A stretch of 36,871 bases of DNA, taken from contig CAMAWF010000027.1 of the NCBI GenBank assembly GCA_945861895.1, positions 1 to 36,871 on the forward strand. Reading direction: 5' to 3'. The position numbers and the translations under genes are program-made. The DNA is from Rhizobium sp. Q54. GTDB taxonomy: Bacteria; Pseudomonadota; Alphaproteobacteria; Rhizobiales; Xanthobacteraceae. The notes under the pieces are model-generated. The model worked only from the letters and a program-made list of their open reading frames with translations, was not told the DNA's origin and did no database searches. Of this stretch, positions 1-36,871 are shown one piece after another (the stretch's first letter is position 1; the number at the start of each line of letters is the position of its first letter).

Positions 1-1
1 G

Positions 2-1420
2 GTCTACATCGACGGCAAACTGGTGGCAGACGTCACCGAGCACCCGGCATTTAGAAATTCGGTCAAGTCGGCGGCGGCGCTTTACGACTTTCAGGCGCGG
101 CCGGAAAACATCGAGCTGATGACCTTTATCCCCAACGGCTCGAACCGGCGGGTCAATCGCGGCTGGCAGATGCCGCGAAATTACAACGAGATGGTGCTGC
201 GCCGCAAAGCATTGCAGACATGGTCGGCGCTTCACTGCGGCTTCATGGGCCGCTCGCCCGATCACGTCGCCTCGACGCTGGTCGGCCAGCGGATGGGGCT
301 CGACGTTTTCCAGAAATACAATCCGGACCGGGCCAAGGCTTTTGCGGATTATTTCGAAGAAGCCAGCCGCAACGACTATTTCCTCACTTACGTCATCATC
401 AATCCGCAGGCGGAAAGGTCGAAGGACTGGGGCCAGCAAGCCGAGGATCTCGTCGCCCGCATCGTCGACGAGGATTCCGCCGGCATCACAATTCGCGGCG
501 CCAAGCTGCTTGGCACCAGCTCGATCATGGCCAACGAGGTGCTGATCGCAAACCTGCAACCGTTAAAGCCGGGCGAGGAGGACTTCGCCTTCTCCTGCGC
601 GCTGCCGATGAACACCAAAGGTATTCGCGTTCTTTCGCGCAAGTCCTACGAGGCCGCTGCGGTTTCCATTTTCGACAATCCGCTATCCTCGCGCTTCGAC
701 GAGAACGACGCGCTGATCTATTTCGAGGACGTCAAGGTGCCGTGGGAGCGGGTATTCGTTCACCGCGATACCGATATGTGCCGCGCGCAATTCCACGACA
801 CGCCGGGGCACTCCTATCAGAACTATCAGGCGCAGATCCGCCTTTCGGTGAAGATAAAATTCCTCACCGGTCTCGCGCATCGCATCACGGAAGCGATCGG
901 CACCACCAACATGCCGCCGATCCGCGAACAGCTCGGCTACCTTGCGGCGCAGGCCAGCATGGTAAGCGCGATGCTCGCAGGCATGGAAGCCGAGGGTTCG
1001 ATGCGCGGCGAGTGGTATGTGCCCAACAGGCACCACATGTATTCCGCGCAGGTGTTGACTCAGGATCTCTATCCGCGTGTCATCAATACATTGCGCGAGC
1101 TTGCCGGCGGCGCGCTGATCATGTTGCCGTCTTCGATCCACGACTTCTCGGACCCGTATCTCACAAAGATCATCAAGACGACGCAGCGCTCCGCGACCAT
1201 GACGCCGGAGGAAAAGGTCAAGTTCATGAAAGCGGCCTGGGACGCAGTCGGCTCGGAGTTCGGCTCGCGCCATACCCAGTATGAGATGTTCTATGCCGGC
1301 GCGCGCTTCGTGACCGCCGGCCACAGTTACCGCACCTACGATTGGGACGGCGCAACCGGGACAATCGACAGTCTGTTGGCTACATACAACCTCGCGGATG
1401 AGCTACCCCATAAACATTGA
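2..1420 (+). CDS. 4-hydroxyphenylacetate 3-hydroxylase (HpaB) family flavin monooxygenase, 5' end outside window
   Basis: The reading frame is open from the first bases of the window (VYIDGKLVADVTEHPAFR), which is the usual HpaB N-terminus a short way into the protein, so roughly 15-20 residues lie outside and the in-frame GTG at 23 is internal. The visible 472 residues nearly fill the usual family length of about 480-520. Recognisable HpaB stretches are HPAFRNSVKSAAALYDF near the N-terminus and RGAKLLGTSSIMANEVLIA in the middle, the acyl-CoA-dehydrogenase-like FADH2-binding core. Family members hydroxylate phenolic or heteroaromatic rings using FADH2 supplied by a separate reductase; no reductase is seen here. 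The gene ends 26 bases before the preferred start of an enamidase-like hydrolase, so the two are probably co-transcribed. The substrate is unknown; a hydroxylated heteroaromatic acid is a guess from context. Confidence 0.85.
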   Translation, partial: VYIDGKLVADVTEHPAFRNSVKSAAALYDFQARPENIELMTFIPNGSNRRVNRGWQMPRNYNEMVLRRKALQTWSALHCGFMGRSPDHVASTLVGQRMGLDVFQKYNPDRAKAFADYFEEASRNDYFLTYVIINPQAERSKDWGQQAEDLVARIVDEDSAGITIRGAKLLGTSSIMANEVLIANLQPLKPGEEDFAFSCALPMNTKGIRVLSRKSYEAAAVSIFDNPLSSRFDENDALIYFEDVKVPWERVFVHRDTDMCRAQFHDTPGHSYQNYQAQIRLSVKIKFLTGLAHRITEAIGTTNMPPIREQLGYLAAQASMVSAMLAGMEAEGSMRGEWYVPNRHHMYSAQVLTQDLYPRVINTLRELAGGALIMLPSSIHDFSDPYLTKIIKTTQRSATMTPEEKVKFMKAAWDAVGSEFGSRHTQYEMFYAGARFVTAGHSYRTYDWDGATGTIDSLLATYNLADELPHKH

Positions 1421-1446
1421 ACCAGCGTCAAGGTGGCGTACCTGAC

Positions 1447-2643
1447 ATGAAAATCGTCATCGTCAATCTCGGTCGGATCGTTTCCGGCGATTGGCGCCAT
1501 CCATTCGTCTCCGGCGACGCAATCGCAATTGAGGGCGACCGGATTTCCTCGGTCGGGACCGCCCCGGCCGCGGCCGTAAACGGCGCCGATGTGGTGATCG
1601 ATGCCGGCGGCATGACGGCAATTCCGGGCCTGATCGATTCCCATGTGCATGTCACGTTCGGGGATTACACGCCGCGGCAGCGCACCGTCGGCTATCTCGA
1701 AAGCTATCTGCACGGCGGCACCACGACGGCGATTTCCGCTTCCGAGGTTCATGTGCCGGGCAGGCCGCGGGATGTCGAAGGCGTCAAGGCGCTGGCGGTC
1801 GCCGCGCAGCGTTGTTTCTCCGAATGGCGGCCGGGTGGAATGCGCGTCATTGCCGGCTCTGTGATTCTGGAGCCGGGCCTCAAGCTCGCGGATTTCCAGG
1901 AGCTTGCAAAAAAAGGCGTCCGCCTAGCGAAGGCTGGATTCGGCGCGGTCCGCAGCTCTTACGATTACGTTCCGCTGGTCGCCGACGCCAAGGCCGCGGG
2001 CCTGCTCACGACCTGTCACACCGGCGGATCGTCGATACCGGGATCGGGCGCTATCACCGGCGACCATCTGCTCAAGATGCACCCGCATGTCTCCTTCCAT
2101 ATCAACGGCGGGCCGACGGCCATGCCCGACGCCGATTTCGAGCGCGTCATTCTCGAGTCGAAAATCGCATTGCAGGTTTGCACGGCGGGAAATCTGCGCA
2201 CCACTCTGCTGTGCGCGAAGCTCGCGCTGGCGCATGACGCGTTCGATCGCTTCATCATCGCAACCGATACCCCCACCGGAAGCGGCATCATGCCGCTCGG
2301 CATGCTCTACACCATCGCGCATCTCGCCAGCCTGACCGACATGCCGCCGGAGCAATTCATCTGCGCCGCCAGCGGCAGCAACGCCCGGATATATGGATTG
2401 GACAGCGGATTTATCGCGCCGGGCAAGGCCGCCGATATCGTATTGATCGACGCCCCCGACGGCGGCACCCAGCCGACGGCGCTCGCGGCCATCAAGCACG
2501 GCGACATCGCGGCGATCGGCGCGGTCATCACCGCCGGCATTCCGCGCTTCGTCGGCCGCAGCCGGAATACGCCCGCGACGACGCGCAAGGCGCATGTGGC
2601 GGCATCGCGCGTCATGCAAGACTTTTCCGCAGCGGCGCACTAG
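1447..2643 (+). CDS. Enamidase-like amidohydrolase (cyclic amide hydrolase)
   Basis: This is a 398-residue metal-dependent hydrolase of the amidohydrolase superfamily. It has the N-terminal beta-sandwich, then PGLIDSHVHVT with metal ligands His66 and His68, CHTGG and FHINGGPTAMPD further along, and ATDTPTGSG as the likely Asp ligand near the end of the barrel. The overall pattern resembles enamidase of nicotinate fermentation, which opens the ring of 6-oxo-tetrahydronicotinate. The ATG at 1447 is preferred because AGGTGG (1431-1436) precedes it; a TTG at 1417 would add ten residues and overlap the upstream gene by 4 bases. It follows an HpaB-type hydroxylase and precedes an MFS carrier, which suggests hydrolytic opening of a lactam or similar ring after hydroxylation. 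The substrate is inferred; family membership is firm. Confidence 0.78.
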   Translation: MKIVIVNLGRIVSGDWRHPFVSGDAIAIEGDRISSVGTAPAAAVNGADVVIDAGGMTAIPGLIDSHVHVTFGDYTPRQRTVGYLESYLHGGTTTAISASEVHVPGRPRDVEGVKALAVAAQRCFSEWRPGGMRVIAGSVILEPGLKLADFQELAKKGVRLAKAGFGAVRSSYDYVPLVADAKAAGLLTTCHTGGSSIPGSGAITGDHLLKMHPHVSFHINGGPTAMPDADFERVILESKIALQVCTAGNLRTTLLCAKLALAHDAFDRFIIATDTPTGSGIMPLGMLYTIAHLASLTDMPPEQFICAASGSNARIYGLDSGFIAPGKAADIVLIDAPDGGTQPTALAAIKHGDIAAIGAVITAGIPRFVGRSRNTPATTRKAHVAASRVMQDFSAAAH

Positions 2644-2657
2644 CGCGCGAAACCGGC

Positions 2658-3896
2658 ATGCACACCACACATTCCACGGCAAGCCAACCGGTGACGCGGT
2701 GGAGCGCGGTCGCCGTGGCCTTGCTCGCAGGGGTGATCGCCGCCGGCCATGTCGGAAAATTACCGCCGGCCTTGCCGGCAATCCGCGCAGAGCTTGCCCT
2801 CGACATTGTCACGGCCGGGTGGCTGGCCTCGATGTTCAGCGCGACAGGAATGTTGATCGCGATTTTTCTTGGCGCCATTGCCGACCGCCTCGATCATTGG
2901 CGGCTGTCCATTGCCGGGCTCGCATTGATGGCGGCCAGCGGATTTTATGGCAGCCTGGTATCGAGCGCCCCGCAGCTCATTTTCAGCCGCTTTCTGGAAG
3001 GCGTCGGCTTTCTTGCGGTTGTGGTGGCGGCGCCCGCGATCATCGCCCGGGCGGCAAGCGGCCGCGACCGCAGCATGGCGCTCGGATTCTGGCCGGGATA
3101 CATGCCAAGCGGTGTTTCATTAATGATCCTGGCGGCGCCCTTCGCGTTGCAGGCGGGGGGCTGGCGCTCTCTGTGGATCGATGTCGCGATGCTCGCCGCG
3201 GCCGGGGCCGCCGTCATGTGGGCATTCGGACGCGGCGCGCGCGGCCATCGCACGCCGGATAGCGGCGTACCGCTGTGGCAAAACATCCGCTCCGGCATCT
3301 CGCGATCGGGGCCTTGGCTCGTCGGCGGCTGCTTTGCGCTCTATGGGGCGCAACTTTACGCCATCATCACATGGATGCCGACCTTCATGATCGAGGAGCG
3401 CGGCATCGGCGCCGCGGCGGCGGCGGCGTTGACGGCCCTCGTCGTCGCCGGCAACGGCGTCTGCAATTTTTTTGGCGGCTGGCTCCTGCATCGTGGCGCT
3501 ACGCCGTGGGCGATGATCGCGCTCTCCGGCGCCGTCATGGCCGTCTGCGCGTTCGGCACTTTCACGATCTACATTCCCGACCTCGCTCGCTATATTTCCA
3601 GCCTCGTCCTGTGCGGCGCGGGCGGCATCATCGCGTCGGCGGCGTTTGCCATTGCTCCGTCATTCGCGAAATCGTCTGCGCAAATCGGCATCGTCAACGG
3701 CGTTCTGGTTCAGGCTTCCAATCTCGCGCAATTCGTCGGCCCAACCGCGCTGGCCGCGGAAGTTTCCAGAACCGGCCGCTGGGAGAGCGCCTTATGGGCG
3801 ATGGTGGGCATCAATGTCCTGCTCATATTGCTCGCCATGCTGGTGCATCGGCAGGAATTGCTCGTGCAAAGCCCTGCGAAGAAACTGCCGGTCTGA
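2658..3896 (+). CDS. Major facilitator superfamily transporter
   Basis: The 412-residue protein has about twelve hydrophobic segments and the two-halves layout of MFS carriers. The loop between helices 2 and 3 carries LGAIADRLDHWR, a form of the conserved G-x3-D-R-x-G/R-R signature, and RFLEGVGFLAVVVAAPAI matches helix 4. It looks closest to the CynX/NIMT-type and organic-anion branches, but the substrate cannot be read from sequence. It starts 14 bases after the amidohydrolase stop, in the same direction, so it probably moves the substrate or a product of the HpaB/enamidase pair across the inner membrane. No clear ribosome binding site is visible, consistent with translational coupling. Confidence 0.85.
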   Translation: MHTTHSTASQPVTRWSAVAVALLAGVIAAGHVGKLPPALPAIRAELALDIVTAGWLASMFSATGMLIAIFLGAIADRLDHWRLSIAGLALMAASGFYGSLVSSAPQLIFSRFLEGVGFLAVVVAAPAIIARAASGRDRSMALGFWPGYMPSGVSLMILAAPFALQAGGWRSLWIDVAMLAAAGAAVMWAFGRGARGHRTPDSGVPLWQNIRSGISRSGPWLVGGCFALYGAQLYAIITWMPTFMIEERGIGAAAAAALTALVVAGNGVCNFFGGWLLHRGATPWAMIALSGAVMAVCAFGTFTIYIPDLARYISSLVLCGAGGIIASAAFAIAPSFAKSSAQIGIVNGVLVQASNLAQFVGPTALAAEVSRTGRWESALWAMVGINVLLILLAMLVHRQELLVQSPAKKLPV

Positions 3897-3961
3897 GGAG
3901 GTTGCGATTATGGTTGCGACAAATCGCCGATTGCCGGGCATGCCGGGCCGTCAAGCGGCTG

Positions 3962-3991
3962 TTGCGACGGGCGTTTCGAGCAGCCTATGAT
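3962..3991 (+). promoter_or_regulatory. Candidate sigma-70-like promoter for the liv transporter operon
   Basis: TTGCGA at 3962-3967 and TATGAT at 3986-3991 are separated by 18 bases and lie about 190 bases upstream of livH, in the only gap (3897-4182) between the MFS gene and the transporter operon. The matches to consensus are 4/6 and 5/6. Besides this and the tandem repeat at 4051-4095, nothing else was recognised in the gap. The call is by eye and weak. Confidence 0.3.
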
Positions 3992-4050
3992 ACAAAAAAA
4001 TATAGCCGCAGCAGCCTCGGGGGAGCGTCGTACCGTGCAGGGAGTTTCAG

Positions 4051-4095
4051 GCCACAGAATTCCAGGCCACAAAGTTCTAGGCCACAAAGTTCTAG
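4051..4095. repeat. 15-bp tandem repeat, three copies, upstream of livH
   Basis: Three head-to-tail 15-base units are present: GCCACAGAATTCCAG (4051-4065) and two identical copies of GCCACAAAGTTCTAG (4066-4080 and 4081-4095). A degenerate half unit (GGAGTTTCAG) precedes them. The last unit can also pair with the following bases: CACAAAG (4083-4089) and CTTTGTG (4098-4104) form a 7-bp stem. The array sits between the candidate promoter and livH, so it may be in the leader of the transporter mRNA. A binding array or a neutral repeat are both possible. Confidence 0.85.
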
Positions 4096-4182
4096 GCCTT
4101 TGTGCGCCTCCTGCCCCCAAGCCATTGCCGATTGAGCTGCCGCCGAACGACGGCGCGCGTTAGGCCCCGAGTCCAGCACCCC

Positions 4183-5055
4183 ATGATTTACCAGCAATTG
4201 ATCAACGGCTTGATGCTCGGGGCGTCCTATTCGCTGGTGGCGATCGGCTACACGCTGATTTTCGGCGTGCTCAACCTGCTCTATTTCGCGCATGGCGAAG
4301 TTTTCATGGTCGGCGCGTTTGTCGGGCTCTATCTGGTCATCTACGCCGGCGTCGACATCTATGGCGCTTTATTGGGCGCCATGATCGCATGCGGCGCACT
4401 CGGGATTGTCGCCGTATTTGTCGCCGTGCGTCCGGTGAGCAAAGATCGCCCGCTGGCGCCGTTGATCAGCACGATCGGGCTCACCATCGTTCTGCAAAAC
4501 CTCGCTGTCTATCTCATCGGCGGCCGGCAACTGGCGTTTCCCGAGACAATCAAGCAGCAGCTCTACCATTTCGGACCGGTGACCATTAGTTCGGTGCAAA
4601 TTTTCATTCTGGCAGTCGCCGTGACGCTGATGGTGTTGCTCTGGCTGTTCATTGAGCGCAGCAAGACCGGCCGCGCCATTCGCGCCACCGCCGAAAATCA
4701 CGAAACCGCCGCCCTGCTCGGGGTCGATGTCAACCGGGTGGTGCTGATCACCTTCGTCATCGGCTCCGGCATCGCCGGCATCGCCGGCGTTCTCGACGGC
4801 CTCAAAAACAGCAGCATCTCGCCGTTCATGGGCCTCGGCGCGGCGGTGAAGGGGCTCATCGTCATGCTGCTGGGCGGGCTCGGCAACGTGCCGGGTGCGA
4901 TGGTCGCCGGCCTGATGCTCGGCATGATCGAAATCCTTTCGGCCGCCTATATCGGCACCACCGAGCGCGACTTCTTTTCGTTCCTCATTCTCATCCTCAT
5001 TCTGCTCTACAAGCCGACCGGCCTGTTCGGCACCCGCACCATCGACCAAAGGTAG
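4183..5055 (+). CDS. livH: Branched-chain amino acid-type ABC transporter permease (LivH-like)
   Basis: The 290-residue membrane protein has about eight hydrophobic helices and the LivH hallmarks: LINGLMLGASYSLVAIGYTL at the N-terminus, GVLNLLYFAHGEVFM next, and RAIRATAENHETAALLGVDV, the coupling loop that contacts the ATPases. The ATG at 4183 is chosen because the conserved N-terminus begins there; the frame is open further upstream but that part is unlike the family. With LivM it forms the inner-membrane channel. It heads an operon with livM, livG and livF, spaced by 8 bases or overlapping. Transporters of this type carry many aromatic and dicarboxylic acids besides amino acids, and the downstream furoate-type genes suggest such a cargo here. 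Confidence 0.92.
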   Translation: MIYQQLINGLMLGASYSLVAIGYTLIFGVLNLLYFAHGEVFMVGAFVGLYLVIYAGVDIYGALLGAMIACGALGIVAVFVAVRPVSKDRPLAPLISTIGLTIVLQNLAVYLIGGRQLAFPETIKQQLYHFGPVTISSVQIFILAVAVTLMVLLWLFIERSKTGRAIRATAENHETAALLGVDVNRVVLITFVIGSGIAGIAGVLDGLKNSSISPFMGLGAAVKGLIVMLLGGLGNVPGAMVAGLMLGMIEILSAAYIGTTERDFFSFLILILILLYKPTGLFGTRTIDQR

Positions 5056-5063
5056 CGCCGGGC

Positions 5064-6011
5064 ATGCTCGACGGGTACACGCAGTCCATTCTTATTTTCA
5101 CCGGCATCAATATCATTGCCGCCTACAGCTTCTATGCGCCGTTCAAGACCGGCCAGGTGTCGCTCGGGCAAGCCGGCTTCATGGCGGTCGGCGCCTATGC
5201 GTCCGCTATACTGACGCAGAAGTTCGGCCTGCCGTTTCCCGTCGCGCTTGCGATCGGCGGCGTGGTGGCCGGCATTGTCGGTGTCGTCGTCGGATTTCCG
5301 GCGTTGCGTATCAAGGGCGTTTATCTGCTGCTGCTGACGCTGGGATTTTCCGAAATTGTCCAGGTCATCGTGCTGAGTTGGGAATATGTCGGCGGCGCGC
5401 AGGGCTTCCGGTATATTTCGTTCAATCCGCACACGCTGACATACACAGCCATCATCATCGTCGCGCTGATCTTGTTTTTTGCCCGGATCGAACGATCGAG
5501 CCTCGGCCGCGCGATGGATTCAATCCACCAGGACGAGGTGGCCGCCGAGGTGATGGGCGTCGACGTGGTGCGCATCAAGCTTCTCGCCTTCGGCATCGGC
5601 GCGATGATCGCGGGCCTCGCCGGCGGGCTGTATGCCCATCATGCGACGTTCATGGACTCCACCACGTTCAACATCATGCTCGCGGTCGAAATTCTCACCT
5701 TCGTCGTGGTCGGCGGCGGCAGCACCTATTGGGGCCCGGCGCTCGGCGCCACGGTACTCACTTTGCTGCCGGAATTTTTGCGCACGCTGCGCGAATGGCT
5801 GGAATTGCTGCCGGTGGCGTGGACTAATTTCTTCCCCGTCAATCGCGTTTACGATTTCCTGCATGCTTTCCTCGATTTCGAAAACGCCAAGCGGCTGATC
5901 GTCTATGGCATCATTCTCATCGTGATGATGATCGTGCGGCCGGACGGGCTGCTCACGCGCGATAGCCTGCGCCGCCTGCCGTTCACGCGCTGGAAGCCCG
6001 GCCATGCTTGA
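5064..6011 (+). CDS. livM: Branched-chain amino acid-type ABC transporter permease (LivM-like)
   Basis: The 315-residue second permease has ISFNPH after the central helices, GRAMDSIHQDEVAAEVMGVD as the ATPase-contact loop, and the conserved GLAGGLYAHHATFMDSTTF and VVGGGSTYWGPALGA segments. The ATG at 5064 lies 8 bases after livH and its last codons overlap livG by 8 bases, so it is a mid-operon gene. It pairs with LivH to form the translocation path. The length is normal and no breaks are seen. Confidence 0.92.
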   Translation: MLDGYTQSILIFTGINIIAAYSFYAPFKTGQVSLGQAGFMAVGAYASAILTQKFGLPFPVALAIGGVVAGIVGVVVGFPALRIKGVYLLLLTLGFSEIVQVIVLSWEYVGGAQGFRYISFNPHTLTYTAIIIVALILFFARIERSSLGRAMDSIHQDEVAAEVMGVDVVRIKLLAFGIGAMIAGLAGGLYAHHATFMDSTTFNIMLAVEILTFVVVGGGSTYWGPALGATVLTLLPEFLRTLREWLELLPVAWTNFFPVNRVYDFLHAFLDFENAKRLIVYGIILIVMMIVRPDGLLTRDSLRRLPFTRWKPGHA

Positions 6012-6807
6012 GCAGACCGCCAACGGCGTTTGCCTTGCGATCGAGGGGCTGACCAAGCGCTTCGGCGGCTTCTACGCGCTCAACGACGTCAATGTCGAAG
6101 TGGCGAGCGGCCATATCCACGCATTGATCGGCCCCAATGGCGCCGGCAAAACGACGTTCTTCAACCTGATCACCGGCGTGCTCTCCGCCGATGCGGGACG
6201 CATCCTGTTCGAAGGCCGGCTGGTCGACGACGCGCGGCCATCCAATCGCACCGTCAAGGGCATCGCGCGCACTTTCCAGAATATCCGCCTGTTCCCTCAC
6301 TTGACGGTTTTGGAAACCGTCATGATCGGCGAACACTGCCGCTCCTATCCGTCGGTATGGAAGGCGCTCGGCAAGGCGGTCCTGCAACGCCCGTTCGGCG
6401 AGGCGCAGGAGGAGCGCACGATGCGCGCGAACGCCCTCGAACTTCTGGAGTTCCTCGGCCTCGCCGGCCAGCGCGACGCCAAGGCGTCCGATCTCGCCTA
6501 TGGCGATCAGCGCAAGCTGGAAATGGCGCGCGCGCTCGCCACCAAGCCGCGGCTGCTGCTGCTTGACGAGCCGGCCGCCGGCATGAACCCGCACGAAACT
6601 CAGGAACTCGACGAAGTGATTACCCGCATCCGCGACCGCGGCGTCACCATCGTGCTGGTCGAGCACGACATGCGGCTGGTGATGGACATATCGGACCGCG
6701 TCACGGTGCTCAATTTCGGGACCAAGATTGCCGACGGTAACCCGAAAGAGATTCAAAACAACCCGACGGTGATCGAAGCCTACCTGGGCGAGGACGTGCA
6801 GCTATGA
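6004..6807 (+). CDS. livG: Liv-type ABC transporter ATP-binding protein (LivG-like)
   Basis: A 267-residue ATPase. Walker A is GPNGAGKTT near residue 42, the Q-loop lies in IARTFQNIRLFPHLTVLETV, the signature region is DLAYGDQRKLEMARALA, Walker B is LLLLDEPAAGMNP and the switch histidine is in LVEHDMRLVM. The insertion between Q-loop and signature and the D-Q-R form of the signature are typical of LivG rather than LivF. It overlaps livM by 8 bases and livF by 4. It powers uptake through LivHM at the cytoplasmic face. Confidence 0.92.
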   Translation: MLEQTANGVCLAIEGLTKRFGGFYALNDVNVEVASGHIHALIGPNGAGKTTFFNLITGVLSADAGRILFEGRLVDDARPSNRTVKGIARTFQNIRLFPHLTVLETVMIGEHCRSYPSVWKALGKAVLQRPFGEAQEERTMRANALELLEFLGLAGQRDAKASDLAYGDQRKLEMARALATKPRLLLLDEPAAGMNPHETQELDEVITRIRDRGVTIVLVEHDMRLVMDISDRVTVLNFGTKIADGNPKEIQNNPTVIEAYLGEDVQL

Positions 6808-7520
6808 CGATGCTGGCGATTCACAATCTGCGTGCGGGCTACGGCAAGATCGAAGTGCTGCACGACGTTGAAATGAAAATCGAGCAGGGACAGATCGTCA
6901 CCCTGATCGGCGCGAACGGGGCCGGCAAGACGACGCTGTTGAAAACCGTTTCCGGCTTGATCCGGCCGACGGCCGGCGCGATTGAATTCGAAGGCAGCGG
7001 CATCGCGCGGCGCCCGGCCCACAAGATTGTCGGCCTCGGCATCAGCCATGTGCCGGAAGGCCGGGCCATTCTCAAGCGGATGACGGTGCTCGACAATCTC
7101 CGCATGGGCGCCTACGTGCGCGGCGATTCGGAGGTTGAGCGCGACATCGGCCAGGTCCTCGAACGCTTTCCCGCATTGGCCGAACGGCGGGACCAGATGG
7201 CCGCGACGCTCAGCGGCGGCGAGCAGCAGATGCTGGCGATCGGGCGCGCGCTGGTGGCCCGGCCGCGGCTGCTGTTGCTCGACGAGCCCTCGCTCGGGCT
7301 GGCCCCCAAATTCGTCACCCGGATTTTTCTGACGCTTCGCGAACTCCAGCAGGAGGGCAAGACCATCCTGCTGGTCGAACAGAATGCCCGCCAGGCGCTG
7401 CAAGTCGCCGACCACGCCTATGTCATGGAGCGCGGCCGTATCGTATTGCGCGGATCGGGCCAGGAACTGCTTAAAATGCCGGAGGTGCAACGAACTTATC
7501 TCGGCCAGAGCGCGGCGTGA
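6804..7520 (+). CDS. livF: Liv-type ABC transporter ATP-binding protein (LivF-like)
   Basis: A 238-residue ATPase with Walker A GANGAGKTT, the LivF-typical GLGISHVPEGRAIL Q-loop region, signature LSGGEQQMLAIGRALVARP, Walker B LLLLDEPSLGLAP and switch LVEQNARQAL. The start overlaps the livG stop as ATGA; an in-frame ATG two codons later is an equally usable start. It is the last gene before a hairpin and a separately led binding-protein gene, an arrangement that lets the binding protein be made in larger amounts. Confidence 0.92.
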   Translation: MTMLAIHNLRAGYGKIEVLHDVEMKIEQGQIVTLIGANGAGKTTLLKTVSGLIRPTAGAIEFEGSGIARRPAHKIVGLGISHVPEGRAILKRMTVLDNLRMGAYVRGDSEVERDIGQVLERFPALAERRDQMAATLSGGEQQMLAIGRALVARPRLLLLDEPSLGLAPKFVTRIFLTLRELQQEGKTILLVEQNARQALQVADHAYVMERGRIVLRGSGQELLKMPEVQRTYLGQSAA

Positions 7521-7540
7521 CGCTCTGGAAACCGCAAGAG

Positions 7541-7564
7541 ATGCACCCCCGCCAGGGGTGTCAT
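7541..7564 (+). terminator. Possible attenuator or terminator hairpin between livF and livJ
   Basis: CACCCC (7544-7549) pairs with GGGGTG (7555-7560) around a 5-base loop, and ATG/CAT can extend the stem across one bulged base. The following bases (TTTCTCATAAAT) give only a weak T tract, so it may reduce rather than stop readthrough. A second palindrome, ATCGATT-AAA-AATCGAT (7635-7651), lies just before the livJ ribosome binding site. Confidence 0.4.
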
Positions 7565-7634
7565 TTCTCATAAATCGGGCTAATATCGCATGATCCGGTA
7601 TTATGATGAGATGAAATGCGTGGTGCGATCAAGC

Positions 7635-7651
7635 ATCGATTAAAAATCGAT
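7635..7651. promoter_or_regulatory. Palindrome in the livJ leader
   Basis: ATCGATT and AATCGAT form a perfect 7-bp inverted repeat around AAA, 15 bases upstream of the livJ Shine-Dalgarno (GGGAGGA, 7666-7672). It could be an operator or a small mRNA hairpin. Nothing in the window identifies the factor that would bind it. Confidence 0.35.
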
Positions 7652-7679
7652 CAGACAACTCTCGTGGGAGGATAGTCCA

Positions 7680-8855
7680 ATGCGGCTTTCTTGGAATTTC
7701 ATCGCTTCAACGGCCATTGTGGCCGTTGCATTTGCTTTATCGCCCATCGGCAGCGCCGACGCGGCGAAACTGGATGGGCGTACCGTCAAGATCGGCTGTC
7801 TGGCCCCCTTGACCGGAAAAGGCACCGAATGGGGCCAGGCCGGCAAGGCGTCGATGGAGATCGCGGTCGAAGAGATCAATGCCAAAGGCGGCATCGGCGG
7901 CTTGCCGATCGAACTGATCTGCTACGACTACCAAACTCTGGAGGCGGAAGCCCTCAAGTCCGTCAGCCGGCTGGTCGAGCGCGACAAGGTGCTGGCGATT
8001 TCGGGCCCCTGCTTCAGCGGCCCATTCGAGACCATCGCGCCGCAACTCGAACGCTTGAAGACGGTCATCAATTCCTATTGCTCGTCCAAGCCCGGCCTCT
8101 CCGCCATGAGCCCGTGGGCGTTCCGCAATACGCTCACCAGCGACAAGCAGCTCAAGCCGGTGGTCGCGGCATGGGTGAAAGAATACAAGATGAAGAAAGT
8201 CGTCATCATCTATGACGCCGAGGACGCGGTTTCCAAGTCCGAAGGCGCCAGCGTGCTGCCGCCGCTGTTCAAGGAGAACGGCATCGAGGTGCTCGACTCG
8301 CTGACCTACCGCACCAAGGACACCGACTATTCGGCGCAGGTCACCAAGGCGAAGTCGCTCGGTGCCGAAGGCATCGGACTTGGCTCCTGCTATCAGAACG
8401 CGGCGGCCATCGCGAAGGAAATGCAGAAGCAAGGCCTCAACGTGCCGATCGTGGGCGGCGCCTGCGCCAGCGCGCCGGGCTACATCGATATCGCCGGCAA
8501 GGCCGCCGAAGGCACTTACATGTCGACGGCGGCGTGGATCGACGATCCGCGTCCGGAGGTGCAGGCTTATCTCAAGAAAGTCGTCGTCAAGCTCAACGGT
8601 GCGAAGCCTCCCTATGGCGGCCCGCGCGCTTACGACATCATCTATTCCTACAAGTACTGCTTCGAGAAATCGGGCGTCACCAACAAGCCCGCCGATCTCG
8701 ATTCCGATCGCGACAAAATACGCGTTTGCCTGGGTGGTCTGAAGAACTTCCCCGGCGTCGCAGGCGAGATCACCATGAACGAAGTGCGCGACGGCGCGGG
8801 CTCCAGCGCCATCCTCAAGGTGATCGACGGAAAATATGTGAACGTCGCCAAATAA
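7680..8855 (+). CDS. livJ: Periplasmic substrate-binding protein of Liv-type ABC transporter
   Basis: The 391-residue protein begins with a signal peptide (positive start, hydrophobic core to about residue 25, cleavage near SADA-AKL). The mature part starts with the family motif VKIGCLAPLTGKGTEWGQ and continues with AVEEINAKGGIGGLPIELIC and SVSRLVERDKVLAISGPCFSG, a type I periplasmic binding fold with two lobes. The start is well marked by GGGAGGA seven bases before the ATG. Such proteins capture amino acids, aromatic acids or dicarboxylates and hand them to LivHM. It stands after livHMGF and directly before the furoate-type operon, so a furoate-like acid is a reasonable but untested cargo. 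Several cysteines in the mature part (GPCFSG, SSYCSSK-like region, GSCYQN, GGACAS) are unusual and may form disulfides. Confidence 0.9.
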   Translation: MRLSWNFIASTAIVAVAFALSPIGSADAAKLDGRTVKIGCLAPLTGKGTEWGQAGKASMEIAVEEINAKGGIGGLPIELICYDYQTLEAEALKSVSRLVERDKVLAISGPCFSGPFETIAPQLERLKTVINSYCSSKPGLSAMSPWAFRNTLTSDKQLKPVVAAWVKEYKMKKVVIIYDAEDAVSKSEGASVLPPLFKENGIEVLDSLTYRTKDTDYSAQVTKAKSLGAEGIGLGSCYQNAAAIAKEMQKQGLNVPIVGGACASAPGYIDIAGKAAEGTYMSTAAWIDDPRPEVQAYLKKVVVKLNGAKPPYGGPRAYDIIYSYKYCFEKSGVTNKPADLDSDRDKIRVCLGGLKNFPGVAGEITMNEVRDGAGSSAILKVIDGKYVNVAK

Positions 8856-8886
8856 TCGGCGCCGGCAGAAAACATTCGAGCAGCTT

Positions 8887-8925
8887 GGGCGGCGCCCCAT
8901 TCTCCGGGACGCCGCCCTTTTCTTT
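8887..8925 (+). terminator. Rho-independent terminator after livJ
   Basis: GGGCGGCG (8887-8894) pairs perfectly with CGCCGCCC (8910-8917). A further CCC/GGG pair lies inside and the loop is about 7 bases. The stem is followed at once by TTTTCTTT (8918-8925). It separates the transporter transcript from the furoate-type operon. Confidence 0.85.
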
Positions 8926-8950
8926 GCCTTGCATGAGCCGATAATTCGGC

Positions 8951-8984
8951 AAGAATGCCGCAGGCGCCGAAGAATGCCGCAGGC
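8951..8984 (+). repeat. Direct repeat of 15 bp at the front of the large-subunit gene
   Basis: AAGAATGCCGCAGGC occurs at 8951-8965 and again at 8970-8984, a 19-base period. It lies just before the preferred start at 9018 and overlaps the alternative upstream ATG at 8955. The repeated bases would encode a low-value N-terminal tail, which supports the later start. Confidence 0.75.
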
Positions 8985-9017
8985 ATCAATGAGAAACACA
9001 TCGGGAAACGCCAACGC

Positions 9018-11969
9018 ATGACGGCAACGGCCGCAAGCTGGATCGGTCAATCGATCGAACGGGTCGAAGACGCCGCGCTGTTGTCCGGGCGCGGGCGCTT
9101 CATCGACGATCTCGGCGTCCGGCCGGGAACGCTGCACGCCGCCATTCTGCGTTCGCAGCATGCCCATGCCGCGATCCGCGCCATTCGCGCCGACACCGCG
9201 CGGCAGGCGCCCGGCGTCGCGGTGGTGCTCACCGGGCGCGATGTCGCCTCACTTTCGGCGAGCCTCGCCGTCGGCGTGAAAGCCCCGATCGAATGCTGGC
9301 CGATTGCGCTCGACCGCGTGCGCTACGTCGGCGAACCGGTCGCAGTGGTCGTCGCCGCCGATCGCTATCTGGCCGAGGACGCGCTCGACCTTATCGAAAT
9401 CGATTACGATCCGTTGCCGGCAATCGTCGATCCCCTCGCCGCGCTCGATCCGGCGCAGCCGCCGCTGCATGACGGACTTGGCTCCAACATCGCAAACGAC
9501 CGCTCGTTCTGTTACGGCGATCCGGAACGCGCCTTTTCCGAGGCCGCGCGGCGGGTGTCGGTATCGATCCATTATCCGCGCAATTCCTGCACGCCGATCG
9601 AGACTTACGGATTGATCGCCGAATACGACCCCGGCGAACAGGCCTATGATGTGCTCGCCAATTTCATGGGGCCGTTCAGCCTGCACTCGGTGATGGCGCG
9701 GGCGCTCAAGGTGCCCGGCAACCGGCTGCGGCTGCGCACGCCGCCGGATTCCGGCGGCAGCTTCGGCATCAAGCAGGGCCTGTTCCCCTATATCGTCTTG
9801 ATCGCGGTTGCCGCGCGCGCCGCCGGCAAGCCGGTGAAGTGGATCGAGGACCGGCTCGAACATCTCGCCGCGTCCGTTTCCGCCACCAATCGCGCGACCA
9901 AGCTCGACGCCGCGGTCGATGCCGACGGCCGCGTGCGCGCGCTTGCCTGGGACCAGATCGAGGATGTCGGCGCGCATATCCGCGCGCCCGAACCGGCGAC
10001 GCTCTACCGGATGCACGGAGTTCTCACCGGCGCCTATGACATCCGTCACGTCTCCGTGCGCAACCGCGTGGTGCTGACCAACAAGACGCCGACCGGACTT
10101 AACCGCGGCTTCGGCGGCCCGCAGGTGTATTACGCGCTTGAGCGCCTGATGCAGCGCATCGCCGTCGAGCTCAAGCTCGATCCCATCGATGTCATTCGCC
10201 GCAATCTGGTTCCGGCGGATGCTTTTCCCTATCGCACCGCCACCGGCGGACTGCTCGATTCCGGCAATTACGCGCACACCGTCGACATCGCATTGGCCGA
10301 CGGCGGATATGCCGACTTGCGCAAGCGCTGCGAACGCGCTCGCGCGGAAGGGCGCATCTACGGCATCGGCAGCGTCGCCGTGGTCGAGCCGAGCGTCTCC
10401 AACATGGGCTACATCACCACGGTGCTCACGCCGCAGGAGCGCCGCCGCGCAGGGCCGAAGAACGGCGCGCATGCAACGGCGACCGTTGCGCTCGACCCAT
10501 TGGGATCGGTCAGCGTTCACGTGGCGTCGGTGCCGCAGGGCCAGGGCCATCGCACGGTGCTGGCGCAAATCGTCGCCGACGCGCTCGGTCTCACGCCGGC
10601 CGATATTCGCGTCGTCGCCGAATTGGATACCGGGCGCGATGCCTGGTCGATCGCATCGGGCAATTACTCCAGCCGCTTTGCCGGCGCGGTCGGCGGCGCG
10701 GCGCACCTTGCCGCGATGAAGCTCAAGGCGAAACTGCAACGCATCGCCGCTGCGCAACTCAATGTGCCGGTCGGCGAAATTGAATTTGCCGGCGGACGCG
10801 TGCACGCACGCGGCAATCCCGACAATGCCGTATCGTTCACGCGGGTTGCCGCCGCCAGCCACTGGTCGCCCGGAACGCAAGCCGATGGCGACCACGCCTT
10901 GCGCGAAACCGTGTTCTGGACGCCGCCGGAATTGACCGCGCCGACGGAGGACGACGGGATCAATTCCTCGCTCTGTTACGGCTTCATTTTCGATTTTTGC
11001 GGCGTCGAGATCGACCGCGTGACCGGCGCGGTACGCATCGACAAATACGTGACCATGCACGATTGCGGGCGCGTGTTGCATCCGGCGATGGTGGCCGGAC
11101 AAATCACCGGCGGCTTCGCGCACGCCGTGGGCGCGGCGCTGTATGAGGAATATGCTTACGCCAGCGACGGCAGCTTCCTCACCGGCACCTTCGCCGACTA
11201 TCTGGTGCCGACGACAATGGAGGTTCCGGCGCTGACAATCCTGCATGTGGAGACGCCGTCGCCATTCACGCCGCTCGGCGCCAAGGGTGTCGGCGAGGGC
11301 AATTGCATGAGCACGCCGGTGTGCCTTGCCAACGCGGTGGCCGATGCGCTCGGCATTGCGGAAATAAATCTGCCGATGACGCCGGCAAAGCTCGCGGCGC
11401 ATGTTCATCCGGCCGAAGGCGCGCCGCGCCGGGCGCAGAACGTACCTGCCACCAAACCGTTCGCGGGACGGCGGCTGCACGGCAGCGGCAGCGCGGACGT
11501 CAAGGCTGCTCCCGAGGCGGTCTGGCGCATGCTGCTCGACCCCGGCACGCTTGCTGCGATCATCCCCGGCTGTCACGGCGTCGAAAAGCTTTCCGACACT
11601 CATTTTCGCGCCGCCGTCACGCTTGGCGTCGGTCCGGTATCGGGGCGTTACAGCGCGGAGATTATATTGTCGCAGCTTGTGCCGCCAAAGAGCGTAACGC
11701 TGACGGGTTCTGTCACCGGCGCGCTCGGCGACGGCCGCGGCGCGGGCCGGATCGCGCTCGCCGCCAGTGAACAGGGCGGCACGCGGATTTCATACGATTA
11801 CGATGCGGAGATCGGCGGCAAAGTAGCCTCCGTCGCCGGCCGTCTGCTGGACGGCGCGACGCGTCTTGTCATTCGCCAGTTCTTCGAGGCGCTCGCCCGT
11901 CACGCCGGCGGAGCGGCCAGGACCGGACTGTTCGCGCGGCTGCGCGCAATCTTCCGGAGGCGCCCGTGA
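9018..11969 (+). CDS. hmfA: Molybdenum hydroxylase large subunit with C-terminal CoxG domain, likely 2-furoyl-CoA dehydrogenase large subunit
   Basis: A 983-residue xanthine-oxidase/CoxL family protein. It begins WIGQSIERVEDAALLSGRGRF, the normal family start, which is why ATG 9018 is preferred over ATG 8955. The alpha/beta hammerhead domain covers about residues 15-130 and the molybdopterin domains about 140-800. GLNRGFGGPQ (about residues 360-369) lines the cofactor, and GAKGVGEGN holds the likely catalytic Glu760. The CODH-specific Cys loop of true CO dehydrogenase is absent. Residues about 815-965 form a separate SRPBCC/CoxG domain (GSGSADVKAAPEAVWRML to the C-terminus). With HmfB and HmfC it would hydroxylate 2-furoyl-CoA at C5. 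The assignment rests on the downstream ligase and hydrolase, whose order matches hmfABCDE. Another CoA-bound heterocycle is possible. Confidence 0.75.
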   Translation: MTATAASWIGQSIERVEDAALLSGRGRFIDDLGVRPGTLHAAILRSQHAHAAIRAIRADTARQAPGVAVVLTGRDVASLSASLAVGVKAPIECWPIALDRVRYVGEPVAVVVAADRYLAEDALDLIEIDYDPLPAIVDPLAALDPAQPPLHDGLGSNIANDRSFCYGDPERAFSEAARRVSVSIHYPRNSCTPIETYGLIAEYDPGEQAYDVLANFMGPFSLHSVMARALKVPGNRLRLRTPPDSGGSFGIKQGLFPYIVLIAVAARAAGKPVKWIEDRLEHLAASVSATNRATKLDAAVDADGRVRALAWDQIEDVGAHIRAPEPATLYRMHGVLTGAYDIRHVSVRNRVVLTNKTPTGLNRGFGGPQVYYALERLMQRIAVELKLDPIDVIRRNLVPADAFPYRTATGGLLDSGNYAHTVDIALADGGYADLRKRCERARAEGRIYGIGSVAVVEPSVSNMGYITTVLTPQERRRAGPKNGAHATATVALDPLGSVSVHVASVPQGQGHRTVLAQIVADALGLTPADIRVVAELDTGRDAWSIASGNYSSRFAGAVGGAAHLAAMKLKAKLQRIAAAQLNVPVGEIEFAGGRVHARGNPDNAVSFTRVAAASHWSPGTQADGDHALRETVFWTPPELTAPTEDDGINSSLCYGFIFDFCGVEIDRVTGAVRIDKYVTMHDCGRVLHPAMVAGQITGGFAHAVGAALYEEYAYASDGSFLTGTFADYLVPTTMEVPALTILHVETPSPFTPLGAKGVGEGNCMSTPVCLANAVADALGIAEINLPMTPAKLAAHVHPAEGAPRRAQNVPATKPFAGRRLHGSGSADVKAAPEAVWRMLLDPGTLAAIIPGCHGVEKLSDTHFRAAVTLGVGPVSGRYSAEIILSQLVPPKSVTLTGSVTGALGDGRGAGRIALAASEQGGTRISYDYDAEIGGKVASVAGRLLDGATRLVIRQFFEALARHAGGAARTGLFARLRAIFRRRP

Positions 11970-12790
11970 AGCCCGCGCGCTTCGACTACGTCCGCGCCGA
12001 AACGCTGGCGCAAGTGCACGCGGTGCTGGCCGCCGAAGGCGGCGATGCGCGCGTCATCGCCGGCGGGCAGACGCTGCTGCCAATGCTCTCGATGCGGCTC
12101 GCGCGCCCGAAAGTCGTGGTCGACATCATGCGGCTTCCAGAACTGGCGGAAATTGCCGGCGATGGCGAGAACATCCGAATCGGGGCCGCCGTTACGCAAC
12201 AACAATTGCTGGCCTGGCCGGAACTTGCCCGCACGGTGCCGCTGCTCGCCGCCGCACTGCCCTGGGTCGGCCACGCACAAACCCGAAGCCGCGGCACGGT
12301 CTGCGGCTCGCTCGCGCATGCCGATCCGAGCGCCGAAATCCCGCTCGCGCTGCTGGCGCTTGAAGGAACACTCGAATTGTCGTCGCGCCGCCGCCGCCGC
12401 GTCCCGGCAGCGCAATTTTTTACCGGGCTGATGTCGACCGCCCGCGCCGACGACGAGATGATCGAGGCCGCGATTTTCCCCTGCCGGCGCGCGGGCCACG
12501 GCTATGCGTTCCAGGAATTCGGCCGGCGGCACGGCGATTTCGCCATTGTCGCCTGTGCTGCCGTTGCGCATGCGCGCGGCATCAGGCTTGCCGTTGGCGG
12601 CGTCGCCGACCGGCCCATCGCCCGCGATTATTCAGATATCGACGGCGCGGCGCTCGACGACGCGCTCGATGAATTCGCCTGGCAGCTCGACGCGCGCGAC
12701 GATCTGCACGCCACTGCGAGCTATCGCCGCGGACTTGTCCGCCGGCTTGGCCGCGCGACCATCGAGGAGGCGCGCCGATGCCGCGCCTGA
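11966..12790 (+). CDS. hmfB: FAD-binding subunit of molybdenum hydroxylase, likely 2-furoyl-CoA dehydrogenase FAD subunit
   Basis: A 274-residue CoxM-like flavoprotein. The FAD pyrophosphate is held by AGGQTLLPMLSMR (residues 32-44) and by TRSRGTVCGSLAHADPSAE (residues 106-124). The start is a GTG at 11966 with GGAGG five bases upstream, overlapping the large-subunit stop by 4 bases. It passes electrons from the Fe-S subunit to an unknown acceptor. The length is normal for the family (about 260-290). Confidence 0.82.
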   Translation: MKPARFDYVRAETLAQVHAVLAAEGGDARVIAGGQTLLPMLSMRLARPKVVVDIMRLPELAEIAGDGENIRIGAAVTQQQLLAWPELARTVPLLAAALPWVGHAQTRSRGTVCGSLAHADPSAEIPLALLALEGTLELSSRRRRRVPAAQFFTGLMSTARADDEMIEAAIFPCRRAGHGYAFQEFGRRHGDFAIVACAAVAHARGIRLAVGGVADRPIARDYSDIDGAALDDALDEFAWQLDARDDLHATASYRRGLVRRLGRATIEEARRCRA

Positions 12791-13287
12791 GCGCTGAAGC
12801 CCGTCACCGCGTCGCTTTCCAGCTCAATGGCCGGCCGGTCGCGGCGGAAGCCGAGCCGCGCATGCTGCTCACCGACTTCCTGCGCCATACGCTCGGCATG
12901 ACCGGCACCCATGTCGGCTGCGAGCATGGCGTCTGCGGCGCCTGCACGGTGCAGATCGACGGCGTGCCGGCGCGCGCCTGCCTCACGCTTGCGGTGCAAA
13001 TCGAGGGCGCGCAGGTGCGCACCGTCGAAGGGCTCGGCCCCGAACCCGGCCGGTTGTCGGTGCTGCAAGAAGCATTCCGCCGTCATCACGCGCTGCAATG
13101 CGGATTTTGCACCGCCGGCATCCTGATGTCGCTCGACTATTATCTGCGCGCCAATCCCGACCCTGGCGAGGCTGCGCTGCGCGAATTCCTCGGCGGTCAT
13201 CTGTGCCGCTGCACCGGATATGTGCCGATCCTGGCCGCGGCACTCGACGCCGCGCGAAGACTGCGGGAGCCGCCACCGCATGCTTGA
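12778..13287 (+). CDS. hmfC: 2Fe-2S subunit of molybdenum hydroxylase, likely 2-furoyl-CoA dehydrogenase iron-sulfur subunit
   Basis: A 169-residue CoxS-like protein carrying two [2Fe-2S] sites. The plant-type ferredoxin cluster is bound by Cys48, Cys53, Cys56 and Cys68 (CEHGVCGACTV then AC), and the second cluster by Cys108, Cys111, Cys143 and Cys145 (CGFCTAG and CRCTGY). All eight ligands are present. The ATG overlaps the FAD-subunit gene by 13 bases and its stop overlaps the ligase start by 8, so translation is coupled. It relays electrons from the molybdenum centre to FAD. Confidence 0.88.
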   Translation: MPRLSAEARHRVAFQLNGRPVAAEAEPRMLLTDFLRHTLGMTGTHVGCEHGVCGACTVQIDGVPARACLTLAVQIEGAQVRTVEGLGPEPGRLSVLQEAFRRHHALQCGFCTAGILMSLDYYLRANPDPGEAALREFLGGHLCRCTGYVPILAAALDAARRLREPPPHA

Positions 13288-14839
13288 CCTCGGCAACAGT
13301 CTTCTGGCGAGCGTCGAGCGCGATCCGGATGCGCTCGCGATCGTCGACGGCAAAATGCGGCTGACCTATGCCGAATGGTATCGCCGCATCTGCGCGCTTG
13401 TCGCGGGGCTGGATGAGCTCGGCCTCGCGCCGGGCGATCATCTTCTCACCGTGCTGCAAAACCGCTGGGAAGCCGCGACCATCCATTGGGCGTGCCAGCT
13501 CGCGGGCATCATCGTGACGCCGATCAACTGGCGCGCCAGCGCCGACGAGATCGATTTCTGCGTCGAGAATTCGGAGGCAAAGGCCGTCGTCTACGAGGAG
13601 GTGTCGGCGGCGGCTGTCGCGCAATCGACCGCCGCGCAGTCGAGGCGGCGGATCGCACTCGACGCGCCAAAACACAGCGAGATCGGATGGGCCGCGCTCT
13701 TCGAGCGCACGGCGCCCAACGTGCAACCAAGGGCCGGCGCCGAGGCCTGGTCGATCATGCTGTACACTTCGGGGACCACGGCGCGGCCAAAAGGCGTTCC
13801 GCGACGCCAGCGCACCGAGCGCGCCGCGGCGCTCGCCCATGTCGCGCAAAATCTTTACCGGCATGGCGAGCGCACATTGGGCATCATGCCGCTGTATCAC
13901 ACCATGGGTGTGCGCTCGCTGCTGGCGATGTCGCTGATCGGCGGCGCCTTCGTGTGCCTGCCGCGCTTCGACGCGGCAAAGGCGCTTGAGCTGATCGCCG
14001 ACGAAAAAATCACCAATCTTTATCTCGTGCCGACGCTTTACCATGACCTCCTGCAGCATGAGCGCTTTGCGAAGGCAGACGTGAGCTCGGTCCGCAAGCT
14101 TGGATTTGCCGGCGCGCCCATGACCGACGGCCTGCTCAAGCAACTCCAGGCCGCGTTCAAGCCGGAACTTTTCGTCAATCATTACGGCTCGTCGGAAATC
14201 TACACCTTCACCGTCGCGCAGAATGCGCCGGCAAAGCCTGGCTCCGCCGGACGCGCCGGCATCAACCAGCGCATCCGTGTGGTGAAGCTCGGCGCCGCCT
14301 CGCCCGACGATGCCGCCGCGACCGGCGAGGAAGGCGAGATCATCGCGCTTCTGGCGGGCGATGAATCCTTCGAGGGCTATTGGCGCCGGCCCGAATCCGA
14401 CGCCAAAGCCTTGCGGCAGGGCTGGTATTTCACCGGCGACACCGGCTATCTCGACGCCGACCGCGATTTATTCGTCACCGGCCGGGTCGATGACATGATC
14501 ATCACCGGCGGGGAAAATGTGTCGCCGGTCGAGATCGAGAGCTGCCTTTCGCTGCATCCGGCCGTGCTGGAAGTCGCGGTCGTGGGTCTGCCCGACGAGC
14601 GATGGGGCAAGATTATCGCGGCGTTTATCAAGCGGCGCACACCCGTCGGGCATGACGAATTCGACCAGTTCTGCCGAACCTCCGGCCTTGCCAATTTCAA
14701 ACGTCCGCGCCGCTACGTTTTCGTCGCGGAGATTCCGAAATCTCCGGTCGGAAAGCTGCTGCGCCGCAAGCTGATCGCCGGCGAATACGACCATGAGAAA
14801 GTCCCCGCCAGTCCACACCACCGAGGAACCGCAGCATGA
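13280..14839 (+). CDS. hmfD: Acyl-CoA ligase, likely 2-furoate-CoA ligase
   Basis: A 519-residue ANL-superfamily adenylating enzyme. The phosphate loop is YTSGTTARPKGVP (from residue 162), the A5 motif is NHYGSSEIY, the ATP/ribose motif is GWYFTGDTGYLD, the hinge is VTGRVDDMIITGGENV and the catalytic lysine is Lys492 in PVGKLLRRK. The ATG at 13280 is chosen because MLDLGNSLLASVERDPDALA matches the family N-terminus as I remember it; the frame is open further upstream inside hmfC. It overlaps hmfC by 8 bases. Between the hydroxylase subunits and a crotonase-type hydrolase, its likely role is ATP-dependent formation of 2-furoyl-CoA. Benzoate-like acids are the main alternative. Confidence 0.75.
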   Translation: MLDLGNSLLASVERDPDALAIVDGKMRLTYAEWYRRICALVAGLDELGLAPGDHLLTVLQNRWEAATIHWACQLAGIIVTPINWRASADEIDFCVENSEAKAVVYEEVSAAAVAQSTAAQSRRRIALDAPKHSEIGWAALFERTAPNVQPRAGAEAWSIMLYTSGTTARPKGVPRRQRTERAAALAHVAQNLYRHGERTLGIMPLYHTMGVRSLLAMSLIGGAFVCLPRFDAAKALELIADEKITNLYLVPTLYHDLLQHERFAKADVSSVRKLGFAGAPMTDGLLKQLQAAFKPELFVNHYGSSEIYTFTVAQNAPAKPGSAGRAGINQRIRVVKLGAASPDDAAATGEEGEIIALLAGDESFEGYWRRPESDAKALRQGWYFTGDTGYLDADRDLFVTGRVDDMIITGGENVSPVEIESCLSLHPAVLEVAVVGLPDERWGKIIAAFIKRRTPVGHDEFDQFCRTSGLANFKRPRRYVFVAEIPKSPVGKLLRRKLIAGEYDHEKVPASPHHRGTAA

Positions 14840-15639
14840 CGAGCATGACATTCACCGACCCGCGCCTTGCCGCGCTTGACGGTTTCCGGGTGGAGATCGC
14901 CGCCGAACGCCGGCGCGCCGACATTATTCTCGAGCGGCCGCCGTTCAATATCATTTCAATGCCGCAACGCGATCAGTTGAGGCTGGTTTTCGAAACGCTG
15001 GACGAGGATGCGCGCGTGCGGGTGATCGTGCTGCGCGCCGCCGGCGAGCATTTCTCCAGCGGCGGCAATATCAAGGGATTCATGGAGGCATCGCCCGAGC
15101 ACGTCTCGAAGCTGGCCTGGAATATCGCGGCGCCCGCCCGCTGCGCCAAGCCGGTGATCGCCGTCAACCGCGGCTTTGCTTTCGGCGTCGGCTTCGAAAT
15201 CTCGCTTGCTTGCGATTTCCGCATCGTCTCCGAAACCTGCTTCTACGCCTTGCCGGAACAGAAGCTGGGTCAAATTCCCGGCTCGGGCGGCTCGGCGCGG
15301 CTGCAAAAGATCGTCGGCATCACGCGCACAAAGGATATCGTGATGCGCTCAAAACGCATCTCCGGCAAGCAGGCCTGCGATTGGGGGATCGCGACCGAAT
15401 GCGTGCCCGACGGCAAGCTTGAGGCGGCGACCGATGCGCTGGTCGAGGAACTGCTGACGTTCTCGCCGCTCGCACAACGCACGGCCAAGAAGCTGCTCAA
15501 CGACACCGAGGACTCCACCCTTTCCATCGCGATCGAGCTTGAAGGCCACTGCTACAGCCGGTTGCGCCAGTCCGACGATTTCCGCGAAGGTGTCGAGGCA
15601 TTTCATGCCAAGCGGCCGGCCAAATTCGGCGGAAGCTGA
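14836..15639 (+). CDS. hmfE: Crotonase-fold hydrolase, likely 2-oxoglutaryl-CoA hydrolase
   Basis: A 267-residue enoyl-CoA hydratase/isomerase family protein. The oxyanion-hole strands are HFSSGGNIKGF and FAFGVGFEISLACDFRI, and YALPEQKLGQIPGSGGSARL follows. The segment SPLAQRTAKKLLNDTEDS and the C-terminal RSDDF-like tail match my memory of HmfE, the enzyme that releases 2-oxoglutarate and CoA at the end of furoate breakdown. The start overlaps hmfD as ATGA with GAGGAA seven bases upstream. It is the last gene of the operon and faces a convergent operon. The bases 15640-15710 between them show no clear terminator. A dedicated hydratase or dehydratase role cannot be excluded from sequence alone. 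Confidence 0.75.
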   Translation: MTSMTFTDPRLAALDGFRVEIAAERRRADIILERPPFNIISMPQRDQLRLVFETLDEDARVRVIVLRAAGEHFSSGGNIKGFMEASPEHVSKLAWNIAAPARCAKPVIAVNRGFAFGVGFEISLACDFRIVSETCFYALPEQKLGQIPGSGGSARLQKIVGITRTKDIVMRSKRISGKQACDWGIATECVPDGKLEAATDALVEELLTFSPLAQRTAKKLLNDTEDSTLSIAIELEGHCYSRLRQSDDFREGVEAFHAKRPAKFGGS

Positions 15640-15710
15640 GGGCCGGAAATTCGCCCGTCAGAAATGCGACGCGAAGACCCCGGGCGACAAGGCGTTCTCG
15701 ATTACCGCAA

Positions 15711-16271
15711 TCATGCGTGGTTCCCCGGCAGAATCGCCCCGGCCTTCGACACGCGCGGCCGCGGCCGCCCGCCGTCCGAGAGCGCGACGACGACAACGAT
15801 CTCATCCGGACGGGGCGCACCCGGCGCCGAGACGGTGATCGTGTCGAAGTGGTCGAAGGACCAGACATCGTCCTTGTGGCCGAGCGGCACGTCTATTTCG
15901 GCGCCAGCCGCCCCGATTTTCACGTTCGAAGGAATGATGGCCTGCCCGCCGCCGATCGCATCCCGCATTGGCTTGCCAATGCGCGGATGCAGGAGAGCGG
16001 CGGCATGCTCGATGTCGCCCGAAACGCCGACAATGGCGGCCTTGCCATAAGCGACGGCCGGCCGCCGCAACACCGCCAACGCCTCGCGGACCAGCTGCTC
16101 GCCGAGTTTCGCCCCAAGCGGTATCAGCACTTCGAGATTGTCGGTGGCTTGGCCGGCAAGAGGATTTGCAATCACCGCGCATACGGCAACCCGGGTCACC
16201 GGTTCAATCGCCGGCAGCCCCGCTTCCGCGAAGATTGTGTCTTTGACCAGAACAATACGGCGGATATCCAT
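15711..16271 (-). CDS. AA_synth (DUF1185) family protein
   Basis: A 186-residue protein starting MDIRRIVLVKDTIFAEAG, with VCAVIANPLAG, YGKAAIVGVSGDIEHAAALLH, AIIPSNVKIGAAGAEIDVPL and PDEIVVVVALSDGGRPRPR. These match the small family called 'amino acid synthesis protein' (DUF1185), whose biochemical role is not established. ATG 16271 starts one base after the upstream amidohydrolase stop with GGGGG before it; an ATG at 16283 would add four residues and overlap. It is the last gene of the minus-strand operon with a Liv transporter and an ACMSD-like hydrolase, the usual kind of neighbourhood for this family in catabolic operons. The role is probably in turnover of the imported compound. Confidence 0.75.
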   Translation of the reverse strand: MDIRRIVLVKDTIFAEAGLPAIEPVTRVAVCAVIANPLAGQATDNLEVLIPLGAKLGEQLVREALAVLRRPAVAYGKAAIVGVSGDIEHAAALLHPRIGKPMRDAIGGGQAIIPSNVKIGAAGAEIDVPLGHKDDVWSFDHFDTITVSAPGAPRPDEIVVVVALSDGGRPRPRVSKAGAILPGNHA

Positions 16272-16272
16272 T

Positions 16273-17250
16273 TTAACCCCCAATCAATCGATCGAAATTC
16301 TCGTGCAAGATAGCGTTCGCTTGCGCGGCCGGCAGGGCGTTGCGAACGAAACTCACCGGCTCAGGCTCGCCGAGCGGAAAAGGCGCATCGCTCCCCAGCA
16401 TCAGATGCTCGATGGGAACGACGCTTGCAGCGTATCGCAGGATGGCTGGCTCGAAACAGATCGTATCGAAGTACAAACGTTGCAGATACTCCCCGACCGG
16501 CGCGGTGAGGACAGATGCAAGCTGCGGGTTGGTATCCACCTCGCGCTGCATTCGTGCCCGCAGCACGAGACTGAACGCTCCGGCGTGAGCGAAGATCAAC
16601 TTGAGGCGCGGCCAGCGATCGAGAAATCCGGAGCAAATCAATTTTAGAATGTTGATCGTGCTGTCGAACAGATATCCCGCAACGATGGTGAGCTCATATT
16701 CCCTTGTCCGCTCTCTTCCTGCCGGATCGGCCGGATGCACGAACAGTGGAACGTCGAGCTCCACGGCCGCCTCAAAAATCGGCCAAAACTGCGGATCGTT
16801 GAGATAGACGCCGCGCACATTGGAAGCGATGTGGCCGCCGGCAAAGCCCAGCTCGCGCACGCACCGCCGCAATTCCCCGGCGGCGGCATTCGGATCCTGC
16901 ATCGGCAGGAACGCCCACGCCCTGAAACGTTGCTTGTTCCGTGCGATTTCCTGCGCTAGCGCGTCGTTGTAAATACGCGCCGCTTCGACTGCAAGTTTCG
17001 CATCGAGATGATAATCGATGAACGGCGTCGCAAGCGAGAGAACCGCGCGTTCGACACCCTCGCGATCCATGCGCTCGATCTGCCGTGCGAGCTTGAAGAA
17101 CGTCGTGTTCAGGCCAAAATGCATTCCACGGATATCGATATCCACCGCCTCGCCTTCGGCGCGCTTTATCTTCACTGCAAATTCTTCCCGGCCGCGCACA
17201 AAGCGGAGAAACTCGTCAGGCACAAAGTGGCGATGAATATCGGTGATCAT
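16273..17250 (-). CDS. Amidohydrolase 2 (ACMSD-like) family decarboxylase/hydrolase
   Basis: A 325-residue TIM-barrel metal enzyme. The N-terminal DIHRHF gives His6 and His8 as metal ligands, PLFVHPADPAGRE gives the mid-barrel His, LIFAHAGAF the next His, and MLGSDAPFPLGE the Asp. This is the amidohydrolase-2 pattern of ACMSD and gamma-resorcylate-type non-oxidative decarboxylases. ATG 17250 is chosen, 2 bases after the livF stop; a TTG at 17256 is possible. The TREYELTIVAGYLFDSTINI segment is typical of ACMSD-like proteins. It likely decarboxylates or hydrolyses the compound imported by the co-transcribed transporter. The substrate is unknown. Confidence 0.82.
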   Translation of the reverse strand: MITDIHRHFVPDEFLRFVRGREEFAVKIKRAEGEAVDIDIRGMHFGLNTTFFKLARQIERMDREGVERAVLSLATPFIDYHLDAKLAVEAARIYNDALAQEIARNKQRFRAWAFLPMQDPNAAAGELRRCVRELGFAGGHIASNVRGVYLNDPQFWPIFEAAVELDVPLFVHPADPAGRERTREYELTIVAGYLFDSTINILKLICSGFLDRWPRLKLIFAHAGAFSLVLRARMQREVDTNPQLASVLTAPVGEYLQRLYFDTICFEPAILRYAASVVPIEHLMLGSDAPFPLGEPEPVSFVRNALPAAQANAILHENFDRLIGG

Positions 17251-17252
17251 GT

Positions 17253-17957
17253 TCAAAGTCCCAGGTAGGCAACTTTCAGCCGTTCGTCTTTGAGCAGGGA
17301 TTCGCCCTGCCCTTGCAGTACGATGCGGCCATTTTCGAGGACATAGGCGCGGTCGGCCGTGCGCAAGACATGGTGCACATTCTGCTCCACAATCAGCACG
17401 GTGAGGCCGCTGCGCCGCAGGTTGACGATGAGATCGAACAGAAGTTTCACATAGATCGGAGCCAATCCTTCGGTCGGCTCATCGAGCAACAGCACGCGCG
17501 GCTTTGCCATCAGCGCACGCCCGATCGCCAGCATCTGCTGCTCGCCGCCACTGAGCGAGCCGGCAACCTGCTTGCGGCGCTCGGCAAGCACGGGGAGAAG
17601 CTGGAAGACCTCATCCAAAGTATCTCGCGCCACCGGCCGCGCGGCCGCCGAATAAGCCCCGATTTCCAGGTTTTCGATGACGTTCATGAAGGGAAATAGA
17701 CGCCGCCGCTCGGGAACGAGAACAAGTCCGCGCGGAACGCGCTCATAGGCCGGAAAATCGCCGATCGGCTCTCCGTCCAGCAGAATGCTCCCGGTGTGGG
17801 TGGTTCGCAGACCGGCAAGCGTGAACATCAGCGTGCTTTTGCCGGCGGCGTTGGCGCCGACGAGCGCGACGATCTCGGATGCCGCAACCGACAGGTTGAC
17901 GCCATGCAGGACCTGCACCGGACCATAGAATGCGTTGAGGTCCTTTACTTCAAGCAA
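17253..17957 (-). CDS. livF: Liv-type ABC transporter ATP-binding protein, second system (LivF-like)
   Basis: A 234-residue ATPase with Walker A GANAAGKST, LVLVPERRRLFPFMNV, signature SLSGGEQQMLAIGRALMAKP, Walker B VLLLDEPTEGLAP and switch IVEQNVHHVL. The only usable start is TTG at 17957: the frame has a stop two codons upstream and no ATG. It overlaps livG by 8 bases. Walker A has Ala-Ala in place of the usual Gly-Ala, which is tolerated in the family. The TTG start may set a lower level for this subunit. Confidence 0.88.
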   Translation of the reverse strand: MLEVKDLNAFYGPVQVLHGVNLSVAASEIVALVGANAAGKSTLMFTLAGLRTTHTGSILLDGEPIGDFPAYERVPRGLVLVPERRRLFPFMNVIENLEIGAYSAAARPVARDTLDEVFQLLPVLAERRKQVAGSLSGGEQQMLAIGRALMAKPRVLLLDEPTEGLAPIYVKLLFDLIVNLRRSGLTVLIVEQNVHHVLRTADRAYVLENGRIVLQGQGESLLKDERLKVAYLGL

Positions 17958-18678
17958 TGGTCATCTCCTCGCCGAGGTAAGCCTTCACTACAGCGGGGTC
18001 GCGGGCGATGGCGGCGGGCGGGCCGTTTGCAATCAGCTCGCCCCGGTTGAGCACCATAATTCGAGTCGCCGTTTTCATGATCGCGTAGAGCACGTGTTCG
18101 ACCCAAATCACCGTGATGCCGCGCGCGGGCAACAGGGCGACAAAATTGGTCATCACGCCAATCTCAGCCGGCGTCAGCCCCGCCATGATCTCGTCGAACA
18201 AAACGAGCTTCGGCCGCATGGCCAGCGCACGCGCCACTTCCAGCCGTTTGAGCAATCCCACGGTCAGCGTTCCCACCGGCGCGGTGAGATATTCGCTCAG
18301 GCCGACATCGGCGAGCGTCGCCTCCGCAAGCGCCATCGCCCCGGAAACGGTCCGCTCCTGCTGGAAGGCGGTGAGCATTACATTTTCGACGACCGAGAGC
18401 TGGCGATAGGGCTTTGGAATCTGAAACGTCCGCGCGATACCGACCTGAGCGATCCGGTGGGATTTCCAGCCGGTCACATTTTGACCGTCAAACACGATCT
18501 CGCCGCGCGTGGGGCGCAACAGGCCGGCGACCAGATTATAGAGTGTGCTTTTGCCCGCGCCGTTAGGGCCGATCAGGCCCAGCAGTTCGCCTTGCTCGAC
18601 ATTGAAGCTGACATCGTTGACCGCCATAAGCGACCCGAATGCGCGGCTGAGATTGCGTACCTCGAGGATGGCGGTCAT
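17950..18678 (-). CDS. livG: Liv-type ABC transporter ATP-binding protein, second system (LivG-like)
   Basis: A 242-residue ATPase with Walker A GPNGAGKST, IARTFQIPKPYRQLSVVENV and Walker B LVLFDEIMAGLTP. The signature region reads TLTVGLLKRLEVARALA, looser than LSGGQ but within LivG variation. ATG 18678 is preferred because it overlaps the livM stop as ATGA; ATG 18693 would add five residues. The switch histidine lies in WVEHVLYAIM. It works with LivF on the permeases LivH and LivM of this operon. Confidence 0.88.
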   Translation of the reverse strand: MTAILEVRNLSRAFGSLMAVNDVSFNVEQGELLGLIGPNGAGKSTLYNLVAGLLRPTRGEIVFDGQNVTGWKSHRIAQVGIARTFQIPKPYRQLSVVENVMLTAFQQERTVSGAMALAEATLADVGLSEYLTAPVGTLTVGLLKRLEVARALAMRPKLVLFDEIMAGLTPAEIGVMTNFVALLPARGITVIWVEHVLYAIMKTATRIMVLNRGELIANGPPAAIARDPAVVKAYLGEEMTIA

Positions 18679-19694
18679 GGCTTGCGCTTCCATCCGCGCC
18701 CGAGCCGGTTCAACGCCGCGGCCAGCCCGCCCGGAAAATAAAGCATCACCACAATAAGCCCGGCGCTGTAGATGACGAGATGCAGCCCGGCGGCCGCATT
18801 GCCGAGATAGGAGCGCAGCAATTCCGAAAGCGGCGTAATCAGGAACGAGCCGAGCACCGGACCGATCGCGGTGCCGAGGCCGCCGACAGCCGGCAACAGC
18901 GCAAACTGGAACGACAATTCAGGCGAGATGACAAATGTCGGATCGAGATAGAGGAAATATTGCGCGAACAGCGAACCGCCGATCCCCGTGAGAAAGGCGC
19001 TGAGACCCATGGCCGCGGTGCGCACAAGCAGCGGATTCACGCCGGCGGCGCTCGCGGCCTCCTCGTCGTCGCGCACCGCGAACAGGTAATAGCCGTAGCG
19101 GGAGCCCTCAAGCGCCTTGGTGATCGCATAAACGAACACCACATAGGCCAGCATTAGCACCGCATAAGCGGTCTTTGAGACGAACACCATGTTTGCAACG
19201 TTCGCCACCGGCAGGATCGAAAGTCCTTCTGGGCCGCCGGTCAGCGAGGACCAGTTCAGCGCGCCGATGCGCACCACCTCGGCCGCCGCCAGCGTCGAGA
19301 GAATGAAGAACGGCCCGCGCAGCCGGGCGCAAATCAGCGCAAGCAACGCACCGGCCGCCGCCGCCAGCACTCCCCCGCACCAAAGCCCGATCCAGGGCGT
19401 CAGCCCGGCGCTTACGAACAGGATGGTTGAGGTATAGGCGCCGATTCCAAAGAACGCCGCATGGCCGAAAGAGATCAAACCGGCATATCCGCCGGCGATA
19501 TTCCACGCCAGGCCAAGTCCCGCGAACAGGAACGTAAGAACCATAACGTCGCGTAAATTCTGCGACAGTTCGACTGCGATCAGGACCAGGCAAGCAACGA
19601 ATAACGCAATCTCGAACATCGAGAGCTTGCCGCGCTGCGGCAGGACCGGCAGGCGCTTCGGCTTTTTCGGGGGGGCCAGGGGCTCGATCGACAT
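18675..19694 (-). CDS. livM: Liv-type ABC transporter permease, second system (LivM-like)
   Basis: A 339-residue permease with a short polar, proline- and lysine-rich N-terminal extension (about 25 residues) before the first helix. It has GGYAGLISFGHAAFFGIGAY, SRYGYYLFAVRDDEEAASAA as the ATPase-contact loop, and VGGLGTAIGPVLGS near the end. It starts 9 bases after livH and overlaps livG by 4. It forms the channel with LivH. Confidence 0.9.
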   Translation of the reverse strand: MSIEPLAPPKKPKRLPVLPQRGKLSMFEIALFVACLVLIAVELSQNLRDVMVLTFLFAGLGLAWNIAGGYAGLISFGHAAFFGIGAYTSTILFVSAGLTPWIGLWCGGVLAAAAGALLALICARLRGPFFILSTLAAAEVVRIGALNWSSLTGGPEGLSILPVANVANMVFVSKTAYAVLMLAYVVFVYAITKALEGSRYGYYLFAVRDDEEAASAAGVNPLLVRTAAMGLSAFLTGIGGSLFAQYFLYLDPTFVISPELSFQFALLPAVGGLGTAIGPVLGSFLITPLSELLRSYLGNAAAGLHLVIYSAGLIVVMLYFPGGLAAALNRLGRGWKRKP

Positions 19695-19703
19695 CGATGC
19701 GGC

Positions 19704-20588
19704 TCAATCGTTAATGCCGATAGTCGCTGCGCCCTTCTGGCCAAGAATTCCATTCGGCCGGAAAATCATCACCAACAAGAACAGGATGAAAAAGAACATC
19801 TGCCCGAAGGCCGGCGCAACGTAATAGCTGCTGAGCGACTGCACCACGCCGATGCAGATGCCGCCAATCAGCGCGCCCTCGATGCTGCCCATGCCGCCGA
19901 GCACGACCACGACAAAGGCGATGAGCACGAAGTTCAGGCCGACCGTCGGAAACACCGAGAACAGCGGCATCATCACGCAGGCGGCAAGCCCGACCAGCGC
20001 CGAACCGCCGGCGAATGTGATGAGGAAGATACGCGGCACCGGAATTCCCATCAGCATCGCGGCTTCGCCATCCTGCACGGTGGCCCGGATGGCCTTGCCC
20101 AGATAGGTCGCCCGGATCACCCACTGCAAACCGACAGTGCACAGGATGGTGATCAGGAAGCCAAGCAACAGTTCGGCCTTAAAGCGCAATGCACCGACGA
20201 TCACCGCATGGCTGAAGATCGGCGGCACATCCCACAAATCCGCGGTCATCATCATCAGCGCGACATTTTGCAGGAAGATCGACAGACCCATCGTCGCAAA
20301 CACGACGACAAGATGCGGCTTGTCCAGGCCCGGGCTGATGATGATGCGGTACACAATGCCGCCAAACAGGAACATCGCGGGCACAATCGCCAGCACCGCG
20401 ACGTAAGGATTGAACCCCAGCAAGGTGGTCACCGCCCAGGCGCCGTACATCGCAAGCATGAGAAATTCGCCGTGCGCGAAGTTCACGATCCGCAACACGC
20501 CAAAGATCAACGTCAAGCCGATGCTCATCAGCGCGTAGATGCCGCCGATGAGGATGCCGGAAATGACAAGCTGTCCAAGCGTGGTCAT
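19704..20588 (-). CDS. livH: Liv-type ABC transporter permease, second system (LivH-like)
   Basis: A 294-residue permease. The family N-terminus MTTLGQLVISGILIGGIYAL fixes the start at ATG 20588; the frame is open 16 codons further up but that stretch covers the inter-gene hairpin. It has GVLRIVNFAHGEFLM, KAIRATVQDGEAAMLMGIP as the coupling loop, and VLGGMGSIEGALIGG near the C-terminus. It follows livJ after 66 bases containing a strong hairpin. Confidence 0.9.
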   Translation of the reverse strand: MTTLGQLVISGILIGGIYALMSIGLTLIFGVLRIVNFAHGEFLMLAMYGAWAVTTLLGFNPYVAVLAIVPAMFLFGGIVYRIIISPGLDKPHLVVVFATMGLSIFLQNVALMMMTADLWDVPPIFSHAVIVGALRFKAELLLGFLITILCTVGLQWVIRATYLGKAIRATVQDGEAAMLMGIPVPRIFLITFAGGSALVGLAACVMMPLFSVFPTVGLNFVLIAFVVVVLGGMGSIEGALIGGICIGVVQSLSSYYVAPAFGQMFFFILFLLVMIFRPNGILGQKGAATIGIND

Positions 20589-20621
20589 GGCGCACAGCCG
20601 CTGGAGAAATCGCAAAGGAGC

Positions 20622-20643
20622 GGCGGGGGCTTTCACCCCCGCC
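20622..20643 (-). terminator. Hairpin between livJ and livH of the second transporter
   Basis: GGCGGGGG (20622-20629) and CCCCCGCC (20636-20643) form a perfect 8-bp GC stem with a 6-base loop. On the minus strand it follows the livJ stop by about a dozen bases and is not followed by a good T run. It is more likely a processing or attenuation element that protects the livJ message than a full terminator. Confidence 0.6.
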
Positions 20644-20654
20644 TTGAGATCGGT

Positions 20655-21929
20655 TTACCGCTTGCTCCAGACCGGTAACGGCACCATCGCGGCTTCATGC
20701 GTCGCGAGCTTGGGTGGAAACACCTGATCGTTGCCGCTCTTGGTCCACTGCCAGACGCCGATCGATGCGCGTAAATTCTGACCCGCATCCTTGGGATCGT
20801 CAGGCCAATCGAAATTGGTGAACTTGATGCCGCTGCCGTTCACCAGCGAGCCCTCGGGCAGGTCGAGCATGAGCGCAATTTCGCGCAGCTCGTCCGGCTC
20901 GAAGGTCTTTCCCTTCGGCAGCACTTCGGTGAACAAGGCCCAGACCGCGGAGAAACCGGCCGCCGCATGGCCGGCCGGTGGCCGCTTCATTTTGTCCTCA
21001 TACCGCTTGTAGAACTCATCCGCGACTTTTCGCACATCGGGTTTCAACACGTTCGGGTTCACCTTGGGCGGGAAGTCCGCCACAAAGAGGCCGTTGACCA
21101 TATCGCCGATGGAATTGCGCAGATCCGGCGAGGAATAGCCGGCACTCACCCCGATGAACGCAGCCACGTTGAAGTCGAGCTCCTTCGCCTTGCGCTGGAA
21201 CAGGATGGCGTCGTTCGGGAACGAGATCGCGATCAAGACATCGGGCTTCTCGTCCTTGAGCTTCTGCACGATTGGCGTCATGTCGGTCGCGAACTGATCG
21301 TAGCCCTCGTCGTAGACCAGCTTGATCTTTTTGATTCCGGTATAGGCGCGAATTCCGTCGCCGACGGACTTGCCGAACGCCCGGTTCTCCCACAGCAACG
21401 CGAGCCGCAGATCGCTCGCGGGCTTTTTCAGGCGCTTGGCGACATCTTCGATGACAAAGTCGACCGCGGCCTGGCCGTATTTGCGCGCCGGCGCACCGAC
21501 CTGAAACGTATGCTTAAAGCCGCGGCGGGTGATGATTTCCGCGGCCCCGGTCGTCTCCCAATGGAACACGCCATGGCGTTCCGCCGCCTGGCTGACCGCG
21601 ATCGCCAGCGGAGATGCGAACGATCCGGTGGTGATCTTGATTCCGTCCTTGGTAATAATCCGCTCGGTTTCGCTGATCGCCGCATTCGGGCTGGTGGCGT
21701 CGCCCTGAACGAATTCGATCTTGCGGCCGTTGACCCCGCCGCGTTCGTTGATCATGTCGCGGGCGATCTGCATTGCTTCCCAATTCTCAATTCCGTTCTT
21801 GGCGAACGGGCCGGTGAGCGGCAGCAGCACGCCGATGCGGATCGGCTGCTGCGCTTTCGCAACGCCGCCGGCCAGAAGGATTGCTGTCGCGCCGAAAAGG
21901 CACGCGCATAAACGAAGCCAGACACGCAT
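20655..21929 (-). CDS. livJ: Periplasmic substrate-binding protein, second Liv-type system
   Basis: A 424-residue protein with a signal peptide (MRVWLRLCACLFGAT, cleavage near AKA-QQP) and the binding-protein start IRIGVLLPLTGPFAKNGI. INERGGVNGRKIEFVQGD and KDGIKITTGSFASPLAIAVS follow. It belongs to the type I periplasmic-binding ABC group, in a branch whose members often bind aromatic or other organic acids. GGGAGAG stands a few bases before the ATG. It is the first gene of a seven-gene operon and is read divergently from a LysR regulator, which probably switches it on when the substrate or a metabolite is present. Confidence 0.9.
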   Translation of the reverse strand: MRVWLRLCACLFGATAILLAGGVAKAQQPIRIGVLLPLTGPFAKNGIENWEAMQIARDMINERGGVNGRKIEFVQGDATSPNAAISETERIITKDGIKITTGSFASPLAIAVSQAAERHGVFHWETTGAAEIITRRGFKHTFQVGAPARKYGQAAVDFVIEDVAKRLKKPASDLRLALLWENRAFGKSVGDGIRAYTGIKKIKLVYDEGYDQFATDMTPIVQKLKDEKPDVLIAISFPNDAILFQRKAKELDFNVAAFIGVSAGYSSPDLRNSIGDMVNGLFVADFPPKVNPNVLKPDVRKVADEFYKRYEDKMKRPPAGHAAAGFSAVWALFTEVLPKGKTFEPDELREIALMLDLPEGSLVNGSGIKFTNFDWPDDPKDAGQNLRASIGVWQWTKSGNDQVFPPKLATHEAAMVPLPVWSKR

Positions 21930-22028
21930 GATTGCTCTCCCATCTATTAGGCCGCTCGACCTCCCGGCCCAGCCAAAAACCTAGCAACCTTGCTCACATG
22001 CAGCAATCGCATTGTTCCTATACAATCC

Positions 22029-22043
22029 ATACGCAAAACGTAT
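22029..22043. promoter_or_regulatory. LysR-type T-N11-A operator between livJ and the regulator
   Basis: ATACGCAAAACGTAT is a perfect 5-bp inverted repeat around five bases and contains the T-N11-A core of LysR-type regulator sites. It lies in the divergent gap and overlaps a TATAAT box (22041-22046) that could serve the lysR gene, the usual layout for negative autoregulation with activation of the divergent operon. Confidence 0.65.
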
Positions 22044-22093
22044 AATTGTCGCAGGCGCTGGGATTACCGGCGCCGGTGGCCAGGGAGGCCGGT

Positions 22094-23008
22094 TTGGACC
22101 TCAGCAAGATCCAATATTTCTTTGCCGTGATCGAGCACCGTACCCTCAGCAGCGCAGCGCAGGCGTTGCGCGTTTCGCAGCCTACGCTGAGCCGGCAGAT
22201 GCAGGCGCTGGAAGCCGACTTCGGCACGCCCTTGTTCATCCGTCACGGTCGCGGCGTGGCGCCGACCGAGGCCGGCAAGCGTCTGCATGAAGGGCTGCAA
22301 GGGTTCGAACGCCGGCTCAGAACGCTCAAAGATGACGTGACCGCTGCTTCAATCGAGCCGTCGGGGGAAGTTGCCTTTGGAATTCCGCCCTCGCCGCGCG
22401 CTCTGCTGGCCGTGCCGCTGATTAAAAATTTTTGCAACGCATATCCGCGGGTCAGCGTCCGGGTGAGCGAGGAAACGAGTGGAGAGCTGCGCGACCTGGT
22501 CGCCAATGGCGTGCTCGATCTCGCGGTGACAAATCTCGACGAGCCCATGCGCGGCGTATCAGCGCAGGCCTTGGGATGCGAGCAAATGCTGCTGGTCGGC
22601 CCGCGCCACGCAAAGCTGTCGATGCGGTCGGAGGTGTCAATCGACAAGCTGGCCAATCTGCCCCTGATCCTCACCACGCGGCCCAACAGCTTGCGGCTGA
22701 CGGTCGAAGCGGGACTAAGCCGCCGCGGCTTGCGGCCAAACATCCGGATCGAAGCAAACACGCTGCCGCTGATGACCGATCTCGTCAGCGCAGGGCTCGG
22801 TTACACCGTGCTGCCGTCGTGCGGCGTCGCATTGCTGCTGAAGAATAAGCGGGTCAGCGCAAGCCCGATAACGGACTTCCGCATCACCTGGATGCTGGCC
22901 AGGCCGAAGGACCGCTCGCTCGGCCTGGCAGCGGAGCGATTTTGCAGCATGCTTTCCGAAATGGCGCGCGAAAAAATCAACGAGAAAATATGGCAGCAGC
23001 CGATATAG
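22094..23008 (+). CDS. LysR family transcriptional regulator
   Basis: A 304-residue regulator if it starts at TTG 22094, which has AGGGAGG five bases upstream and gives the normal LysR opening MDLSKIQYFFAVIEHRTLSS. A TTG at 22046 would add 16 residues. The winged HTH covers about residues 1-60 (AAQALRVSQPTLSRQMQALE, then PLFIRHGRGVAPTEAG). The effector domain follows with GEVAFGIPPSPRALL and DLVANGVLDLAV. It is transcribed away from the livJHMGF operon and most likely controls it. The inducer is unknown. It converges on the hydrogenase-like operon; the 75 bases after it hold no clear terminator. Confidence 0.85.
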   Translation: MDLSKIQYFFAVIEHRTLSSAAQALRVSQPTLSRQMQALEADFGTPLFIRHGRGVAPTEAGKRLHEGLQGFERRLRTLKDDVTAASIEPSGEVAFGIPPSPRALLAVPLIKNFCNAYPRVSVRVSEETSGELRDLVANGVLDLAVTNLDEPMRGVSAQALGCEQMLLVGPRHAKLSMRSEVSIDKLANLPLILTTRPNSLRLTVEAGLSRRGLRPNIRIEANTLPLMTDLVSAGLGYTVLPSCGVALLLKNKRVSASPITDFRITWMLARPKDRSLGLAAERFCSMLSEMAREKINEKIWQQPI

Positions 23009-23083
23009 AATTTTTATAATTCCGCGTTCACGGATTTCTGCGGAGCCGAGCGGACTCCAGAGTCTAAAATATCTCTCGACCGC

Positions 23084-23608
23084 TCAGGCCGTGGCGCTTG
23101 GTTCCAGCAGCGCGAGAAGGCCCGCGAGAAGCTGGATCGGCGACGGCGGGCAACCTCGGATGTGCAGATCGACGGGCACGACATCGGAGACGCCGCCTGC
23201 GACCGCATAACTGCCGGCAAAGAGACCGCCATCGACCGCACAATCGCCGACCGCGACAACCCATTTGGGGTCCGGCGTCGCATTATGAGTGCGCTGCAGC
23301 GCCTCACGCATGTTTTTGGTCACCGGGCCGGTGACCAGCAGCACATCGGCATGGCGCGGCGAGGCGACGAAGCGAAAGCCAAATCGTTCGAGATCGTAAA
23401 ATGCATTGTTGAGTGCGTGGATCTCCAGCTCGCAGCCATTGCACGAGCCGGCATCGACCTCGCGGATCGAGAGCGAGCGCCCCAGCCGGCGATGCGCCGC
23501 GCGGTCCACTTTTTTGGCAAGCTCGGCGAGCGCCGCGTCTGCGCTCTCCGGCGGCGCTTCCGTCAGCGGGCTTCGAACCAGACCCTCAAACAGGATTTTT
23601 CGCATCAT
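23084..23608 (-). CDS. hyfI: Hydrogenase-4-like small subunit (HyfI/NuoB-like)
   Basis: A 174-residue Fe-S protein. The four ligands of a proximal [4Fe-4S] cluster are present: Cys56 and Cys59 in DAGSCNGCELEIHAL, Cys123 in VAVGDCAVDGG and Cys153 in IRGCPPSP. ADVLLVTGPVTKNM is the conserved middle segment. It is the size of HyfI/HycG and NuoB, and lacks the long C-terminal multi-cluster domain of uptake hydrogenase small subunits. It follows the large-subunit gene by 6 bases and closes the operon. It would sit on the cytoplasmic arm next to HyfG and pass electrons to or from it. Complex I NuoB is excluded by the context, which has no NuoE, F or G. Confidence 0.85.
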   Translation of the reverse strand: MMRKILFEGLVRSPLTEAPPESADAALAELAKKVDRAAHRRLGRSLSIREVDAGSCNGCELEIHALNNAFYDLERFGFRFVASPRHADVLLVTGPVTKNMREALQRTHNATPDPKWVVAVGDCAVDGGLFAGSYAVAGGVSDVVPVDLHIRGCPPSPIQLLAGLLALLEPSATA

Positions 23609-23614
23609 GAAGCC

Positions 23615-25126
23615 CTAAAGATCATGCCCCGAATAGGAGCAGTTGAACGACTTGTTGCACAAGGGAAAGTCGGCGACGATATTGCCTTCGATCGCGGCTT
23701 CCAGCAGCGGCCATTGGAACCACGACGCATCACGCAGATGACAGCGCGCGATATGTCCGCCGTCGATACGCACCCAGGCGAGAACATCGCCACGGAAGGC
23801 TTCGACCAGACCGAGACCCTCGCCTTTCGCGCCGGCCATATCGATGCCGGTCCGCATCGGGCCATCCGGCAACCGATCCACGATCTGGTCGATCAATGAC
23901 AGGCTCTGCTCCACCTCGCGGATGCGGACCCAGACGCGCGCATTGACGTCTCCGCCCTCAAAGACGGGCACATCGAAAGTCAGCTGATCGTAAGGCGCGT
24001 AGCCGGGCGCGCGCCGCGCATCGAACGCACGGCCACTGGCGCGCCCGACATAGCCGCCGGCGCCGAATTGCCGCACCAGCGATGGCTGCACGATTCCCGT
24101 CGTGACAGTGCGGTCCTGCAACGACGCGGTGTTGTCGTAAAGCTCGATCAGAGCCGGGAATATGCGCCGGATTTCGGCAAGCAGCATTTGGATATCGGCG
24201 GAACCGTGGAGAAAGATTCCGTCAGCGACGCCGCCGGGCACGATGCGGTCCATCATCAGGCGGTGGCCGAAGCAGGAATTTGCCGCGCGCAAAACGCGCT
24301 CGCGCAGAATGCTGCATTGCGCATGCATCAGGCTGAACGACGCATCGTTGCAGATGGCGCCGATGTCGCCGAAGTGATTGGCGAGGCGTTCAAGCTCCGC
24401 CATCAGCGCGCGCAGGTAGATGGCGCGCGGCGGAACCGTCACCTCGAGCGCAGCCTCGACGGCGTGGGCGAAAGCGAGCGCATAGGCAACCGTGCTGTCG
24501 CCGGAGGTGCGGCCGGCAAGCTGCGCGGCCTTTTCAAGCGTCGCGCCCGCCATGAGCGACTCAATGCCCTTGTGGACGTAGCCCAGCCGCTGCTCGAGCC
24601 GCACGACTGTCTCGCCGTTGGCGGTGAAGCGAAAATGCCCGGGCTCGATGATGCCGGCATGCACCGGGCCGACCGGGATCTGGTGCAAGCCATCGCCTTC
24701 CGCCAACAAGAAAGCGTACGGCATCCGCTCCGATGGCCCGGCGCCACGCTCGCCGAGCGGATGCGTCACATCCCAGCAGCCGTGGTCGAGCCACGGCCGC
24801 GTGTCCGGCAATCCAATCGGTTGCAATCCATAGAGGCTCGCGATTGCGCGCTCAAGACGCATCGCAGGCGGGTGCAGCGCGCTTACCGACGGAAATTCTC
24901 CGCCCGGACATTCGCAGGTGACAACCGCAATCTCGTTTGTTGGCGCCGCCAAAATCGCCATATGCACCGCACCGGCCTCGCCCCAAAGTCCGAGCAGCGT
25001 AGCCTGCCCATCCACGAGCTGCCGGGCTGTGAATTGCCACCCTTCCTCGCCAACGACCACGCGCGGCCACGGCCGATGGGCTTCGACCCTACGGGCTCCC
25101 GGCAGCGTGTCGATCAGCCCTGGCAT
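23615..25126 (-). CDS. hyfG: Hydrogenase-4-like large subunit (HyfG-like) lacking the Ni-Fe cysteine ligands
   Basis: A 503-residue protein. Residues about 1-135 resemble the NuoC/30-kDa domain and 150-503 the NuoD/49-kDa/hydrogenase large subunit domain, the fusion typical of HycE/HyfG. LGYVHKGIESLM (from 181) and LMAELERLANHFGDIG (from 241) are family landmarks. Where active hydrogenases have R-x-C-G-x-C, this protein has LAGRTSGDS (203-211), with no cysteine. Where they have D-P-C-x-x-C at the C-terminus, it has PLCNKSFNCSYSGHDL (488-503), so two cysteines remain (490, 496) but with the wrong spacing. It therefore should not bind Ni-Fe. This pattern matches energy-converting hydrogenase-related (Ehr) complexes. 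The partner and reaction are unknown. Confidence 0.85.
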   Translation of the reverse strand: MPGLIDTLPGARRVEAHRPWPRVVVGEEGWQFTARQLVDGQATLLGLWGEAGAVHMAILAAPTNEIAVVTCECPGGEFPSVSALHPPAMRLERAIASLYGLQPIGLPDTRPWLDHGCWDVTHPLGERGAGPSERMPYAFLLAEGDGLHQIPVGPVHAGIIEPGHFRFTANGETVVRLEQRLGYVHKGIESLMAGATLEKAAQLAGRTSGDSTVAYALAFAHAVEAALEVTVPPRAIYLRALMAELERLANHFGDIGAICNDASFSLMHAQCSILRERVLRAANSCFGHRLMMDRIVPGGVADGIFLHGSADIQMLLAEIRRIFPALIELYDNTASLQDRTVTTGIVQPSLVRQFGAGGYVGRASGRAFDARRAPGYAPYDQLTFDVPVFEGGDVNARVWVRIREVEQSLSLIDQIVDRLPDGPMRTGIDMAGAKGEGLGLVEAFRGDVLAWVRIDGGHIARCHLRDASWFQWPLLEAAIEGNIVADFPLCNKSFNCSYSGHDL

Positions 25127-25140
25127 GATGTTTTCCGGCT

Positions 25141-26580
25141 CTATCCGAGTAGTTTCGCAACATTCTGGAACCAGGCTACCAGTGCCGGCGGCATGTAGAT
25201 GCCGGCCATGAACACCAGCGCGAGGTGCGCGAACATCGGCACATAGGAGGCGTCCGACTTCGCGACCGGGCCGCGCGGCTCACCGAAACAGATCGTGTTG
25301 AGGCGCAGAAACAGTGCGGCCAAAGCGAGCAGGATGCCGAACACGAGGATGATCGCCAGCAAAGGCTCGCGCGCAAAGGTCGAGGTCACCACCAGGAACT
25401 CGCTCATGAATATGCCGAGCGGCGGCAGCCCGGCGATGGCGACGACGCCCAACACCAGGCCCCAACCGAGCACCGGATTGGTTTCGGTCAGCCCACCCAT
25501 GTCGGCGATGCGCTGCGTTCCCTTCACCTGCGCGATGTGACCGACGGCGAAAAAAATCGCCGACTTCGTCAGCGAATGCATCGTCATATGCAGCAGCCCG
25601 GCAAAATTGGCCAGCGGGCCGCCCATGCCAAAAGCAAAGACGATGATGCCCATGTGTTCGATCGAGGAATAGGCGAACATACGCTTGATGTCGCGCCGGC
25701 GGAACAGCATGAAGCTCGCGAAGACAACCGAGATCAGCCCCATCGTCACCATCAACGAACCCGGCGCGATTGCCACCGGGTTCACCGCCAGCAGCATCTT
25801 GAAGCGCAGCAACGCATAGAGCGCAACATTGAGAAGAAGACCCGAGAGCACGGCTGAAATGGGGGTAGGACCCTCCGCATGGGCGTCCGGCAGCCAGGCG
25901 TGCAGAGGCGCGAGCCCCACTTTGGTGCCGTAGCCGAGCAGCAGAAACACGAAGGCGACGTTGAGCAGCGCCGGGTCGAACGCCGCCGCGCGCGTGATCA
26001 GCACGGTCCACACCATGGCGTCGAGGCCTTCGCCGAACACCGGCAGCGCCGCCATGTAAACCAGGATGGTTCCAAACAGCGCCAGCGCGATGCCGACGCT
26101 GCCAAGGATGAAATATTTCCATGCCGCTTCCAGCGCCTCGTGAGTTCGGTAGATGCCGACCATAAGCACCGTCGTCAGCGTGGCGATTTCGATAGCGACC
26201 CACATCACGCCGATATTGTTGGCGACCAGCGCGAGGTTCATCGCGAACATCAGCACCTGATACATCGCGTGATAAAAGCGCAGGAAACTCGGCTTCAACC
26301 GGCCGGATTCAAGTTCGTGCCCGATATAGCTCGCGCTGAACACGCTGGTGGTAAAGCCGACAAAGGTGGTGAGCACGATGAAAACGACGTTGAGATCGTC
26401 CACCAGCAGATACGGTCCCGGCTGCGGCCGATCGTAGAACAGCGAGAGGGCGGCAAGCAACGTGAGCAGCGTTGCCAGCACGTTGAGCCGCGCGCCGATC
26501 CGGTAGCCCGGCAGCATTGCAAGCAGAGCCGCCGCCGTTATCGGAATTATCAGGACCGCTGTCACCGCGTTGAAGATCAT
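25141..26580 (-). CDS. hyfF: Hydrogenase-4-like antiporter-type membrane subunit (HyfF-like)
   Basis: A 479-residue membrane protein with about fourteen helices of the Mrp/NuoL-M-N family. The proton-path charges are visible: Glu in MWVAIEIATLTTV, Lys in LGYGTKVGLAPLHAWLPDAH, and His/Lys in HMTMHSLTKSAIFF. ATG 26580 is chosen because it overlaps the hyfE stop as ATGA and gives a family-like N-terminus (MIFNAVTAVLIIPITAAALL). The frame is open far upstream but that part is antisense-like sequence inside hyfE. It would move H+ or Na+ in the membrane arm. Confidence 0.88.
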   Translation of the reverse strand: MIFNAVTAVLIIPITAAALLAMLPGYRIGARLNVLATLLTLLAALSLFYDRPQPGPYLLVDDLNVVFIVLTTFVGFTTSVFSASYIGHELESGRLKPSFLRFYHAMYQVLMFAMNLALVANNIGVMWVAIEIATLTTVLMVGIYRTHEALEAAWKYFILGSVGIALALFGTILVYMAALPVFGEGLDAMVWTVLITRAAAFDPALLNVAFVFLLLGYGTKVGLAPLHAWLPDAHAEGPTPISAVLSGLLLNVALYALLRFKMLLAVNPVAIAPGSLMVTMGLISVVFASFMLFRRRDIKRMFAYSSIEHMGIIVFAFGMGGPLANFAGLLHMTMHSLTKSAIFFAVGHIAQVKGTQRIADMGGLTETNPVLGWGLVLGVVAIAGLPPLGIFMSEFLVVTSTFAREPLLAIILVFGILLALAALFLRLNTICFGEPRGPVAKSDASYVPMFAHLALVFMAGIYMPPALVAWFQNVAKLLG

Positions 26581-27239
26581 CGCCGCTCCCCACGGAAGCG
26601 GTCGAGCGCGCTTATATCCACCGTGTCGAAGCGCTCGCGGATGCGGAACAGGAAGATGCCGATCACGATGAAAGCGATCAGGATCGAGAAGGCGACGCTG
26701 ATTTCCACCACCAGCGGCATCCCCTTGGCGCCGGTGGCGGCGAGCACGAGCCCGTTCTCCAGCGACATGAACCCGATCACCTGGCTCACCGCGTTGCGCC
26801 GCGTCACCATCATCAACAGACCGATCAGCACCACCGAGAGAGCGAAGGCGAGGTCTTCGCGCGCCAGCGGGTCGGCGCCCGGCGTCACCCGCAGCATGAC
26901 CACCATCGCTAGCGCGACGAGGCCGATTCCGGCCAGCATCGTAAGGCCGACGCCGACGACATTCTCGATCTCGCGATGAATGCCGAGCCGCACGATAATC
27001 CTGTGCAATACCACCGGGATTACGATCGCCTTGAAAACCAGCGCGATCAGCGCGGTGATGTAGAGATGCGGGGCCGCCTGGACATAGGCTTGCCAGGCCA
27101 CCGACAGCGCCAGCACCAGCGCGTGCAGCGCGAACATGTTGAGCAGCGCCGAAAGCCGGTCCTGATAGAGCTGCATGAAGCTCACCAGTACAAGCGAGCC
27201 GGCGAGCATATGCGCGATGTCGAAGACCAAACCCTGCAT
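26577..27239 (-). CDS. hyfE: Hydrogenase-4-like membrane subunit (HyfE-like)
   Basis: A 220-residue protein with about six helices. YVQAAPHLYITALIALVFKA and RRNAVSQVIGFMSLENGLVL match the HyfE family. The latter resembles NuoK, with a Glu in a helix (SLENGLVLAA). It starts one base inside the hyfC stop and overlaps hyfF by 4, so the membrane-arm genes are translationally coupled. It ends with a cytoplasmic charged tail (RIRERFDTVDISALDRFRGE). Confidence 0.86.
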   Translation of the reverse strand: MQGLVFDIAHMLAGSLVLVSFMQLYQDRLSALLNMFALHALVLALSVAWQAYVQAAPHLYITALIALVFKAIVIPVVLHRIIVRLGIHREIENVVGVGLTMLAGIGLVALAMVVMLRVTPGADPLAREDLAFALSVVLIGLLMMVTRRNAVSQVIGFMSLENGLVLAATGAKGMPLVVEISVAFSILIAFIVIGIFLFRIRERFDTVDISALDRFRGERR

Positions 27240-28195
27240 CAGAAGCTCCTCGAGACGAAGCGCAGCAGCGTCGCCAGCAGTGCAAGCATCAATGCCGCGC
27301 CGAGAAACTCGGGCACGCGGAACACGCGCATCTTGGCGATCGCGGTTTCGAACATTGCGAGCAGGAAGCCGCCGACCGCAAGCTTGCCGATATAAGTGAG
27401 CGCGCCGATCGCGAGCGCCTGCGGCCCGGCCTCGGTCGTGCCCATGCCCCAGGGGGCGAACAGGCAGGCGATCAGCGAGACGTAAAGCAACAGCTTGAGC
27501 GAGGCGGAAAGTTCGATCAGCGCGAGATGCCGTCCGGAATATTCCAAAATCATCGCCTCGTGCACCATGGTGAGCTCAAGATGCGTCGCCGGGTTGTCGA
27601 CCGGGATGCGCGCGTTCTCCGCGATCGCCACCATGATGAGCGCGATGAGCCCGAGGCCGAGCGAGACGCGCAATCCCACTTCCGATGAGTTCATGAATGC
27701 GGACATGGTCGAGAGCTGGGTCGAGCCTGCGATCAGCGCCAGCATGAACACGATCATCAGCATGGCGGGCTCGGCGAGCGAAGCGATCATCACCTCGCGG
27801 CTCGAGCCGATGCCGCCGAAGCTGGTGCCGACGTCGAGCCCGGCCAAGGCCAGGAAGAATCGCGCGCTGCCGAGCAGCGCAATGATCGCGATCAGGTCTG
27901 CCGACCAGCTAAACAGCAGACCGGTGCGGAAAGTCGGGACCAATGAGAGAGCAACCCAGGTGGTCGCGAAGACAAGATACGGAACAACGCGGAACAACCA
28001 CGATGCACTCTGCGCCAGCACGACGTCCTTGCGCATCAGCCGAATGAGATCGCGGTACGGCTGAAGCAGCGGCGGTCCTTGCCGGCGGACCAGCCGCGCC
28101 TTGATTTTACGCACGAATCCGGTGAGCAGCGGACTGAGCAACAGCACCAGCAGCATCTGCGCGCCCTGGATGGCGACATCGACGATCACGGCCAT
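27239..28195 (-). CDS. hyfC: Hydrogenase-4-like membrane anchor subunit (HyfC/NuoH-like)
   Basis: A 318-residue protein of the NuoH/HycD family with about eight helices. The conserved cytoplasmic loops are present: RRQGPPLLQPYRDLIRLMRK, and AENARIPVDNPATHLELTMV followed by HEAMILEYSGRHLALIE. These acidic and basic residues form the link between the Fe-S arm and the membrane arm in complex I relatives, so coupling parts appear intact although HyfG has lost Ni-Fe. It overlaps hyfB by 10 bases. Confidence 0.9.
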   Translation of the reverse strand: MAVIVDVAIQGAQMLLVLLLSPLLTGFVRKIKARLVRRQGPPLLQPYRDLIRLMRKDVVLAQSASWLFRVVPYLVFATTWVALSLVPTFRTGLLFSWSADLIAIIALLGSARFFLALAGLDVGTSFGGIGSSREVMIASLAEPAMLMIVFMLALIAGSTQLSTMSAFMNSSEVGLRVSLGLGLIALIMVAIAENARIPVDNPATHLELTMVHEAMILEYSGRHLALIELSASLKLLLYVSLIACLFAPWGMGTTEAGPQALAIGALTYIGKLAVGGFLLAMFETAIAKMRVFRVPEFLGAALMLALLATLLRFVSRSF

Positions 28196-30195
28196 GATGC
28201 AATCACCAAAAGCAGGATGACGAGCGCCGCGAATACGAGACTAAGGTACTGACGGATCGATAGAAATTGCAGCCCATTGAGGCGTTCGGCGGTGAGCATC
28301 ACAGCGCCGGCGATCGGTGTGTAGAGCATGTCCCAGATCAGGTCGCGTAGCTCTACGCTCATCCGCGCCGGGCCCGGATCGCCCGGTTTCGGCATAACTA
28401 CTTGTTCGCGCGCGCGAAATACCAGCGTTCCGAACACCCGCCGGATCGGCTGGGCGAAGCTGCTGGCGGTATATTGCGTCGCCGGGCTTGCATCCGGATA
28501 ACCGCAATCCCACGCCGGCGCGCGGCGCAATTTGTCGGACGCCAGCCGGTGGATGGCGAAGGCGGCGAGCGAACCGGACATGAAGATGAAGAAAAAAACC
28601 AGCAGACCGTTGTACGAACTGCGGCTTTCCGCGACCGGGACGATCGACAGCCACTCGACGCCGATCTGCACCGGCATGCGGGCGCCGACCAGGCTGCGCA
28701 CCACCGGGGCCAACGTATCGATAAACAGACCAGGCAGAACGCCGACAATAAGACAGAACGCCGCGCAGGCGAACATGGCGGCAAGCGAGAAGCGATCTAC
28801 CTCCCGCGCCTGCTCGGCCGCCGGCGTGCGCGGCCGGCCGAGAAAAGCGATGCCGAAGGCACGCACGAAGCAGGCGGCAGCGAGCGCGGCCGACAAGGCG
28901 AGCAGCGCGCCGACCGCAGGAACCAGGAACTTCAAGCCCCAGGACGGCAGTTGCGGGCTTAACAGGATCGCCTGGAAGATCAGCCATTCCGATACGAAGC
29001 CGTTGAACGGCGGCAGCGCCGAGACGGCGATACACCCGATCAGCATGACGAAAGCGGTCTGCGGCATCCGATGGATGAGCCCGCCGAGACGCTCTATGTT
29101 GCGCTCGCCGGTGGCGGTGAGCACGGCGCCCGCCCCGAAGAACAACAGGCTCTTGAACAGCGAATGGTTGAATACGTGCAGCAGTCCGGCGGTGAGCGCG
29201 AGCGCCGCCGCCAACGGCATCCCATGCGCCTTGAAAGAAAGCGCGAGGCCAAGCGCGACAAAGATAAGCCCGACATTCTCGATCGTGCTGTAGGCAAAGA
29301 TACGTTTGAGGTCGCGCTCCATCAGTGCATAGAGCACGCCCATGACCGCGCTGGCGGCTCCGATGGTGAGCACGGGAATGCCCCACCACCACGCCGGTTC
29401 GCCAAGCAGATCGAACACGATGCGCACAAAGCCGTAGACGGCAACTTTAGTCATCACGCCGCTCATCAGCGCGGAGACGTGACTTGGCGCGGCTGGATGC
29501 GCAAGCGGCAGCCAGATGTGCAGCGGAACCAAGCCGGCCTTCGAGCCGGCGCCGATGAGCGCGAGGATCAGCACCAGCGCCACAAGCCCGGCCGACGGAT
29601 GCGCTGCACGGATCGCGGCGAACGTGTAGTCCCCGTCCGGACCGGCCAGCAGGCCGAATGCAAGCAGCAGCGTGAGCGTACCGAAGCTCGCCATGATGAG
29701 GTAGACATAGCCGGCATGGACATTTTCGCGCACGCGGTGATGCGCCATCACCAGCGCCCACGACGACAGCGACATGAACTCCCAGGAAATGAGGAAGGTG
29801 AAAGCATCATCGGCGAGCACGACGAGATTCATGCCGGCGAGAAATGCGGGGTAGAACGGCAGCACTCGCTGCGGCGCCTGCTCGTGGCGTCCGTAACCCA
29901 GCGCGTACAGACTGGCCGCGGCAATGCCAAGATCGACCACGGCAAGAAAGAACGATGAAAGCGTATCTATGCGGAAATGCGTACCGAGCCACGGCAGTCC
30001 GAGCGGCAGCGTCATGCTCACGGGATCAGCCGCACCAAGCAGATGCCCGATTGCAGCAAACAACAAAATCAGCGAGCCGATAAGGCTTGCCCCGTAAACG
30101 ATCTGCGCGGCAACCGATGCGCGTCCTATGACCACCGCAAGCACCGTGACAGCCAGCAAACCGGCGATGCAGTTCAAAGCAATGATTAATGTCAT
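28186..30195 (-). CDS. hyfB: Hydrogenase-4-like antiporter-type membrane subunit (HyfB-like)
   Basis: A 669-residue membrane protein of the NuoL/M/N family. FLISWEFMSLSSWALV carries the TM5 Glu, GSKAGLVPLHIWLPLAHP the TM7 Lys, and VFNHSLFKSLLFFGAGAV the TM8 His and Lys. The C-terminal about 160 residues include a cytoplasmic stretch with WDCGYPDASPATQYTASSFA, as in HyfB/HycC, before a last helix. It is the first structural gene of the operon and overlaps the XRE regulator by 4 bases. It is longer than HyfF because of the C-terminal extension. Confidence 0.9.
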   Translation of the reverse strand: MTLIIALNCIAGLLAVTVLAVVIGRASVAAQIVYGASLIGSLILLFAAIGHLLGAADPVSMTLPLGLPWLGTHFRIDTLSSFFLAVVDLGIAAASLYALGYGRHEQAPQRVLPFYPAFLAGMNLVVLADDAFTFLISWEFMSLSSWALVMAHHRVRENVHAGYVYLIMASFGTLTLLLAFGLLAGPDGDYTFAAIRAAHPSAGLVALVLILALIGAGSKAGLVPLHIWLPLAHPAAPSHVSALMSGVMTKVAVYGFVRIVFDLLGEPAWWWGIPVLTIGAASAVMGVLYALMERDLKRIFAYSTIENVGLIFVALGLALSFKAHGMPLAAALALTAGLLHVFNHSLFKSLLFFGAGAVLTATGERNIERLGGLIHRMPQTAFVMLIGCIAVSALPPFNGFVSEWLIFQAILLSPQLPSWGLKFLVPAVGALLALSAALAAACFVRAFGIAFLGRPRTPAAEQAREVDRFSLAAMFACAAFCLIVGVLPGLFIDTLAPVVRSLVGARMPVQIGVEWLSIVPVAESRSSYNGLLVFFFIFMSGSLAAFAIHRLASDKLRRAPAWDCGYPDASPATQYTASSFAQPIRRVFGTLVFRAREQVVMPKPGDPGPARMSVELRDLIWDMLYTPIAGAVMLTAERLNGLQFLSIRQYLSLVFAALVILLLVIASWP

Positions 30196-30446
30196 GTCGC
30201 GACCTTTTTGAGCCGCACGCCCCGGCCGCCGCCAGCACTGGCCGTATTGTCGGAGATGAGTTCGAGGCCGGCAGATTCGAACGCCGCCACAAGTTTCATA
30301 AGCGAATCGACATTGCCGCGGACGACCCCGTCGCTCGACTCCATCCGCTGTATCGTCGGCAGAGAGAGGCCTGAGCGCTGCGCGAGCTCACGCTGATCGA
30401 TTCCGAGCAGCGCTCTCACCGCCCGCATTTGAGATCCGGTCATCAT
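30192..30446 (-). CDS. Small XRE-family (Cro/C1-type HTH) regulator heading the hyf-like operon
   Basis: An 84-residue protein made almost only of a helix-turn-helix domain: QMRAVRALLGIDQRELAQRS, then GLSLPTIQRMESSDG, which is the recognition helix region. A short tail ends AGLELISDNTASAGGGRGVRL. It starts with ATGATG at 30446/30443 with no clear Shine-Dalgarno, so it may be leaderless or weakly expressed. The stop overlaps hyfB by 4 bases, so it is the first gene of the operon and probably controls it. It contrasts with the sigma-54 activator HyfR of E. coli. Confidence 0.85.
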   Translation of the reverse strand: MMTGSQMRAVRALLGIDQRELAQRSGLSLPTIQRMESSDGVVRGNVDSLMKLVAAFESAGLELISDNTASAGGGRGVRLKKVAT

Positions 30447-30457
30447 ATATCAGATAT
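30447..30457. promoter_or_regulatory. Candidate operator for the XRE regulator
   Basis: ATATC-A-GATAT is a perfect 5-bp palindrome around one base, placed directly upstream of the regulator start codon in an AT-rich patch (30440-30475) that contrasts with the GC-rich surroundings. A dimeric XRE protein bound here would block its own operon. It was found by eye, with no second copy seen. Confidence 0.45.
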
Positions 30458-30480
30458 CAAAATAGATAATTCCAACGTTG

Positions 30481-30768
30481 CTATTGATGCTTACTTTGAA
30501 CAGAACGAAATTTCAACAGCAATGAGGATGTGTCCTCAAGCCGCGGATAACAGCAACCTAGATGCCGCGCATCGGCTGGCTTGCCACTCAACCAGACCGC
30601 CCACAAGGCGACGGCAGCGGTAATTACAATGACGATGCTTTCAAGCGCGTCGGAATAAAGGGCGACGCTGCCTGTGATGCGATACGCAAGATACTTGAGC
30701 GCCATCACCACCATGGCGACGACGATGCTACAACTTTCGGTTATCAGAAGACGATCGAAGCGACGCAA
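30481..30768 (-). pseudogene. Truncated N-terminal remnant of a cation diffusion facilitator (CDF) metal transporter
   Basis: A 95-residue frame whose first about 69 residues are a good CDF N-terminus: two helices (SCSIVVAMVVMALKYLAYR, then ITGSVALYSDALESIV) and the loop GKPADARH. Full CDF proteins (about 290-320 residues) continue here with a G-H-x-K-x-E motif. This one switches to unrelated sequence (LGCCYPRLEDTSS) and stops. Helices 3-6 and the cytoplasmic domain are missing and are not found nearby. It looks like a deletion remnant. The flanking bases 30769-30882 hold no recognisable gene. Confidence 0.75.
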
Positions 30769-30882
30769 TATGCCTGTCGGGCCCCACGATTAAGGGACGA
30801 TGCGCATAGCAGGCGATCACCGTTGCCATAATGGTCGTTCATGCAACTGCGACACGGTCGCAAAGCTTGGCAGTTTCAATAT

Positions 30883-31443
30883 CTACGGGGCAGTGACAAC
30901 CGGGTATGGCTTTGGCTCAACGGTTGCTGACGAAAGCCGCTTATACAGTTCACGCCGGCGTGCGAGCGGCCACCAATCGTACAGAAAGATCTCGAGAGGG
31001 CGCCAATTCGCCACCCACCCAAGGATCAGAAAGCTCTCCTCGACGAGCCGCTTGAATGGAGCTTCGAATAAAAATCCGCCTACGAAATGTGCCGACATTA
31101 GACACGCAATAAGAATCGGTACGCCGATCCCGAGCGAACGTCGACCAACCCGAAAGTGTTCATTGAGATCACGCTGAAGTACGCCGGCTCGATAGGTGAA
31201 GTATCGGCCCAGAGCTTCTCGAAGCTCTCTCGCTGCTTTGGTTTGGGCTTCGGTGTCAGGAAAATGAATGACAATTGTTATTGGCTGGTCGAGAGGCAAT
31301 TCACGTGCCCAACCGACAATATATTCTTCTGCTTCTCGATCTAGGTCTCGCTCGCGAAACGGAAACGGGTCGAGGGTGTGAAAAAGCTGAGCGAGGTCAA
31401 CGACCCGGAGTTCAATCACATCCTCTACATTCGTGGTTGTCAT
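30883..31443 (-). CDS. Uncharacterised membrane protein with two predicted helices
   Basis: A 186-residue protein I do not recognise by name. Residues 1-100 are soluble and charged (VVIHFPD-like strand, then EAQTKAARELREALGRYFTY). Residues about 104-127 form a hydrophobic helix and 134-160 a second, tryptophan-rich one (ILGWVANWRPLEIFLYDWWP), followed by a basic tail RRRELYKRL. It lies upstream of the CDF remnant and downstream of the formate channel gene, all on the minus strand. Codon use is less GC-biased than in the flanking operons. The 185 bases between it and the channel gene hold nothing recognised. Confidence 0.6.
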   Translation of the reverse strand: MTTTNVEDVIELRVVDLAQLFHTLDPFPFRERDLDREAEEYIVGWARELPLDQPITIVIHFPDTEAQTKAARELREALGRYFTYRAGVLQRDLNEHFRVGRRSLGIGVPILIACLMSAHFVGGFLFEAPFKRLVEESFLILGWVANWRPLEIFLYDWWPLARRRELYKRLSSATVEPKPYPVVTAP

Positions 31444-31628
31444 AATGCTGCAAGTCGGGTTGCGGATGGCCTGCCGAGATCACAAGGGAACAATATTTCA
31501 AAAAAAAGGGATACGAGCAGGGCAGTGCTGATTCAGGCTACCATGATTCAATACTGGGAAAGGCAAGGTCTGGACCATTCGAAGGTGAAAGCCCCCTGGT
31601 AGGCAGATGAGTTACGCATTGATCAAAT

Positions 31629-32498
31629 CTACTGGCGAATCCGTAAATATATGAACCAGTAAACGCCGCCGACCAGCCCACCTCCGCCAATGATATTTCC
31701 GATGGTGACGGGGATAAGACTGGAGAAGAATACCGGCCACGTCAGAACTCCATAATCGGCAGAGTTGACTCCAATTTGGGTCCACAGGTCCGCCGGTCCC
31801 CAAGCTTTCATGAACAAGCCGAGTGGTATGAGATACATGTTGGCGACCGAATGCTCGAAACCCGCCACGACAAATGCCGAAACAGGAAAAAGCACGGCAA
31901 GTACCTTGTCGCTCGTTGTCCGAGCGCCAAAGGCAAGCCACACGGCGAGACACACCAGTACGTTACATAGACTGCCAAGGAAGAGAGCGTGATCGAAAGG
32001 TAACGTCGCCTTGTCTAGCGCGAGCTTGAGAGCAACATTTGCGACGGCACCTTGTCCGGATAGGTACTGTCCGGAAAGGAATACGAGCATCGCAGTTCCG
32101 ATCGCACCAATGAAGTTGCCGATGTAAACGATGAGCCACGCCCTCAACATCTCGTGCAGTCGGACCTTGCCGGCGGCCCAAGCCATGACCATCAGGGTGT
32201 TCCCGGTGAAGAGTTCAGCTCCGCCCAAAATGACAAGTATGAGTCCAAGGCAGAACGCGATGCCGGCAAGCAGTCGGCTCAATCCGAAGGGAAGAACGCC
32301 GTCTGCTCCCGCCAGGACGGTGGTCGCAAACATGGCACCAAGAGCGATGAAAGCGCCAGCGAGGATTGCCAGGGCCAAGAGGCTCAGGACGTCCAGCCTC
32401 GTCTTCTGAATACCGATCGCTTCGGCCTTCTCGGCGATTTCCGTTGGCAACAGCGCATCGATGCCGCGATTGTTAGGATTTGTGCTGCCGATTGTCAT
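31629..32498 (-). CDS. focA: Formate/nitrite transporter family channel (FocA-like)
   Basis: A 289-residue FNT-family channel with six helices. GGAELFTGNTLMVMAWAAGK holds the conserved threonine loop (Thr98), and GFEHSVANMYLIPLGLF holds the central histidine (His216) that gates anion or acid passage in FocA. The start is clear, with GGAGG about seven bases before the ATG. FNT pentamers pass formate, nitrite or related small anions. In E. coli focA/focB accompany formate hydrogenlyase-type genes, and this copy lies 1.2 kb upstream of the hyf-like operon, but separated by three other coding units. Substrate choice between formate and nitrite is not readable here. Confidence 0.88.
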   Translation of the reverse strand: MTIGSTNPNNRGIDALLPTEIAEKAEAIGIQKTRLDVLSLLALAILAGAFIALGAMFATTVLAGADGVLPFGLSRLLAGIAFCLGLILVILGGAELFTGNTLMVMAWAAGKVRLHEMLRAWLIVYIGNFIGAIGTAMLVFLSGQYLSGQGAVANVALKLALDKATLPFDHALFLGSLCNVLVCLAVWLAFGARTTSDKVLAVLFPVSAFVVAGFEHSVANMYLIPLGLFMKAWGPADLWTQIGVNSADYGVLTWPVFFSSLIPVTIGNIIGGGGLVGGVYWFIYLRIRQ

Positions 32499-32701
32499 GT
32501 CGCTCCCTCCACGGGCACCTTTGAGACAGAGAAGAAGGTCGTCGCCGCATGTGCGGCCACATTGACGTGCTCAGACCGTTCAGCATCGGCTAACTTGTAC
32601 CCGGATATCACGCAAGGTCACTGTATCTTTCAATGACGGCCCCTCAGACAATCAAGAGTCCGATTGACTCTCCTTACGGGCGGACCGCTAGCGACATCCT
32701 C

Positions 32702-32718
32702 GGTGCCGTCGCGGCACC
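32702..32718. repeat. Perfect 7-bp hairpin in the gap upstream of the formate channel gene
   Basis: GGTGCCG (32702-32708) and CGGCACC (32712-32718) pair around a TCG loop, followed on the + strand by TAAAAATC. It lacks a T tract in either outgoing direction, so it is not a good terminator. The remaining bases 32499-32701 hold no recognised gene. Confidence 0.6.
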
Positions 32719-32749
32719 TAAAAATCTGCGGATGAATTGGAGATATTTA

Positions 32750-32896
32750 GAGCATGACCCCGAAAAAGCCTGCCCCGGACGTGATCCGGGGCGGGAACCG
32801 GTTTTCCGCCGGAGCCTGTGCTCGGGCCGGCCAAAGGCCGGACCCGAGTGCGAAGCCCGCTTCGGCGGGCGAAGGAAGGTCGGAAAAGATCGTGCT
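32750..32896. repeat. Composite extragenic palindromic element with three strong hairpins
   Basis: The stretch opens with AGAGCATGACCCCGAAAA and ends with CGGAAAAGATCGTGCT, which are roughly inverted to each other. Inside are three stems: GCCCCGGA/TCCGGGGC (32772-32792), a 12-bp stem with one bulge (32821-32848, CTCGGGCCGGCC with its complement around AAA), and GCCCGC-TTCG-GCGGGC (32855-32870) with a stable TTCG loop. The outer sequence with GGGAACCGGTTTTCCG resembles a dispersed element I remember from Bradyrhizobiaceae genomes. It fills the gap between the formate channel gene and the cytochrome gene. Confidence 0.7.
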
Positions 32897-33262
32897 TTAG
32901 CGTTCGAGCGTCTTCAAGAAGTCGATGAGGTCGCCGACTTGGCCAGGATCGAGGCGGAATTCCGGCATGCTGGGATGACCGGTGACGATCCCTTCCCCCA
33001 GCGCCTCCTCAAGACTTTCAACCGGATAGCGCAAATGCAGTGTCCGGAAAGGAGGCGCAATTTTCAACGGGCTTGGGCTGACCTTGTCGGTGGAATGACA
33101 CTGCGCGCAATGAACGCGCGCGAAGATGAGCCCGCGTTGCGCGCTGGGGTTTTGCGCCATGGCTCCTGCGGGAATAAAAAGGACAAGCGCGGCAATGACG
33201 GCGGCTTTCACGAGAGCCGCCTCATTTAATAATCGCCACCGCATATCGCCTTGGCTTTTCAT
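32897..33262 (-). CDS. Small c-type cytochrome
   Basis: A 121-residue protein with a signal peptide (hydrophobic core about residues 17-32, cleavage near AMA-QNP). It has one haem site CAQCH (Cys52, Cys55, His56) and a likely axial Met99 in GHPSMPEF, giving a single-haem class I cytochrome with a mature size near 85 residues. ATG 33262 is used; an ATG six codons later is possible. It would carry electrons in the periplasm. It follows a DUF6455 protein and a Spy-like protein on the same strand. No partner oxidase or dehydrogenase is adjacent. Confidence 0.88.
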   Translation of the reverse strand: MKSQGDMRWRLLNEAALVKAAVIAALVLFIPAGAMAQNPSAQRGLIFARVHCAQCHSTDKVSPSPLKIAPPFRTLHLRYPVESLEEALGEGIVTGHPSMPEFRLDPGQVGDLIDFLKTLER

Positions 33263-33283
33263 TCTGGTTTTTTACTTTGCCCT

Positions 33284-33721
33284 TCACTTGCCCTTAGCGG
33301 GCGGGGATGACTCCGCTTCCAGCGCGCCAAGCGTATCGGCGTTCGGACAATAGGCCCGCCATGACGGATCGGCGGGATTATCCTTCAGATCGTGCTCGCA
33401 TTGATGCTTCGCGCCGCAGAGGGAGCAGAGCCGCTGCAAATCTTGCATCACTTTCGGCTGGCGGCGCTCTATATCGACCGTATTAAGACGCAAGGCATCC
33501 ATACGCAACGCGAGCAGTTGCGCGGAATTTTCATCCTTGTCGGCCAAGGCACGAAGCTCGGCCACGCTCATGCCGGCGTCGGAAGCCATGCGCTGGAGCT
33601 CATCCTGACTGCATGCGGCCAATTCAGCGCGCCGGGCGCGCCGCTTCCGCCAGCTTCCCCACGCCTGGATCAAGGCCTGAACAGGCGATGAGCTATCCGG
33701 TTTCACGCTCTGAATGGTCAT
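33284..33721 (-). CDS. DUF6455 family protein
   Basis: A 145-residue protein ending in a four-cysteine module: Cys99, Cys102 and Cys108 in RLCSLCGAKHQCEHDL and Cys125 in WRAYCPNADTL, a likely metal or redox site. The region ELQRMASDAGMSVAELRALA is the family's helical part. These features match DUF6455, a proteobacterial family of unknown function often near respiratory or stress genes. ATG 33721 is chosen because GAGAGA lies upstream and the gene then starts 2 bases after the Spy-like gene; the frame is open further up, inside that gene. Confidence 0.75.
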   Translation of the reverse strand: MTIQSVKPDSSSPVQALIQAWGSWRKRRARRAELAACSQDELQRMASDAGMSVAELRALADKDENSAQLLALRMDALRLNTVDIERRQPKVMQDLQRLCSLCGAKHQCEHDLKDNPADPSWRAYCPNADTLGALEAESSPPAKGK

Positions 33722-33723
33722 GG

Positions 33724-34233
33724 CTATCTCTCTTCGCGCCAGCGCCAATGTTGCCAGCCCCGCTGCCGTGGGCCGATCGAATCGAGCAGCGTTTTCTGTT
33801 CGTTCGACAACGCACCATAGAAAGCATCGAATGCCGGACGAACGGTCTTGATGGCTTGCAGCATCGCTTCGAGCCGCTTTTCCATCAGATCGAAGCGCTG
33901 CGAAGCATTTGCAGGAAATTGCCGGGGGCAAGCCGCGGAGATCGTTTCCGCCGCCTTGGCCGAAGCGGCCTTAAGTTCGTTCAAGGCAGCTTTCTGCGCA
34001 TCGGTGGGCTTGATCGCACGCTCGATGCGTTCGATCCGCCATGCCGCCAAACCGGCAACACCAGGGTCGCATGCCCCCCGGCCCATCATGCCGGGCCCCA
34101 TCATGGCACCGGGACCCCAGCCATACCCGCGCGAGCCCGGGTCAGGTTGTGCCCATGACAACGCGGTCATCGAAATCAGCGAGACGAGGCCAAGAGTAAG
34201 CGCCAAGAAAATGTTCAATGGAAATTTGCGCAT
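33724..34233 (-). CDS. Spy/CpxP-like (LTXXQ motif) periplasmic protein
   Basis: A 169-residue protein with a signal peptide (to about SWA-QPD), a Gly/Met-rich stretch GWGPGAMMGPGMMGRGACD (about residues 38-56) and a helical remainder. LSNEQKTLLDS near the C-terminus is the LTxxQ-type motif of Spy/CpxP relatives, which act as periplasmic chaperones or metal-stress proteins. The Met-rich region could bind copper, which would fit the neighbouring cytochrome c, but this is inference. It is the first gene of a likely three-gene unit with DUF6455 and cytochrome c. Confidence 0.72.
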   Translation of the reverse strand: MRKFPLNIFLALTLGLVSLISMTALSWAQPDPGSRGYGWGPGAMMGPGMMGRGACDPGVAGLAAWRIERIERAIKPTDAQKAALNELKAASAKAAETISAACPRQFPANASQRFDLMEKRLEAMLQAIKTVRPAFDAFYGALSNEQKTLLDSIGPRQRGWQHWRWREER

Positions 34234-34331
34234 GCCTTATTCTCCAAGCAAAAATTCCAGTTTGAAATTTTAACCCGCGGTTTGCCGGCTACTTTGACGC
34301 AGATCAATTCAAGCGGCCGCAATCGCGGCGT

Positions 34332-35186
34332 TTAGGCCCCAATCTCAAATTGCCGTTCGATTTCGCTCATGGATGCATTTGTGGGGACGGGGACGGACAC
34401 CGGCGCGCGATCGCCGCGATAGAGCACGCCAAGATTGAAGCCGTCCTCGGCGAGCACCTGGGCCGTTGCCGCCGCACGGTCCGGCGCGGCCGGCATGGCG
34501 GCCGGCCGCACCATTTTCTTCCACTCCCCTTGTTCCGGCCGGAACATCACACAGGGGCTCAAAACTTCGATGAAGGCAAAGCCCGGCCAGGCGATACCTT
34601 CGACGATCAAATCGGCAAGACCCTGCGGGTCGCCGGCAAAACCGCGCGCCACGAAATTCGCGCCTGCGACAATCGCAAGCGCAAGCGGATTGAGCGGCCG
34701 CAGCCCGATGCCACCCGGCGCGATATCGCTGTCCCAGTCCGGTTCCGTCGTCGGCGATGGCTGCCCTTTGGTCATGCCGTACACCCGGTTGTCCATGACC
34801 AGGTAAAGCATGTCGACGTTGCGCCGGCAGGCGTGGATGAAATGATTGCCGCCGATCGAATAGCCGTCGCCGTCGCCTCCGACCGTGATGACTTCGAGAT
34901 CGGGGCGCGTCAGCTTGAGGCCGGTCGCCACCGCCAAGGCGCGGCCATGCACGCCATGAAAGCCGTAGCAGTTGGTGTAGGCCGGCAGGCGCGACGAGCA
35001 CCCGATACCCGATACCAGCACGACCTCGTGCGACGGCCGGCCATACGCCGCCAGCGCGCGCTCAAGCGCGGCAAGCACGCCATAATCGCCGCAGCCTGGA
35101 CACCAGATCGGGTGCGCGCCCGAGGAAAAATCCTTGGCCGCAAGCGCTTTCACGCAATGGGCTTCCGATGCGAGAGAGACGCTCAT
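34332..35186 (-). CDS. korB: 2-oxoacid:ferredoxin oxidoreductase beta subunit (KorB-like)
   Basis: A 284-residue subunit that binds thiamine diphosphate and one [4Fe-4S] cluster. The TPP motif is GGDGDGYSIGGNHF (from 103) with MDNRVYGMTKGQPSPTTEP, where K-G-Q-x-S-P-T is the family hallmark. Cluster cysteines are Cys29 and Cys32 (WCPGCGDYG), Cys63 (GIGCSSR) and Cys212 (LSPCVMF). GGAG precedes the ATG at 35186. It starts 12 bases after korA on the same strand. With KorA it converts 2-oxoglutarate (or another 2-oxoacid) and CoA to the acyl-CoA, reducing ferredoxin. Confidence 0.9.
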   Translation of the reverse strand: MSVSLASEAHCVKALAAKDFSSGAHPIWCPGCGDYGVLAALERALAAYGRPSHEVVLVSGIGCSSRLPAYTNCYGFHGVHGRALAVATGLKLTRPDLEVITVGGDGDGYSIGGNHFIHACRRNVDMLYLVMDNRVYGMTKGQPSPTTEPDWDSDIAPGGIGLRPLNPLALAIVAGANFVARGFAGDPQGLADLIVEGIAWPGFAFIEVLSPCVMFRPEQGEWKKMVRPAAMPAAPDRAAATAQVLAEDGFNLGVLYRGDRAPVSVPVPTNASMSEIERQFEIGA

Positions 35187-35198
35187 CGTAACGCTCCA

Positions 35199-36871
35199 TC
35201 AGGCGAGATAAGAGGCAATCTCGCTTGGCCGGAATGGCAGGGGTCCGGGTCGCGCGACGCTTTCCGCGCTCACCGGTATGGCCTTCTGACCAAGAAGATA
35301 ATGGTAGAGCTGCGCGCTGTGGTTCTGCTCGATCACGATGACGCGCCGCGCGCCATCGAGCGCGCGCGCCAGTGCATCGAGCGGCAGCGGCGCCAGCATT
35401 CGCAATCCGACGATGCGGACCGGATGTCCGGCCGCAGTGAGCCGCCGCGCCGCCTCGCGCGCGGGCCCGATGGTCGATCCGAATGCGATGACCGCCGTGT
35501 CGCCCGCTCCCCAGCTTTCGCCCCAAAGATCGCCGGGCTCGAAGCGCTGCAATTTCTTGGCGCGCTTGTTGATCTGCGCCACATGCGCGCCGGCGCCACT
35601 CGCCGGCAGACCGATCTCATTGTGGGTGAGGCCCTCGGCAACCCACTGCTGTCCGGGCGTGCCAGGCGACGGCATCGGCGTCACCGGATCGAAACCGATG
35701 GCATAGCGCTTGAACTGAGCGCCGGAAGCTGCGCCGTTGGTCCGGCGCTGCAACGGCTTCGGGCGCTTGCCGTCCGGATCGATCACCGCGAGCGTCTGCC
35801 CGAAAGCCTGATCGGAAAGAACGATGACCGGAAGTTGCAGGGATTCGGCGAGATAGACGGCGCGCTCCGCCGTCGAAATACAGTCGGCGATGGAGGTTGG
35901 CGCAAGCACGATGCGCGGAGCGTCGCCGTGGGCGCCGTGGATCGCGATATTGATGTCGCTCTGTTCGGTCTTCGAAGCAATTCCGGTGGAAGGTCCGGCA
36001 CGCATGACGTCGATCACCACGGCCGGTATCTCGGCGGCGACCGCCAGACCCAGCGTTTCGAGCATCAGCGAAAACCCCGGACCCGAGGTCACGGTCATCG
36101 AGGGCGTGCCGCCATACGACGCGCCGAGCACCATATTGATTGCAGCGAGTTCGTCCTCGGCCAGCACCAATCGCCCGCCCAGCTTCCGCAATTCGGGCGC
36201 CAGCCATTCGACCAGATCCGTCGCCGGCGTGATGGGATAACAGCCCACGAAGCGCACGCCACCGCGCAGCGCACCGAGCCCGATCGCCTGGTTGCCGGTG
36301 ATCAACCACCGGCCAGTCTTCTGCGGCCGTTCAAGCTTATAATTGAGACCAAGCTTCGCGCCGGCCATTGCACCTGCAGCAGCCGCAGCGGCATTCGCTT
36401 TGATGACCTCGGCGCCCTTGTCGCCCAATACCGCCTGGAGCGCCGCACCTACGTCCAATTCGGTTAGCCCTGCCAGCACGGCAACCGCAACCGCCGCGAA
36501 GATGTTGATATGCCGGCCGCGCAATGCCTTTTCGAGCCGCGTCAATTCCGGATCGCCCATCGGCAGGTCGATCGTGCGTGCCTTGGATTTGGCGATACCG
36601 GGCGGTATGGGGCCGGATTTCTTGTCGGCAATGAGGATGCTGTTTTCGTCCAGCGGAATTTCTGACGCGAACTGCTCGACCTTGTCCCAGTCGAGTGCGA
36701 CGAACATATCGAACCGGTCGGGCTGCGCTTCAATCGGAGTTGTGGAGATCTGAACCAATGCCGCCGCTTCGCCGCCGCGTACTTGCGGACCGAACAGTTG
36801 CGACATCAATCCATAATAGCCGGCGTGGGCGGCGGCGCGCAGGAACACACTGCCCGCAGTCATGGCGCCGG
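35199..36871 (-). CDS. korA: 2-oxoacid:ferredoxin oxidoreductase alpha subunit with fused gamma domain (KorA-like), 5' end outside window
   Basis: About 556 residues are visible. Residues up to about 185 form the gamma domain (FGPQVRGGEAAALVQIS, FVALDWDKVEQFA), and the rest the alpha subunit (ITGNQAIGLGALRGGVRFVG, CYPITPATDLVEWLAPE, TVTSGPGFSLMLETLGLAVA). The frame stays open to the edge and the family normally has a G-S-G-G-x-G start about 20 residues before VMTAGSVF, so the ATG at 36863 is internal and the true start lies outside. It pairs with korB to make a two-subunit enzyme typical of aerobic and facultative alphaproteobacteria. Substrate choice is presumed 2-oxoglutarate. Confidence 0.9.
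   Translation of the reverse strand, partial: GAMTAGSVFLRAAAHAGYYGLMSQLFGPQVRGGEAAALVQISTTPIEAQPDRFDMFVALDWDKVEQFASEIPLDENSILIADKKSGPIPPGIAKSKARTIDLPMGDPELTRLEKALRGRHINIFAAVAVAVLAGLTELDVGAALQAVLGDKGAEVIKANAAAAAAGAMAGAKLGLNYKLERPQKTGRWLITGNQAIGLGALRGGVRFVGCYPITPATDLVEWLAPELRKLGGRLVLAEDELAAINMVLGASYGGTPSMTVTSGPGFSLMLETLGLAVAAEIPAVVIDVMRAGPSTGIASKTEQSDINIAIHGAHGDAPRIVLAPTSIADCISTAERAVYLAESLQLPVIVLSDQAFGQTLAVIDPDGKRPKPLQRRTNGAASGAQFKRYAIGFDPVTPMPSPGTPGQQWVAEGLTHNEIGLPASGAGAHVAQINKRAKKLQRFEPGDLWGESWGAGDTAVIAFGSTIGPAREAARRLTAAGHPVRIVGLRMLAPLPLDALARALDGARRVIVIEQNHSAQLYHYLLGQKAIPVSAESVARPGPLPFRPSEIASYLA

Follow-up and report, generated by a model that had tools for sequence, protein, structure and literature searches.

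A six-subunit Hyq (Ehr) complex without Ni-Fe ligands encoded by Rhizobium sp. Q54

The operon described here encodes the Hyq complex, which has six subunits and is of the Ehr type, together with its own small regulator; it lies in a 36,871-nucleotide stretch of DNA from Rhizobium sp. Q54 (contig CAMAWF010000027.1), hereafter 'the window'. We consider that the complex is very probably a complex-I-like, proton-coupled redox ion pump that works without a Ni-Fe centre. The Ehr/Hyq class is already known, and its absence of CxxC has been in print since 2012; sequence and published genetics are nevertheless in conflict, in that no known metal site can be recognised, yet Hyq of the nitrogen-fixing bacterium Azorhizobium caulinodans has been reported to both consume and make H2, even without hup/hyp. 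The reported H2 turnover of this sister machine is thus either mistaken or a new way of handling hydrogen.

The six genes matching hyfB, C, E, F, G and I that a sequence-only reading of this DNA had proposed are all present; they are intact and lie on the minus strand, in the order B-C-E-F-G-I (kept in 68/80 loci). Their span of 23084..30195 stands, but the boundary of the operon does not, as an HTH gene also belongs to it, giving hth-hyfB-C-E-F-G-I at 23084-30446 (-), with neighbours overlapping or a few bases apart (Table 1). Of 64 relatives in which this could be tested, 58 have an HTH gene 5' of hyfB, and that of the window shares 66% identity over 67 residues with the HTH protein that opens the hyq operon of Azorhizobium caulinodans. 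For hyfF we take the ATG as the start; a longer TTG frame, reading through hyfE, is also present.

Table 1. Features of the operon and pocket motifs of its large subunit, with the basis for each assignment
Feature	Position	Strand	Basis
hyqR-like small HTH regulator, 84 aa, opens operon	30192..30446	-	HTH_3 in Pfam; 4-base overlap with hyfB
hyfB/hyqB, NuoL-like antiporter subunit, 669 aa	28186..30195	-	NCBIfam hydrogenase 4 subunit B, 888 bits against a cut-off of 667
hyfC/hyqC, NuoH-like membrane anchor, 318 aa	27239..28195	-	NADHdh 133 bits; most E-channel residues kept in 68/68 rows
hyfE/hyqE, small membrane subunit, 220 aa	26577..27239	-	NCBIfam hydrogenase 4 membrane subunit, E 3e-24, under cut-off
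hyfF/hyqF, NuoM-like antiporter subunit, 479 aa	25141..26580	-	NCBIfam hydrogenase 4 subunit F, 873 bits against a cut-off of 533
hyfG/hyqG, large subunit lacking Ni-Fe ligands, a NuoC/D-like fusion, 503 aa	23615..25126	-	Best solved and best fold match E. coli HycE (7z0s_E); residue mapping
hyfI/hyqI, NuoB-like, one hydrogenase-type [4Fe-4S] site (CxxC), 174 aa	23084..23608	-	Oxidored_q6 118 bits
HyfG pocket motif 1, R206-T-S-G-D-S211 (hydrogenases: R-x-C-G-x-C)	24494..24511	-	Computed by hand from gene start
HyfG pocket motif 2, C490-N-K-S-F-N-C-S-Y-S-G-H-D-L503 (HycE: D-P-C-x-x-C-T-D-R)	23618..23659	-	Computed by hand from gene start

The link to hyq rests on primers, gene order, 61% HyqG identity and the same motifs. 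The seven A. caulinodans genes hyqRBCEFGI, described as encoding an 'endo-hydrogenase' (PMC2650096, PMC2930871, PMC3357923), run in an order identical to that of the window; HyqG, HyqI and HyqC are 61%, 69% and 78% identical to their counterparts, and HyqG carries the motifs RVSGDS and CNKSFNC. It has no CxxC and three conserved cysteines (258/491/497), to which Cys259, 490 and 496 correspond in the window.

HyfG had been described as lacking both R-x-C-G-x-C and D-P-C-x-x-C, and residue mapping bears this out: it reads LAGRTSGDS at the first motif and ends in FNCSYSGHDL where HycE has LDPCYSCTDR, such that HycE Cys241, 244, 531 and 534 become Ser208, Ser211, Ser497 and Gly500. An alignment with HycE had been proposed as a check, and in it the Ni-Fe cysteines are replaced and none is shifted; Cys496 aligns with HycE Pro530, so that no cysteine has moved into a ligand place. 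The mapping covered 63 Ehr rows from 398 genomes, one of them cut and 62 full-length; of the full-length large subunits, 59 are devoid of all four cysteines and 3 have a single one. The canopy aspartate of HycE, D529, called strictly conserved across the superfamily in a passage of PMC9474812, is Asn495 in HyfG and asparagine in 62/62 Ehr rows, all 62 of which also have an added lysine in the pocket. The equivalent of HycE E193 (HyfG E161) is kept in 62/63 rows, and those of R478, H284, E437 and R395 in 62, 63, 62 and 62; Glu161 and Arg445 of HyfG, both hydrogenase-type residues, are thereby retained, and hydrogenase-type proton residues are among those that stay. On these alignments the Ni-Fe site was rebuilt rather than simply lost, and the earlier view that only the catalytic metal had gone gives way to one of a remodelled pocket that includes the Asp-to-Asn change at the canopy.

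The end of HyfG aligns to HycE residue 537, which we take to be the HycE cleavage place, and no C-terminal tail extends past the mature HycE end. The triad of Cys259, 490 and 496 is complete in 20/21 and 78/81 Hyq-type rows (two overlapping sets) and in 1/41 clade-B rows, and a three-cysteine site was accordingly rejected as a general Ehr feature. AlphaFold predicts a good fold for HyfG (pTM 0.85), with pLDDT below 50 at 139-185, 338-342 and 480-503, including the pocket; a read-through HyfG-HyfI model (pTM 0.67) gave a pocket that was no better.

The remaining subunits are largely as anticipated. HyfI keeps all four cluster cysteines, with CxxC spacing, and these (Cys56, Cys59, Cys123, Cys153) are invariant in 80 rows. 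Of the charged ion-path residues, said to be kept throughout the membrane subunits, most are intact in HyfB and HyfC: HyfB Glu139, Lys219, Lys250, His344, Lys348 and Glu403 occur in 67/67 rows, Lys219 being the lysine that is missing from HycC, and HyfC has equivalents of HycD R108, E130, E138, E189, E203 and E206 in 68/68. HyfC departs from HycD at three further places (E199 to Ala, E201 to His, Y102 to Ala), and HyfF has Asn at what is presumably the position of the TM8 lysine of other antiporter subunits, as does E. coli HyfF. Both Glu161 and Glu179 of HyfE are invariant. Judged solely from conserved residues, the complex would pump ions. The reported lack of a HyfA/HyfH-type ferredoxin subunit in the cluster agrees with a scan of 81 loci, in which CxxCxxCxxxC was found in 1 of 4332 frames (at least 80 aa, within 4 kb of the operon, as far as contigs reach), 3.2 kb off.

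Membership of the Ehr kind, likewise proposed beforehand, is supported by a set of group-4 subunits in which the four Ni-Fe cysteines are missing, and a 100/100 branch separates Ehr from HycE and Nuo. Complexes of this kind occur in 12 of the 150 genomes sampled from the order and in 63 of 398 from the phylum. That this is not decay also holds: the pocket is conserved and the six genes are under purifying selection in close relatives, with dN/dS of 0.019-0.211 over 36 comparisons (six pairs of relatives, each compared for all six genes, the window itself not among them).

The sole Hyp gene sought, hypD, was not found in the window's own genome (99.77% complete), nor in 44 of 72 Ehr-positive genomes tested, several of which are incomplete MAGs and nine of which are Ehr-positive by score alone. 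That genome has no further Ni-Fe large subunit, no nifD (absent from 27/39 Ehr-positive genomes) and no Fe-Fe hydrogenase, none being found in 39/39 genomes at E 1e-10. Compared with Ehr-negative sets that are not kinship-matched, the set of 20 coming wholly from the same family or order, hypD occurs in 17/38 Ehr-positive against 3/20 Ehr-negative genomes, nifD in 12/39 against 3/20, KorA above cut-off in 18/38 against 6/20 and, among genomes of the order, FDH-alpha (E 1e-150) in 9/12 against 112/138. For FDH, KorA, nifD and hypD, these counts show merely that none is required. Genes for KorAB, FocA and a cytochrome c adjoin the operon in the window; because no homolog of FocA, KorA, KorB or the cytochrome c occurs in 100 other loci searched, we treat them as chance neighbours and not as partners. 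The other electron partner suggested by the earlier reading turned up neither in neighbourhoods nor in co-occurrence tests, and is still a supposition.

In A. caulinodans, hyq is NifA-controlled and tied to N2 fixation (authors' data), whereas the window genome has neither nifD nor hypD. A strict NifA pattern was not found upstream of the window operon, although the same pattern also missed A. caulinodans' reported NifA box; a NifA/sigma-54 scan gave NifA-type sites in 6/62 upstream regions against 4.25 when shuffled, with no excess, and it too missed the reported A. caulinodans site. In our view NifA control belongs to a single species and does not characterise the family.

The reaction of such complexes had been described as not known, but published hyq mutants point, if in an unsettled way, to H2 itself (PMC2650096, PMC2930871, PMC3357923). 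Nodule H2 evolution (umol/g/h) was 0.30 in the parent, 0.32 in a hupSL deletion, 0.36 in a hyq deletion and 27 in the double; a 20-gene hup/hyp deletion is said to retain full H2 recycling, and the same is stated, with data not presented, of H2 recycling in Rhodocista centenaria, which has hyq and no hup/hyp (all PMC2930871). Below 1 uM O2, values in pmol H2/1e9 cells/min were 61,000 for a hup deletion, 14,000 for hup hyq and 56,600 for nifK hup (PMC3357923). Our own Ni-Fe family search of A. caulinodans gave, besides hyqG, two hydrogenase genes (hupL- and hupV-like, labels ours) and, within their cluster, a weak match of 28 bits; there is one hypD, ~8 kb past the hupL-like gene, which the 20-gene deletion would cover, and no Fe-Fe hydrogenase. 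Should these published H2 results stand, it would be wrong to call the complex simply a 'non-hydrogenase'.

For the reaction itself, we put at a little under an even chance the proposal that the complex exchanges electrons between quinone and a soluble carrier of low potential, such as ferredoxin or flavodoxin, and couples this to ion transport, the H2 phenotypes being indirect or mistaken. The one-cluster design would leave that cluster to a soluble partner, and neither the 80 loci nor 20 further ones have a dedicated redox partner gene next to the operon, which is what a general carrier would lead one to expect. It has nevertheless to accommodate a polar pocket in which the complex I quinone residues His38 and Tyr87 (residue names from a passage of PMC7684303) are Ile160 and Gly209, a carrier that was not found, and a loss of H2 in hup-negative nodules that requires an H2 sink. 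The other proposal is a real hydrogenase, a reversible H2:quinone oxidoreductase with a nickel-free site of a new type, coupled to proton-motive force, a possibility that we hold to be doubtful, though one to be taken seriously. We know of no such site. The hup/hyq mutant data and the R. centenaria statement speak for it, as do the yield of the searches for two hydrogenase families in A. caulinodans, the one genome with mutant data, with nothing outside the hup cluster and hyqG, the retention of Glu161, Arg445 and the CxxC cluster, and the cysteine triad of Hyq-type rows. Yet the H2 data come from one laboratory, whose 2012 paper describes a cell-free assay as 'not at hand', and conflict with others' earlier reports of uptake lost in hup mutants; a nifK hup hyq strain is missing from the table, and the 14,000 left without hyq has a source that the authors call 'uncharacterized' (PMC3357923). 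The canopy asparagine, the near absence of the triad from clade B and the many Ehr-positive genomes without nifD also count against it. A shade more doubtful again is the fuller claim that Hyq-type complexes make up a fourth hydrogenase class, in which an H2:quinone oxidoreductase that pumps protons would activate H2 with neither Ni-Fe nor Fe-Fe and with no need of Hyp maturation, using a Ser/Asp/Asn/Lys pocket and three conserved cysteines beside the [4Fe-4S] cluster.

Other readings fare worse. A non-redox role in ion or inorganic-carbon transport, or as a scaffold, seems improbable: seven Competibacter-type loci have a co-oriented SulP anion transporter 3' of the operon, and an eighth has one 5' of hyfB, but the cluster cysteines are invariant in all 80 HyfI rows. 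Feeding by formate dehydrogenase, an FDH-Ehr idea put forward for other phyla in PMC6349859, is more improbable still; the window does hold a FocA-type formate channel (31629-32498), and an FDH-alpha gene lies on another contig of the genome, but the FDH-alpha counts given above, with three Ehr-positive genomes of one genus that lack it at E 1e-150 (one judged by absence from the match list), speak against the idea, and FocA has no homolog in the 100 other loci. Hardly credible is that the Ni-Fe ligands have shifted or that a Ni-Fe hydrogenase is decaying: Cys496 does stand one residue ahead of a ligand position, but the alignments, the missing hypD, the lack of a tail and the purifying selection in relatives refute this as far as sequence can.

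Returning to the ion-coupled redox pump, we suggest that a substrate bound in the HyfG pocket would give or take electrons by way of HyfI and its one cluster, and that HyfC would relay movement to HyfE, HyfF and HyfB, which may move protons or sodium ions. The reaction would take one of two branches, either soluble low-potential carrier to and from quinone, or a nickel-free site at which H2/H+ reacts with quinone, with the remainder falling to other substrates and non-redox roles. On the Hyq reaction hangs whether nodules harbour a new way of handling H2 or a misattributed H2 recycling, and it bears on how far the pocket of complex I superfamily members tolerates residue swaps without loss of function.

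Set beside known systems, the complex has neither the RxCGxC/DPCxxC ligands of group 4 [NiFe] hydrogenases nor, as far as hypD represents them, their Hyp maturation genes. With E. coli formate hydrogenlyase and hydrogenase-4 (Hyc, Hyf) it shares subunit homology, a hydrogenase-type proximal cluster and the Glu193 and Arg478 equivalents, but it differs in having no Ni-Fe ligands, no HycB/F or HyfA/D/H, Asn for the canopy Asp, and a HyfB with the lysine that HycC lacks. Respiratory complex I is related through NuoB, CD, H, L and M; in place of its tandem cysteines the window has CxxC in HyfI, with Arg instead of Lys at the canopy, no N module and the quinone residues exchanged. MBS of P. furiosus is, like the window complex, a group-4 relative without a Ni-Fe site, but its proximal cluster has three cysteines where HyfI has four with CxxC spacing; it is said in a passage of PMC7684303 to be without the E21 proton residue, which the window retains as Glu, while according to PMC9474812 that loop does carry one acidic residue. 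Complexes named Ehr, a loose name that spans archaeal and Nitrospira examples, have group-4-like subunits without Ni-Fe ligands, as does the complex of the window.

The proposal, made from sequence alone, that the window carries an Ehr-type cluster (group-4-hydrogenase-like, without Ni-Fe ligands) is confirmed by our analysis. The frames of all seven operon genes are intact, and residue mapping places Ser208, Ser211, Ser497 and Gly500 of HyfG at the positions of the four Ni-Fe cysteines of E. coli HycE. The C-terminus of HyfG aligns with HycE residue 537, the point at which HycE is cut in the course of its maturation. Searching with the HyfG model, Foldseek returned HycE (7z0s_E) as the nearest structure. 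As the same reading had held, HyfI retains all four cluster cysteines, with hydrogenase spacing, and no ferredoxin-type subunit was found in the operon's neighbourhood. The operon belongs to the Ehr/Hyq kind, which is already known.

Features of the window discussed in the text
Feature	Position	Strand	Basis
Operon: hyfB, C, E, F, G and I with a small HTH regulator gene	23084-30446	-	profile/frame analysis
Cation efflux protein piece (95 aa), directly upstream of the HTH gene	30481-30768	-	56 of 198 profile positions covered; looks like a remnant
Gene for a FocA-type formate channel, on the operon's upstream side	31629-32498	-	
Small cytochrome c, near the FocA-type gene	32897-33262		
KorAB-type two-gene 2-oxoacid:ferredoxin oxidoreductase, at the contig end	34332-36863	-	
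Molybdenum hydroxylase with CoxG domain, FAD subunit, AMP-ligase, enoyl-CoA hydratase; looks like aromatic-acid metabolism	8955-15639	+	

A scan with one genome per species gave at least 583 stretches encoding a relative, and among the best 80 of these the B-C-E-F-G-I order is seen in 68; the remaining 12 are apparently truncated contigs, and in some of them the HyfB query lands on the paralogous HyfF. An HTH gene lies upstream of hyfB in 58 of the 64 loci from this best 80 in which it could be tested, with the regulator swapped in more distant relatives for an XRE protein with a cupin domain (by appearance in loci L126, L128, L129, L130 and L135; Pfam confirms L126) or a ribbon-helix-helix protein (likewise by appearance, in L123, L124, L125 and L134; Pfam confirms L124). 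Loci L092-L094, from three genomes that share a genus, have an HTH gene copy past hyfI in the opposite direction, and two operons (L054, L072) have two consecutive HyfB-like frames. Plasmid-borne relatives account for 43 records at 60-80% identity out of 242 with any match, the weaker of which are possibly other relatives.

The published ortholog is hyqRBCEFGI of Azorhizobium caulinodans (PMC2650096). Primer Hyq-Prox was matched against 296 genomes in the family and hit a single one, in a stretch where Hyq-Dist and the genic portions of Hyq-B and Hyq-C are found as well. The seven-gene set is that of the window's operon, and HyqG, 61% identical to HyfG, carries RVSGDS and CNKSFNCSYAGHDL. The authors originally labelled Hyq a Ni,Fe enzyme; its lack of CxxC was published in 2012, so that the absence of the ligands is already in print.

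Across 398 genomes of the phylum we collected 63 large subunits of the Ehr kind, one of them truncated by a contig end. Cysteine is absent from all four Ni-Fe positions in 59 of the 62 full-length rows and occupies one in the other three. The pocket has been rebuilt and is non-random: Asp210 is kept in 63/63 rows, Ser208 in 61/63 and Asn260 in 60/63, with Lys492, Asn495 and Gly500 each in 62/62, and Ser211 more variable (50/63). Taking the functional residues of HycE from the FHL structure paper (PMC9474812), Glu161, equivalent to the proton-donating Glu193, is kept in 62/63 rows and Arg445, equivalent to canopy Arg478, in 62/62, and the equivalents of path residues His284, Glu437 and Arg395 are retained. 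Canopy Asp529, there termed strictly conserved, is Asn in 62/62 rows and in 81/81 of a second set; a targeted search of partly accessible literature found no report of this exchange.

Another electron partner, as the sequence-only reading suggested, is possible, but no recurrent redox partner stands beside the operon in the best 80 of at least 583 loci or in 20 further ones; the widest neighbour cluster besides the HTH gene is a putative generic transporter ATPase (24 loci). FDH-alpha, KorA and nifD are each missing in some carriers. The hyq authors regard hyq and N2 fixation as selected together; this view fails in the wider sample, nifD being absent in 27 of 39 Ehr-carrying genomes, the window's own included. 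No homologs of the window's FocA-type and cytochrome c genes were found beside hyq in 100 other loci searched, and the own genome has a second KorA on a different contig. A SulP anion transporter follows hyfI in the same direction in seven loci (L044, L051, L053, L058, L063, L069, L079) and precedes hyfB, again in the operon's direction, in L075; these loci are Competibacter-type, L058 with Pfam Sulfate_transp and STAS. Six rhizobial loci (L029, L031, L049, L057, L070, L074) encode a protein 13-14 bases past hyfI; a Pfam scan of a single member, L070, identified DUF4365. Further literature on the topic, available in part, comprises PMC6349859, PMC10284858, PMC10432482 and PMC12361115.

The authors' genetics in A. 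caulinodans say that Hyq handles H2. Deletion of hyq slows N2-dependent growth (8.8 versus 7.2 h) and leaves growth on ammonium nearly unchanged (2.4 versus 2.3 h). Nodules lose H2 only in the hup hyq double mutant (27 umol/g/h, versus 0.32 and 0.36 singly), hyq mutants reach an acetylene reduction of 25 where it is otherwise 31, and full H2 recycling is claimed for a strain with a 20-gene hup/hyp deletion (PMC2930871). At O2 below 1 uM, H2 evolution by hup-negative cells is 61,000 pmol per 1e9 cells per min when hyq is present and 14,000 when it is absent; for a nifK hup strain the value is 56,600 (PMC3357923). Against this, the available text, from a single laboratory, gives no cell-free assay and no nifK hup hyq control strain, the H2 evolved without hyq comes from an unexplained source, and the claim clashes with older results on hup mutants cited by the authors themselves.

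A Ni-Fe family search of the A. caulinodans genome found the hup cluster and hyqG and nothing else, with one hypD about 8 kb beyond the hupL-like gene, and no Fe-Fe hydrogenase was found there. In the own genome (99.77% complete) neither hypD nor a second Ni-Fe large subunit was found. Over two sets hypD is present in 17/38 and 11/34 Ehr-carrying genomes, and absent in 44 of the 72 tested, which include several incomplete MAGs and nine genomes counted as carriers by score alone; Fe-Fe hydrogenase was detected in 0/39 genomes tested at E 1e-10. If the published data hold, H2 would be consumed without Ni-Fe or Fe-Fe. The interest lies in this direct contradiction between sequence and genetics, which is open to test.

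That the cluster is not decaying, as had been argued, is borne out by dN/dS of 0.019-0.211 across the six genes in six pairs, all drawn from relatives, the window itself having no close enough relative. In a maximum-likelihood tree a 100/100 branch separates the 62 Ehr rows from 12 HycE-type and two Nuo rows; the place of Ni-Fe ligand loss is unreadable from it because other group-4 hydrogenases are absent. The combination of residues in these Ehr proteins differs from that of MBS, which has a three-cysteine cluster and is said to be without the Glu (PMC7684303), and also from that of complex I.
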